Part shown: in pieces, positions 1-64,000 of the stretch
Numbering within the stretch: the first letter of the stretch is position 1
Layout: each line of letters opens with the position of its first letter
DNA from: Arctopsyche grandis
Lineage: Eukaryota; Arthropoda; Insecta; Trichoptera; Hydropsychidae
Direction: 5' to 3'
DNA: 64,000 bases
Assembly: GCF_051622035.1 (NCBI RefSeq)
Contig: NC_135365.1
Location: 3,214,501 to 3,278,500, forward strand
Notes under the pieces: model-generated
The model's input: only the letters and a program-made list of their open reading frames with translations
The model's database searches: none
What the model was told of the DNA's origin: nothing
Made by a program: the position numbers and the translations under genes

Positions 1-100
1 CCAGATATAATCTTTGAAAGTAAGTGCATGCATTTAGTTAACCGATAACAGATATCCGTTGGTCTAAGTACAATTCGCTCAATCCACGGCGTACGTAACA
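1..100 (-). mobile_element. LTR fragment cut by the window edge
   Basis: The first 100 bases are the reverse complement of the start of the solo LTR at 34920-35305. They end with ...GTACGTAACA at 100, which is the complement of the LTR 5' terminus TGTTACGTAC. The rest of the LTR lies outside the window, so it cannot be told whether this is a solo LTR or part of a full element. Confidence 0.75.
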
Positions 101-329
101 TTATGTATAAGTCAAACCCTTTGGGTATATCAGCTTTGCCGCCTCCCCCAAGTATGTATGCTAAATAAATAAATGATTCGACTAGTTCCAAAACCCGGTA
201 TCTGCATATTTGGTCAAAACTGAGATAAAAATGTATTCCGATCCGATTCTAGGAATAGTTTCACACAATACTGTATACTTGAATTCTTTCTAAAACCAAG
301 TTAAATGACTAAAAAAAATATTTAAAATC
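101..329. other. Intergenic, nothing recognised
   Basis: AT-rich DNA without a coding or repeat signature that I recognise. Confidence 0.5.
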
Positions 330-790
330 TTGTTTTGTTCCAAAGAACGGCAAAAATTCTCTCTGTCTATTCGAATTCACGGCAAAACTGCCGACAGCCA
401 ATCAGCCACACTGCATATGGCAAGATGGCGGCCATTTTGGCCAGTTACCTGGGTGCAACTGTCATTCCGCATTTCCTTCGTAATTGCTGTTATCATGGAC
501 GATCTGTCTCGAAGTATTGAAAAAACCAAAGATGGAGATACAAGAAAGAAAACAATCCGAAAGAAATCGTGAGCAAAGGAACGGAATCGCCGTGAAAGGA
601 CAACTCGGGAACAAACACCGGCAAAATCGTATTCAAGTCTTAATATTTCATTTAATCACAAAAAATTTCCAAAAAACTGAATTGCAAAATAACTTTAAAT
701 CGTATATCTTCCGTTAAAATAAAACTTTGTAAATGAAATCCACTAAATAAAGTTGTGGCAGAAAAACTGCGTTTACCAACAAATGCGTGA
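330..790 (+). other. GC-richer segment with YY1-like motif; possible small transcript
   Basis: A locally GC-richer stretch contains CCAATCAG at about 398 and AAGATGGCGGCCATTTTGG at about 423-441. The latter contains the classic YY1 core AAGATGGCGGC followed by GCCATTTT, a Pho-type match. Short ORFs run through it (330-572 and 484-717) but are not like any protein I know. AATAAA-like signals occur near 717 and 746. It could be a promoter plus first exon, a short non-coding transcript or a decayed retrocopy; the sequence does not decide. Confidence 0.3.
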
Positions 791-1499
791 AATGCTTTTA
801 CCGGGTTTTGGAACTAGACGACTCAAATATCCCTTTCAATTTACCTTCACTCATACTTAATTACTCAATCAGCGGTTCTAATAAAATCAGAATTCCCTCC
901 CTTTCTCGTTTAATTATGAATGTAAGCAATACATTTTCTTGCTATATGTATATGGTAGTTTTAAAGATCTACATATGGTGTGTATGTAGGCGTTATCATG
1001 TGTTCTCTTTTTGATGATGATGTTTTGGTGACCCTAGTCAAGTACTCGCAGCTGTAAGTGTATGCAGAGTCGTACACACATAACTGCGAGATAGGTCTGA
1101 ATATTAAATGCATGAATATTCATGCGGATATATTTATTATTAAGCGAGATACATACGCCGTTTTACAGGTGGGGTGCGTTCAAGGGTTGGGAGCCAGTGG
1201 GGGTGAGGGAAAGGGGGTGGAGAGTGGGAGCCAGCAATAAACGGCTAGGCGGCAACAGACTAGCGGGGAATTTCCCTTTCGGAAACCCAAAATAAACAAC
1301 ACTTGCGTTGTTTCTGTTTATTAAAAACATATGAATAACAATGCGGTCGACAGTGGTGTATTTCGTAAATTAATAATAATGGATTTGTACGCGGCTGTGA
1401 GATCTGATCGCGTTTTCCAAAGAAGAAAGTGAAAATCGCTACTAGTTGCTTCTGCACACTTCTTCTCTTCAAGTGGACTGATTTGATTTAATATATTTA
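791..1499. other. Intergenic; G-rich tract at about 1168-1230
   Basis: No convincing ORF. A purine/G-rich tract (about 1168-1230, several runs of 3-5 G) and palindromic AT motifs such as tgcatgaatattcatgc (about 1109-1125) stand out. Possibly regulatory; no function can be assigned. Confidence 0.4.
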
Positions 1500-1907
1500 A
1501 TATATACTACCTGAACCCGGCATGCGTTACAATTTCACAATAACGCATGCAATTTCCGTTCCCGTTCTCGTTCCCGTTTGTCGGAAAAACGCAGGCGGTC
1601 AACTTGACTTGACTCGACTAAAAAAAAAATACAATAGAAGGCTACGAATACTTTTTCAATTATTCAATTGTTATTCTACTTTACACTAACAATGTACGTC
1701 GCGAACTGATTTGAAATTATTTGCCATGCAATGCCACTCATTCCCGTTTTTCCTGTTTCCGTTTTCGTTTTTGGGGGGTTTATTTTTACATAAACCATCG
1801 CGGACATGCACACAATAACTCTTATAAGTTTCATCGCAATCGGTTGAATGATATAGGATCGCATACGTGATTGACAAACAGATAACCAGACAAACATTGA
1901 TTTTTTA
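1500..1907 (-). repeat. Unclassified dispersed repeat with CCCGTTCCCGTT motifs
   Basis: Contains the inverted repeat GCATGCGTTA...TAACGCATGC (about 1520-1551), then iterated pyrimidine motifs of the CCGTTCCCGTTCTCG type, then a conserved-looking block at about 1780-1900. A degenerate array of the complementary GGAATCGGAA type recurs at 29400-29570. It looks like the end of a transposable element, but I cannot name the family. Confidence 0.4.
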
Positions 1908-2560
1908 CTTACCTCTTATTAAGTTCACATGGTTTTCGTGTTAGTGGTCGTTTTTTATATCTGTTATCTCTTATCCGATCGTTTTCATACTTTGCCATAT
2001 TGCTCATTTTGGTCATCAATATACGTTAATGTATCGTCTGCCATTACGTTGGAGATAAAATATCGTATACAATGCGTATCAAATATCCAGAATCTCGGGT
2101 ACAGTAGTCTATGACGGTACGGCAAGCTACCATAATCTATCTTCAACCTTTTTGCCTTGATATGGCCATTTCAGATTTTAATTGTTTAAACGCTTATAAT
2201 TCACTCTATATTTTATAAAATTTGCTCTATAGGTTCTCGTTATCTCTAATATTTAAATATTTATAGTTTTAACTCTCATATGTATATATAAATTTCAAAT
2301 TTGGCGTCTAGCTTCATGTAATGTAATACACGATATATATTGAATTTTGGCCAAATATGTCAGATCTAACATTTCACGGCTAAAAATATATCTCTTCACG
2401 GAGTTTTATCTGCGAGATAAGTATTTAATAAGAAGTAATGTTGTATCTAATTATTAATATGATTTACAATAAGCTTACACACATTTAGTTTTTTACAATA
2501 AGCTTACATACATACATCACATACAATTATTTTTAGTTGTCAGATGATTTAATTTTTATA
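1908..2560 (+). repeat. Repeat X, copy 1 (type A)
   Basis: Non-coding dispersed element. It begins with TTTTTAC(A/T)TACCTC, then TCCGATCGTTTTCATAC, GCCATATTGCTCATTTTGG and GGAGATAAAATATCG, and continues through a TTTAAACGCTTATAATTCAC block to AATAAGCTTACATACAT. The same blocks in the same order recur near 16055, 26468 (reverse), 28197, 45560 and 54990. No transposase or intact ORF is present, so it is a non-autonomous element of unknown class. Confidence 0.75.
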
Positions 2561-2880
2561 ACTAGCCTCTTCTTACTTTCACTTGCGATTTCTAGTTAGA
2601 AGAAATTTGGGTTTTTTTCTGTTTTCAAACTTTGCCATTTTGCTCGGTTTGTTCATAAACATATGTATGTGGAAATGACGTCCGCCATTACGATGGTGAA
2701 AAATAATCGTAATAGACAAGTTTGAAAATACATCTATCGTCCACATTGTTCGCTATGTCAGATTTTAATTGTTTAAACGCCTATAACTTTTTCTTTTTTC
2801 ACTCTATCTTTTATATACCAATATATAGATTTAAGTTTCCTTCTGTCAAATCGGATTTGTATTGAGATATGCTAGATTAT
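2561..2880 (+). repeat. Repeat X, type B segment
   Basis: Divergent subfamily with CAAACTTTGCCATTTTGCTC, GACGTCCGCCATTACGATGG and AATAATCGTAATAGACA. The block ATTACGAT...ATCGTAAT is a short inverted repeat. Related type B copies lie at 51325-51705 (reverse) and 54265-54950. Confidence 0.65.
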
Positions 2881-3029
2881 TCTCCAACACTTTGTCTTTT
2901 CGTTTGCTTTTCAACTCGCTTGTGAGAAGCAAGCTAGAGTATTATGCAATTGTGTGGAACCCGTATGAAGGAAATTACTCTCAATTATGATCCCGGCCTT
3001 ATATCATTACATACGTACTAACACGGTCC

Positions 3030-3195
3030 ATTTTTTTACATACCTCCTTTACGTTTCACTTACGATTACAATTCAGGAAAAAGTTTGCCGCTTATCCGAT
3101 CGTTTTCATACTTTGCCATATTGCTCATTTTGGTAATCAATATGAGTAAATGGATCCTCCGCCATTACGATAGAGATAAAATATCGTTTAAGAAG
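3030..3195 (+). repeat. Repeat X fragment
   Basis: Truncated type A copy (TTTTTTTACATACCTCC... to GAGATAAAATATCG), cut on its right side by the long (TA)n tract. Confidence 0.65.
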
Positions 3196-3215
3196 CTTTT
3201 CTTATATATATATTT

Positions 3216-4034
<819 letters not shown>

Positions 4035-4763
4035 CACTGTTCGACACGAAAAATGGTTCAGAGACGAGATATGACTTTTCTTATACATAGATCTATGCCC
4101 AGTAAATACGAATCTGGTAATAAAAAATGTTGATTAGCTCGAGATTCGGATATATGTATGTATTTTTTAAATCACGCGATTTTTCTATATCTTGGTGTTG
4201 TTCGGTCGATGTCTCAAAATCTGTCAATTTTCTGTTAAAAATGGATATTGGAATCTATAGTCGGGTATTTTATCTTTCATTTGTAGTACTTTTCAGCTTT
4301 CAAATCTCTCTAAGTAGTCGTCCAGTTCAAATCAAAAGTCAAAAGTACGTATTTGCACTTGGAATTTTTTCCCACTGTTAATACTATTTTATAGTGAGTA
4401 TTTTCTATTGAAACATGTTTATTGGGATAATGTTCTGGCTACACTATTTTTTGTTTTCGTTTAAAAGGATTAATTGGAAGTGTGCTGAATGTTAAATTCA
4501 GTAACAGTAAAATTGCGAGCTAAAAGCTCGTACTAATATTTACTCGTATTTACACGAATCTGAATTGAATTAATAGGGATAATATATTAAATTGTCTTTA
4601 TATGAGAATTAAATAAAATTAAAATTAGAAAAATCATTTCGACTATTTTTGTAGATTAATAACAAAAATTCTATTGATAACTGACTTACCTCAATTAAAT
4701 AAACGAATAGATATATAAGAAAAGTCATATCTCTGAACCAAAAATCGTCATTTTCGAACAGTG
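4035..4763. mobile_element. MITE-like element with about 50-bp terminal inverted repeats
   Basis: The left end CACTGTTCGA...TGGTTCAGAGA...ATATGACTTTTCTTATA is repeated inverted at the right end (TATAAGAAAAGTCATAT...TCGAACAGTG). The interior is non-coding and AT-rich. Relatives lie at 31340-31790, 47620-48300 and 59090-59945 (reverse). The CACTG terminus would fit a Tc1/mariner-type non-autonomous element, but I see no clear target-site duplication. Confidence 0.75.
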
Positions 4764-5399
4764 TTATTACTAAAGGGCGGATAGAGAGCGTGCTTTTTCC
4801 AGGAATCACGGCATTTTGGGTCTATTCACAAAGCCAGAGTGCAATAAAAAAAGGTTCGGCGAACCTTTAACAAAGGTTCATCATAAAAATGAACAATGCA
4901 CAACGAACAATAAACAAAGAACGGCACGCTTCCGGTCCGACCTCTAGTTATTACTAGACACCGGATAGTCACAGTGCTATCCATTGTTCCATTGTTGTAA
5001 ATCCTTTGTAAAAAAAGGTTCGGTAGACCTTAAACAATGCATTTACAACCTTTGAACAATACGCAGCACCTTCTGGGTCCGGTGACTAGTTATTACTTAC
5101 CAGCATGCTTTTCGCACAAAAAATAGTTTACTATTTTCAATTTATTAGAAAACCCATCTTTTTTTGCTCTCTTGCTTCGGACACTAATTGGACGTTTTAT
5201 TGTTATTTGCAATTGCACCAAACCCACTTATCTATTTTTTTTATTTAAAACTTAAAATCACTATAAATATGATACACATCAAATATCAAGAAGATAAAAA
5301 TAATCAAAAAAGTCAAAAACAAAAAATAAAATATTGTTTTAAAAAAAATACTACTTTTAGTTTAAAAATTCTGGTCAAAACCTTATATTCAATATTGTA
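4764..5399. other. Intergenic with a direct-repeat pair
   Basis: Two related blocks (about 4851-4960 and 5010-5095) share AAAAAAAGGTTCGG, AACAAT and CTAGTTATTACT(A/T). Each resembles a small foldback (GGTTCGGCGAACC at about 4854). No coding potential is recognised. Confidence 0.4.
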
Positions 5400-5700
5400 T
5401 TCAACCTTGTATTCAATATTTTTACCTCAACCGGAAGTAGTACTTTTACTCTAGAGAACCTTTGGATGAATTGCACAAAAAATTTCATATCTAGAATTTT
5501 AAGTTCATCCTAAAGTTATATCTTAAATTTGGTGAACACCCGTCAACCAAAAATGGTAATTTACTCTTGTTCAATTGGTCTTCCACTAGTTTTTTCGATC
5601 CTTTAAATATGTGTGTTCTTCATTTTAATATGAGATGCAAATTTGTTTGGTCAATTGTATTGAACCAGTTCAATCGCAGCTGATTAAATTTCCACTATCT
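5400..5700 (+). repeat. CCGGAAGT-type dispersed repeat, partial
   Basis: Contains CCTCAACCGGAAGTAGTACTTTTACTCT and, about 120 bp on, CGTCAACC...TTTACTCTTGTTC. The same blocks recur in longer form at 43980-44560. Confidence 0.55.
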
Positions 5701-6370
5701 ATGTACTATTCAATTCGGATTTAAAATGTTCGATTGTACTTCAATAAAATAATTGTACGACTTGTTTAATTTTATTTGCGAAAGATAAAGTTTATTTTAA
5801 TTGTAATAATTGGTTTGTTTTTAAAGGCTTTTTTAAATCAATGTAGTCGTCAGAAGAAGAACCAAAAATCTCGCGAAGCGTAAAATGTTTGTATTTTACA
5901 AAACAAATGTGATTCCGTCATTACATTTTAAAGTCAAAAATTTGGTAGCTGAATTTTGAAGTTTTTAAAAAACCTGAAAAATGAACTATATTTCTTCCTG
6001 GCTTCAAAAATTTAAAATGTGCTTCTAATTTAGATTCAAATTAAGGTATTCCAGCCGAAGTTCAATCTGATCTTGTAGTAAATATCACTTTAGATTAAAA
6101 ATGGCCAATTCATATACTCTATCATTAAAATTGTTCTTCTTTTCAGTATGTTATGAAAATTGTTTTAAATTATCTAAATACCAAGCTCTCGCCAAAATTT
6201 ATAAAAAAACCTGTATTGGACCGAAACAGGAGTTTGCATATATATCATTTGAAACTCGCATTAAAAAAAAAAATGGATGTGAATCTCGTGAGATAAAAAA
6301 AAAGATTGCGTGTGTTGCAAGTGTATTTTTTCATTCTCATTCTTATACATACATCAATAATCTTATCAAC
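5701..6370. other. Intergenic, upstream of NB-ARC copy 1
   Basis: AT-rich. The 90-codon ORF at 6101-6373 has low-complexity composition and no recognised similarity, so I do not call it a gene. Confidence 0.4.
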
Positions 6371-6372
6371 TG

Positions 6373-7305
6373 AAAAGTAATCAAGATTAGCCAAAATATC
6401 TTTTTACATCCAACGTACATATATTCCAATTCCAGTTTTACTTTTGAAATAGATCGCTCGTGTTGTAATTACTTTAGTACAGCTTTAAATTAACAAAAGT
6501 TTTAAAAACCAATAAGATATTCACCCATCAAGGATAAAACATATAATATAACATTTATGTGCTATTGTTTAATCAACGTGCTAATTCTTGCTAATATTCA
6601 TAACCATACATATATCATATAAGAGTGGAAGTGGTTCAAAATCAGCTCGCGAATTTTTGCCGGTCAGGAATTACATACATAGCTAATAACAATCTTGTTA
6701 AAAAATTAACACAAGAGTTGTTAAAAAGCCATTCAAGGTTATAAAAATATTGAAACATTATATGTATATAAAAATAAACATTGTGAAATTTATATAATAT
6801 ATTGTTCGCAGTTGATTACAATTAGAAACCGTTAAATAAGTGTACTACGTGTTATTATCCGACTCTTCTTTATAAATTGCAACATTTTGTCAAAGGTGAG
6901 TGAAAACTTTTTCTATGTATGAATGAGTATGCTTATTTTTTGAACAATTTTAACTTGAGTAAATTGAAATTCGAACTACATTTTTTTTAAAGCTACACTA
7001 TCAAATAAATAAGATAATTTTCTCGATTTGAAATTATTCATATTTTATTAAAAGTAAACATTTTCTAATTTCTATTCTAGTGTATAATATTGTAAATTAT
7101 TCGGCAGTATTCTCAATTAATTCTTAAATTATAATTAAAAAATTGTGTTTTAAAGACATTGAACTAAACTTTTTTTTTTGGATTTTGCTTTCTTTCGCAG
7201 TGATATTTTAATGTTGATCGTTTGAAAATACCCGTAACTGTCAAGATTTTCAGCTTAAGTCTTTATTTCTTTATTTTTAATTACGACTAGACTTCCTGTT
7301 AAAAA
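6373..7305 (+). promoter_or_regulatory. Promoter region and 5' UTR of NB-ARC/ankyrin copy 1
   Basis: This stretch aligns with 17826-18748 upstream of copy 2 (for example AAGATTAGCC, TTGATTACAATTAGAAAC, TCCGACTCTTCT), so the duplication carried upstream DNA. A 5'-UTR intron is visible at 6896-7200: donor AAAG|GTGAGTGAAAA and acceptor TTTCTTTCGCAG after a T-rich tract. Exon 2 starts at 7201 and holds about 105 bases of leader before ATG 7306. A TATA-like TATATAAT lies at 6791; the exact transcription start cannot be read. Confidence 0.55.
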
Positions 7306-7557
7306 ATGGCATCCGGCAGTGGCATTGCTCACGAAGAAAGTTCAGAAGATCAATTTATGCAGCCTATGGAATTGCCATTCGATGAGAGACTAACGACGTT
7401 CGTTCGGCATTTTGTAATCGAATTAGAATCCACGTTACAATTACATTATGGAATTTTGGCAGGTAGTATTCAAAAATCGGGAAAAATTCCAAAGGCTATG
7501 GAAACGGCAATAGGACTATCCGCAAATTCTTTTATCATCGATGGAGCAGATAAATAA
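7306..7557 (+). pseudogene. Copy 1, 5' coding segment before the LINE
   Basis: Eighty-three codons matching residues 1-84 of copy 2 closely up to METAIGL, then more divergently, without indels, up to the insertion point. The apparent stop at 7555 lies in the (TAA)n tail of the LINE, not in the gene. Confidence 0.85.
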
Positions 7558-7856
7558 TAATAATAATAATAATAATAGCTTTTATTCCAGACGATGAGGA
7601 GAATAGTGCAATCCCCAACGCCCATATAAATAATATATAGATAATAAAAAAAAAAAGTATTGAAAAATAGTAAACAAAAAATAAATAAATAAATACATAA
7701 GTAAATATATAAATATTACTGATAATAAATAATAATAATAATAAATAATAATAATAATAAATAATAATAATAATAAATAATAATAATAATAATTATAATA
7801 AATAAATAATAATAAATAAGTCTAATAATAATAAATAATAATAATTTTATGTCTAT

Positions 7857-10643
7857 TCAAGGCGGTCGGTGTAGCAGTTCCATCCATCGAACATACAATG
7901 AAGAATGCAAATGAGAAGATGCAGCAGCAAGAAGACAATTAGGCGACAAAAATATACGAAGACGTAGAGAGGCCGCTCTCATCCTGAGAATGGCTTCAAA
8001 ATGAGGCACATGCCCTTCTACAAACATTTGCGACGCGCTACAGCTCCTAGGTAACCCGAAAAGAGCACGGTAACAGTTGTTGTATTGTACCTTTATCTTC
8101 CTCATCGTCTCCCGCTTGTATCTGGTCCATAATTCACCAGTATAGAGGCTAGTACAAAAGGACATAAATAATTGTCTCTTAACCTCTACACTGGAGTGGA
8201 AAAATCGTCTAGCCAGCATATTTGCCCTTACACAAATGGCTCTTCTTTGTCTTTCGATGTCACGGTCATCATATAGATCCTCCGTCAGCAAGTGTCCCAG
8301 ATACTTGACTTCCCTAACAGTTTCAAGATTACGCCCATCTAAAATAATGTTGGGGACGAAATGAGGACCTCGACCGTATCGGAAAATCAATACCATGGAT
8401 TTACTCGTATTATACCGCATATTATGTTCTGCAGCATAACTCGAGCAAACTTCCAGGAGGCGATTCAGAGCTGACGGAGAAGGCGCCAAGATCACCATGT
8501 CATCCGCATAGCTGATGTGGTTACTGTATATTCCTCCTATGTGGCAACCAACTCCAGTCTGTCGAAGGCGATGTGAAAGTTCATCCATGTAAAGGTTGAA
8601 TAAGCCAGGAGACATTGACCCATCCTGTCTAACCCCGCACTTCAAAGAAGCGGGATCAGAGTATGAATTCCCCCAGCGTACATGGCTGAACTGATTCCGG
8701 TGCCAGGATGCTAAAAACCTCACGATTTGACTTGGAGCTCCCCTTTTTAACAGTTTGGACCAAAGTAGATCATGATCCACTCGATCGAAGGCCTTGGATA
8801 AGTCTAGAAAACAGGCGTATACGGAAGTTTTTCGCGATGTATAAAAATCCACTACCTGTTTTAAAGTGAAGATGGCCATGTCCGTCGACGAGTGCTTCTT
8901 GAATCCAAACTGCTCATCAGCTGACAAAAGGTAGCCACTTAATCTGCAACTCAATATCTTCTCTAGAATTTTAGATAAAATGGTGGCTAGAGCAATAGGA
9001 CGATAGCTGTCAATGACTGAAGCATCAAGCTTTGATGACTTGAGGACAGGAACAATAGTCGTCCTTGAAAACTCTTCAGGTACATGTTCATGCAAAATCA
9101 TCACATTGAAAAGCCTTGCTAATATGATGAAGAAATTCTTACCACTATGCAGAACATGATCCGTACTAATGCTGTCCCAACCAGTTGCTTTCCCTCCAGA
9201 CATTGACCTTAACGCAGTTTCAACTTCTTCGCCAGTTATGACGAAAAACGAATCTTCTGAGATAGACATAACCATATCAGCCCTGCCCATCAAATCCGAA
9301 ACAGACTCTTTGAAATGCTTGCTAAACATATTGGCAATACTCCGATGGTTGTAGATTCCATTAATATGTACCGGGATAGTACTGTTTACTGCTAAAATAG
9401 CATTTGTAGCATTCCAAAATTGCTTGAAGTCTTTATTTCTATGATATAGAGCTATCTTGTCCATAACACTTTGATTAGCGTTGCGTTGACATACCTTCAG
9501 TGCAATTTTAAAAACATGCCTAGCATGACGACGTCGGTCGGCAATTTCTCCTGTAGAAGGGCGGCCCGCTGCGACCCATTCTATAAATGAGTTCCTCGAA
9601 TCTAGGTAGCGTGCCGCTACCTGATCGTTCCAACCAGGAACCACCTTAAACCTCTTATCATTATACTGATGCGTTGGTGAAGAAAATGATGTCGAAGCGG
9701 CATTTCTCAACACATCTACAATCGAATGATAGAGGTAATTAATGGAAGTCCTATGCTCAGTATCAGTGCATTTTCTTAAATTGCAATTTTGAAGATTATT
9801 ATCACATACAATACGATCCAAAGAGTTAATTATTTCTAGTGAATATGCAATTATGTCGGAAGGGTTGCGTGGCATCCAAGTTGCAATGTCGCGATGACGA
9901 TAATTGTGATATGGTCTCGAACGATTCAGACCATTCGAAGCAATTATAACAAAAAGCGGACGATGATCTGACCATACTACGTCAGTGTGGACTTTAAAAT
10001 CTTGAATGGATCCTAAAATTCCTTCAGATGTGATACAGTGATCCAACCACCGTAAGGAGCCGTGTGCGTCACTAACATATGTAAATGTATCAGATGGAAG
10101 ACACGCATAATCTTGAATCCTCAAATGATTTTCTTCACAGAAGGATAGTAGTTCGTTCCAAAATAAAGAGCCAGGATGAGCATTAAAATCACCCATGACA
10201 ATAAAATTCGAGCGACTATGATCTTCGATAGCGGCATTAACAATGCCCAAGCAAGTAGTAAAATCTTCAAAGTTTTCTGGTTTTGCCGTCGGCATATATA
10301 CATTAATAATTAACAATTCAATATCACCTTGCTGAAGTTTAATGCAAAGTAATCTCGGATTATGAAGGTCAATTTGGGTGACTGTAAAAGTTTTTTTGTA
10401 CAATATACCAACACCACCATAGGGACGTCCAACTAAAGGTCCATTACCGCTGTCTACTGCAGATGTACCAGTGCCTTCAAATGATGGATGGAATCTTCTC
10501 AAGTATACAGTTTCAAATTCTAAAAACCATGTTTCTTGTAACAAAATAACGTCGGCCTCATTACATAGTTTGGAAATGTAGGATTCAGTACGTCGAAAAG
10601 AGCGACAATTATAGCTGACGATTGTTATTGTTTTGTCCCCCAT
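7857..10643 (-). CDS. LINE ORF2: AP endonuclease + reverse transcriptase
   Basis: An open frame encodes 928 residues from the ATG at 10643 (the frame itself is open up to 10757). Residues 1-225 form an apurinic-type endonuclease with SYNCRSF, LLQETW (about 35), MGDFNAHPG (about 148) and SDHRPL (about 224). The reverse transcriptase follows: SYRPIALATILSKILEKIL (about 544), CFLDLSKAFDRVDHDLLW, GVRQDGSMSPGLFNLYMDEL and the catalytic YADD (about 711). I chose ATG 10643 because it lies inside the end of ORF1 (35-nt overlap), a common LINE arrangement. The GVRQD sequence differs from the more usual GVRQG. No internal stop or frameshift means the insertion is young and the protein could be active if expressed. 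Confidence 0.92.
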   Translation of the reverse strand: MGDKTITIVSYNCRSFRRTESYISKLCNEADVILLQETWFLEFETVYLRRFHPSFEGTGTSAVDSGNGPLVGRPYGGVGILYKKTFTVTQIDLHNPRLLCIKLQQGDIELLIINVYMPTAKPENFEDFTTCLGIVNAAIEDHSRSNFIVMGDFNAHPGSLFWNELLSFCEENHLRIQDYACLPSDTFTYVSDAHGSLRWLDHCITSEGILGSIQDFKVHTDVVWSDHRPLFVIIASNGLNRSRPYHNYRHRDIATWMPRNPSDIIAYSLEIINSLDRIVCDNNLQNCNLRKCTDTEHRTSINYLYHSIVDVLRNAASTSFSSPTHQYNDKRFKVVPGWNDQVAARYLDSRNSFIEWVAAGRPSTGEIADRRRHARHVFKIALKVCQRNANQSVMDKIALYHRNKDFKQFWNATNAILAVNSTIPVHINGIYNHRSIANMFSKHFKESVSDLMGRADMVMSISEDSFFVITGEEVETALRSMSGGKATGWDSISTDHVLHSGKNFFIILARLFNVMILHEHVPEEFSRTTIVPVLKSSKLDASVIDSYRPIALATILSKILEKILSCRLSGYLLSADEQFGFKKHSSTDMAIFTLKQVVDFYTSRKTSVYACFLDLSKAFDRVDHDLLWSKLLKRGAPSQIVRFLASWHRNQFSHVRWGNSYSDPASLKCGVRQDGSMSPGLFNLYMDELSHRLRQTGVGCHIGGIYSNHISYADDMVILAPSPSALNRLLEVCSSYAAEHNMRYNTSKSMVLIFRYGRGPHFVPNIILDGRNLETVREVKYLGHLLTEDLYDDRDIERQRRAICVRANMLARRFFHSSVEVKRQLFMSFCTSLYTGELWTRYKRETMRKIKVQYNNCYRALFGLPRSCSASQMFVEGHVPHFEAILRMRAASLRLRIFLSPNCLLAAASSHLHSSLYVRWMELLHRPP

Positions 10644-10922
10644 TAATATAGTTTTTTCGGAAACGTCGGAAAACAATTCCGGTCGGCCATAAATCTTGCA
10701 CGAGCAGTTTTGTTGCATTCGTGGCTTCAGTTGCAACAATGAAAGACTTGAAACCACATTTTGTTCGAGATGGTAGTTCTTTTAAGGTGAATTTGAAATT
10801 TACTTTTTTCTTTAAATATGTACTAATTATTTCGACATTCGTCTCTAACGAGAATCTAGAGATGTAAATTTCAGATTCTGGAATTACAGCTTGCAATTCA
10901 GAATCCTTGCTTTTTCTTTTAA
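10609..10922 (-). pseudogene. LINE ORF1, C-terminal remnant
   Basis: About 100 codons end in DLWPTGIVFRRFRKNY, a terminal pattern typical of insect LINE ORF1 proteins (nucleic-acid chaperone role). The 5' part is missing because the element is truncated; the frame runs into host-gene sequence at about 10925. The stop at 10609-10611 overlaps the start of ORF2 by 35 nt. Confidence 0.75.
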
Positions 10923-10925
10923 ACT

Positions 10926-13004
10926 TTTTCAAACACCCATAACAGAGCCATTTGAGGTTATAGGAAAAAACAAATCGTTACAGTATTATCAAATAGTCTA
11001 TAGTTTTCATCGATTAAAAGAAAATGGAAGACGTACGTTTGTGGACATCGCCATGGACGTCTTTGCAAGTTTCGAATTTCAATTTGCCGGCATCACTTCG
11101 GAGAGAGGAGACGAAAAGGCGATACAAAGAGTGGCGAGGGATGCAGCGCAAAGATTCTTAAATGGATTCAAAAGCAAAGAAAAAAAATTGATTAAATTAA
11201 AAAACAAAATGACACCTCAATTACCTGTTCCAAACTACGAAATGAACGCTCTTTTTCAAAAGTTGTAGAGGGAAAATCCAAATCTAAATCGATATTAATT
11301 TCCGATAAACTTTGGAAGCGTGGTTATGATATTTCGTACAAATGTACAAAATCTCACGAATGTAAAAATAAAAATCGTGTTTGGAAAACATCTGATCTTT
11401 TTAAAAAGGCTGGGGTCGCAGAAAAAATGATGGATTCCGAAGATTACGATGTGTATCTGACAAATAAATCTGATTGGGAAAATTACGGCTGTCGGTTTTT
11501 TTTCCCAGATGAAGATAAAACTTTTAAACCAACAAAAAGTAAGATGAGTAAAAGTGCTTGCATGTATCCAGAAAATTTGAAAAATAAAGATTTTTATGAA
11601 TCAAAACGAAAAAAAAAATTAGAATTAATTAATAACGAAGACCAACATGCAATTCAGCGTAGAACTTTAAAACTGGTTGAAGAAACACATACAGATTTTG
11701 AGCAATACAAAGAGAAATTCGGAATAGAAAATGAAGAGCTATTGAGCACAATAAAGGCATTTAATTCCGAGTTGATTCAGAAAAGTTTAATAACAGCAGC
11801 GGGACATCGTGATTTAATAGCATCAAAAAACAAAAAGTTTCAACATAAAATTAAAGAGGAGATCGTTTCACAGGTCACAGGGGTGATCGTATCAAAAACC
11901 AAATATTTGAAAGAAATACTTGACGAAAATAGAAAATCAGTTTTATACCGCGTAAAGAATCCTGCGATATCATTTTCGGGAAGAGAAAATGAATTGAAAG
12001 AATTACATGAAGCACTAACGAACAAAATATCCGGCGTGATTTCACAGGCAGCCTCAGTTGTTGGTCTCGGTGGGGTCGGAAAAACGGAGTTAGCAAAAAA
12101 ATATGTTGCAAAATACAAGAGTTATTACTTTAATATCATCTTCATCAGTGCGGATACAAGTGAAAATCTTTTAGAGTCATTTCGGTCGTTAGCGGTAAAA
12201 ATTGAATTGAAGTTGATCTCAAATGATGGAACAGAACGAGACCTAACAAATATTATGGAAAATATTTACGAACGTTTAAACGAAAGCGGAAAAACTCTTG
12301 TAGTTTTTGACAATGCTCAGGAATACAAAGATATAAAAAAATTCATTTTCAATAATTCTTATGATGAAAATAGGGTATACACTTTGATCACATCTCGATC
12401 TAAACTATGGGATATAGGAGAGAAGGGTGTTATTACAACGATTCAATTGCACATATTTACAGAAGATGAGGCTTTAAAATATTTAAGAGAATCTTTAGTA
12501 AACGAAGATGAGGATGCTCTCAAATCATTGATGACTGTGATGCAAAGGTTGCCATTGGGGCTTAAGCAAGCAGTTGGGTTTATTTACCAGCAGAATAAAA
12601 ACAACAAAAATTTCAATGTTAATAATTATATAAATTTGTATAGCGTGAAATGTACAGAAGTACTCCATAAGGGTCAAGGTGTAGTTGATGATTCGTACAA
12701 TAAAACAATAGCAACTACATGGAGAGAAACAATGCAAAGAATTGAAGAGAGTGGTGAATGTGGAATATTGGCCGTATTACTATTAAAAATCATGGCATAT
12801 TTTGCTTCTGACGATATAGATTTTAAGGATATGTTTTCCAAATTAGAACAAGATGTCGATAAATTATATGACGCTGTTGATATGCTTCATAGTTACAGCA
12901 TGATCGATATTAAAAAGGGGTTAATAAATGTGCACCGGCTGGTTCAGAAAGCTATCCAAATATGCTTAATTGAGAAGAAGGACGAAGAAAATGTTCTCAA
13001 TTAA
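10926..13004 (+). pseudogene. Copy 1, N-terminal remainder, coiled coil and NB-ARC segment
   Basis: From LFQTP the frame matches copy 2 to 11253; the 5-bp insertion then shifts it, and the copy-2-like frame resumes at about 11259 and is open to the TAA at 13002. The NB-ARC signatures are present: FSGRENELKELHEAL, Walker A GLGGVGKTELA (about 12065-12097), Walker B TLVVFDN (about 12295), LITSRSKLW (sensor-like) and LPLGLKQAVGF (GLPL-like). The last is followed by a C-terminal NVHRLVQKAI motif comparable to the MHD position. An ATG at 11427 (MMDSEDYDVYL) opens 525 codons that still hold the whole ATPase domain, so an N-terminally shortened product cannot be excluded. Confidence 0.85.
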
Positions 13005-15578
13005 GCAATAAAGCTGATAGAGTGTTGCGAATTTGATGTGCATGTCATGAGTGTATTGGAACACTCGTCCAATTACCCCGAAATAGTGAAAACCAATTTC
13101 AAAAATTCCAAGTATGGTGCTGCGAATACAACTGCAATCGATTTATTCATAATTCATCGCTGTGATACTGTTGGGATCGCTAAAATATTAAAACACATTA
13201 AATGTGATTTAAATCGCTTCATACAAACTGCCTGTTTCTATGGTAACTGGGAGGTTTTGAGATTTCTACTCAATAAAGGTGTTGATTTAAATTATAAAAA
13301 TTCATCAAATGAAACATCGTTACATTGGGCTGCTAAAGGTGGCAATGTGAGAGTTTTGAAATGTCTTCTTGATAAAGGTTTAGATGTAAATATGACTGAC
13401 AATGACGGTGAAACACCACTCTTCTGTGCTACTTTGTATAATAAAATTGAAGCACTAAAGCTTTTGTTGAAATCGGGCGCAAATCCAAATGCCATGAATT
13501 CAAGAGGAGAAACAGTGCTTCTGAATCTCGCAGTAAAACATGCTGTCGAGGTATTTAAATTGATTTTGAGCGAGGGACCTGACCCAAATGATTTCTCGTC
13601 ATTACAGCATGCTACTATTTGTGATAGTCTCGACATTATGCAGTTGCTGATTGATAAAGGTTTTGATGTCCATATGAATGATATAAACGAATCCCTCTTC
13701 GATACTGCTATGTATAAAAAAACTGAAGCACTTATGTTTTTGTTGAAATCGGGGGCAGATCCGAATGCCATAAACACGAGAGGAGAAACAGTACTTTATC
13801 ATCTCGTAGAAAAAGATGCTGTGGAGGAATTCAAATTACTTCTGAGAGAGAGTGCCGATCCAAATATTCGAGTTAAAAATAATTTATCGCCATTACATCA
13901 TGCTGCAATGTGTGGAAGTCTAAAAATTCTGGAATTGTTAATCGATAATGGTTTTGATGTCAATATGACTGACATAAACGAGTCAACACCCCTATTATGT
14001 GCTGCTATGTATAATAAAACTGAATCTCTTCAGCTTTTGTTGAAATTGGGGGCGGATCCAAATGTGATAAACTCAATAGGAGAAACAGTACTACATCAAT
14101 TAGCAAGAAATGATGCTGTGGAGGAATTCAAATTACTTCTGGGCGAGAGTGCCGATCCAAATATTCGAGATAAAAATAATTTCTCGCCATTACATCATGC
14201 TGCAATGTGTGGAAGTCTAAACATTCTGGAATTGTTAATCGATAATGGTTTTGATGTCAATATGACTGGCCTAAACGATTTAACACCCATATTATGTGCT
14301 GCTATATATAATAAAACTGAAGCACTTCAGCTTTTGTTGAAATTGGGGGCGGATCCAAATGCTATAAACTCAACAGGAGAAACAGTATTACACCACTTCG
14401 CAAAAATTGATGCTTTGGATGAATTCAAATAACTTCTGGACGAGTGTGCTGATCCAAATATTCGAGATAAAAATAATTTCTTGCCTTTACATTACGCTGC
14501 AATTTGTGGAAATCTAAAAATTCTGGAATTTTTAATTGATGAAGGTTTTGATGTCAATATGACTGGCATAGACGGTTCAACACCCCTTCTTTTGACCGCT
14601 TTTTATGGTAAATTTGAGGCAATTAAATGTCTACTTAAGAACGGGGCTGATCAGAAAATCGTATCTAAACTAGGAGAGACTTTAATACATAAAGCTGCAT
14701 ATGGATGTAATCTCGATGCCTTTAAATTCATCTTAGAATTGGGGTTTGATTTAACGGTTATTGATAAATTAGGAAATTCGTTGTTGCATTTAGCTGTACA
14801 AGGAAGAAATGAAGATATCATTAAGTTATTGGTTGAAAAAGGAATTCATCCAAATACTACTGATAAATTTGGATGCACCCCTCTACACGATATTTCCTAT
14901 AGTTGCTGGAATATCACCCCAGATATAGTTAAATTACTACTTAAACTGGGCGCCAACCCAAATGCAACCAGCAAATCGAACTGCACGCCCCTGCACTTTG
15001 CATCAACCGGAAACAATCGTGTAGCAGCTACTGTATTGATAGAAGAAGGTGCTGAAATCAATATCCGTAACAAATTAGGCCGATCTGCTTTACATTATGC
15101 TTCATCAAAATGTCATTGCAAAATCATTGAGCTTCTACTGATAAACGGTGCCGAAGTAAACGTGTTTGATTCTAAAGGACGAACACCACTTCATCACCTC
15201 TCACGTAATGGTAAATTTAAAGACGTGAAACTGTTGCTGGAACATGGCGCCGATCCTCGCAACTTGGAAAAAGCGGGCCGCTCACTGCTGCATCTGGCCG
15301 CCGTGCACTTCAGATACCAAGCTGTAGATTATGTTATCAGAAACGTAGAGAGCATTGATGTGAATGGCCGAGATGTCGAGGGCAAAACTCCTCTGCATTT
15401 AGCAGCCAAGTGTGGAAGAGTCTCCATCGTTGGTCTCCTCGTCCGAAATGGGGGCGACACTAGCGCCACGGACAAAAGCGGAAGAGCGCCTTTAGACTTG
15501 GCAACTAAATTTAACCGTGCCAAAGTCACGGACTTCTTCACTTCAAACTTTAAAGGTGATTCGAATACGTCATTTTGA
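13005..15578 (+). pseudogene. Copy 1, ankyrin array
   Basis: In frame with the NB-ARC part after the stop at 13002. About 23 consecutive 33-residue ankyrin repeats (for example ETSLHWAAKGGNVRVLKCLL, SPLHHAAMCGSLKILELLI). Three-repeat modules recur at 13545, 13821, 14118 and 14415; the last three are spaced exactly 297 bp. An in-frame TAA at 14430-14432 splits the array; the remainder is open to 15578 and becomes more canonical and GC-richer towards its end (KTPLHLAAKCGRVSIVGLL). Confidence 0.88.
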
Positions 15579-15809
15579 TACATGTTTGCGTCGAACCGAT
15601 TCATAACAAACTTTTTTTCTAATTACAGCCACTCAATGATCTAAATGATGAAATTTCTGCATCAATCTAAATGATGAAATTTCTGCATCAATCTAATTCA
15701 TACAAACGTCATTTTGAAGGAAAAAATGCAGTCTTGCACGAAGCTATAGGTGGAAATGTTTTTTTAAAAATTAAATAATGTCATGTAATTTCATATTTTA
15801 AGAGTTGGT
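15579..15809 (+). other. 3' flank of copy 1 with 26-bp tandem duplication
   Basis: CTAAATGATGAAATTTCTGC is present twice at a 26-bp period (15641 and 15667). A frame reading NAVLHEAIGGN at 15716-15777 looks like the start of another ankyrin repeat and ends in TAA. Confidence 0.5.
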
Positions 15810-16047
15810 AAATATTTATTTTATTTATTTATAATTTTAGCTATTAGCTAATTAAAAAAGAAATACATCTTAATAACTTAAATCTAAAATTCTATATTTA
15901 ACTTTATTTTATTTAACTTATATGTACTGTCCCTCACAGAGGTGTCTCTTCGCTCCTCGCAAGAATGCATCCATGGTCTTAGAAGACCTGATGCACTCAG
16001 GGAGGGCGTTATACATTAGTACACCCCTGTGAAAAACACCCCCCCAG
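15810..16047 (-). mobile_element. LINE 3' fragment (reverse transcriptase C-terminus)
   Basis: On the minus strand the frame reads GGVFHRGVLMYNALPECIRS and ends at the LINE C-terminus. It closely parallels the fragment at 56935-57555 (GGVFHRGVQMYNALPESIRN). The 3' tail is (AAAT)n-like. Heavily 5'-truncated. Confidence 0.75.
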
Positions 16048-16054
16048 CTGTCTT

Positions 16055-17040
16055 TCTTTTTACATACCTCCTTTACGTTTCACATGGTTTTCGTGTCAGT
16101 GGTCATTTTTATCTCTTATCCGATCGTTTTCATACTTTGCCATATTGCTCATTTTGGTCATCAATATACGTAAATGTATCGTCTGCCATTACGTTGGAGA
16201 TAAAATATCGTATACAAAGCGTAACAAATATCCAGAATCTCGGATACGGTGACGTTTATGACGGTACGTAAGGCTACCATAATCTATCTTCAAACTTTTC
16301 GCCTTGATATGCTATTTCAGATTTTAATTGTTTAAACGCCTATAATTCACTCTATATTTTTTAAAATTTGCTCTATACGTTCTCGTTATCTCTAATATTT
16401 TAAAATTTATAGTTTTGACTCTCATATGTACATATATATAAATTTCAAATTTGGCGTCTAGCTTCATGTAATGTAATACAAGATATATATTGATTTTTGG
16501 CCAAATATGTCAAATCTGACATTTCACGGCTTAAAGTATATCTCTTCACGGAGTTTTATCTGCGAGATAAGTATTCAATAAGAAGTTATGTTGTATCTAA
16601 TTGTTAATATGATTTACAATAAGCTTACATACATTTAGTTTTTTACAATAAGCTTACATACATACATCACATACATTAATTTTTAGTTAGCAGCTGATTT
16701 AATTTATCTGATGATTGAAAAGTTCATTTCTGTAAATACATAAACTCATTTATGGACAATCACTCATTGATAATCTATTCTTAAATCAAATCATTAAAGC
16801 ACTCTTAGTATTAATAAACTATTCTAAACTGCATAAATGAGTACATATGTATCTCCGGCTGCAACTCATAACCTCAAATTTAATTGTTTAATCCTCCAAA
16901 ACAAACTTTCTAACCAATACAAGTTACATACATATGTACACAGATCAAACAGTGATAGTTTTATTTTTAGTTATCAGCTGATTTAATTTATCTGATGATT
17001 GAAAAGTTCATTTCTGTAAATACATAAACTCATTTATGGA
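16055..17040 (+). repeat. Repeat X, copy (type A) with duplicated 3' block
   Basis: Starts TTTTTACATACCTCC; colinear with the copy at 1908. Its terminal block (CAGCTGATTTAATTTATCTG, GATTGAAAAGTTCATTTCTG, TACATAAACTCATTTATGG) occurs twice, about 282 bp apart (16687 and 16975), as it does in the 45560 copy. Confidence 0.75.
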
Positions 17041-17590
17041 ATTTTAAGATTCAAACATTTTTGCAACTGGACTTGATGACTATGATTTATAGAAATACTA
17101 CATATTGAGATTTTAAAGTGCCTTTAAAGTCATATAGATTTGTATATAATTTTAAGATATATAAAAAAACTCAAGTAAAAAAAAAAAAGTGTTTATAAAA
17201 AACTTAAGTAAAAAAACTCATGTAACAAAATAAATGTATATAAAAAATAATGTACTAAAATATAAAAAATAAATGTATATAAAAAACTTTAGTAAAAAAA
17301 CTATATTAAAAAAAGTCAAGTAAAATAAATGTATAAAAACAAATAATGTACTAAAATATAATAAATAATTAAATAAATATATAATAAATTAAATACAATT
17401 AATTTATTAAAATAAAAAGGCAATTTAAACAATATTTCAACAACAAATGTACAAATGTGTGGGATTAAAATTTCAATCAAAATGATTTCAATGATTGGGG
17501 TTTCAATCAAAAAGATTTCAATGATTGGGGTTTCAATCAAAATTATGATCCCAGCTTAAACTAATTAAATATATTACTAAGAGGTATGGG
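17041..17590. repeat. AT-rich dispersed repeat
   Basis: Low-complexity A-rich DNA, then AATTTAAACAATATTTCAAC and TTTCAATGATTGGGGTTTCA (the latter iterated). It matches 43600-43970 in the same order, with ATTATGATCCCAGCTTAAAC at both places. Confidence 0.55.
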
Positions 17591-17825
17591 CCGCCTTGGT
17601 ATGTATGTGATGATCTAAAAGATACAATTAACTTGTGTCAATTCATGATTCATTTAATGATTCATATATCAATTCCATTCCGAAATCACCCGTTGAAATC
17701 AACGGGCACAAAACTAGAATTAAAAACAGAGAATGAAATAAAAAACACATCAGATAAAAACTCATGCGTGTGTTGATAATATATTTTTGATTTAAAATAC
17801 ACACGCATGCACATTAATACTATTA

Positions 17826-18748
17826 AAAAGTAAATAAGATTAGCCGTGATATCGTTTTTCATCCAAAGTAAATTTTAGATTTGTCATTTCAGTTTTACTT
17901 TCGACATTGATCGCTCGTGTTGTATTCAATTTGACACCGCTTTTACAATTCACATAAGTTTTAATAGTAAATACAAATTAATTCATTAAGTATAATATAT
18001 TTAAATAAATATATATTAATTTATCAAGTATAATAAAGTTAAAATTATTGATATTACATATTCTTTTATTAAGTATAATATAGTTTAATTAATAATATTA
18101 CATATTAATGCTAAAGTTTAAATTACGTGCTTATTCTTGCTAATGTTGTAAAAAGAAAACATCCAAGGTTGTAAAAATATTTAAATATAACAGATTAAAA
18201 TCACCAGTGTGAATTTCTTATAATGTATTGTTCGTAGTTGATTACAATTAGAAACTGTTAAATAAGTCTACGAATTATTTATCCGACTCTTCTGCAGGAG
18301 AAATTTGTAAATTCCAACATTTTGCTAAAGGTGAGTGAAAACTTTTGAATATGCTTATTCGAACATTATTTTTAAATTCTTTTTGAAATTCGAACATTAT
18401 TTTTAAATCTAGAAAATCAAACAAATTTTATTAACAGCCACATTCACTGCATTACTTGTAAGCAAATGTTTTCGTTTTTAAATTTTGAATTTTTCATATT
18501 TCGTTTTTGAACTTATAATCAGCAGTATGCATAAAATTGTAATTTATTCGGTGTTCTAAATTAATTGATAAATTATAATTAGAAAATTGTGTTTCAAAGA
18601 CATTGAACTTAACTTTTTTTTTGGATTTTGATTTCTTTCGTAAAGATATTTTAATGTTAATCGTTTGAAAATACCCGTAACTGTCAAGATTTTCAGCTTT
18701 AGTCTTTATTTTTTTATTTTTTATTTCAACTAGACTTCCTGTTAAGAA
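17826..18748 (+). promoter_or_regulatory. Promoter region and 5' UTR of NB-ARC/ankyrin copy 2
   Basis: Homologous to 6373-7305. The 5'-UTR intron is conserved: donor AAAG|GTGAGTGAAAA at 18331. The acceptor region has changed from TTTCGCAG to TTTCGTAAAG, so the likely AG is at 18644-18645. The leader then continues to ATG 18749. Conservation of the donor and T-rich tract between paralogues supports a real intron. Confidence 0.55.
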
Positions 18749-21700
18749 ATGGCATCCAGCAGTGGCATTGCTCCCGAAGAAAGTTCAGAAGATCAATTTA
18801 TGCAGCCTATGGAATTGCCATTCGATGAGAGACTAACGATGTTCGTTCGGCATTTTGTAATCGAATTAGAATCCACGTTACAATTACATTATGAAATTTT
18901 GGCGGGTTATATTACAAAATCGGGACCAATTCCAAAGGTTATGGAAACGGCATTAGGACTGTTTTTGAATTACTATATTTACAAGGGATTACATAAAGTA
19001 GTTCAACTTTTTCAAACACCCATGGAAATGCCATTTGAGGTTATAGAAAAAAACAAATCGTTACAGTATTACCAAATAGTCTATAGCTTTCATCGATCAA
19101 AAGAAAGAGGAAGACATGCGTTTGTGGACATCGCCATGGACGTCTTTGCAAGTTTCGAATTTCAATTTGCTGGCATCACTTCGGAGAGAGGAGACGAAAA
19201 GGCGATACAAAGAGTGGCGAGGGATGCAGCGGAAAGATTCTTAAATGGATTCAAAAGCAAAGAAGAGCCTAATACAGATGCTTCATTAATTGAAAAAAAA
19301 TTGAGTAAATTTAAAAACAAAATCATACCTCAATTACCTGTTCCAAACTACGAAATGAAAGCCCTTAAAGTTGTAGAGGGAAAATCCAAATCTAAATCGA
19401 TATTAATTCCCGATAAACTTTGGAAGCCTGGTTATGAAATTTCGTACAGATGTAAAAAATCTCACCGATGTAAAAAAAATCGTGTTTGGAATACATCTGA
19501 TATTTTCGAAAAGGCTGGGGTCGCAGAAAAAAAGATGAATTCCGAAGATTACGATGTATATCTGACAAATAAATCTGATGGAGAAAAATACGGCTGTCGG
19601 TTTTTTTTCCCATATGAAGATGTGAAACAATATAAAAATACAAAACTAACAAAAAGGAAGATGTGTAAAAGTACTTGCATGTGTCCAGAAAATTTGAAAA
19701 ATAAAGACTTTTATGAATCAAAACGAATAATAATATTACAATTAATTAATAACGAAGACGAACATGCAATTCAGCGTAGAACTTTAAAACTGGTTGAAGA
19801 AACACATAAAGATTTTGAGCAATACAAAGAGAAATTCGGAAAAAATAATGAAGAGCTGTTGAGCACAATAGAGATATTTAATTCCCAGTTGACTGGAATT
19901 CAGAAGAGTTTAATAAAAGCAGCAGAACATCGTGATTCAATAGCATTAGAAAACAAAAACCTTCAACTAGAAAATCAAAAAGAGATTGTATCTCAAGTTA
20001 AAGAGAATATTGAATCACAATTCAATGTTTTGGAAGAAGCAATAAGGCAAAACCAAATTAAAAGTAAACGAGTTCTATTCCGCGTAAAGAATCCTGCGAT
20101 ATCATTTTCGGGAAGAAAAAACGAATTGAAAGAATTACACGAAGCACTAACGAACAAAATATCAGGCGTGATTTCACAGGCAGCCTCAGTTGTTGGTCTC
20201 GGTGGGGTCGGTAAAACTGAATTAGCAAAAAAATATGTCAAAAAATACAAGGATTATTACTTTAATATTGTCTTTATTAATGCGGAAAAGAGTGAAACCC
20301 TATTAGAGTCATTTCATACGCTAGCGATACAAATTGGATTAAAGTTCTCAAATATTGGAAGAGAACGAGACCTAACAGAAATTGTTGCAGATACTTACGA
20401 ACGTCTAAATGGAAACGGAAAAACTCTTGTAGTTTTTGACAATACTGAGGAATACAAATACATAAAAAAATTCATTTTTAATAATTCCTATGGTGAAAAT
20501 CGCGTACATACTTTGATCACATCGCGGTGTAAAATATGGGACATAGGAGACAAGGGCGTTATAACAATGATTCAGTTGCAAATGTTTACTGAAGAAGAAG
20601 CCATGAAATATTTGAGAAAATGTTTAGAGAACGAAGATGAGGATAATTTGAAATCATTGATGGATTTGTTGCAAAGGTTTCCATTAGGACTTAAGCAGGC
20701 TGTCGGATATATAAAACAGCAAAAAAAATACAGTAAAGTAAGAAAGGATGAGGAAACATTTAATGTTAAGGATTATATAAATTTGTATGACGTAAATTGG
20801 ACAAAAGTACTCCATAAGGGTCAAGGTGAAGTTGACGATATATACGAAAATACAGTAGCGACTACATGGAGAATCACGATGCAAAAAATTGAAGAGAGTG
20901 GTGAATGTGGAATATTAGCCCTATCGATATTAAAATTGCTGGCATATTTTGCTTCTGACGATATAGATATTAGAGCTATGTTTTACAAATTAGAACAAGA
21001 TGTCGACAAATTATATGACGCTGTTAATCTGCTTCATGATTACAGCATGATCAGTAATGAAGAGTGGATGGTAGATGTGCATCGGCTCGTTCAGAAAGCT
21101 ATACAAATATACTTAATTGAGAAGAGGGACGAAGAAAATATTCTGAATGAAGCAATAAAGCTGATAGAGTGGTGCGATTTTGATGTGCATGTCGTGAGTG
21201 TATTGGAACATTCATCTAATTACCCCGAAATAGTGAAAAACAATTTTAATAGTTCCAAGTATGGCGCTGCGAATACAACTGCAATCGATTTATTAATAGT
21301 TCATCGTCATGAAACTATTGGGATCGCTAAAATATTAAAACACATTGAATGTGATTTTAATCGGTCCATACATACTGCCTGTTACTACGGCAATTTGGAG
21401 GTCTTGAGATTTTTAATCAATAAAGGTGTTGAGTTAAATTATAAAAATTCGCATAATGAAACATTATTACATGTGGCTGCTAAAGGTGGCAATGTGAAAA
21501 TTCTACAATTGCTTATCAATAAGGGTTTGGATTTAAATATTGCTGACAATGACGGCGAAACACCAATCTTTTGTGCTGCCAGTTTTAGGCGTGGTAGAAC
21601 TGAAGCATTAAGGCTTTTGTTGAAATCCGGAGCAAATCCAAATGCATTAAACTCAAGAGGACAAACAATTCTCCATACTCTCGCAGGATGTGATGCTTTG

Positions 21701-22018
21701 GAGCAATTTAAATTGCTTCTCAGTGAAGGAGTCGATCCCAATACTCGAGATAAAAATGGTCGCTCACCATTACATTGTGCTGCAATGTGTGGAAATGTTA
21801 CAATTATGCAATTGCTTCTCGATAAAGGGCTTGATGTCAATTCGTTTGATAACGACCGCGACACACCGCTCACCATTGCCGCGTTGAATAGTGGACATGA
21901 AGCAGTAAAGTTCTTGTTGAAATTGGGAGCGAATCCAAATGCAATAAACACAAGAGGAGAATCAGTGCTTCATCACCTCGCTGAAATAATGCTGTGGAAA
22001 TATTTAAATTACTTCTGA
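18749..22018 (+). CDS. NB-ARC/ankyrin STAND (NLR-like) protein, copy 2
   Basis: Single coding exon of 1089 codons; the start aligns with copy 1. Residues 1-175: an acidic start, then a mostly helical domain (FDERLTMFVRHFVIELES; ITSERGDEKAIQRVARDAAE) that I do not recognise. About 231-314: a Cys/His-rich segment (CKKSHRCKK, CKSTCMCPEN). About 328-437: heptad-like coiled coil. About 446-793: NB-ARC with FSGRKNELKELHEAL, Walker A GLGGVGKTELA (about 482), Walker B LVVFDN (about 561), LITSRCKIW (about 589), FPLGLKQAVGY and an MHD-like VDVHRLVQ (about 774). From about 825: ankyrin repeats. By family knowledge NB-ARC proteins are nucleotide-switched sensors that oligomerise; an intracellular recognition role is inference. 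The frame is lost at about 21984 by a 1-bp deletion, so this ORF ends with a foreign tail (MLWKYLNYF). Confidence 0.85.
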   Translation: MASSSGIAPEESSEDQFMQPMELPFDERLTMFVRHFVIELESTLQLHYEILAGYITKSGPIPKVMETALGLFLNYYIYKGLHKVVQLFQTPMEMPFEVIEKNKSLQYYQIVYSFHRSKERGRHAFVDIAMDVFASFEFQFAGITSERGDEKAIQRVARDAAERFLNGFKSKEEPNTDASLIEKKLSKFKNKIIPQLPVPNYEMKALKVVEGKSKSKSILIPDKLWKPGYEISYRCKKSHRCKKNRVWNTSDIFEKAGVAEKKMNSEDYDVYLTNKSDGEKYGCRFFFPYEDVKQYKNTKLTKRKMCKSTCMCPENLKNKDFYESKRIIILQLINNEDEHAIQRRTLKLVEETHKDFEQYKEKFGKNNEELLSTIEIFNSQLTGIQKSLIKAAEHRDSIALENKNLQLENQKEIVSQVKENIESQFNVLEEAIRQNQIKSKRVLFRVKNPAISFSGRKNELKELHEALTNKISGVISQAASVVGLGGVGKTELAKKYVKKYKDYYFNIVFINAEKSETLLESFHTLAIQIGLKFSNIGRERDLTEIVADTYERLNGNGKTLVVFDNTEEYKYIKKFIFNNSYGENRVHTLITSRCKIWDIGDKGVITMIQLQMFTEEEAMKYLRKCLENEDEDNLKSLMDLLQRFPLGLKQAVGYIKQQKKYSKVRKDEETFNVKDYINLYDVNWTKVLHKGQGEVDDIYENTVATTWRITMQKIEESGECGILALSILKLLAYFASDDIDIRAMFYKLEQDVDKLYDAVNLLHDYSMISNEEWMVDVHRLVQKAIQIYLIEKRDEENILNEAIKLIEWCDFDVHVVSVLEHSSNYPEIVKNNFNSSKYGAANTTAIDLLIVHRHETIGIAKILKHIECDFNRSIHTACYYGNLEVLRFLINKGVELNYKNSHNETLLHVAAKGGNVKILQLLINKGLDLNIADNDGETPIFCAASFRRGRTEALRLLLKSGANPNALNSRGQTILHTLAGCDALEQFKLLLSEGVDPNTRDKNGRSPLHCAAMCGNVTIMQLLLDKGLDVNSFDNDRDTPLTIAALNSGHEAVKFLLKLGANPNAINTRGESVLHHLAEIMLWKYLNYF

Positions 22019-23259
22019 ACGAAGGAGCTGATCCCAATATTCTAGACGCAGATAATCGTTCGCCATTACATTGGGCTGCATTGGGTGGTAGTGTTAGTGT
22101 TATGGAATTGCTTTTAAAAGAAGGACTTGATATCGATATACCTGATGAAGACGGGGATACACCACTCCTCATAGCTGCATCGGAAAGTGGACATGAAGCA
22201 ATAATGTTTTTGTTGGATTCGGGAGCAAATTTTAATGCAACTAACGAAAATGGAGAAACAGTGCTTCATCACCTCACAGAAAATGATGCTGGGGAAATAT
22301 TTAAATTACTTCTGAACAAAGGAGCTGATCCCAAAATTCTCGATGAAGATGATCGCTCGCCATTACATTGGGCTGCACTGCATGGTAATGTTAGAGTTAT
22401 AGAATTGCTTTTAAATGAAGGACTTGATGATTATGTAAATATACCAGATGAAGACGGGGATACACCACTCCTCCTTGCTGCATCAAATGGTGAAATTGAA
22501 GCATTTTTGTTTTTGTTGAAGTCGGGAGCAGATCCAAATGATATTAATGCAAAAGAAGAAACAGTACTTCACCACCTCGCAGAACATGATGCTGCGGAGG
22601 TATTTAGATTACTTCTGAACGAAGGAGTTAATCCCAACATGCTTGATGAAGAAGTTCGATCGCCATTACATTGGGCTGCAATGGGTGGAAGTGTTACAAT
22701 TATGCAATTGCTTCTCGATAATGGGCTTGATGTCAATTCGTCTGATGAAAACGGCGACACACCACTCACCATTGCTGCGTTGAACGGTAAACATGAAGCA
22801 GTAAAGTTTTTGTTAAACTGGGGAGCGAATCCAAATGCAATAAACAAAAGAAGAGAATCAGTGCTTCATCACCTCGCAAAAAATGACGATGTAGAGGAAT
22901 TCAAACTAGTCCTGAGCAAGGGAGCCGATCCAAATATTCGAGATGAAAATGGTCACTCACCATTACATTGGGCTGCAAGGGATGGTAGTGTTGGTATTAT
23001 GCAATTGTTTGTCAAAGAAGGAGGTGGCTTAAATTTGTCTGACAGCAATGGTGATACACTCTTCTCTTAATTAAATAAAGTCTCTCTAAGCTAGGAGAGA
23101 TTTTAATTCAATGCTGTATATGGATGTAATCTCAATGCCATAAAATTCATCCTAGAATTGGGATGTGATCTTACAGCTGTTGATAAATTTGGAAATTCTG
23201 CATTGCGTGCAGCTGAGCTTGGAAGAAATGAAAACGTCATTAAGTTATTGGCTGAATAA
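21994..23259 (+). pseudogene. Copy 2, continuation of the ankyrin array in the next frame
   Basis: The frame from about 21994 to 23070 encodes roughly eleven more ankyrin repeats (RSPLHWAALGGSVSVMELLL, NGDTPLTIAALNGKHEAVKF). It joins the upstream array directly if one A is restored in the CTGAAATAATG stretch at 21981-21991. After the stop at 23068, sequence to about 23259 (NLNAIKFILELG; KFGNSALRAAELGRNENVIK) still resembles copy 1 at 14665-14830 but is out of frame. Either the gene is decaying from its 3' end or the single-base change is an assembly error in an A run. Confidence 0.8.
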
Positions 23260-25480
23260 CTTCGAAAGTAATTTAATTCAATAAATTAAAAAGGATTAAA
23301 ATGAAAAAAATATGTGATTCCGACTTCAATGTTAATTAAGAATATCCCCATATGAACTTAATATATGTATGTACATATGTATGTGTGCACTAGCATGCGA
23401 AATAAACATTGAACTGTAAAATTTATATTATATTATTATTTATGTTTGCAGTAAAGCATATGTAAGTACATATGTAATTGTTTAGAACGGTTTCTTATAT
23501 AACCAAATATAAAAGCTTGAGGCGTACATATTAACTATAATGGGTATAACTAATATTAATTTTATGAAAACTTTTCTGTTTTTTAACATAATTACATATG
23601 TAGTGTATATGTACATATATACATAATGATATTTATGTATTTCAGACAAATTTGAAAAACAACAGTAATATTTACAGTATGTACATATGTATATATTAAT
23701 ATTAATTTAAAAGTAGAATTTACAATAAATAACGCACACCATGAGACTATACTGGTGGTTTCACAAGTATCGTCAACATTGTTGAGCGTTTTAATTGTGT
23801 TAATATTAATAAATACGTAGTTATGATATTACCTTGTTAGGAGTAAGTAAGATTATGATTCCACAATATAGTTTCCCTTTTATTGTTTAAATCATACTTA
23901 CTCGTTTAAAAAATTAAATTTAAGCTTTTATTGTATAACATATTTACTTTTTTAAAACTCATCTCGCATTGAACGATGACAATCTTTTATGTTATTTAAA
24001 AATAAATACACTTCATAATAAAAGAATCGTTAAGGATCGATTTTTTCTTAAAATTGTCAAATCTCTTGTTGATTGTTATTCTTTATTTGATTTTGTTTTC
24101 CAACTAATTCCTCTTCGCTTTACTCGATTTCTACCGTTTTTTTTTGTAAATCATAATAGTACTTATCGCATATATATGTATAATATTATCTCGACTCTAC
24201 TCTCTCTAGATTAATTAGGGGTGGCAATGAGTATGGTGATTTGATTGATTTTTTGGAATGGTTCTAGATTAGGTTAGAATTCAACTTGTGTTATATTTTA
24301 ATTCGCAATATTTTTTTTATGTTTATTTTTGTTCGTAGTTATATTTTTTAATGGTTCTGTATTTTATTAAAACCCTCTTATTGTGCCTGAAATAGACTTT
24401 ATATTATATTGAATCCTTCTCTATGTTTTCTTTTTCATGCACTTGATTTTGGAGAAATTGGAAATCTTATTTAGGGGTTTTGCAGAATATATGTATGTAC
24501 ATATGTATAAATTAAAAGACGATCAAAATTTGAGGTATATCCTAGGGTTGTATCCTTGTTTTTGACCCAGTCAGTTTATGATACTAGATATGGATAATTT
24601 TTTTGCTTTAGTTGGTTTATCTGAGTTTGAATTCCGATCTCCATTGCCTTTGTTTTTTTCTCGTTCTGTAGTCTTATCCTAATATTGATGTTGAAAAGTT
24701 GGTATTCTTCGCCTTATTTATTTTACTTTACCTTTTTGGGGTTCTCCATCATGACAATCTTGTAATGCATTATTGTTTAATTAATAATTAAGCAGTGATC
24801 TGGTGCAATATGGCCGGAAAACCATCTCATTTTCCGACTGAAAAGTATTTCTGACTATTTTCTTTGGGGGGTAATATTTTCAATTTGAGGGTCTTAAAGG
24901 TTTTTGACACGTCTTTTAGAAAAATACATCATTGTAGGATATTATATTATATTCAGAAGATATATGTATTATGTAACTATATATCAAAATTGTTTTTTTG
25001 TTAATTTCATATCGTATTATATTTTTAATAAACATTTGACTGAAGAAAGTTATTTTATTTTAATTATTTTCCTCCTCCATATTTGTTAAATTTAAATTTT
25101 TTCTTTATAACTCACAGATACACCTGTAGATGTTTTTCCAAATAAAACAGTTAAGTAAGTAAATGATATCTCACTTAAATTTGAACTGAATTTATAAGCT
25201 TATTAGAGGTATGTATTAAAGTTTTGTAATACGAGGGTAGTTATTTACACATATAAATTTTATTTTAAAAATAAATTGAGATGCTGTTAAGCTTGAAACA
25301 TAATGAAATAAGAAATTTATATTTTGTAATCACTTCATTTTCACTTGAATAATTTAAACAAATTTATGTTTTTTAAGACCTCAATTTCATATAGACATAC
25401 ATATAATACTAGAATATTTTTCATCTAATTTTTTATTTCTGTCCTAAAAATCCAACAAAATGAATCTTGAATTTGGGAAA
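23260..25480. other. Intergenic AT-rich DNA
   Basis: No gene-like ORF (the two short ORFs at 23969 and 24904 are AT-composition artefacts). Contains short palindromic runs of the TATGTACATATGTA type. Nothing else recognised. Confidence 0.5.
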
Positions 25481-25489
25481 ACTCATATA

Positions 25490-26468
25490 AGGTACCAAAT
25501 TACTCAATTTAGTCAAAAATTAAATAAATCATCTGATAACTAAAAATAAAACTATCATTGTTTGATCTGTGTACATATGTATATCAAGCTTGTATTGGTT
25601 AGAAAGTTTGTTTTGGAGGAATAAACAATGAAATTTGAGGTTATGAGTTGCTGCCGGAAATACATATGTATACTCATTTATGTCGGGAACCTTACAGTTA
25701 AGAATAGTTTATTAATACTAAGATTGCTTTAATGATTTGCTTTAAGAATAGCTTATCAATGTATGATTGTCCATAAATGAGTTTATGTATTTACAGAAAT
25801 GAACTTTTCAATCATCAGATAAATTAAATCAGCTGATAACTAAAATGTGATGTATGTATGTATGTAAGCTTATTGTAAAAAACTAAATGTATGTAAGCTT
25901 ATTGTAAATCATATTAACAATTAGATACAACATAACTTCTTATCTCGCAGATAAAACTCCGTGAAGAGATATACTTTTAGCCGTGAAATGTCAGATCTGA
26001 CATATTTGGCCAAAAATCAATATATATCGTGTATTACATTACATGAAGCTAGACGCCAAATTTGAAATTTATATAAATGTACATATGAGAGTTAAAACTA
26101 TAAATATTTAAATATTAGAGAAAACGAGAACCTATAGAGCAAATTTTATAAAATATAGAGTGAATTATAGGCGTTTAAACAATTAAAATCTGATATGGCC
26201 ATATCAAGGCGAAAAGGTTGAAGATAGATTATGGTAGCCTTACGTACCGTCATAAACGTCACCGTATCCGAGATTCTGGATATTTGTTACGCATTGTATA
26301 CGATATTTTATCTCCAACGTAATGGCAGACGATACATTTACGTATATTGATGACCAAAATGAGCAATATGGCAAAGTATGAAAACGATCGGATACGAGAT
26401 AAGAGATATAAAAAAATGACCACTAACACGAAAACCATGTGAACTGTATAAGAGGTAAGTAATAAAAA
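25490..26468 (-). repeat. Repeat X, reverse copy (type A)
   Basis: Reverse-complement copy: ...TTACGTACCGTCATAAACGTCACCG, CAAAATGAGCAATATGGC, AACGATCGGATA, ending GAGGTAAGTAATAAAAA. The subterminal block (CATCTGATAACTAAAA) is present at about 25531 and again at about 25815. Confidence 0.75.
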
Positions 26469-28196
26469 TCCAAAGATTAAATATAACATTATAAAATTTA
26501 TATACATAGGTTCATCAGGTTCTATCCAGATTTTAACAATTGACTCCATTTCCTTATGACTTCTTGACTTCCTTTTCTTCTTGACCCCTTCCGAAAACTA
26601 TTCATGATCAAAATCAGTATGTAGAAACCTTTTTGAGCAATGAGCCAAATAGGGAAAAATTCACGAAATTAATTTTGTATGCTAGACACATACGATTATT
26701 CAAGATAAGCTCGTTTTATATTAAAATTGATATACATATGTATGTATAAATATACAAAATTAGCTCGATCAATGGTATATATGTGCATATGGATGTATAA
26801 TAAGATATTGTATGAACACAAACATACTAACATCGCTACAATACATAATAGGACTCCAGTTCTGGAAAGAAAAGCAATTTACACAAAACACACAAACATA
26901 TATTCTTTAATGTCTTAAAAAACTAGTCAAAGGCACTCTGTAAGTCTGTCTGGTTCTTTTCCAGTGCTGTCTTCATGGTACGTCTCTCGTGTCGGCGTGC
27001 AGTTTCGCGTGCAAAACCTGGACACGGTCGATTTCTCCTCGTCCGTTGGCTAAAATTTAAAAAGAACGCATCTTTTATTCATGCAAAACTTACAGGGGTA
27101 CAAACAAAGGCAACCTAGAGGGTAGGGTAGGTGATGCCAGGAAGGAAGGGTCGCGTTTAAGCCGAGTTAAAAAGTTCTCTCTTCAGTTGTGTATCCATCT
27201 ACTGCTAGGTACACAATATTATATTCACGCTGGGTTTTCTTCTTCTTCATTAACGAGTGTGTGCAAACTTAGTATGTGAGCTATTGGAATGCTGAAAGTC
27301 ATAAAAAAATCACTTCTTTTGTACGTTTTGTGAAAATAATGCATTTAAGGATAGAAATAAGGTACACAGATATTATTTACAAACTGCAAGCATTTGTATG
27401 CTTGATTAAAACCGAAGTTTTTGGTAATGCAACACATCGTTATATTGTCAAACCAATGAAATAGACTTGTTCTCCACTGTAAAGAAGTTTTATCTCAAAA
27501 AGTTTACACCCCTCCCCCAGTCTATATAGCCATGTTTTTACGATGTTGAAACCCAAAGTGTGATAGGGCCAAAGTCAAGACCCAATTTCGCGTCCTTGTT
27601 TTGATTGCGTGTATGGATTTTATGCGTGCGAAATTACGGCACCCAGAAGAGAACTGCTTGATTCCGCAAATGTGGAGATTAAATTATATAAACACGGAAC
27701 GGCTGGAACGTTAAAGGGCTCTAGTGCCCGGGAAACGCCGTGTTCCCGGCAAAAGGAAGCGTTTAGGCCGTGAGAACATTCGAGAATGTCTGTTTATTCG
27801 TTGTTATGTTGCGCTCCGATTTCGTGTTCTCTGTATACACTAGTGTTGATCATGAGTTGTAAATGATATGTTGGAGTTGTGTGATTCACTTTAATTATTC
27901 CTCTTTTCTGTTTAACCATAGGATGAGTCATGGCTAGCTAACTATAGGTAACCAGAAGGCTGCATTAAAGAAAAAGTTTGTTTATATTCATATGAAATTT
28001 TGACGGCTGTGTAAAAGTGACAGCCACGTAGAGGTTATATGATTTGGACAATACACTTAAATATTTGGGCCATGAATTTCACCAATATATTACTTTATTT
28101 AATCTATTAGTGAATTAAAAAAAGGAATATGAGAAAGTCTAAAAGCTTGTAATATTAAGTTTATATGATATGAGAGTAAATGAGGGTGAAAAAAAT
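26469..28196. other. Intergenic; GC-richer 26940-27240 and 27480-27830
   Basis: Two less AT-rich islands with CpG-containing sequence (for example GGGTAGGGTAGGTGATGCC; CGGAACGGCTGGAACG) and no supported ORF. They could be regulatory DNA or unannotated non-coding exons; I see no splice-consistent coding frame. Confidence 0.4.
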
Positions 28197-28960
28197 AGCC
28201 TTTTTACATACCTTCTTTACGTTTCACATGGCTTTCGTGTCAGTGGTCATTTTTATCTCTTATCCGATCGTTTTCATACTTTGCCATATTACTCATTTTG
28301 GTCATCAATACACGTTAATGTATCGTCTGCAATTACGTTGGAGATAAAATATCGTATACAACGCGTTTTAAACACGCGGAAAGTAAATCTTCTTGACGTT
28401 TAATAAGCGTTCGTCCCGTATCTTCCAACCTGTTCGCCTTGATATGGCGACATAAGATTTTAATTGTTTAATTGTTTAAACGCTTATAATTCACTCTATA
28501 TTTTATGAAATTTGCTCTATTGGTTCTCGTTATCTCTAATATATAAATATTTATAGTTTTAAATCTCATATGTATATATAAATTTCAAATTTGGCGTGTA
28601 GCTTCTTGTAGGGTAATACACGATATATATATATATATATATATATTGATTTTTGGCCAAATATGTCAGATTTGACATTTCACGGCTAAAAGTATATCTC
28701 TTCACTGGGTTTTATCTGCGAGATAAGTATTCAATAATAAGTTGTTGCAATAATTTTGTATCTAATTGTTAATATGATTTACAATAAGCTTACATACATT
28801 TAGTTTTCTACAATAAGCTTACATACATACATCACATACAATTATTTTTAGTTATCAGCTGATTTAATTTATCTGATGATTGAAAAGTTCATTTCTGTAA
28901 ATACATAAACTCATTTATGGACAATCATACATTGATAAACTATTCTTAAAGTAATCTTAG
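28197..28960 (+). repeat. Repeat X, copy (type A)
   Basis: Starts CTTTTTACATACCTTC; colinear with 16055. Carries the variant CAACGCGTTTTAAACACGCGG followed by TTTAATAAGCGTTCGTCCCG, shared with the copy at 54990. A 24-bp AT run lies at 28620-28645. Confidence 0.75.
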
Positions 28961-30775
28961 TATTAATAAACTATTACTTTAAGGTTATTACTTCTTAATT
29001 GAGTTGCAAAGGGGTTACGGGATAGCTAGCTATCATTGCTACGATCTTAAATAAGATTTCAATGTAAATTTTAAAGACATATTTAATGATTAAACTTTTC
29101 TAACTTCACGTTGGAAACAATAGTTCATTGTTTGTTAACCACCGTCAGTAAAGTAACCATTTCGGTAAAATATCGAAGCTACTTGAAGAGTGGAAGTGGT
29201 TCAAAATTAGATCACAATTTATTAAAGAGCAGAAATGTCATTGAACTAACAGAGTGAAGCATATGAAAAGCTTGTAATCAAATCAAAATAATTCAGTTTA
29301 TATTTACAAACAAGTGTTCTGCCTGTTGAAATTCCAACAGGTAGTTTCAGAAATTCATTCATATATGATTTAAAATAAAGTGACAATACGTATGTATAAT
29401 AATAATTAATCGGAAACGGAACGTAAATAAAAATCGGGACTGGGAAATAGAAATTGGGAATAGAAACTACAATCGGGAATCTTAACTGAAAGATAAATCC
29501 AGGATTGGAATAGAATTAGGAATTTAAATCGGAACCGCAACTGGAATCAGAACAGGAATCGGAATAATAATTCTAAAATATGTTTTTTTGAAATCTCTAT
29601 ACTTGTCGACGCATTCGCCACATACCCACATACCCATAGACATATGTATATCGCGTCCGTTTTTGAATATTTTATTATAGGAAATTCAGGGCATGTATGT
29701 ATCTATTAATTTTAAATTCATTTAATAGTCAGATTAGGTTGTAAACACTTTTGGACTTGTTCCAAAATAAATTCATTCTATAAATCCCTATGGTAAAAAT
29801 GTACAAGATGGAATTATGTGATATTATAATAAAATTTAATTTAACACTAAAAAGCATGAAAGAAAAAAAGTTTTTTTGATAAACAAGCTTTTTATTGGCG
29901 TAAAATAATTAATAAATATAAAACACCATCAAAAATAGAATCAACATTTATTTTCATCGATACTATGTACTAGAGTACGAGTTATAAATTTAAAATATCA
30001 GTTCCGAACCAAAGGCTCACTTCTGAAGCCGCATTCGCAATTCAATGGCTGTTTGCAATCTCCTTGAGCTCCTCGAGTTTTCACAGTGTTTCACATACTT
30101 TAGATTTCACCATTCGGTGACTACGAGTTTCAAGATAGAACGAACTTTATAAAATTGCACTTGAAATATGATGAATATCGAATTAGTGATACTGAATTCG
30201 AAAGGTGAAAATATTGTTCAATTACCGACCGCTTTGCGGATTTTCCGGCAGTGGAAAAACTTAAATTAGTTTTTTGTTTTAAGCGAAAAAACATAATCCG
30301 CATGGTCTTGTCCCGGAAAGTGCCCTGAAAATGAAAGAGTTGATAAAATTTTGTGAAAATGCACAATTTCCATATTTTTTTCTTTATTTAAAGCGATTAT
30401 TTCACCCGTTGTTTCGATCGGCTATGCAAATTTATGCATGGAATTAAAAAGTCCGAGGTGAAGCATCGAGCCCACGTGGTCGGATGCTTAATCAAAAAAA
30501 AAGTATTAAAAAAGGTGAAAAATACCCGCGAACATTTTTTGAAAGACGGGCGAAAGCGAAGATTAATGCGCATATATTTTTTAATATCTTTAAACATGGT
30601 CGTTTCATTTCATCTTCAAAAAAAAAGAGCGTAATTAAAATGGAGAAAAGGAAGTAATTTTTGGCGCTCGTTTTAAGTGATAAATTTCTGACACGTTTTC
30701 AACATATAAAATTGTTTAGTATTAGTGCAACATTTTCAAATTTTACTATAAAATAAAGACATCATGAACTTATTT
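28961..30775. other. Intergenic; degenerate GGAATCGGAA array at 29400-29570
   Basis: A loosely tandem purine array (GGAAACGGAACG, CGGGACTGGGAAATAG, GGAATCGG...) resembles the reverse of the CCCGTTCCC repeat at 1500-1907. The ORFs at 30130-30634 overlap on both strands and show no family features. Confidence 0.45.
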
Positions 30776-30779
30776 TATT

Positions 30780-31172
30780 TTATTTCACATGTAGAACATG
30801 AACACTCTACTTTACAGATCGCTCCAAAGCGACGAGTCCAATTATACAGATACAATAGTCAATCAACATACATAAGAATTTTATACCATGTGAATTCATA
30901 CAAACATCTACAGTGACACCTACGTAGAAAGTTTTTGCAGCATTTTATTATCAAATTGGCAAAACTCAAGATGTTGAATAACTTAGCAAGAGAGATGGGG
31001 AAGAGGATGGCAATTTACAGGAACCGTTCAATGAAAATCAGAAAAATTGGCAAACTCTGATAAGAAACGATCGACCTGGGGTCACAAACCAAGGTCTGGT
31101 AAACTGCGGGACTCTAGTGGGACTCGAACCTGTGACCAATCTGCTCGAAAGCATACTATACTAACCTGGTTA
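30780..31172 (-). mobile_element. tRNA-derived SINE (reverse)
   Basis: Read on the minus strand, the head has an A-box-like CCAGGTTAGTATAG and a B box GGTTCGAGTCC. The body has CGATCGTTTCTTATCAGAGTTTGCC and ACGGTTCCTG, then a tail near GCGATCTGTAAAG and TGAAATAAAATAAAA. It matches the SINE at 36527-36976 in the same order. Likely transcribed by RNA polymerase III when active. Confidence 0.8.
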
Positions 31173-31184
31173 TGAATAATTTAT

Positions 31185-31335
31185 TTTTATTTTATTTCAC
31201 ATAGATACATGTATACCAGGAAGGTATAACAGGTAAAAGCTAATGCGTCTTCCTATATAATTAATTACAAACATTGCAGCATTTTTATTACATAAATCGC
31301 TGTATTTGGAGAGACTGATGAACACGAAATTTAGA
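31185..31335 (-). mobile_element. SINE 3' fragment (reverse)
   Basis: TTATTTCACATAGATACATG...TTACATAAATCGCTGTATTT matches the 3' part of the SINE at 31918-32262 and of the one at 40626-41010. Confidence 0.6.
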
Positions 31336-31339
31336 ATTA

Positions 31340-31790
31340 ATTACACTGTCTGACACGAAAAATGGTTCAGACACGAGATATGACTTTTCTTATAGATCTA
31401 TGCCCAATAAACACGAATCTGGTATTAAAAAATGTTGATTGGCTCGAGATTCGGAGATATGTATATGTGTTTTTTAAATCGCGCGATTTTTCTATATCTT
31501 GGTGTTGTTCGGTCGATGTCTCAAAATGTGTTAATTTTCTGTTCAAAATAAATATTGAAATCTATGGTCGGGTATTTTATCTTTCATTTGTAGTACTTTT
31601 CAGCTGTCAAATCTCTCTAAGTAGTCAACCAGTTCAAATCAAAAGTCAAAAGAAAGTATTTTCACTTGGGATTTTTTCCCACTGTTAATACTATTTTATA
31701 GCGAGTATTTTCTATTTCATGTTTATTGAGATAGTTTTCTGGCCACACTTTTTTTTTGTTTTCGTTTAAAAGGGTTAATTGGAAGTGTGG
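31340..31790 (+). mobile_element. MITE-like element, partial (family of 4035)
   Basis: ACACTGTCTGACACGAAAAATGG through ATATGACTTTTCTTATAGATC to TTAATTGGAAGTGTGG; matches 4035-4490. The right-hand inverted repeat is missing. Confidence 0.7.
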
Positions 31791-31917
31791 AAGAAATACA
31801 AAGCATAAGATTTGGGTAAATCAATTAAATCAATCAATGTGGGCTTCAATTTTCATTATTTCAATATTTATTTGGATTTCAAAGTAGGTATGTAATAATA
31901 TTATAAAAAATCTATAT

Positions 31918-32262
31918 TTATTTATTTTTACATAGGTTTAACAGGTAATACCCAATGCGTCTTCATAGACAATTAATTACAAACATTTTTTTATTACATA
32001 AATGGCTGTATTTCAAGAGGCTGAAGAACACGAAATTAACAATAAAATAATTAATTAATTAATACATCTATGGATTAAGACTTATACATAATTTTTTTAC
32101 ATATTGTACATAAATCAAATTCAGGTATTTGTGACATAGCGAGTCTACATAGCGAACAAGTCTGACTAATAGCATTAAATATTGGTACGGGATGGAATCC
32201 GGTAACCTCTTGGTGCTGAAAATAAACGCAACCACTGCGCCATACTGCTGGCTAAATATTAA
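31918..32262 (-). mobile_element. tRNA-derived SINE (reverse)
   Basis: On the minus strand: AGCCAGCAGTATGGCGCAGTGGTTGCG (A box) and TTACCGGATTCCATCCC (B-box region), then a shortened body and the tail CAGCCTCTTGAAATACAGCC. The central conserved core seen in 36527-36976 is mostly deleted. Confidence 0.75.
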
Positions 32263-32880
32263 GCAATGTACGAAATAAGAAAAAACACACACATTTTGCG
32301 CATGGATACCCAAGGCACAAACCGACGAACATACATATGTATGTACGTTCTATGAAATTCAAAATATGGACAAACAAATGTGTCTAAACATATATTTACT
32401 TAATCTGAATGAAGCTACCAAAATAGATGTACTGCATACATGAAAATATATAATATACTCTTTTCAATTTTAAATACGCCAACTTGCAGTGTAAATATCG
32501 ATAAGACTAAAAATAGATTTCATTGGAACAAATATTATCAGAATACACGATAGCGAAAATGTTCGGATTACTTCAATGGCGTGTTCGGTAAAAATAATGT
32601 GAAAAAATTTCCAAAGTATTTTCATCGTTTGAGATCTTTTACGATTCATAAACGTCCTCATCGTAAATTTCAACAAGTATTTTTTTTATTTAAAACAAAC
32701 ATTTGTTTTCTTTGTTCTTTTGGCGACTTTGTGTTTTAAGCTCGTTTGAATTCAATATATCTAAATTTAGATAAAATCGATCATATTTTAAATGATATGT
32801 GTACAAAGTAATAAAATATTTAATATACATATGTACATCTCCATTGAATGTATAGGTAGGTTGTTCAGATAGTTTAATTT
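32263..32880. other. Intergenic, nothing recognised
   Basis: AT-rich; short minus-strand ORFs at 32068-32676 overlap the SINE or lack any family signature. Confidence 0.4.
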
Positions 32881-32883
32881 TAT

Positions 32884-33040
32884 ATATGCATCTTTATATT
32901 TGAAAGTGGCAAAAGTCTAATTTTCAGTTCCAAAAACACTATTTCAGGTTGACTTAATTCACAAATTGTTATCACTACTTAATTTAATTCGATATGTTTA
33001 AAATCTCGGTAATGCAGAATAAACTTATTACAGGCCACCA
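32884..33040 (+). mobile_element. Half copy of TATATTTGAAAGTGGC element
   Basis: TATATTTGAAAGTGGCAAAAG, TTCAGTTCCAAAAACACTAT, GACTTAATTCACAAATTG; matches the reverse of 52170-52373 and the fragment at 61615. Ends near TTACAGGCCACCAGTG. Confidence 0.6.
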
Positions 33041-33224
33041 GTGCTTTCTTCTTAAAGCTATTCTTCAATTTGGATGAAGTCTTATGCCTTGTATTTTATT
33101 GGTCAATTATTTTATGGTCGCCCCATATAATAAACGGTCAGTAATTATAGCAAAAAACTGTAACTGTAAATATGATAAATAGTAAATTAAACCATTCTGG
33201 TCGGTTAATATGATAAAATGCCCA

Positions 33225-33930
33225 TTTTATTTATATATAAGTAACATATTACATATATTAGTTACGTGTAAGTTGTATTTTTATATTAGTTACATATTAA
33301 TATATTAGTTTTAAATTATATTTATCCATTTTTCGTTTAGCCATAGTGGCGAAAAATTGTAAATAAACAAATAAAAAAATATTTTTTATATATTTACATA
33401 TATTATTTTATTTAAATATTTACATAAATTACATTATTTACATATTTTATACTAATATAAGTAACACATTTAAATATATTATATCATTTACATATTAACA
33501 CAAATTATACATACATATATAAGTAACACATTTAAATATAATATATCATTTACATAATAACACATATTATACATACATATATAAGTAACATATTGAAATT
33601 AATTATCTTATTTAAATTTTTACATTAACCTACATATTTAAATTCATTATATTACTATAATATTTACATATCTAAGTAACCTATTTGAATTAATTGTACT
33701 ATTTAAATATTTACAAATATTATATATGTATATACATATGTATGTAAGTGTACCCTGTTTTAATTAATTATATTACTTATATATTTACATATATTATACA
33801 TATCTTTAGTTAATATTGAATATTTAAATATTCACGAAGATATTATTTACTAATTTATGTACATATATTATATTATTTACGTATATTATACGTATTTATA
33901 TAATTTACATATATGCGTAACATAAAAATA
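33225..33930. repeat. Degenerate AT-rich minisatellite
   Basis: Irregular tandem units anchored by AAGTAAC(A/C)(C/T)ATT at 33459, 33521, 33582, 33673 and a variant at 33745, giving periods of 61-91 bp. Intervening sequence is TTTAAATATTTACATATATT-like. Confidence 0.65.
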
Positions 33931-34590
33931 ATTTTAAATCATTTGAGAGCTGCATACTTCGAGCCGAAAAGAGTTTTCCAATTCGAAAGCTGTTGTACGA
34001 AACTTTTGTGAGCATATCGCGTAATTGTCAATATAATTCAAGTCTTGATCAAGAATCGTTGGATATAATCGAAAAGTTTATGTTGTATTATATTAAATAT
34101 ACATGAATAATATACATATTACTAAATATGATATGGGGGGGGGGGGATAGGAGAGGAAACATTCAGCCGAAGACCGAATATTCAGTTACGGGAGTCCTTA
34201 ATCCGTTTCTCCCCCCCCCCATATTATTGCCGGGGTTATATAAATGGTATCGCGTTTGTCGTGGATTAATAATCTCAATCACGTAACTGGTGATTTATGG
34301 GGATTCGCCTATGTGTGATTTATGCGTTTGTTTCTTGCCGGGGAAATTTTCGCGCGCGCGTGATTAAAACTGAAACGACGATACAATATGTACCTATATG
34401 TATATATGTACATATGTATGTGCCGTTCTAAATGGGGATGTTATGCGATTCGATTCGAGGATACGTTTTACATAGTAAGGTTGAGTGTGGTGCATACGAA
34501 ATCCTACACATTTAGCCATAGTGTCAATTCAGGGTGACCTGTTATGGCATATAGGGCATACTGTATGTACATATGTATGTATGTATGTAT
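33931..34590. other. Intergenic with G12/C10 hairpin at 34131-34224
   Basis: ATAT followed by twelve G at 34131-34146 faces ten C followed by ATAT at 34211-34224, giving a 14-bp perfect stem with a 66-bp loop. A less AT-rich patch (34240-34380) with GGATTAATAATCTC and CGCGCGCGCG follows. No coding frame. Confidence 0.55.
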
Positions 34591-34919
34591 ATACAGTATT
34601 CGGACATGTACCCCCTGGACACATACCCCCGGCCAAAAACCCCCTGGACATTAGCCCCCCGTGAAAAAAACCCCCGCCATGGATAAAATTTGTTTAAACA
34701 TAGTAATAAATAATTAATAATTTAAAAGTAATAAATAAGAATAAATGAAGTGTGGTAGAGCATATTTAATTTAAATGTATATATAATATTTAATTTCAAT
34801 TTATTATTATAAATATCAATTTAAAAGACTCTCAGTCACCAGTTGGCGTTTGCGTTCTGTGGTATTGAAAGTAAATTTTAATAGAAGTATATATTTTTGT
34901 TATATTATTAATATTATAT

Positions 34920-35305
34920 TATTACGTACGCCGTGGATTGAGCGAATTGCACTTAGACCAACGGATATCTGTTATCGGGTTAACTAAGTGCATGCACTTA
35001 CTTCCAAGGATTATATCTGGACTCTAAGTGCATTTAGGCTAAACAATGACCGTTATTAGGCTTTTCTCAGAATCGGTACGGGGAGACCCAATGTCGTGGA
35101 AATACATATCCGAATACGTGATTATACAACAGGTAAACAGATAAGGCGTCCTGAGAGATCTACCCTTTATAAGGCGGTACGTAGGCGATATCATGTCATT
35201 TCTGGACTGAGCACTGACAGTGTGTGTATCTCCTTAATCATCAATAAATGCTGTGAAACGACTGTTGACCTTTTACTTGGATCCTCCACCCACCCCTACG
35301 CAACA
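34920..35305 (+). mobile_element. Solo LTR with ATAT target-site duplication
   Basis: Begins T(A)TTACGTACGCCGTGG and ends CACCCCTACGCAACA; ATAT flanks both sides (34916-34919 and 35306-35309). Contains TTTATAAGG (TATA-like) and AATAAATGCTG (poly(A)-signal-like). A 4-bp duplication and TG/CA ends point to a Ty3/gypsy-type retrotransposon; no internal coding region remains. Confidence 0.88.
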
Positions 35306-35520
35306 ATATTTTAAATATTTTAAGACAATCCATGGTGGAATTTGTAAAATCGAGAAACAAAAAAGAAAAATAGATTAAAATACAATTGATTTTGGAGTTT
35401 TGTATATTTTAAATTATTATTGCTATTTATTAATAACTATTATTGATTATTTATAAAGAATCTGATATATGTATTATTAATATCTGTATTCTTCTGGCTG
35501 AAATAAATTAGCATTGATAC

Positions 35521-35931
35521 TGTTGCGTAGGGGTAGGTGGAGGATCCAAGTAAAAGGCCAAAATCATGTCACAGCATTTATTGATGATTAAGGAGATACA
35601 CACACTGGCAGTGCTCAGTCCAGAATGTCTTGATATCGCCTAAGTACCGCCTTATAAGGGGCAGGTCTCTCAGGACATCTTCGACGTCTGATTTGTTTAC
35701 CTATTGTTATGGTCACGTACTTGGATGTGTATTCCCACGACATTTGGTCCCACGGTACCATGGTATCGGTCACTTCTGAGAAGGGACCAAATAGCGACCA
35801 TTGCTTAGCCTACATGCACTTAGAGTCTAGATATAATCCTTGAAACCAATTATAACGGCACACAGTCTCTGGGATACTCTCGGGCTAATCCGATTGCAAC
35901 TACTCGGCGGCTCTTTTTAGTATACGTAACA
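35521..35931 (-). mobile_element. Solo LTR (reverse) with ATAC target-site duplication
   Basis: Starts TGTTGCGTAGGGGTAGGTGG (complement of the LTR 3' end) and ends TATACGTAACA (complement of the 5' end). ATAC flanks both sides (35517-35520 and 35932-35935). It shares the 3' two thirds with the LTR at 34920, but its 5' quarter (GCCGCCGAGTAG...) is different, so it is a second subfamily. Confidence 0.88.
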
Positions 35932-36101
35932 ATACTGACTTTTTATTAAAGATACTGTCAATTTTTACAAAATATCTTTATCCTTCGTTCGGGGGGGGGG
36001 GGGGTGATTTGCACTTGGGGGGTCAATGTCCAAGGAGTTTTTGACCGGGGGTATGTGTCCGGGGTGTTTGTGTCCAGGGGGTAAGTGTCCTAGAACCGTA
36101 T

Positions 36102-36526
36102 ATATGTACATACATATATGAAAAAAAAAAAATTGTGATCAATTTTTAAAAAAAATATTTTCTTACTTTTGTTTATATGTGCATAAATTTTATTTAATTA
36201 ATATACATTGTACGTATGTCCACATGTATGTATCTATGTATTAACATCCATATGTATGTTCACTATTCGAAGTGAGAGCTGGCAGGGCTCGAAATTAATT
36301 GGATTTTGTATGAGAAAACAGCTCGAATTAAGGTCGTTAATTGTGTGAGCGCGTCAGTGAACCGTGCCGGGGTTGCGAAAGCCGTGACGCGGTCAACTTC
36401 ATGCATATTCAACTCGAGGGTGTGCGGACCGCCAGTTGGCTACGCCTGCTTCTATCTCCATATAGCCCATTTGTTATAAAAATAAAAATAAATGAATTTA
36501 AATTAAGACTTTTCTATATATGTACA
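36102..36526. other. Intergenic; less AT-rich 36280-36470
   Basis: No supported gene; the ORF at 36341 runs into the SINE. Confidence 0.4.
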
Positions 36527-36976
36527 TATAGCCAGCAGTTTGGCTTAGTGATAGCGTATATATTTAGCATCACTGAGGTCATAGGTTCGTGTCCTCGCCA
36601 CTGCTGGTTAGATTTGGGGGTTTTGTGACTCCAAATCGATCGTTTCTCTATCAGAGTTTGCCAATTTTATCTGATCATTGCTGAAACGGTTCCTGAAAAT
36701 TGGTATTAAAAAATCTAATCCTGTTGTCACAAAAATCTGCCTGTGTATAATTTGTATTAATTATACACAGTAATCTGAAATCCATAGATGTCACTATGAT
36801 TATTATTTCTGATTAATTGTTATATTCTATATATTCTGATTCTATATGTATGTATTACTGTATTTCTGATTTCTGATTGTTTATGTATTTCATTAACGTA
36901 CACCCGTCGCATTGGAGCAAATCTGTAATGGCGAGTGTCTATTGATTGTGACAATAAAATAAAATAAAATAAAATA
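36527..36976 (+). mobile_element. tRNA-derived SINE, near full length
   Basis: A box TGGCTTAGTGATAG (36541) and B box GGTTCGTGTCC (36584) lie in a tRNA-like head. The body has CGATCGTTTCTCTATCAGAG, TTGCCAATTTTATCTGAT and TTGCTGAAACGGTTCCTG. The tail is CATTGGAGCAAATCTGTAATG followed by (AATAA)n. About 450 bp; the best copy of the family in the window. Confidence 0.85.
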
Positions 36977-37001
36977 TGTATGTTTATTTGTATATTCAGG
37001 A

Positions 37002-37601
37002 AAACTAAAATTATATCGCGCGCTCATATTACCATTATTAGCCTATGCTTCACCTGTATGGAATAACGCCTCGAAAACTAATCTTTCCAAGCTCCAAGTA
37101 ATACAAAATAAATCCCTAAAAATAATTTATAATACACCCATATATACTAACTTGAAAAAACTGCATGCCATATATAATATTCCGTTTGTTACAGACATTA
37201 CTAACAAACTAACCAGTAGATTCAATGACATAATCACTAATAACCATACTAACACACTTGTGAAGAGTCTCGGTGATTACAAAAAAATGTCTATACCCTT
37301 CAGGTATAAACACAGATTACCTAAACACAATCTGCTTTAGATCATCGACTTTAGAGAGTCTTTAATTAATATTATGTATTAGATGTATTATGAACATTTA
37401 TTAGGATTGTAAATAGGTTTTTGAGCTCTTTTTCCTATTATGCTGTAGATTAAAATTAGAATAATATAATACTGTGATTACTAACCAAATTAAATTAAAT
37501 TGTAAAATAGAAAATGATCAGTAGATCAGTAGCTATTAAAATAGATATAAGATGTATTGTGAACATAATTTCGTAATAATAAAAAGCATTTAAAAATCAA
37601 A
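37002..37601 (+). mobile_element. 5'-truncated LINE 3' end (jockey-like), copy A
   Basis: The frame around 37006-37340 gives the C-terminal part of a reverse transcriptase protein (LLAYASPVWNNAS-type sequence; KLHAIYNIPFVTDITNKLT; stop at 37338), then a 3' UTR ending TAATAAAAAGCATTTAAAAA. An 11-bp target-site duplication ATATTCAGGAA flanks it (36991-37001 and 37602-37612). Its 62-residue C-terminal peptide is identical in copy B at 38903-39489. Confidence 0.85.
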
Positions 37602-37629
37602 ATATTCAGGAAGACCGAACTTTACTTCA

Positions 37630-38335
37630 TAATAATCTATTCTTCTTCTTCTTCTCAACGCCCTGTCCGCATCCGGACGTTGGCGACCACCTCGTCGATT
37701 ATTTGAAGATATCTGCATCTGTCTTCAGCAGCTCGGAACAGCTCTTCGGCGCTCATATCGGTCCACATGCGCATGTTTCGAAGCCAAAACAACTTCTTCC
37801 TGCCAATCCATTTCCTACCTTATATTTTCCCCATGGTATTCAAACGGAGAAATTCGTATTTTGGACCCCGTATCATGTGTCCGAGGTACTCCATCTTTCT
37901 CCGTTTGATAACAGAAACAAGTTCCCTGCCTCTCCCTATCATGCCGAGGACAGCGTCATTTTATATTTTTTTAATCCACAGGATCTTCAGCACACGCATG
38001 TACATATGTAGACCCACATTTCAAAGCTTCGATGCAGCTGATCATCCTGGTCTTCAGAGTCCACGTTTCACATTCATGTAGCGAATCTCAAACGCGCAAG
38101 AAGATTGAGATGCTTGTTTGCAAGCGCCGCCTTCATTTTGACAAATGCTGTTCTAGCCATTTCGATGTGGATTCTTAGATCTTCATCTGGGTGCATCTCT
38201 TAATTTAGCCAGGTACCCAGGTATTTGAATCTTTTGACTCTTTCTAACACCTCTCCATCCAACGTTTATCAACCAATCATAAATTTTGTCTTCTTTATAT
38301 TTATGCGCAGACTTATTAATGAAGTAAAAATATAG
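37630..38335 (-). mobile_element. RTE-type LINE 3' fragment
   Basis: On the minus strand, frames read MEYLGHMIRGPKYEFLRL, then IGRKKLFWLRNMRMWTDMS and AEELFRAAEDRCRYLQIIDE. This is the characteristic C-terminal region of RTE-clade reverse transcriptase proteins. Several frameshifts and stops show decay; 5' truncated. Confidence 0.8.
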
Positions 38336-38889
38336 ATAAGGGATAATGAGAGCCGATAATGCAAATTTTTTAAGTTAAAGGCGTTTAAATAATTAAAATT
38401 TATAAAACGAGTGGGGGGTGGAAAGTCAAACAAACATCTATTGTAACTAAGTACTTAGATAAAGTAAAAATGTAAAAAAAATCTTGTCATATGCATCGTG
38501 TAAGGTATGTAAAAAAATGTTACCCAAACCAGGCTCATATATAAATTTTAGTATTGTATCATCGATTTCGTTTGACAGTCATCGGCGAATATATACATAC
38601 ATAACGTTAAATTTGTAAATTGATCTATTTCTACGTACAATTTCTGATTGCTTTGATCAGTTTCAATTTTCTCTAACATATGTAAAAGCTGCGTTGACCC
38701 ATAAATTAGTTTTGGTATAAAAGTATAAATGTATAAAAATAAAGATTATACATAAATGTATGAATGAATAAGTCGGCATACTTGGGATCGAGTACATATA
38801 TGTTTAAGGAAACGGCAGTTTACCGAGAATTATACAAGATTTAAGCATTAAACAAATCTCATTGATCTCCCTTACCACTTCACGAATGA
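38336..38889. other. Intergenic, nothing recognised
   Basis: AT-rich; no ORF or repeat match. Confidence 0.4.
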
Positions 38890-38902
38890 AAGCCTATAAT
38901 AT

Positions 38903-39489
38903 TTGATTTTTAAATGTTTTTTTATTATTACGAAATTATTTTCACAATACATCTTATATCTATTTTAATAGCTACTGATCTGATCATTTTCTATTTTACA
39001 ATTTAATTTAATTTGGTTAGTAATCATAGTATTATATTATTCTAATTTTAATTCACAGCATAATATGAAATAGAGCTCAAAAACCTATTTACAATCCTTA
39101 TAAATGTTCATAATACATCTAATACATAATATTAATTAAAGACTCTCTAAAGTCGATGACCTAAAGCAGATTGTGTTTAGGTAATCTGTGTTTATACCTG
39201 AAGGGTATAGACATTTTTTTGTAATCACCGAGACTCTTCACAAGTGTGTTAGTATGGTTATTAGTGATTATGTCATTGAATCTACTGGTTAGTTTGTTAG
39301 TAATGTCTGTAACAAACGGAATATTATATATGGCATGCAGTTTTTTCAAGTTAGTATATATGGGTGTATTATAAATTATTTTTAGGGATTTATTTTGTAT
39401 TACTTGGAGCTTGGAAAGATTAGTATTCGAGGCGTTATACCATACAGGTGAAGCATAGGTTAATAATGGTAATATGAGCGCGCGATATA
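38903..39489 (-). mobile_element. 5'-truncated LINE 3' end (jockey-like), copy B
   Basis: Reverse of copy A with the same C-terminal peptide (39161-39349) and a truncation point within about 10 bp of copy A's. It has its own 13-bp target-site duplication AAGCCTATAATAT (38890-38902 and 39490-39502), so it is an independent insertion, not an inverted duplication. Confidence 0.85.
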
Positions 39490-39502
39490 AAGCCTATAAT
39501 AT

Positions 39503-40625
39503 AAATAAAACATAATATTGGAATAGCTATAATTTCGACTTATGAAATCATATATTCTATGAGTTTTTCATCACTGTATTTCACACTGTTTGAAATCACA
39601 CGTTTACACATGAAAAGGATTCTCGCAATAAATTGCGCTTAATTGTGCCATTTGAATTAATTTGTCTAATTTGTTTGTAAAAGGTTGCAGCGCCAGTTGG
39701 CGGGCAGCCAAACTGCCAACGTCTGAGATAACTGTTTAAAATTTCACGTTCGACTTCAACTATCATCAGCGTCCAATTGAAAAACATATAACAAAGCCGG
39801 GGGGGGGGGGGGGGGGGGGGGATTTGAATATTATTAAAATGAAAATTTTATCTGGAAACTCTATTTTGGAATTATTTTCAAAGGCTTTCGGGCCCGGGTA
39901 ATAATTTGAGCTATCAGGTGGAGAGCGGGACTTTCCCTGGGGCGCCAAATCCCCCACGTGAAATAACAAACAGACTCGACGATTTTTAATTGAAAAGCCC
40001 AAAGCCGATTAAAGAAAAGTAATATATTAGACGACAGAGATGGGTAGGTGGAGAGTGAGTGGGAAAACAAAAAGATTTCCATTTTCCACGAATGCAAAAA
40101 TAACAAAAAAATATTTTCATTATATATTGAAAGCTTATGAAAGCGCTTTTTCCCCTTCTATGAAATATACATTATCTTTTATACGTGTGCGCATAATATT
40201 GTCATGTGAAACCTATCTTTCACATATCTAAATATATATGTATGTATATTCGTTTATTTTATGTTATACAAACATAGTATATACGTATGTTTGTATATAC
40301 TGTAAAATACATACTTCGCTTATCAATTTAGTTCCCACAATAATCGATTCACTTTCTCACATTCATATACGCGAGTCACAAGTCTATTAAAATTCCTGTA
40401 AAGGGATAGTCAGATAAGACAAGAGTACCGGACTTTGTCCAATCCAGGAATGCCGAAATTTGCCAAACCCAAGGGATAAAAAATCATTTATATAGATCAC
40501 GATTCGATCACATTAGTCAGTCATCACCATCGAGACTCTGAGAGTGGTAGTCATTAACATCGACCCTGAAAGTGACTTTAAAAATATATAAACTGCGTTT
40601 TGGAACATGACAATACATACATAGC
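39503..40625. other. Intergenic with 23-G homopolymer at 39799-39821
   Basis: Contains GCGCCAGTTGGCGGGCAGCC (partly palindromic, about 39690) and a run of 23 G. ORFs here (39596-40231) overlap on both strands and run through the homopolymer; none is credible. Confidence 0.5.
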
Positions 40626-41010
40626 TAGTAATATGGCTTGGTGGTTGCGTTTATGTTTAGAACCGAGAGATTACCGGGTTCTATTCCATGCTAATATTTA
40701 ATTCTGCTGGTCACACTTGGATATTTGTAACTGCAAGTCGATCGTTTCCTATCAGAGTTTTCTAATTTGTCTGATTTCATTGCTGAAACGGTTCCTCCAT
40801 CAAATTGGCAAAAAACTATCCTACCCGCTATGTCGAAAATATCTGAATTTCATTTACATATATACAATGTGTAAAAAAATATGTACAAGTCTAAATCCAT
40901 AGATGTACCTATGGGTTAATTAATTAATTAATTGTTTGTTGATTTTGTGTCATTCAGCCTCTTGAAATAGAGCGATTTATGTAATAAAAAAATGCTGAAA
41001 TGTTTTGGTT
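40626..41010 (+). mobile_element. tRNA-derived SINE
   Basis: A box ATGGCTTGGTGGTTGCG, B-box region ATTACCGGGTTCTATTCC, core CGATCGTTTCCTATCAGAG and GCTGAAACGGTTCC, tail CAGCCTCTTGAAATAGAGCG and TTATGTAATAAAAAAATGC. Confidence 0.8.
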
Positions 41011-41290
41011 TTTAGCTAAAGTTTACGAAACTAGATTCCACAGTTACTCTTACTAGGCAAAGTATACACTGACGCGCAAATTCATGCACTTGCTGCCGTG
41101 CACTAATAAATCTGCTAACTAATTAAATTTGAGTGGCTTAACAGCTGGCCATAGTTTGGCGTTGCTCTTTCAATGAATTTTATGCTCAAGAATATAGCTG
41201 GTTGTGTTCAAATAATTAATTAATTGTTGAACTTATACGAATCAGATACTAATTAACAAGGTTAGGTTAGGTTACATTTTATTTTGTTCA
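41011..41290. other. Intergenic, nothing recognised
   Basis: Contains three copies of TTAGG (about 41260-41275), too few to be telomeric. Confidence 0.4.
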
Positions 41291-41745
41291 TTAAGAGGGC
41301 TGGACAGCAGTGCCTTGTCCATACAAACGTACTATACTTCTCCCTTTCTCAATTATGGCACTAGAGAAATTATTTTTTAATATGCTATGGATATCCACCA
41401 TTGAGGTGCATCTATCGTTTTATTTTTTTTGATTAATTATTTTTTATATGATTTAAAAAAAAATACGCCGATAGATGCACAGAAAGTATCTTTCTCATAC
41501 CGATGATGAAATTTTTTTTAAAATTGGTCCAGTTTTGGAGGAGAAAAAAGTAGAATACGAAACTTCGATTTTGTCAATTTAAAATACGTTTTATCTGGTC
41601 GAAGCGCAACTGTCGCATTCACTCAATATATATATTGATATATATATTGTCGCATTCACTCAATATATACATACACTCAATATATACATATATCAAAGAA
41701 AGGAACGGTAACAAAATTAAGGTTTCAGGTGTACAGCCCTCTTAA
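41291..41745. mobile_element. MITE with TTAAGAGGGCTG termini
   Basis: Left end TTAAGAGGGCTGGACAGCAG, right end GGTGTACAGCCCTCTTAA, about 455 bp, non-coding. A partial relative lies at 56480-56641 in the opposite orientation (GGTGTCCAGCCCTCTTAA). The TTAA at each end could be the target-site duplication (piggyBac-like) or part of the inverted repeat. Confidence 0.75.
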
Positions 41746-43189
41746 TAATATGTTGTTCGATATACATATGTAATATATCATTCTTTCAGGTTTTAGTTTA
41801 ATTGTCATAGGCTGACTATATACTTGCTAAGAATGTTAACTTGTTATTCCTTTTGTAAATATTTACTTTGTACGAATAGCTAGTGTATGAATTTACTAGT
41901 AAATGTGTCCATTCATTCTCTCGTGTTTACTTTTATTGGATGATTTTGATGATTCATACACTTACTAGGCAGTGTATACTGATTCAAGCTTTACACTCTT
42001 ACTATACTCGTAACATACTTTTGATAAGAGATATAAATACAACCACATAAATTTGATACAGTTATTTATTTATTTTGTTTAGAAAATTAACAGTTTATTA
42101 AATTACATAAATTGATAAAAGAACATAATTATTTTAAGAAAAACCATTAAGAATTTTCGCATATAGTTCTTAAATAATATAAATATATACATACATATAC
42201 TTTTGGCTCGATACATTCAAAATTTTGGTTAAAGTTAAAAAATACGTCAAATTTAAGACCGTTCATCATGATAATACGATAACTCTGGTAATAAAAAAAT
42301 TAAATCCAATCTACTGCATTTGAATAATTGACTGATACAAATAATTTTCATGTTTAGATAAGCTAATCAAATGTAATTTTATCACAAAAAAACACTTATA
42401 ATGAAACACAGCTGATATGCGTTTCAAATTTGTGTTTTTGAAAACCACTATTTCGTGTCAATTTTAAGTTTAGAATTACGCTTAAAAGTAGCATATAATG
42501 TGAAATTGTCGTTTCGTTTCACGATTATGAATTTTATAAGGCTTAACAAGGAAACTATAAAAGTTCTGCTACTTAACCACCCCAGTAACTTAAGCGGTAC
42601 GGGGTGCAAATAAAACTCGCCATAATTTTGCGTTTTATTACTATATATAGTAATAGTTTATGTATATTATATTTTTTAGTATGCTACTGTCAAATTTCAA
42701 AGCATTTAATCAAGCGCTGCTTTATGACCTTCAAAATTTAGTATTTAAATTATTTTTCGTATAACTTATGTAGTAGACTATTGTATTTCACCGGTAATAA
42801 AATTTTGAATATTTGCACATGACTTTTTATTTTAAAATAAGGGTAATATAAAATTTGTATCAATTCGATTGTCAATATTTAAGCCTATGCTCAAATTTAA
42901 GTGGAAATATTTCAAGGAACTGAAAATTATACTTATAAAAAGCATTATTATTTGTACAGTCTATATTTTTTTAATTGGAACTTATACTTAATAATACAAA
43001 AAAAAGTTTTAGGTGCTAATTCATACCCAATTCTTAATTTAAATCTTTTATATTGACTTAACATATATAAATCGGTATAATTTCAATATGTTTTATGTTT
43101 TAGAAATATAATAGTAGCATAACTACAGTGAACACAAAATAAAAATATCAGAAAATCATATTTTTGGTTAATAAATCTAAGCTCCTTCG
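41746..43189. other. Intergenic AT-rich DNA
   Basis: No recognisable gene or repeat match within the window over about 1.4 kb. Confidence 0.45.
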
Positions 43190-43510
43190 TTTCATAAATA
43201 TATTTAATGTACATACATATCTGCGTTAACGTTATATGTCTCCGTATTTCTGCACTTGTGTACATAATGGAGCGCTTATGTCTCAGTGTGCGCCATGTGT
43301 CTTGCTGTATCTCCATGCAGGTGATTTTATAAACAATAACCAGAAGATTATATAAAATTGTGCCACTTGTAATTAAAAGATCGATAAGTATAAGCCAATT
43401 TTTATTAATAAATGGACATTACATCCAATAAAAATTTCCTTGAAAATCATTTTCACCGAAATTGTTACTATCTACACTAGCTGACAAAATTGATAAAATC
43501 AGTTTAAAAA
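43190..43510 (-). repeat. Dispersed repeat shared with 52430-52720
   Basis: GTCTCAGTG(T/G)GCGCCATGTGTCTTG, AATTGTGCCACTT and GACAAAATTGATAAA occur in the same order at both places; a shorter match lies at 53490-53590. Confidence 0.6.
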
Positions 43511-43599
43511 CAAAATAAAAAATAGTTTTAAAAAACATACCTCTTCTATAATTTGTATATACAATATATAAATAATTAAATAAATTGTATTTAAAAATA

Positions 43600-43975
43600 A
43601 AATTCTGTAACACTAAAAACAAATGTATATAAAAAACTTAATGTACTAAAATATAAAAAATAATTATAAAATAAAAAAAAAAGTTAAAAAACCTAATGCA
43701 CATACATAGGTACTAAAATATAAAATATAATTTTTAAATCAAATAAAATGCAATTTAAACAATATTTCAACAACAAATGTACGACAATATTGTAACGTAC
43801 GCGGATCCTCCACCCACCCCTACGCAACAATATAATGTATAAATAAATAAAATGTGTGGTATTTAATGAATGGATTTCAATCAAAAAGATTTCAATGATT
43901 GGGATTTCAATTAAAATTATGATCCCAGCTTAAACTAATGTAATTAAATATATTACTAAAAGGTTTGGGCTATTT
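43600..43975. repeat. AT-rich dispersed repeat (matches 17041-17590)
   Basis: AATTTAAACAATATTTCAAC, AAAAAGATTTCAATGATTGG and ATGATCCCAGCTTAAACTAA in the same order as at 17390-17590. Interrupted by the mini-LTR at 43791. Confidence 0.6.
43791..43829 (+). mobile_element. 39-bp remnant LTR with ATAT target-site duplication
   Basis: TGTAACGTACGC (start of the LTR) is joined directly to GGATCCTCCACC...CCCCTACGCAACA (end of the LTR). ATAT flanks it at 43787-43790 and 43830-43833. The whole LTR interior is missing. Confidence 0.85.
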
Positions 43976-44560
43976 TGTATGGTATTTTAAAAATATTTTC
44001 ACATCAACCGGAAGTAGTGCTTTTACTCTTCAGAATTGAGGTTTATGTTTTTCTCAGAAACCTTTTGGTTTATTGAACTGAAGTTTCATATGTAGAAGTT
44101 TAAGCTTAAAACCAAGTGATGTATAAAATTTGGTGAGCACCCATCAACCGGAAGTGGCAGTTTACTCTTGTTCGATTTCTCTTCGATATGTGTGCTCTTC
44201 ACAAAAAAATTCATGTATACGATGAATAAAAATCATCAAATTTAATCAACTAGAAGTGTAGTTTTTTTTCTCTAAGAAACGTCAAAAATGTCGTGACCAC
44301 ACACGATTTTTTCCACAACACTGAACGTATTGAACTGAAAAGTGGTATTTGTATGTTAATATACTAACTTAGGGTCGATAAGGTTTTGGTTTGAAATTGT
44401 AAACCGGAAGTAATATTTTTTTTAAAACATCATTTCTATATTCTTGATATATATAAAGTGATATTTAGTAATAAAAACAATTTGAACGAAATCCAACAAC
44501 TGGTAGTAGAAATCTTGTCTTGTGTGAGTTTCCCTACATTTGCGCTCAATCTGTATCGAA
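43976..44560 (+). repeat. Repeat with iterated CAACCGGAAGTRGT motif
   Basis: CATCAACCGGAAGTAGTGC (44008), CATCAACCGGAAGTGGCAG (about 44145), TCAACTAGAAGTGTAG, AAACCGGAAGTAATA (about 44400) and CAACTGGTAGTAG (about 44495) recur every 90-150 bp; the first two blocks match 5420-5600. CCGGAAGT is the ETS-family core. No coding frame. Confidence 0.6.
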
Positions 44561-44917
44561 AATGATCTCATAGCAAGTCAACGTGTATGTATGTACATAT
44601 GTACGTATGTTTCACTAGTTTTTAATGCTTCTTATATTTACCAAATACATAGTTATAGTCATGGGTTGGTCACTTCCGGATTTTTTTAAATGATTCTATA
44701 AAAATGTTCATGATTTTGATTATAACAAAAATTTGGACGAGCCGCCACTGATACGTATGTATATATCATATTATGGTTGTAAATGTTACTTTATCAGTCT
44801 TCCCACATTTATAAGTAAATCGATAGCCAAATTCAGATTTCATACATATTCATATATACAGAAGTACATATTTACATACAAATGTAGATATGTCGATAGA
44901 TAACTAACGAAAAATCC

Positions 44918-44924
44918 TATAAAT
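44918..44924 (+). promoter_or_regulatory. TATA box of the lipocalin gene
   Basis: TATAAAT within CCTATAAATATGCG, 88 bp before the start codon. A start site about 30 bp downstream (about 44948, CCCTAGTTTC) would leave a leader of about 58 nt. Position and context fit an insect core promoter. Confidence 0.55.
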
Positions 44925-45005
44925 ATGCGCCAAAAATAAGCATTCCCTAGTTTCGCGCTACCGGTCGAACTAGTGTAGTCACTTATTTGACTTTGAAAAT
45001 CAAAA

Positions 45006-48000
45006 ATGTTCAGTTTATTCCTTGTGATTCTCAGTGCTATTGCCATTAATGGTCAAAATGCACTTCCCGGCAGTTGCAAGGTTTTAACTCCTGCAGCAAA
45101 TTTCGACTGGAACACGGTTAATATATTTTACTTTCCTTGCATTATGTACAATTATAAATATTATAATTTTACATATTTGGGGAAAATATTAAACTTTGAT
45201 TTATTGGCTGTATATTTTTAAATTTTTGGAATATTAAAATTTGCATTACCCAGAGACAAAATAGTTTTCATTTTGACACATTTCAAATAAAAATTTTACT
45301 CTCTTAAAATACATTATTATTCGTTTAATTATTCATAAAAACGCGGATACAGCTAATTATGGAAAATATCGTGCTCCTACGAGATTATCAAGTAATATGT
45401 ACTATATATTAATCACTTTGGAACAATTTTTTACAATCTAAATATCTATTCCTTTCAATCGTACATTTTATATATTAAACTTCTTCTAGTAATAATTACT
45501 TAAAAACATATTCACAATATCCATTGGAATGAAACAAATCGGAATAATTATTTTATATTTTTACATACCTCTTATACAGTTCACATGGTTTTCGTGTTAG
45601 TTGTAATTTTTTATATCTCTTATCTCTTATCCGATCGTTTTCATACTTTGCCATATTGCTCATTTTAGTCATCAATATACGTTAATGTATCGTCCGCCAT
45701 TACGTTGGAGATAAAATATCGTATACAATGCGTATCAAATATCCACAATTTTAGGTACGGTGACCTCTAGCAAGCTACTATAATCTATCTTCAACCTTTT
45801 CGCCGTGATATGGCCATATCAGATTTTAATTATTTAAACGCCTATAATTCACTCTATATTTTATAAAATTTGCTCTATAGGTTCCCGTTATCTCTAATAT
45901 ATAAATATTTATAGTTTTAACTCTCATATAAATTTCAAATTTGGCGTCTAGCTTCATGTAATGTAATACACGATATATATATTGATTTTTGGCCAAATAT
46001 GTTAGATCTGACATTAAACTGCTAAAAGTATATCTCTTCACTGAGTTTTATCTGCGAGATAAGTATTCAATAAGAAGTTATGTTGTGTCTAATTGTTAAT
46101 ATGATTTACAATAAGCTTACATACATTTAGTTTTTTACAATAAGCTTACATACATACATCACATACAATTAGTTCAACAGCTACCCATAACCTCAAATTT
46201 CATTGTTTATTTCTCCAAAACAAACTTTCTAACGAATACAAGCTTAATATATGAACACTGATCATACAGTGATAGTTTTATTTTTAGTTATCAGCTGATT
46301 TAATTGATCAGATGATTGAAAAGTTCATTTCTGTAAATACATAAACTCATTTATGGACAATCATGCATTGATAAACTATTCTTAAAGCAAATCATTAAAG
46401 CAATCTTAGTATTAATAAACTATTCTAAACTGTAAGGTTCCCGGCATAAATGAGTATACATATTTCCGGCAGCAACTCATTACCTCAAATTTCATTATTT
46501 CTTCCTCCAAAACAAACTTTCTAACCAATACAAGCTTAATATACATATGTACACAGATCAAAGAGTGATAGTTTTATTTTTAGTTATCAGCTAATTTAAT
46601 TTATCAGATGAAAAGTTCATTTCTGTAAATACATAAACTCATTTAGGGACAATCATACATTGATAAACTAATATTTTTTTTTCTAGAATCTAAGCACATG
46701 GGAAGTTAGGTTAAATATTTAGTATGGGGGACATCTATTTTAATTGTAAACAAAAGAAGGCAGTTGGAGCTGTGAATTCAAAAGACTGCTAAAAAAAGTG
46801 TCTTTAAAGTAGAATCGCATTCAAGACAAATCTATTCCTCCAAACATTGAGTAAACTATTCAATCCATCTGTGGCAGGTACAAAATCTAATATTAATGTT
46901 AAAGAAATGTTTTTTAGAAACCTGCCACTGTTCAATGTATTAACAGAGGCTCAATGTTTGGAAGGATATCATGTTTCTTTTTTTTCATGTTCATGTTTTT
47001 TCTTTGTAATTTTAATTACAAAACATTTTTTTATTTTTCTATTATTTTTTAATTGTTGTTGTTGATTTTAAATTGTATATATGTATATAAATTTTATTGA
47101 AATTATTTAAAATTAAACTCTTCATAAAAATCGATACTAAATAGACGCTAAAATTGAACATTTTTAATGCCCTAAAACAAAGTGAAAATGCTAAAATTGA
47201 CAAAAATAGATGCCCAAAATACGTGTCTTTAATGATCAGTGATCGATTCCGAGTTCGAATCAGTCAAAATCTCGAGTTCTAATTTTCGCATGATCACAAA
47301 ACTTCATCTATTGTTACTACGTACGATAAAGTAAAAAGACAATAAAGAAAATTTAACATTAATCAGAATATAATCAATCAACTTTTATAATAGCACATAC
47401 GATATGTAGTATAAAAATATGTTGCTTAAATTAAAAATAGATATAATGAAAATTAAATAAAAACAATATTTCATATTAATATAATACTTTCTTTCTATTA
47501 TACATCAGTAAGACAAATGTATTATAATGGAAATTACTATATTAGTTCATAGTAAAATAAATTCAGCTTGATCACATTTCGTGCAAATTTGATTACGATA
47601 TACAAAGCCAACAATTAATAGCACTGTGGACACAAAAAATGGTTCAGAGACGAGATATGACTTTTCTTATAGATCTATGCCCAGTAAACATGAATCTGGT
47701 AATAACAAATGTTGATTGGCTCGAGATTCAGAGATATATGTGTTTTTTAAATCGCGCGATTTTTCTATATCTTGGTGTTGTTCGGTCGATGTCTCAAAAT
47801 CTGTCAATTTCCTGTTTAAAATGAATATTGAAATCTATAGTCGGGTATGTTATCTTCCATTTGTAGTACTTTTCAGCTTTTAAATATCTCTAAGTAGTCA
47901 TCCAGTTCAAATCAAAATTCAAATGTACGTATTTTCACTTGGGATTTTTTCCCACTGTTATTACTATTTTATATTGAGTATTTTCTATTGAAACATGTTT

Positions 48001-49104
48001 ATTAAAATAGTGTTCTGACCACACTATTGGAAGTGGAAGTGTGTTGAACTTTAAATCGGTAAAATTGCGAGCAAAAAGCTCATACTAGTGTTTACTCGTA
48101 TTTATACAAATCAGAATTGAATTAATAGGGATAATATATTAAATTATCTTTATATGAGAATTCAATAAAATTCCACTTACTATATATAATAACAAAAATT
48201 CGTTTATGTTATCGAGGTAAGCCAGTTATCAATATAATTTTTGTTATTAATCCACAAGAATAGTCAAAATATGATTTTTCTAAGTGGAATTTTATTTAGT
48301 GGAGTTTTATTGGAAGTTTTATCTAAGTGGAATTTTATTAGAGCAAATTTGTCTAGCGAATGTTCCCTGAAAATGATTTAATATACATATACTATATTTG
48401 ATCTTTTGCAGTTTTTGAATATCACTTGGTATCAATTGTATACAACAGATAAGTCAAATCTCTCAGAATGGATTACTTTAAAATCCGATAAGGATGGTGA
48501 CAAATACAAGATACGTGTGATGGGTTACAAAAACAATAAAGAACAAACGAAGAATCTTAATGTTACAAAAACAGGCACAGCTGATTTCGAGTTGGATGCA
48601 GGTGTGCTTCATTTTTATTTTTATTTATCCTGAAAGTGAATAAATGCAATATTTAACGATTCTTTTCTGTATCGCAGCTAGAAAATTTACGTTTATAATG
48701 TACGAAGAAGGAAAATATGCTGTATTTCATGAATGTTTAGATCATACAACTCCTCAAGGCTTCGCCGAGAAAACTAGTGAGTGCATATACCTATTATTAT
48801 TATTTTATTTAAAAAAATATTTTCGTATTCTTTATGTAAATATAAATTTAATAAATGAAAGTGTAATTGAAATCTTCTTCCATATCCAGGTTACACTTAT
48901 ATCCTTAGCAGTAGAAAATCCTTAGATTTTGGAGATTATATGAAAATAACTGAGAGATTGAAAGAAGCAGATATTAAAGAAAATATTGTAGATAAAGACT
49001 TTAAAACCACTGTTCAGTTAGGTAAGACTAGCAGTGGTGGTGCAGTAACTCAAGCACTCGCAGCCTTAATGGTAGCCTGCGCAGCTCTGATGAGATTCAT
49101 CTAA
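45006..49104 (+). CDS. Secreted, probably GPI-anchored lipocalin (four exons)
   Basis: Exons 45006-45116, 48412-48601, 48678-48776 and 48890-49104 join in frame (phases 0, 1, 1) to 204 residues; donors ACG|GTTAAT, CAG|GTGTGC and CTA|GTGAGT, acceptors TTTTGCAG, TATCGCAG and ATATCCAG. Residues 1-16 are a signal peptide (FSLFLVILSAIAI). The lipocalin start follows: GSCKVLTPAANFDWNT, then FLNITWYQLYTT, in which the usual G-x-W is T-W. C24 and C120 can form one disulfide. N-glycosylation sequons: NIT, NLS, NVT. The end SSGG plus a hydrophobic tail (AVTQALAALMVACAALMRFI) looks like a GPI signal, as in Lazarillo-type insect lipocalins. The fold predicts carriage of small hydrophobic ligands; the ligand is unknown. 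Intron 1 (3.3 kb) is filled with repeats. Confidence 0.88.
45560..46670 (+). repeat. Repeat X, copy (type A) in lipocalin intron 1
   Basis: TTTTTACATACCTCTTATAC through GATCGTTTTCATACTTTGCC to two subterminal blocks (TAGTTATCAGCTGATTTAAT at about 46285 and a diverged one at about 46580). Complete and in the sense orientation of the host gene. Confidence 0.75.
46834..46967. repeat. Imperfect hairpin in lipocalin intron 1
   Basis: Outer arms TTCCTCCAAACATTGAG (46835-46851) and CTCAATGTTTGGAAGGA (46950-46966). Inner arms CTGTGGCAGGT (about 46869-46879) and ACCTGCCACTG (46920-46930). The full fold is about 133 nt with internal mismatches. Either a small MITE or a precursor-like RNA hairpin. Confidence 0.6.
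47245..47335 (+). repeat. Dispersed repeat GATTCTGAGTTCGAATCAGTC, copy 1
   Basis: GATCGATTCCGAGTTCGAAT, CAGTCAAAATCTCGAGTTCT and TTTTCGCATGATCACAAAAC; also at 54057-54160 and, reversed, at 60968-61105. Confidence 0.65.
47620..48300 (+). mobile_element. MITE-like element (family of 4035) with inverted 3' segment
   Basis: GCACTGTGGACACAAAAAAT through GACGAGATATGACTTTTC follows the 4035 copy. Its last about 115 bp (48172-48287, CCACTTACTATATAT...TTTTCTAAGTGG) are inverted relative to the 4035 and 59090 copies. It lies just upstream of lipocalin exon 2. Confidence 0.65.
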
Positions 49105-49142
49105 ATTTTATTTACTCGTTTTAGTTAATATTAAAATTATGA

Positions 49143-49148
49143 AATAAA
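49143..49148 (+). terminator. Poly(A) signal of the lipocalin gene
   Basis: AATAAA, 39 nt after the stop codon, in an AT-rich context. Confidence 0.6.
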
Positions 49149-49443
49149 ATACAAATATGATTTTTGCATGTCTCCTTGTAATATTAAAGTACACATCTAT
49201 ACAAAAAATATAAACGTAATCGATGCGGTGCAAATGATCGACAAGCGCCAGACATACTGAACCACAGATTAACTGGATGGCCGCTTTAAACGCAATTCTC
49301 GACTTCACGAATGATAGATGACGAGTAACCTTTCGATGTGCACAGATGCAATTATTAAAATGGTAATTATTAAAATTGGGTTGGATCTTTCTGGCGGGTT
49401 TAATAAGGCATAATTCGAAACTAGAGTATCGGGAGCCCGGAAA

Positions 49444-49582
49444 GTTTAGAGAGTAGGTATGTCGGGACTTCGGGTAGATTTAGCTTAGTGTAAGTGCGAG
49501 CAGTGCGACACGTGTATCTTATCTACTCGCACTTACACTAAGCGAAATCTAACCGAAGTCCCGACATAACTACTCCCTAAAC
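49444..49582. repeat. Long near-perfect hairpin 1
   Basis: Arms 49444-49500 and 49526-49582 (57 bp, only a few mismatches) with a 25-nt loop: TTTAGAGAGTAGGTATGTCG...TAGTGTAAGTGCGAG against CTCGCACTTACACTA...CATAACTACTCCCTAAA. Downstream sequence (49575-49720) recurs reversed at 62410-62550, so it probably belongs to a dispersed foldback element. Confidence 0.8.
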
Positions 49583-49698
49583 GGGTCTACGTGTCGAGCC
49601 AGAATGTTAAATTACAGAAAACACAAATATCGGAAGGCAAAGATCGAAAATCGAAAGATCTTAAGTCGAAAGATCAAAAAAAAGGGTGTATGGTAAAC

Positions 49699-49846
49699 GG
49701 TACATACTAACTTAATTTGCGCGAGCAGGATACAACAGGAACAAGAGGAACAGGCTTTTCCTCCCGTATTCTGCGCGCGCACATTAATAACCTGTTCCTC
49801 TTGTTCCTGTTGTATCCTGATCGCGCAAATTAAGTGAGTATGTACC
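49699..49846. repeat. Long near-perfect hairpin 2
   Basis: Arms 49699-49754 and 49791-49846 (56 bp, about two mismatches) with a 36-nt loop: GGTACATACTAACTTAATTT...AACAAGAGGAACAGG against CCTGTTCCTCTTGTT...GAGTATGTACC. It begins 116 bp after hairpin 1. Confidence 0.85.
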
Positions 49847-50012
49847 TAAGTATTATATAAGTATTTTGGGTAAAGACGTTTGTGATTTATTGATAAACTA
49901 CATTCACAATTGCAAATAATGGTCGGTGTTTCGGGCGCCAGTATCATATTACGAATCTGAAATATGAAATATATTAGGCATGAAATTGGTATATGAATGG
50001 GCCCTATGACCG

Positions 50013-50047
50013 AACTTTTCAATCATCTATCAGATGATTGAAAAGTT
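50013..50047. repeat. Perfect 16-bp foldback
   Basis: AACTTTTCAATCATCT, loop ATC, AGATGATTGAAAAGTT. The arm is the repeat-X terminal motif GATGATTGAAAAGTT, so this may be a collapsed pair of X ends. Confidence 0.75.
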
Positions 50048-50226
50048 ATAACTAAAAAACTGAAACTAATTATAACTAAAAATAATATAACTATAACTAT
50101 AACTAAAAATAATATAACTAGGTGCGTGAGCGCACGTGTGTATATTCTTATATTGTACAACGTATAAGGTTGACTAAGATCGCCTTTTAATCTATCTCTC
50201 CTGCAATCCTCCCTATATCTCGAACT

Positions 50227-50667
50227 CTACATAACTAAAAATAAAACTGTTTTCAGGGCAAAAACAGTATTTAAATATTTCAGAGACGCCGAAGTGAACC
50301 TGTATGAAGTAACCTGATTAGAATAACATTGTTTTGTACATACCTCGCAAGTTTTTTCACAAAATGTGTAGATGGCATTATCGAACCATGTAATCTGTTT
50401 TTCTCTTAACGTAGACCGTGTCGTTGATGAAATCGCCGAGCTCGAAGATTCCTCAGGAGCCTTTGGTGAAACTACGGAAGTAATTCTGTTTTGGTAATAC
50501 TCACGATTCTTACGAGCCTTATACATATGTAGGATCCTTCGTTGTTTACTCGCAAGGTCTTCAGTCAATAGTTTATGTAAACGCATAAGTTTTGCCTTAG
50601 CTAGACTCCGTTTTCGGCAGAATTTTGACTCCATAAAGTTAAATACCTGAAAATGGCTTATAAACAA
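50227..50667 (-). CDS. Unassigned coding fragment: single exon or Helitron-like remnant
   Basis: A 146-codon frame with normal protein composition: a basic helical part (SLAKAKLMRLHKLL; KQRRILHMYKARKNREYY), a Ser/Pro linker (SPKAPEESSSS), then ITWFDNAIYTFCEKTCEVC. The frame is preceded by a good acceptor (CCATTTTCAG|GTATTTAAC at about 50655), and GAG|GTATGT at about 50343 would be a perfect donor, so it may be one internal exon (about 50345-50653). Read through, the ending WFDNAI..F....C..C...CY resembles the zinc-finger start of Helitron Rep/helicase proteins. I cannot decide between the two, and no further exon is recognised nearby. Confidence 0.35.
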   Translation of the reverse strand: MFISHFQVFNFMESKFCRKRSLAKAKLMRLHKLLTEDLASKQRRILHMYKARKNREYYQNRITSVVSPKAPEESSSSAISSTTRSTLREKQITWFDNAIYTFCEKTCEVCTKQCYSNQVTSYRFTSASLKYLNTVFALKTVLFLVM

Positions 50668-50756
50668 TAGTATGTATAGTAAAAGTTCGTAAAATATCGC
50701 AAATAACTCCTTGCAGAACAGTCAGGCTCGGATTTAAAAACGATAATCAACGAATT

Positions 50757-51186
50757 AACCGAACGATCCGACACTTTACAACAGTACGCGACCAAATATT
50801 GTTTGTATGAAATTGTATGAGACAAAACGCACTGCGCGATAGTCGACACCTTGCATCAAAGTTGAATTTTTGACCAAATTTGTCGCACGGTGTCGTTGGC
50901 AACGTGTCGCAAGTGTCGATGAGTGGGGGTTGTCTTGCGACAATTATTCTCCTTCTTCATATCGTGACTTTGAAATAGCATGTAGCCACAATCTTTTGGT
51001 TTTTCTCGTTTGTTCTTCTTCCTCGCATATCAAAGATACTATAATAGTGTCGGTTTCGTCCATGTTGCTCCGAGGTACCGAACGAATGATTGACATAATT
51101 TACGGCGTAGTGTCGTATCGCTGTCGTTCAAATGCGGTTTGTCTAATATTGTCGCACACTGTTGAGAAGTGTCGGATCGTTCGTTT
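50757..51186. mobile_element. MITE with about 40-bp GATCCGACACTT inverted ends
   Basis: Left CGAACGATCCGACACTTTAC...CGCGACCAAATATT (50759-50800). Right end AATATTGTCGCACACTGTTG...GTGTCGGATCGTTCG (about 51146-51184). Internal GTGTCG motifs recur, and the interior is GC-richer than its surroundings. The 158-codon ORF at 50870 spans it without similarity and is not a gene. Confidence 0.75.
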
Positions 51187-51324
51187 GACGCATAGTGCGG
51201 TCAGATCTTTACTGAAGCGTCGGCCGCCATTGGCCATAACAACGTTAATTATTACTTTATCTATGCTATTTTTTATTTTTACGATCAACATTTACAACAT
51301 CACGAGTGACCTAAAAATATATAT

Positions 51325-51705
51325 GAAAGATAATGAGAATCTATAAAGCAAATTTTATAAAATATAGAGTGAAAAAGAAAAATTTATAGGTGTTTAAGCA
51401 ATTAAAATCTGACATAGCGAGATGACGGCGAAAAGGGATATAAAGCTTGAAGAGGCTGATGCGATCGATGTGGGCGAACAATGTCAACGAACATTTTGGA
51501 CGATTAACGTCACCGAGAAAGATCATGGAGTATTTTCAAACGTGTCTATTACGATTATTTTTCACCATCGTAATGGCGGACGTCATTTCCACTTATATTG
51601 ATGACCAAACCGAGCAAAATGGCAAAGTTTGAAAACGATCGGATAAGAACCCAAACTTCATCAGACGACCAAATTGTTTGCAAGCTAAGAAGAGGTATGT
51701 AAAAA
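51325..51705 (-). repeat. Repeat X, type B (reverse)
   Basis: Reverse copy: CACCATCGTAATGGCGGACG, GAGCAAAATGGCAAAGTTTG, AACGATCGGATAAGAAC, ending AGAAGAGGTATGTAAAAATA. Relatives at 2561-2880 and 54265-54950. Confidence 0.7.
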
Positions 51706-51882
51706 TAGCTAATAGCTAATAAAAATAGCTACACATTTATTAGATAAATAATTGATAGCAAAATCGTTACTTTAATGAACAGTGACATGTGTATATGAAA
51801 AAAAATGATGTACTATTTATAATTTATTAATCTATTTATTCTATTGTTCTTATATAACATACATATATGATGTCTTTATTAG

Positions 51883-51938
51883 AAATATCACTACATCGAA
51901 AGCTATTGTATTATGTAGCTTCCGATGTAGTGATATTT
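51883..51938. repeat. Compact hairpin, 23-bp arms
   Basis: AAATATCACTACATCGAAAG... (51883-51905) pairs with TAGCTTCCGATGTAGTGATA... (51916-51938) with one mismatch and a 10-nt loop. Its size is near that of an animal pre-miRNA. Confidence 0.75.
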
Positions 51939-52169
51939 ATCTATTTTAAAGATTATTTTTATCATTGTGTTTGAAATGTTACGTAATTGTTAATGTTAAC
52001 TTATTTAAATGCTGGTATTGAATACTTATGTATTTGTAGGTATAATTTTAATATTTTGAATGTTTCTAGAAGTAAAATAATACCAAATAGCTACAACATG
52101 GTATTATTCTACTTATTATTTAGCTACTAAGTCTTAGAAGCATAATAACAGTAGGTATATATGAGCCGT

Positions 52170-52373
52170 TATATTTGAAAGTGGCATAAGACCACTTTTC
52201 TTCATTTCGAAAAATATTTCGCAAAACATTCAGTAAAAGTAATACGCTTATTTAACTTTTCGAAGATTCTGGAAATATCGAATTAAAAGGAAGCGACTGT
52301 AATTTGTGAATTAAGTCAATCAGAATTAGTGTTTTTGGAACTGAAAATTGAACTTCCGCCACTTTCAAATATA
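52170..52373. mobile_element. 204-bp MITE with TATATTTGAAAGTGGC ends
   Basis: TATATTTGAAAGTGGC (52170-52185) is repeated inverted as GCCACTTTCAAATATA (52358-52373). Half copies at 32884 and 61615. Confidence 0.75.
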
Positions 52374-52429
52374 AAATATATGAGGTCCTTTGTTAAAGCA
52401 CTTTCTTATTAATATATCTAAGCTTCTGG

Positions 52430-52720
52430 CGTCTCCGTTTTCCGTACTTTATGAAACGCTTGTGTCTCAGTGGGCGCCATGTGTCTTGGTGTACATATGT
52501 ACATATATCCATGTGCCCGAATGCTAAAAAAATACCCGAAAAATTATAGAATATAAATTGTGCCACTTCGTAGAATAAAATTGAATATTTTTCACTATTT
52601 TTATCAATAAATAGAGATAACGTCAAATGAGGATTACCTTGAAAATTGTTTCCGCCAAAAGTATTACATACTATTTACACAAGATGACAAAATTGATAAA
52701 GTCAATTTCACAATAAACGG
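52430..52720 (-). repeat. Dispersed repeat shared with 43190-43510
   Basis: GTCTCAGTGGGCGCCATGTG, AATTGTGCCACTTC, ACCTTGAAAATTG and GACAAAATTGATAAAG, colinear with the 43190 copy. Confidence 0.6.
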
Positions 52721-53949
<1,229 letters not shown>

Positions 53950-54030
53950 TAATAATGATAACATTTTTAATCCAGACGATAGGGAAAATAGTGCAGTTCC
54001 CATCGTCCATATAAAAATATGTGACAAAAT
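53950..54030 (-). mobile_element. 3'-UTR fragment of the CR1/L2-like LINE
   Basis: TTAATCCAGACGATAGGGAA, AATAGTGCAGTTCCCATCGT and CCATATAAAAATATG match 7577-7640 in the same orientation. Only the extreme 3' end is present. Confidence 0.7.
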
Positions 54031-54056
54031 ATAAAACGTCAATACAAATCACGAAA

Positions 54057-54160
54057 ACGTGATCGGTAATCGATTCTGAGTTCGAATCAGTCAAAATCTT
54101 GAGTTCGAATTTTCGCATGATCATAAAACTTCATCTATTGTTACTATGTAGATAAAATAA
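54057..54160 (+). repeat. Dispersed repeat GATTCTGAGTTCGAATCAGTC, copy 2
   Basis: Colinear with 47245-47335: GATTCTGAGTTCGAATCAGT, TTTTCGCATGATCATAAAAC, TTGTTACTATGTAGATAAAA. Confidence 0.65.
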
Positions 54161-54264
54161 AAAAAAAACATTTGGTCATATAACGAAATTATTTTAATTT
54201 ATTAACAATTTAAAATTATTTTATTTAGCACTAATAAAGAGCATTTTTACTATTACTAGCCTCT

Positions 54265-54950
54265 TCTTACTTTGCTTTCGATTTTTTCGTCTGATTTCGT
54301 CTGACGAAATTTGGATTTGTATACGATCGTTTACAAACTTTGTCATTTTGCTCGGTTTGGTCATCAATATATGTAGAAATCAAGTCCGCCATTACGATGG
54401 TGAAAAATAATCGTAATCATTGAAGTAGAATGGGTAGAAGCGCTCTCAGCTTCCAAAAATGTTGCCACAAAAACTCCGTACAAACGGAGATGTCGGCTGT
54501 TTTGCTCAGTTCTTTCTTAAACTCTGTAGCAGTAGGATCTCCTTGAAATAGGCTCTACTAGTGAAATTGTGTGGTAGTATTAGTTCGACAAAGTTCGAAC
54601 ATCTGTATGTGCACGTGCGCCAGCCTCACTCATTGAAAAACAGGGCCGTACACCGTATTATTTTTTAATACTAATTATTACTTTATCTACATTGAAGTAG
54701 TATGCATAGAATTGCTCTCAGCCCCTAAAAATGTTAAGGGACGATCACTTCCACGAATTATTTTTCCTCACTCTTTTGTCTCTCTTCTGACTTTCTGTCT
54801 CTCTCTTTTCGATGGCTCGCTTTTAGGCGATACTTTTGTTAGGAATGACTATTCTATACATTATACTTCAATGATCGTAATAGACACGTTTGAAAATACC
54901 CCATCATCTTTCTCGGTGACGTCTATTGTCCACATTTCTTAGATGGCTTT
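54265..54950 (+). repeat. Repeat X, type B, split by a hAT-type MITE
   Basis: CCTCTTCTTACTTTGC to AAAAATAATCGTAAT before the insertion and ATCGTAATAGACACGTTTGA after it. It is an uninterrupted type B copy once the insert and one target-site copy are set aside. Confidence 0.8.
54418..54873. mobile_element. hAT-type MITE with 8-bp target-site duplication
   Basis: Ends CATTGAAGTAGAATGGGTAGAA and (reversed) CATTGAAGTATAATGTATAGAA; ATCGTAAT is duplicated exactly at 54410-54417 and 54874-54881. A second ACATTGAAGTAGTATGCATA GAATTGCTCTCAG block at about 54690 suggests a nested or tandem unit. Non-coding. Confidence 0.85.
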
Positions 54951-54989
54951 ATATGAAGAAATAAAATATTACCCCTATTTATATCCCAC

Positions 54990-55412
54990 TGCTTTTTTAC
55001 ATACATACCTCCTTTACGATTCACTTGATCGTTTTCATACTTTGCCATATTGCTCATTTTGGTCATCAATACACGTTAATGTATCGTCTGCCATTACGTT
55101 GGAGATAAAATATCGTATACAACGCGTTTTAAAAACGGGGCCCGTAAGCCTTCCTGACGTTTAATAAGCGTTCGTCCCGTGTCTTCCAACCTGTTCACCT
55201 TGATATGGCCATATAAGATTTTAATTGTTTAAACGCCTATAATTCACTCTATATTTTATAAAATTTGCTCTATAGGTTCTCGTTATTTCTAATATTTAAA
55301 TATTCATAGTCTTAACTCTCATATGTACATATATATAAATTTCAAATTTGGCGTCTAGCTTCATGTAATGTAATACACGATATATATTGATTTATGGCCA
55401 AATATTTCATTA
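54990..55412 (+). repeat. Repeat X, type A, truncated
   Basis: TTTTTTACATACATACCTCC, GATCGTTTTCATACTTTGCC, then CAACGCGTTTTAAAAACGGG and TTTAATAAGCGTTCGTCCCG as in the 28197 copy. It ends in TTTATGGCCAAATATTTCAT, where the LINE fragment begins. Confidence 0.75.
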
Positions 55413-55429
55413 CAAGGTATACTAGACTT

Positions 55430-55735
55430 TGACTCATTATATTCGAGAAGAATTATTGCCATTTCCAAATATTTCTTTGGTGTATTAAAGAAGAATCGAC
55501 AACCCTTCGATTTTATTGCAATTAAAATTTTCGTTGCCTGAATGCGGTAGAGCTTTGCGTCATCATTTACTTTTCCAACCTATTCCTGCGAAAACGTCTG
55601 CTTTCAACAACTCGTCTCTTGTAAAGGCTATCCGGATCCTTAATGTGATTAATGAGCATTTGGACCTGTTCAATTGTCATGTTGATGAGCTGGTTAGTTT
55701 CTTGAGATTCAACACGAGACTATTTGAATGAGATG
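55430..55735 (+). mobile_element. LINE fragment, reverse transcriptase C-terminus
   Basis: The frame gives SRRIIAISKYFFGVL, then (after a 1-base shift) LQLKFSLPECGRALRHHLLF and NSSLVKAIRILNVINEHLDL. This is the usual C-terminal pattern of insect non-LTR elements. The peptide 55516-55731 is part of this fragment, not a host gene. Confidence 0.7.
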
Positions 55736-56479
55736 AATGTTTGGAATTTTGATTTTTAGAATCGAAATATTGTATGGCAATAGTAGTTTGGCACATTGCT
55801 TTGATCCGGAATTCGTCCGATGGTCAGACTAACAGACTTTTCTCTAGGGAAAACTTAATTAAGACAGTATTTCTTTTTCTCGGTACTTGAGCTGTTTTGG
55901 TGTTGGCACGTGATTTTCACGTGATTCGCAGTGATTCGCGGACTGCGCGACAAGTGATAAAACGGCCGAGAGGTGATCAAACATGTTTCGCTTTAGCAAA
56001 CACATTTCCGGTTGCGGCAGCCCCGCCAGTGAAATAGCGAGCACATCCGGAAAACCACTCAGTGCCGGTTTTCGTTTAATGCTCCGTCTCGTGCGAAACG
56101 AAAGATTTATGCACGTCGCATCGAGCGCTTAACGTCTCTACACCACCCCCTTTCCACCCACCCACCCACCCCAAACATCCACACTCTCACTTGTACGTAC
56201 CAAAGTGTGATGTTCCATTGTTGCTTCAATGTCGTCGCCCGTTTTGGGTTCGTATTTGATTTAAATTAAACAAAGTGTACGTACCTTTACGTTCCAATGA
56301 AAGATTAAATAATTTTTCTTTTTTTTAAATTACTTGGTTAACTAACATAGATTTCTTTATTATTATTATTAAAACGATACATTTATCTTATTGGTGGATA
56401 CGTATATTCTGTGTTAAAAATTCCGCCATCATATTAAATTTCAAAAATTGTATGCAAGTCATATGTGAAGTCTCATGTG
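55736..56479. other. Intergenic; CpG-containing GC-rich island 55890-56180
   Basis: Contains CACGTGATTTTCACGTGATT (two CACGTG E-box/CLEAR-type cores), GTGATTCGCAGTGATTCGCG and a C-rich CCACCCACCCACCCACCCC run. No ORF of note. Possibly regulatory. Confidence 0.45.
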
Positions 56480-56641
56480 AAGAAGCTCCTATAAAAAATA
56501 AATAATCAAAAAAATAAAAATATTGAAACATGCCTATGGTAGACATCCATAGCATATTAAAAAATAATTTTTCTAGTGCCATAATTGAGGAAGGGAGAAG
56601 TCTAATACGTTTGTATGGACGCTGGTGTCCAGCCCTCTTAA
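56480..56641 (-). mobile_element. Partial MITE (family of 41291)
   Basis: Read in reverse: TTAAGAGGGCTGGACACCAG, TCCATACAAACGTATTAGAC and CTCAATTATGGCACTAGAAA match 41291-41400. Confidence 0.7.
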
Positions 56642-56934
56642 TTCTGCTACCATTTCTATATTTTTATAATTTTTACAAGCTTTTATTTGTATGACATTGC
56701 TAATTAGATTAAATTCCTAATCATCTAAAATTTATCAGTTGATTTTGAACCACTTTCAATCTTCCAATCTTTTTGATATTTTACCGACATATAATAGTTA
56801 CATAGTTCACATTAGAGTAAGAAAATATCTCAAAAATAATCCTTAAAGAATTGAATCATAGAATCATAGCGCATTTATAAGAAAAATTTGATTAAAATGT
56901 TTCTTATAAATGTAGAATTTTGCCATATGTGGCT

Positions 56935-57555
56935 CTTTTATTTATTTATTTATTTATTCAAATAGCAAAACTGCTAATACATAAAACACAAAATAACAAC
57001 AAAAAATTATAAATCATCTTCCACAAAGGTATCCATTAACACCCTTCAAGAAAGCAGCAATGTTATTAGAATTTCTAATGCTTTCAGGAAGGGCATTATA
57101 CATTTGAACACCTCTGTGAAAAACACCTCCTGCAGTTTTAGCTTTCTTAACTCTACCTATAATTAATTTATTCCTATTTCTCGTTTTATAATTATGTATA
57201 TCTCTATTTCTAACTATATGATTATTAAAATATTTGGGTAATAGATTATTATCTAGCTTATATATGTATATAAACTTTAAAGTGCTTACTTTCAGACTAT
57301 TTCTAATGTCCAACTATTTCAATTCATCTAACACACTTCTTACATTCGTACGTTTCCTCACATTCAAAATTGCACGCATTGCTCTATTCTGCACTTTCTG
57401 CAGTTTATCAATACACAAACCACTAAATAGATTGAGGACTGTAGCGCAGTATACAGTATGAGGCCTTACAATACAATTATATATCAATATTTTACTTTTT
57501 ATACTTAATAAATTTCTTAACTTACAAAGTACACCAACTTTTTTTGCCATATGTT
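56935..57555 (-). mobile_element. LINE 3' fragment with (AAAT)n tail
   Basis: Minus-strand frames 57550-57314 (GVLCKLRNLLSIKSKILIYN; RPHTVYCATVLNLFSG; DKLQKVQNRAMRAILNV) and 57313-57014 (GGVFHRGVQMYNALPESIRN) are the same frame separated by one TAG. 5'-truncated and ending in (TTTA)n at 56937-56960. Same family as 15810-16047. Confidence 0.85.
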
Positions 57556-58595
57556 CTTTGTTTGAAAAATATTGGCAACAATTGTTAAGAGAATGCGAAT
57601 TTGTGCAAATATTAAAAAACAGCTTTTTTTAAGACATACCTACATACATATAATAATAATAAATCGGACCCTATTTTGATTATAAACAGTTTAATACATG
57701 ATCTTCGTATTATTTTGTCTATAAATTACAAGATGAATTTAGGGATATGAAACTATGTACATATGTCTACAAAGCAATATTGAATTTTCGACGCCGAAAC
57801 CAAATTTCTACAATTGTTTAGAGTCAAAAAAGACATTTGGAATGTAATATTAGAAGAGTCTTCTCAACTTCAGTCAATTCATTTATATAATTTAATTATT
57901 TAGCTTTCTAGAAATAATTAAAATTAAAATATTTATGATATTCAAAATGATAATTTAACTAACTACGTATTTATGTCACGGAATGGGTATGAAACCCGTG
58001 ATTCGTCGGAATTGAAAGGGTTAATATGAAAGTCGTAAAAGTGCTTTTATATAGCACAACCGCACAATGGCCGCGAGGTTTCGGTGTTTATTTCGAAGAA
58101 CACTTAATACACTTTTGCTAAGTTGACGAAACGTTTCATAAACTAGTGCGAGGGGCGCGTTTCGAGCCGGGGGAAAAAAGGGGTTGTGTAAAACTGGGAA
58201 AAGTTTCGCGGAAACTTTTCAACGACTCATAAATACTTATGAGTATACGAGACACACGCGCGTTGATCCCGCACCAGAAAAAAGTTAACGTCGAAAAAGA
58301 ATACGTTTCAATATCAAAATAATGCCGCGACCCAAAAGTGTGCGTCTTTCGCCCAAACAAAAGTTTTCCACGCGTTTTCCGAGCGTTTTTCACGCGCCTT
58401 CTGCCAGCAACGCGCGCACATGTCAGACTTTTCATCCTCGCATACATAAATGTATTTAGTCTATATGTATGTACATATGTGTGCGTTTCACTTTTATAAA
58501 CATTTACAATTCGACTTTGAGATTTAGCCAACATATGAGTTTGAAGCTTTTCCGGACTTTTCCCTAAATATATTGTTTAATAATTTGTAATACTA
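57556..58595. other. Intergenic; CpG-rich island 58080-58440
   Basis: Many CpG (GCGAGGGGCGCG, ACACGCGCGTTG, CAACGCGCGCACA) and the palindrome GAAAAGTTTCGCGGAAACTTTTC (about 58198-58220). The 132-codon minus-strand ORF at 58136-58534 has no family features or splice context and I do not call it. Confidence 0.45.
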
Positions 58596-58599
58596 AATT

Positions 58600-58712
58600 T
58601 GTTCATTTGAAGCGGAAACACTTCTATAGTGACTTACGCGAAATCATACAGAAAGTCGTCATTGTTTTAAAATACTCACTTTCTACTGAAAGTTGGTTTC
58701 ACAACTTTTTTT
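58600..58712 (+). repeat. Direct repeat, copy 1
   Basis: GAAGCGGAAACACTTCTATA, GTCGTCATTGTTTTAAAATA and TGAAAGTTGGTTTCACAA recur at 59965-60105. Confidence 0.65.
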
Positions 58713-59089
58713 TTAATATTATGTATGTTGTTTTCATTTTGTAATTGTATTATTTAGTAAAATGTGTATTTGTTGTATATAAACACATTTGCATCTGTGT
58801 GTGTACGTTTGTTTATATTCATGTGTATTTGTGTGTCTACAATATGTATGTACATATATGTATATAGTAATGATTTTTAAACCGTTTTTAAGCCGTATGT
58901 GTGTTTGGCCAAACTGCTAGGGATAAAGTGTGTGTGGTATGCATGGGAGAGACCGGATGCGTGTTGCTATGGTCACTTGTTGGAGAACAAGCCGGACGAC
59001 ATGGTTATAATAAATAGATCTGACTGAATCTGCGCTTTTCACTTGGAATCCTTTACACCCAAACCATATATTTTTATAACGAAAATTCG

Positions 59090-59945
59090 TTTATTTTATC
59101 GATGTAAGCCAGTTATCAATAGAATTGTTGTTATAAATCCACAATAACAGTCAAAATATTATTTTTCTAAGTGAAATTTAATTTATTTCTCATATAAAGA
59201 CAATTTGATATATTATCCCGATTAATTCAATTCAAATTCGTGTAAATACGAATAAACACTAGTACGAGCTTTTTGCTCGTAATTTTACCGATTTAAAATT
59301 CAGCACACTTCCAATTAACCCTTTTAAACGAAAAAAAAAATAGTGTAGCCAGAACACTATCCTAATTAACATGTTTCAATAGAAAAAACTCAATATAAAA
59401 TAGTATTCACGTTTATCACGTTTTTGTCATAAACAAAAACGTGATACAAATTGAAAATGTGAAAATTACAAAATAAAAAATTACAAAGTGAAAAATATAT
59501 TCTGCACGAAAAATATATTTGCACAGTCGTGAATCATATATGTATCAGCGGCTAGTAAGCGTTGTGCATCCAACATGATACAAATATGAATCAGCGGCCA
59601 GTAAGCGTTGTGCATCCAACATGATACAAATATGAATCAGCGGCCACCATAGTGTTTTTTTAGGTACTTTTGACTTTCGATTTAAACAGGACGACTACTT
59701 AGAGAGATTTGAAAGCTAAAACGGACTACAAATGAAAAATAAAATACTCAACTATAGATTCCAATATTCATTTTGAACAGGAAATTAACAGATTTTGACA
59801 CATCTTGATTATAAAACACATTTAACTCCAAATCTCGAGCCAATCATCAATTTTTATTACCAGATTCGTGTTCACTAGATCTATAAAAAAAATCATATCT
59901 CGTCTCTGAAGCAAAAAAAGTCATCATTTGTCGAACAGTATAATT
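59090..59945 (-). mobile_element. MITE-like element (family of 4035, reverse)
   Basis: Reverse copy: ends ATCATATCTCGTCTCTGAAG...TGTCGAACAGTATA; begins near GAAAATTCGTTTATTTTATC. An extra insert at 59405-59660 carries a 46-bp tandem repeat and the foldback ATCACGTTTTTGTCATAAAC. Confidence 0.7.
59545..59650. repeat. 46-bp tandem repeat, 2.3 units
   Basis: TCAGCGGC(T/C)AGTAAGCGTTG... starts at 59545, 59591 and (partial) 59637. Confidence 0.85.
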
Positions 59946-59964
59946 TGTGATAGTAAATTGGTCC

Positions 59965-60105
59965 CTTTAAAGCGGAAAAACTTCTATAGCGACTTTTTTT
60001 GTATCATACAGGAATTCGTCATTGTTTTAAAATTTTCACTTTGTTTAAGATGTGAAAGTTTTAAATGTTTAAATGTTTAAAATGTGAAAGTTGGTTTTAC
60101 AATAT
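59965..60105 (+). repeat. Direct repeat, copy 2
   Basis: TAAAGCGGAAAAACTTCTAT, TTCGTCATTGTTTTAAAATT and GTGAAAGTTGGTTTTACAA match 58600-58712. Confidence 0.65.
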
Positions 60106-60967
60106 GTCGAAGCAAAATGTAACCTCAAGTCTTTTGAATTACCAACAATACAACATATGTATGTACGTTTTTTTCTATTGTATATTTTTGAATGCTATAA
60201 TGGGAATAACTAGCTTTTTTCGGCCAAATTTGGAATTATTTTCAACAACTTTTGATAATAGTGGGCAAGAAAGAGCAAAAATAAATTACACTGTTTTTTA
60301 AATAGGAATATGAACTACGTCGTGAAAATGGCCGCTTTGATATGTAATTTAATTAGTGTCGTTTTAGTAACGTGTAGGCCGTGGAAGTGCCCGGTAAACA
60401 TTATTTAATGGTCAAAGCATGTCGGAAACTAAGTCACTTCCAACTTTTACGCCAGTGAGTTATTGAAGCATTTTATATAATTTTAAGTAACCATTAGAAT
60501 TTATGTACGTTAGAATTTTTCCTTTGTCTAAAATTAAGATTTTATTATGGAAATTATAGGCTTAGATCTTCATCTGTAATATTTATATTCCTAAAAGCGA
60601 AATGGACTGACAATGTGGATATTAAAGATTGATGACTGTATTCATCAATACAAATAACGTATTTAGACAATTTTATTTTCAAGTTAATGAATTTCATTAT
60701 TGTAAGATTTAATTAACGATTAAATTAATATACACTAGTTTTCCTTACAAAATTTACCTTATAATCAAAGCTAATATTAATCCTAACATCACATACGTGT
60801 ACAATACAACAGTAGAGTCAAAGAAAGACATTTTGCGTTTTAGACTCACTAATTGCCATGATTAAATTTTATCACCTTGTTTTAAATAAGTTTTCACCTT
60901 AAACGTGCGAATGGACACCAGTTAAAATTTTCTCACTGGATTTTGCTACAAAACCTGCACGTGGAGA
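60106..60967. other. Intergenic, nothing recognised
   Basis: AT-rich; ORF 60065-60301 overlaps the direct repeat and has no family features. Confidence 0.4.
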
Positions 60968-61105
60968 ATTTTTACTTTATCTATGTACGTAGTTTGTACA
61001 TAGTACGTAGTTAACAATGAGTTTTGTGATTATGCAAAAATTCGAACTCGAGATTTTGACTGATTCGAACTCAGAATCGATTACTGATCACGTTTTCATG
61101 ATCTA
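60968..61105 (-). repeat. Dispersed repeat GATTCTGAGTTCGAATCAGTC, reverse copy
   Basis: AAAAATTCGAACTCGAGATT, TTGACTGATTCGAACTCAGA and ATCGATTACTGATCACG are the reverse of 54057-54120. Confidence 0.65.
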
Positions 61106-61611
61106 GAAAAAATGTGTGTATGTGTGTCTGTGTGTATTTTGAGGATTTTTTGAACACCGTTAGACCTATCGAACTGAAACTTGGTATCGGTTAATGCTAC
61201 CTACATATTGTACTTTTCGCAAATTTGTGGTGTATCAACTTTTGTTGACTGTCCATAGATGTCTCTATTTGTATTATATGTACTTACTGTAAGTATTTTA
61301 TTTTATTTCATAGAACATGAACACTTTTTTTTCCTTTCTTCTTCTTCTTTCGGCACCGTCAAACATTTCGTCACTTACTTATTGAGGTTGACATTTTATT
61401 GTCACAAGTTATTCATAAAACATCCATTCCGTAAAAAAATGCTATAAAGTCATCTATTGGTCAAAAAAGAAATGTGTTTAGATCAAAATATAACTAATGA
61501 TTAATTTACATAGATGGCATAATCAGTTCAATTTTGACCAAAATGAGGGTTGGCACTATCTTGCCCCGAGGCCTTCTAATGATATATGTATTCTAAAAAA
61601 CTCAAAAATAC
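61106..61611. other. Intergenic; SINE tail trace at about 61285-61325
   Basis: ATTTTATTTCATAGAACATGAACAC matches the tail end of the SINE at 30780. Otherwise nothing recognised. Confidence 0.4.
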
Positions 61612-61768
61612 AAGCCGTTGTATTTGAAAGTGGCAAAAGTCCAATTTTCAGTTTCAAAAACAGTATTTCTGTTTGACTTAATTCACAAATTGCTATCAAT
61701 TCTTTTAAATTGATATTTCCTAAATCTGGGAAAAGCAGAATAAAAGTATTACAGGCCACCAGTTTTTT
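61612..61768 (+). mobile_element. Half copy of TATATTTGAAAGTGGC element
   Basis: GTATTTGAAAGTGGCAAAAG through TTACAGGCCACCAG; matches 32884-33040 closely. Confidence 0.6.
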
Positions 61769-61794
61769 TCAATATTGTTAAACTTAAATAATCT

Positions 61795-62400
61795 CATTTG
61801 CATTCTTCTTCTCACATGCATTACCATAATTAACCATTGCTTCACTTGTATGGAATATCGCCTCGAATACTAACCTTTCCAATCTCCAAGTAATACAAAA
61901 TAAATCCTTAAAAATAATTTATAATACACTCATATATATGTACTATCTTGAAAAAACTGCATACCATATATAATATTCCGTTTGCTACAGACATTACTAA
62001 AAAACTAACCAAACTAGATTCTATGACAGAATCACTAATAACCATACTAACAGCCTTGTGAAGAGTCTCGGTGATTACAATAAAATGTCTATACCCTTCG
62101 GGTATAAACACAGATTACCTAAACACAATCTGCGTTAGGTCATCGACTTTAGAGAGTGTTTAATTAATATTATGTATTAGATGTATTATGAACATTTATA
62201 AGGATTGTAAATAGGTTTTTGAGCTCTTTTTCCTATTATGCCATAGATTAACATTAGAATAATATAATACTATGATTACTAACCAAATTAAATTAAATTG
62301 TAAAATAGAAAATGATCAGTAGATCAGTAGCTATTAAAATAGATATAAGATGTATTGTGAACATAATTTCGTAATAATAAAAAGCATTTAAAAATCAAAA
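61795..62400 (+). mobile_element. Jockey-like LINE 3' end, copy C (decayed)
   Basis: Matches copies A and B (TGGAATATCGCCTCGAATAC; TATAATATTCCGTTTGCTAC; CCTAAACACAATCTGCGTTA; end AATAATAAAAAGCATTTAAA) but has indels in the coding part, so it is older. Confidence 0.8.
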
Positions 62401-62407
62401 TTACAAA

Positions 62408-62550
62408 AAAAATTAAGTGAGTATGTACCGTTTACCATGCACCCTTTTTTTTTGATTTTTCGATTTTCGATCTTTGCCTTCCGATATTTGCGTTTTCGGT
62501 AATTTCACATTCCGGCCCGTGAGGTAGACCCATAATGGCTCATATATCGA
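62408..62550 (-). repeat. Reverse partial copy of the 49575-49720 foldback element
   Basis: TTAAGTGAGTATGTACCGTT, TACCATGCACCC, ATTTTCGATCTTTGCCTTCC and GTAGACCCATAATGG correspond, reversed, to 49590-49720. Confidence 0.65.
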
Positions 62551-63317
62551 ACGAATTGATAATAGAGAGATCGCGTGTTCGTTATGGATTTTCACTGTTG
62601 TTTTTAACGGTTTTCCATCTTGTCATTTTTGTCGACAGGTGGGGTCCATAAGGTGCACGGGATTGGGCTGGTGAGTGGGTGGGTTTCGGTCTCTCGCCAG
62701 GGGGCCCTAGTGATGGGGTGGTTGGAATGATTAATGCTTGGAAATAATCCAGATTCTGGGGTTACTTACATGTGAAGTGGCACAAGCCGCGGGACGTTTA
62801 AATATATTTTCAGCAGGTCTTTACTTCTGATCTTTTTTTGTTTTCTCTCTTTGCATCGGCTAACATCTTCCTCGTGAGAAAAAGAAGCGCCACGTGTTCA
62901 CGTGTCTACGAATTTTATTTTTATCCCCTTCCCTTTGCTCTTTCTTGGCAGTGGGTGAACAAGTTTTTCACCCCTTTGCAAGCAGACGCAATATACATAT
63001 GTACATACATACATATGACACACGCTTCGTACGTTCGTCTCGCGTTGTTATTGTTATTTTTGGATAGTGATTTTTGAGGTGTAGCTTTGTTTTTATATAT
63101 ATTTTTTGTATATAAGGTGGCAAAATGAAAGTATGCCTTTTAAAATAAAATTAAAATTATATATAAAACGTGTTTTACTATTATTTCAACTCAATTCTCT
63201 AAGACGGAAGTTTTTATAGTTAGACTTCATAACATACATAATGTCATGGGTTATTAATGTTTTCATTTTAAATTTATTAACAGATGACCTTCATTAATAG
63301 ATATAGTGTGATGAATA
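62551..63317. other. Intergenic; GC-richer island 62630-62960
   Basis: GGTGGGGTCCATAAGGTGCA, GGTGAGTGGGTGGGTTTCGG, GCCACGTGTTCACGTG (E-boxes) and a Py-rich run. The 79-codon ORF at 62838 has no family signature. Confidence 0.4.
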
Positions 63318-63327
63318 CATTATTTCT

Positions 63328-63382
63328 CTGTGACGCATTTTTATTATTAATTCTAAGAATTAATAATAAAAATGCATCACAG
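63328..63382. repeat. 55-bp near-perfect palindrome
   Basis: CTGTGACGCATTTTTATTAT... pairs with ...ATAATAAAAATGCATCACAG with no real loop and one or two mismatches. Confidence 0.85.
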
Positions 63383-63659
63383 GTGAATTTTTTAAGAGAA
63401 CCCTTTTTTTGGTATTTAACTTTAATTCGCTTATCAATGATGTCATTGATTTCGTAGGAAATATTTTATTTGAATATAATAATTTTTTACATTATTTAGA
63501 ATTGACTGCAGGCAAAATTAGAAATCGAATTTATTTTTATCAATAATAGATAACTATTCATTTAATTGAAAATATTCACATTTCAAAGCAGTTCTTCGAA
63601 GTGAATCGTGAGCTTTTTTTTTGTTAATTATCAAATTGTGATAGAATCAAAATTATCAA

Positions 63660-63845
63660 TATTTTTTTATTCCAGACGATAGGGAGAATAGTGCAATCTC
63701 CATTATACACATGAATAATAAAAATATGTACATATAATAATAATAAATAATAATTAAATATTATATAATAAATAATTAAAAATAATAATAAATATTAAAT
63801 AATAATAATCATAATAAATATTAATGATAATAATAATAAATTGAT
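63660..63845 (-). mobile_element. 3'-UTR fragment and (AAT)n tail of the CR1/L2-like LINE
   Basis: TTATTCCAGACGATAGGGAG, AATAGTGCAATCTCCATTAT, then (AATAAT)n to 63845; same orientation and same signature as 7577-7850. Confidence 0.75.
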
Positions 63846-64000
63846 TCCGCGTGTAAGAATCAAAAACAACAAGTGCCGTGGGGTATATACATACATACAT
63901 ATATGTATATCCATTTTTTCATATTTAAAATAAATTTAAATAATTAAAAATGTCATTCTCCCAAATGTTCGTTCGACCGAAAGTCCTTCAGTCTATCTTC

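Follow-up and report, generated by a model that had tools for sequence, protein, structure and literature searches.

Two damaged NB-ARC–ankyrin genes in Arctopsyche grandis belong to a large family of putative NLR-like sensors with relatives in intracellular bacteria

The locus

The window, a stretch of 64,000 nucleotides from the caddisfly Arctopsyche grandis, carries two tandem paralogues (gene 1 and gene 2, Table 1) that share 78.6% DNA identity over 3.75 kb by self-BLAST, much as an initial annotation made from the sequence alone had proposed. A view of both as whole genes was rejected because of frame breaks, stops and a LINE in the coding region. Gene 1 of this assembly is broken by the LINE insertion, by a frame break near 11258 and by stops at 13002-13004 and 14430-14432, with its homology to gene 2 picking up again at about 10919, past the LINE. 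Gene 2 loses its frame at about 21985-22018, after seven ankyrins, and meets a stop ending at 23070, the later sequence being present as a remnant only. Neither gene, as assembled, is an intact copy. The site in gene 2 that matches the putative 5'UTR intron of gene 1 is altered and lacks the CAG, as judged by upstream comparison.

Table 1. Features of the two paralogues and of the LINE insertion, in positions of the window
Feature	Positions	Strand	Basis and remarks
5' flank and head of gene 1	6252..7517	+	copy at 17711-18960, 74% identity; self-BLAST
Gene 1, putative 5'UTR intron	6896..7200	+	GTGAGT ... ttctttcgcag; by eye
Gene 1, N-terminal domain, first part	7306..7554	+	83 codons, 80% identical to gene 2
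LINE insertion in gene 1 coding region	7555..10918 (bounds approximate)	-	(AAT)n-type tail at left end (+ strand coordinates)
LINE frame, 974 aa	7857..10781	-	endonuclease (PF03372) and reverse transcriptase (PF00078)
Gene 1, N-terminal domain, remainder	10919..11257	+	runs to frame break near 11258
Gene 1 frame: later N-region, coiled-coil-like stretch, NB-ARC, HRLVQ	11196..13004	+	TAA at 13002-13004
Gene 1, NB-ARC	11997-12536	+	Pfam
Gene 1, ankyrin array, about 13 repeats	13005..14432	+	TAA at 14430-14432; 297-bp period at 13586-14587
Gene 1, about 11 more ankyrins and C-terminus	14433..15578	+	repeat model
Gene 2, main frame, 1089 aa	18749..22018	+	open reading frame
Gene 2, N-terminal domain, residues 1-290	18749..19618	+	belongs to a family of 61 genome loci; also in some intracellular bacteria
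Gene 2, variable coiled-coil-like linker, residues ~320-440	19706..20068	+	alignment, by eye
Gene 2, NB-ARC, residues 466-665	20144..20743	+	GLGGVGKT, LVVFDN, TSR; E 3.1e-7, 30.4 bits
Gene 2, region with HRLVQ (21080-21094)	20909..21148	+	end of bacterial FxSxx_TPR model match
Gene 2, ankyrins 1-7, main frame	21368..21988	+	repeat model
Gene 2, about 11 ankyrins in other frame	21985..23070	+	297-bp period at 21597-23022
Gene 2, later-sequence remnant	23085..23259	+	80% to gene 1 14664-14840

Domain architecture

The initial annotation had named two findings that would count against it, a scaffold of bacterial or symbiont DNA and a profile search that fails to recover NB-ARC, and neither occurred. 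The contig measures 30.8 Mb in a 476-Mb genome with arthropod-like features, ruling out a bacterial scaffold, and NB-ARC (PF00931) exceeds the curated Pfam cut-off of 23.5 bits in both gene 1 (39.9 bits, E 3.7e-10) and gene 2 (30.4 bits, E 3.1e-7), each of which retains the P-loop, DN and TSR motifs in the alignment. The annotated HRLVQ motif and coiled coil, the latter by eye, can likewise be seen when the two genes are aligned. The ankyrins are present as claimed, but their number shifts from the annotated 17-23 to 13 + 11 in gene 1 and 7 + 11 in gene 2 under a repeat model built in this analysis. The architecture read from the sequence is a conserved N-terminal domain, a variable coiled coil, NB-ARC, a predicted winged helix and an ankyrin array.

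With an N-terminal domain, a STAND NTPase and superstructure-forming repeats, these are NLR-like STAND proteins in the broad sense. They fall outside the animal NLRs (NACHT-LRR), as NACHT stays below its Pfam cut-off wherever it matched (13.5-19.1 bits vs 26.7) and Pfam finds no LRR family, ankyrins standing in their place; they also fall outside the APAF1/Dark type, which has a CARD and mostly also WD40, neither matched by Pfam. Among the Pfam matches there is no death-fold, TIR or other known output domain.

The N-terminal domain is real and conserved, and lacks a name in the libraries searched: nothing in Pfam rises above the cut-off, and the best profile match in the PDB (E 0.26) is taken as chance. 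The annotation's suggestion of a new effector domain is doubtful, because in several bacterial relatives the domain is placed between another head and a P-loop or NB-ARC. These extra heads are OTU-like (below cut-off), ankyrin, or of no assigned family. A role as an adaptor or oligomerisation part would fit such an order better than that of a catalytic effector. The Cys/His segment noted in the annotation does not hold as a general family feature, and a zinc-binding Cys/His domain was rejected as one, since the segment is absent in 6 of 12 aligned members (L011, L013, L014, L015, L017 and L021).

The family across the genome

Across the genome there are 73 NB-ARC matches and 61 loci with the N-terminal domain; 44 of these loci have a frame of 1000 aa or more free of stops, and 17 do not. 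The N-terminal domain shares a stop-free frame with NB-ARC at 43 of the 73 NB-ARC loci, the two window genes counted in, and the coding regions lie in single frames spread over nine contigs. For D. melanogaster, Table 1 of PMC2246300 gives a single NB-ARC, counted by a different method from the 73 here. Among 12 pairs of copies, Ka/Ks ranges from 0.17 to 0.42 for the N-terminal domain and from 0.09 to 0.56 for NB-ARC (at most 0.30 in 10 pairs); heads and NB-ARC are under purifying selection in most pairs. Support for the annotated notion of NLR-like insect sensors with an ankyrin recognition array comes from some 60 loci elsewhere in the genome, not from the two damaged copies in the window.

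The insect side of all searches is this one genome. Pattern scans of viral contigs and genome contigs with the two window paralogues, or with gene 2 alone, returned no relatives, and a pattern scan that found three loci is no gauge of absence, later genome searches having found many more. The open-access PMC titles and abstract openings covered yielded no description of such an insect family, though one may exist outside them.

Diversification of the ankyrin arrays

The arrays are built from, and grow by, in-frame units of 297 bp, each comprising three ankyrins (99 aa). L024 and L025, two paralogues with near-identical heads, carry 21 and 43 ankyrins, respectively. Protein identity between units of L025 averages 0.81; a value of 0.85 or more is reached by 15 of its 78 unit pairs, and by 1 of 3 in L024.

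Amino-acid change between units concentrates at positions 2, 3, 5, 13 and 14 of the repeat, which, after designed ankyrin work, we take to be the binding face. This holds in pooled tests and is weaker in single genes. In intact genes minus L025, pN is 0.149 and pS 0.065 at contact positions, against 0.064 and 0.179 at framework positions, giving a pooled pN/pS of 2.29 vs 0.36, a ratio in which, for units of the same gene, mutation and gene conversion are mixed. The input was confined to codon pairs within stretches where neighbouring units share 70% identity or more, and seven of 13 intact paralogues (L018, L027, L013, L011, L015, L014, L017) and the main frame of gene 2 contributed no data. 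The window genes alone give 0.84 at contact and 0.66 at framework positions, the contact value not exceeding 1; in L021, pN is lower at contact (0.042) than at framework positions (0.097), and in L024 the interval includes zero for positions 13 and 14 and for positions 10, 13 and 14.

Bacterial relatives

Outside the insect, the N-terminal domain occurs in 18 of 343 Rickettsiales genomes and 11 of 16 genomes of Aquirickettsiella's order, and in none of 397 other genomes drawn from the same phylum; within this sample, bacterial relatives are confined to the two orders. The core is found in a Wolbachia, in Aquirickettsiella and in Mesenet, there without the NTPase. Fourteen insect rows, all from one genome, form one clade in trees of the N-terminal domain (100/100) and of NB-ARC (98/99). 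The trees leave the direction of transfer unsettled because the former is midpoint-rooted and the latter has as outside rows only three bacterial FxsT-type sequences, two with long branches. The bacterial rows are 20 returned loci, a subset of the matches, and N-terminal domain matches shorter than 200 aa (L045) are left out, as are the fragments of gene 1.

A search of phage records with residues 1-517 of gene 2 found none, and the Wolbachia relative L031 hit a single phage WO record, via residues 5-177 (the OTU-like head) only. The N-terminal domain of L013 had no tblastn match in plasmids. A viral contig match, L034 (E 3e-6), whose locus has phage-like frames, is taken as chance. The best reading of these sequence relationships is that the N-terminal domain–NB-ARC core was exchanged with intracellular symbionts, in one direction or the other.

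Interpretation

We consider it fairly probable that the window genes are damaged representatives of a large family of insect NLR-like (STAND) sensors, most of whose other members have open frames, and that the core of this family has been exchanged with intracellular symbionts. We infer an immune role and a nucleotide switch: the ankyrin array would bind a foreign or altered protein, binding would free the NB-ARC switch from a closed, ADP-held state, exchange to ATP would lead to oligomerisation, and the clustered N-terminal domains would recruit or activate an output. The arrays would change by gain or loss of three-ankyrin units together with selected binding-face changes. If the core was indeed exchanged with intracellular bacteria, these are the foremost candidates for the target that the family detects or for the agent that manipulates it.

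Several other readings have to be weighed. A symbiont N-terminal domain–NB-ARC gene may have been taken up and multiplied as a domesticated effector that binds symbiont or self proteins in a non-immune job, such as germline, sex-ratio or cytoplasmic-incompatibility conflict. The single insect clade in both trees is consistent with one transfer, and the restriction of bacterial relatives to two orders and the single-frame coding regions point the same way; however, the trees do not fix the direction, and array diversification is shown by sensors too, leaving this account possible but unlikely. Single-frame coding regions on nine contigs, many repeats and the nearby LINE might also suggest mobile-element cargo, with copy number owed to transposition and not to selection for diversity. 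This is very unlikely: of 10 loci searched, 5 have upstream sequence in common with gene 2; at 40 of the 61 loci another locus lies within 100 kb; and in none of the 12 pairs does Ka/Ks for head or NB-ARC reach 1.

Ankyrins are widespread as protein-binding modules, and the proteins could be scaffolds without an immune role whose NB-ARC is vestigial. Both window genes nevertheless keep the P-loop, DN and TSR, the lowest Ka/Ks among four segments falls on NB-ARC in 6 of 12 pairs (on the N-terminal domain in the other 6), and the arrays change at the binding face, which makes this reading less likely still. The least probable is a dying family, in which the window pair and most other copies are pseudogenes: both window copies are broken and 17 loci lack a long open frame, but 44 of 61 retain one and the copies remain under constraint.

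To our knowledge, classical NLRs are not standard in insect immunity. If true, a family of some 60 loci that diversifies through its arrays would show an insect to have re-evolved, or borrowed, the receptor logic that plants and fungi use. It is a tentative further thought that this insect has a large, fast-diversifying cytosolic NLR-like repertoire in the style of plants or fungi, derived from a symbiont-exchanged core and policing symbionts, while the symbionts, with the same core behind protease-like heads, may jam or mimic host sensors. The presence of the same core in a Wolbachia, Mesenet (there without the NTPase) and Aquirickettsiella also provides a molecular interface of arthropod hosts with intracellular bacteria that can be tested.

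Comparison with known systems

APAF1/Dark and plant NLRs share NB-ARC with this family, and profile searches of the PDB give weak matches to CNL9/Sr35 and MLA13 (E 1.6e-4 to 0.021); their CARD, WD40 and LRR are not among the Pfam matches here. The bacterial FxSxx_TPR model (FxsT, NF040586) aligns with residues 452-797 of gene 2, that is, NB-ARC and the following region (E 1.3e-41), at scores of 143 bits for gene 2 and 162 bits for L013 that lie below its 300-bit cut-off; it has TPRs in place of ankyrins and leaves the N-terminal domain unmatched. Phage WO encodes eukaryotic association module proteins including gwv_1093 and a NACHT-ankyrin protein (PMC5062602), and an ankyrin and NB-ARC protein in WOCfeF1 (PMC10438800). 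These resemble the present family in joining a STAND domain to repeats, in being common to arthropods and symbionts, and in an unsettled direction of transfer.

PMC4986451 describes fungal NLRs whose ankyrin, TPR or WD repeats are highly conserved. The insect family differs in its host, in its N-terminal domain and in exchanging units of 99 aa that each hold three ankyrins, and its variation lies between paralogues and units, whereas that of the fungal genes lies among wild isolates. Against the fungal standard of 85% internal repeat identity, L025 averages 81% and is mostly below, by a procedure that is not identical. What the two have in common is a NACHT or NB-ARC switch, ankyrins at the C-terminus, repeats that resemble one another within a gene, variation in repeat number, here between paralogues (21 vs 43), and selected changes on the concave binding face, here in the pooled test though not in every gene alone.

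A damaged gene pair in arthropod DNA

Both tandem paralogues harbor an NB-ARC domain over the Pfam cut-off (E = 3.7e-10 in gene 1, 3.1e-7 in gene 2) and strong Pfam ankyrin arrays, counted as 13+11 and 7+11 repeats, respectively, with a repeat model built in this analysis. Pfam profiles thus recover the NB-ARC and ankyrin parts that the initial annotation had read in the pair, and that observation is real and important, though it was made on two damaged copies. Gene 1 is interrupted by a LINE, downstream of which it carries one frame break and two stop codons. The open frame of gene 2 (1089 aa) spans the unnamed N-terminal domain (N-domain), NB-ARC and seven ankyrins, and beyond the frame break that follows, later sequence is kept as a remnant only. 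Ka/Ks between the two is 0.54 (861 codons), with branch values of ~0.65 for gene 1 and ~0.54 for gene 2 by parsimony against five paralogues; given its branch value, gene 1 does not look as if it had evolved neutrally for long.

Coding and upstream sequences both align between the paralogues, indicating duplication of a several-kb block that included upstream sequence. Silent-site divergence is low in windows over residues 81-400 and high (0.36-0.54) over residues 401-720, which suggests gene conversion between the two genes in the head.

Coordinates of features in the window and at related loci
Feature	Position	Strand	Remarks
Gene 1	from 7306	+	
Gene 2	from 18749	+	
LINE cutting gene 1		opposite	frame of 974 aa; Pfam endonuclease and reverse transcriptase
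Coding alignment, gene 1/gene 2	10919-14558/19002-22737		78.6% identity (self-BLAST)
Upstream flanks, gene 1/gene 2	6252-7517/17711-18960		74% identity (self-BLAST)
Gene 2 residues 81-400	18989-19948		silent-site divergence 0.03-0.13
Dispersed repeat, at least five copies	1901-2555, 16054-16991, 25519-26468, 28200-28975, 45558-46174		~81-92% identity (self-BLAST)
Another dispersed repeat	37011-37606, 38898-39490, 61820-62401		93-97% identity; partly LINE-like C-terminus by eye
Adjoining paralogues L024 and L025	C11, ~4.66-4.70 Mb		natural case of array growth
Second STAND family, L009	2072-6112		
Second STAND family, L020	5194-8076	-	
Second STAND family, L022	1484-6949		
L042 frame	1369-2712		448-aa Rickettsiales protein; N-domain after signal-peptide-like start (by eye)
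N-domain match, bacterium of Aquirickettsiella's order	G352:C1:799092-799850		inside an 11299-aa open frame

The simplest reading of the window is arthropod nuclear DNA, based on the LINE inside gene 1, splice-acceptor-like sites and an ND1-like fragment. Gene 1 has a splice-acceptor-like site ~100 nt 5' of its ATG, and six of 13 paralogues (L018, L019, L024, L025, L027, L030) show one by eye; the sequence at this spot is changed in gene 2. The mitochondrial ND1-like fragment, found in a nuclear contig, best matches chain 8b9z_H (102.9 bits; next 79.2), an entry that we take to be fruit-fly complex I. The probable assignment to insects, among arthropods, draws on the same features and on the initial annotation.

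A family with constrained heads

The window (G000:C11:3214501-3278500) belongs to an assembly of 476 Mb in 189 contigs that contains at least 73 NB-ARC matches, every one over the Pfam cut-off. The N-terminal 311 residues of gene 2 match it at least 69 times, at sites that collapse into 61 loci; both match counts are lower bounds. D. melanogaster has one NB-ARC gene, according to PMC2246300. At 44 of the 61 N-domain loci a frame of 1000 aa or more is free of stops, and 40 of the 61 have a neighbor within 100 kb. N-domain and NB-ARC share one stop-free frame at 43 of the 73 NB-ARC loci, gene 1 and gene 2 included (median 1634 aa; nine contigs), and 24 are without an N-domain match within 5 kb upstream.

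Ka/Ks was determined in four segments for 12 pairs drawn from 14 proteins. Values were 0.17-0.42 for residues 1-175, 0.17-1.14 for residues 176-445, 0.09-0.56 for NB-ARC (0.30 or less in 10 of 12 pairs, the top two being L024/L025 and L014/L017), and 0.24-0.75 for the remainder including the repeat arrays, a rough estimate since array alignment may mispair units. The lowest segment was NB-ARC in six pairs and the N-domain in the other six.

The same genome holds a second STAND family whose N-terminus differs (GRDYE...FDD by eye). Of its three loci, L009 and L020 have NB-ARC over cut-off, and L009 and L022 have TPRs. The family comes near the bacterial FxSxx_TPR proteins (FxsT, NF040586; L009 276.8 bits, L022 299.1 bits, cut-off 300); residues 1-443 of L009 found no match in a PDB search.

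An N-domain shared with intracellular bacteria

In the window genes and three scanned paralogues, no Pfam family above cut-off covers the N-domain, and its profile found no convincing relative in the PDB. A profile of 12 insect members reached three bacterial loci, in the Wolbachia of the mite Tyrophagus putrescentiae (E = 3e-17), Candidatus Mesenet longicola (1e-14) and Candidatus Aquirickettsiella gammari (2e-8). A second profile (11 insect rows plus these three) was run against Rickettsiales, Aquirickettsiella's order and a sample of its phylum. It matched 18/343 Rickettsiales genomes (two in the profile itself; three matches weak, E = 1.8e-9, 2.0e-5 and 9.4e-4), 11/16 genomes of Aquirickettsiella's order (one in the profile itself) and 1/398 of the phylum sample, namely Aquirickettsiella. 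Rickettsiales and Aquirickettsiella's order are presumably both host-associated intracellular bacteria. Residues L29, F32, G59, F133, S135, F136, E137, Q139, T144, D159, G211, K212, G257, Y281 and R284 are invariant in 14 insect + bacterial rows.

The initial annotation suggested that the N-terminus could be a new effector domain. It is indeed unnamed in the Pfam and PDB searches, but bacterial architectures disfavor a catalytic-head role. Insect proteins begin with the N-domain, whereas in several bacterial proteins another part precedes it. In the Wolbachia protein this head is OTU-like (19.7 bits; below cut-off, 23.3) and is followed by N-domain and P-loop, after which the contig ends. The 1905-aa Aquirickettsiella protein opens with a head without assignment (similar by eye only to a Ulp1-type protease) and continues with N-domain, NB-ARC and DUF7779 (26.8 bits; cut-off 27), with ankyrins absent from its listed Pfam matches. 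The Mesenet protein (363 aa) consists of N-domain and coil only. A pattern search found a P-loop in the N-domain frame at 14 of 20 bacterial loci (L036-L055); in all four chosen for Pfam (L039, L043, L047, L049), NB-ARC exceeds the cut-off, with DUF7779 E values no higher than 0.011. In one of the four, ankyrins precede the N-domain, and one has a weak match to OTU. L043 thereby becomes the fifteenth locus with an NTPase part; the other five lack a P-loop in the available frame, in some cases because the frame or the locus ends. What insect and bacterial proteins most often share is therefore N-domain plus NB-ARC, and domain order makes the N-domain more plausible as a part of the switch or its signaling face than as the catalytic head, though it may also have an enzymatic role.

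The 14 insect rows, from one genome only, form one clade in both the N-domain (100/100) and NB-ARC (98/99) trees, as do those of Aquirickettsiella's order, unlike the Rickettsiales rows. This insect monophyly fits a single exchange with the sampled insect lineage, the tree root being insecure. PMC5062602 leaves transfer direction open in related phage WO cases, and reports homologues of the gwv_1093 N-terminus in mosquitoes, ants, beetles and others. That this N-terminus is the N-domain is a strong lead, as a candidate identity; if so, the exchange would be partly known already, and the novelty would lie in how large the insect family is and how its arrays diversify.

Arrays that grow and change on the binding face

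The L024 and L025 heads are near-identical (Ks 0.03-0.13), with 21 ankyrins in L024 versus 43 in L025. The L025 array consists of 13 to 14 head-to-tail 297-bp units of exactly three ankyrins (~90% DNA identity, mean protein identity 81%), a period also present in gene 1 and gene 2 (3.4 and 4.8 copies).

Contact positions were preset as 2,3,5,13,14, which we take to be those randomized in designed ankyrins. Across 13 full L025 units they make up 15% of codons and carry 42% of the amino-acid differences, which is the top of 33 phases and is matched by 4/5000 random position sets. Between adjacent units, pN/pS at contact versus framework positions is 1.58 versus 0.60 in L025 (43/10000 random sets as high), 2.29 versus 0.36 in the other intact genes (147/10000) and 0.84 versus 0.66 in the window genes (11/10000), where replacement is thus concentrated at contact positions, yet does not exceed the silent rate. 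With the preset, the bootstrap interval of the difference excludes zero for L025, L024, L021, L030 and the pools. The effect in L021 stems from silent sites, its contact pN being lower than its framework pN, and the L024 interval includes zero with positions 13,14 or 10,13,14. Position 10, outside the preset, is likewise high.

The interest lies in the family: some 60 loci whose heads are under constraint and whose arrays gain whole three-ankyrin units and vary at the binding face. From this anatomy we infer an immune role. Such binding-face and repeat-number change is close to that of fungal NLRs, whose ankyrins, according to PMC4986451, are positively selected on the concave face and polymorphic in repeat number. 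The same paper puts highly conserved repeats at 0.8% of metazoan repeats; its 85% repeat-identity mark is reached by 15 of 78 L025 unit pairs, most lying below.
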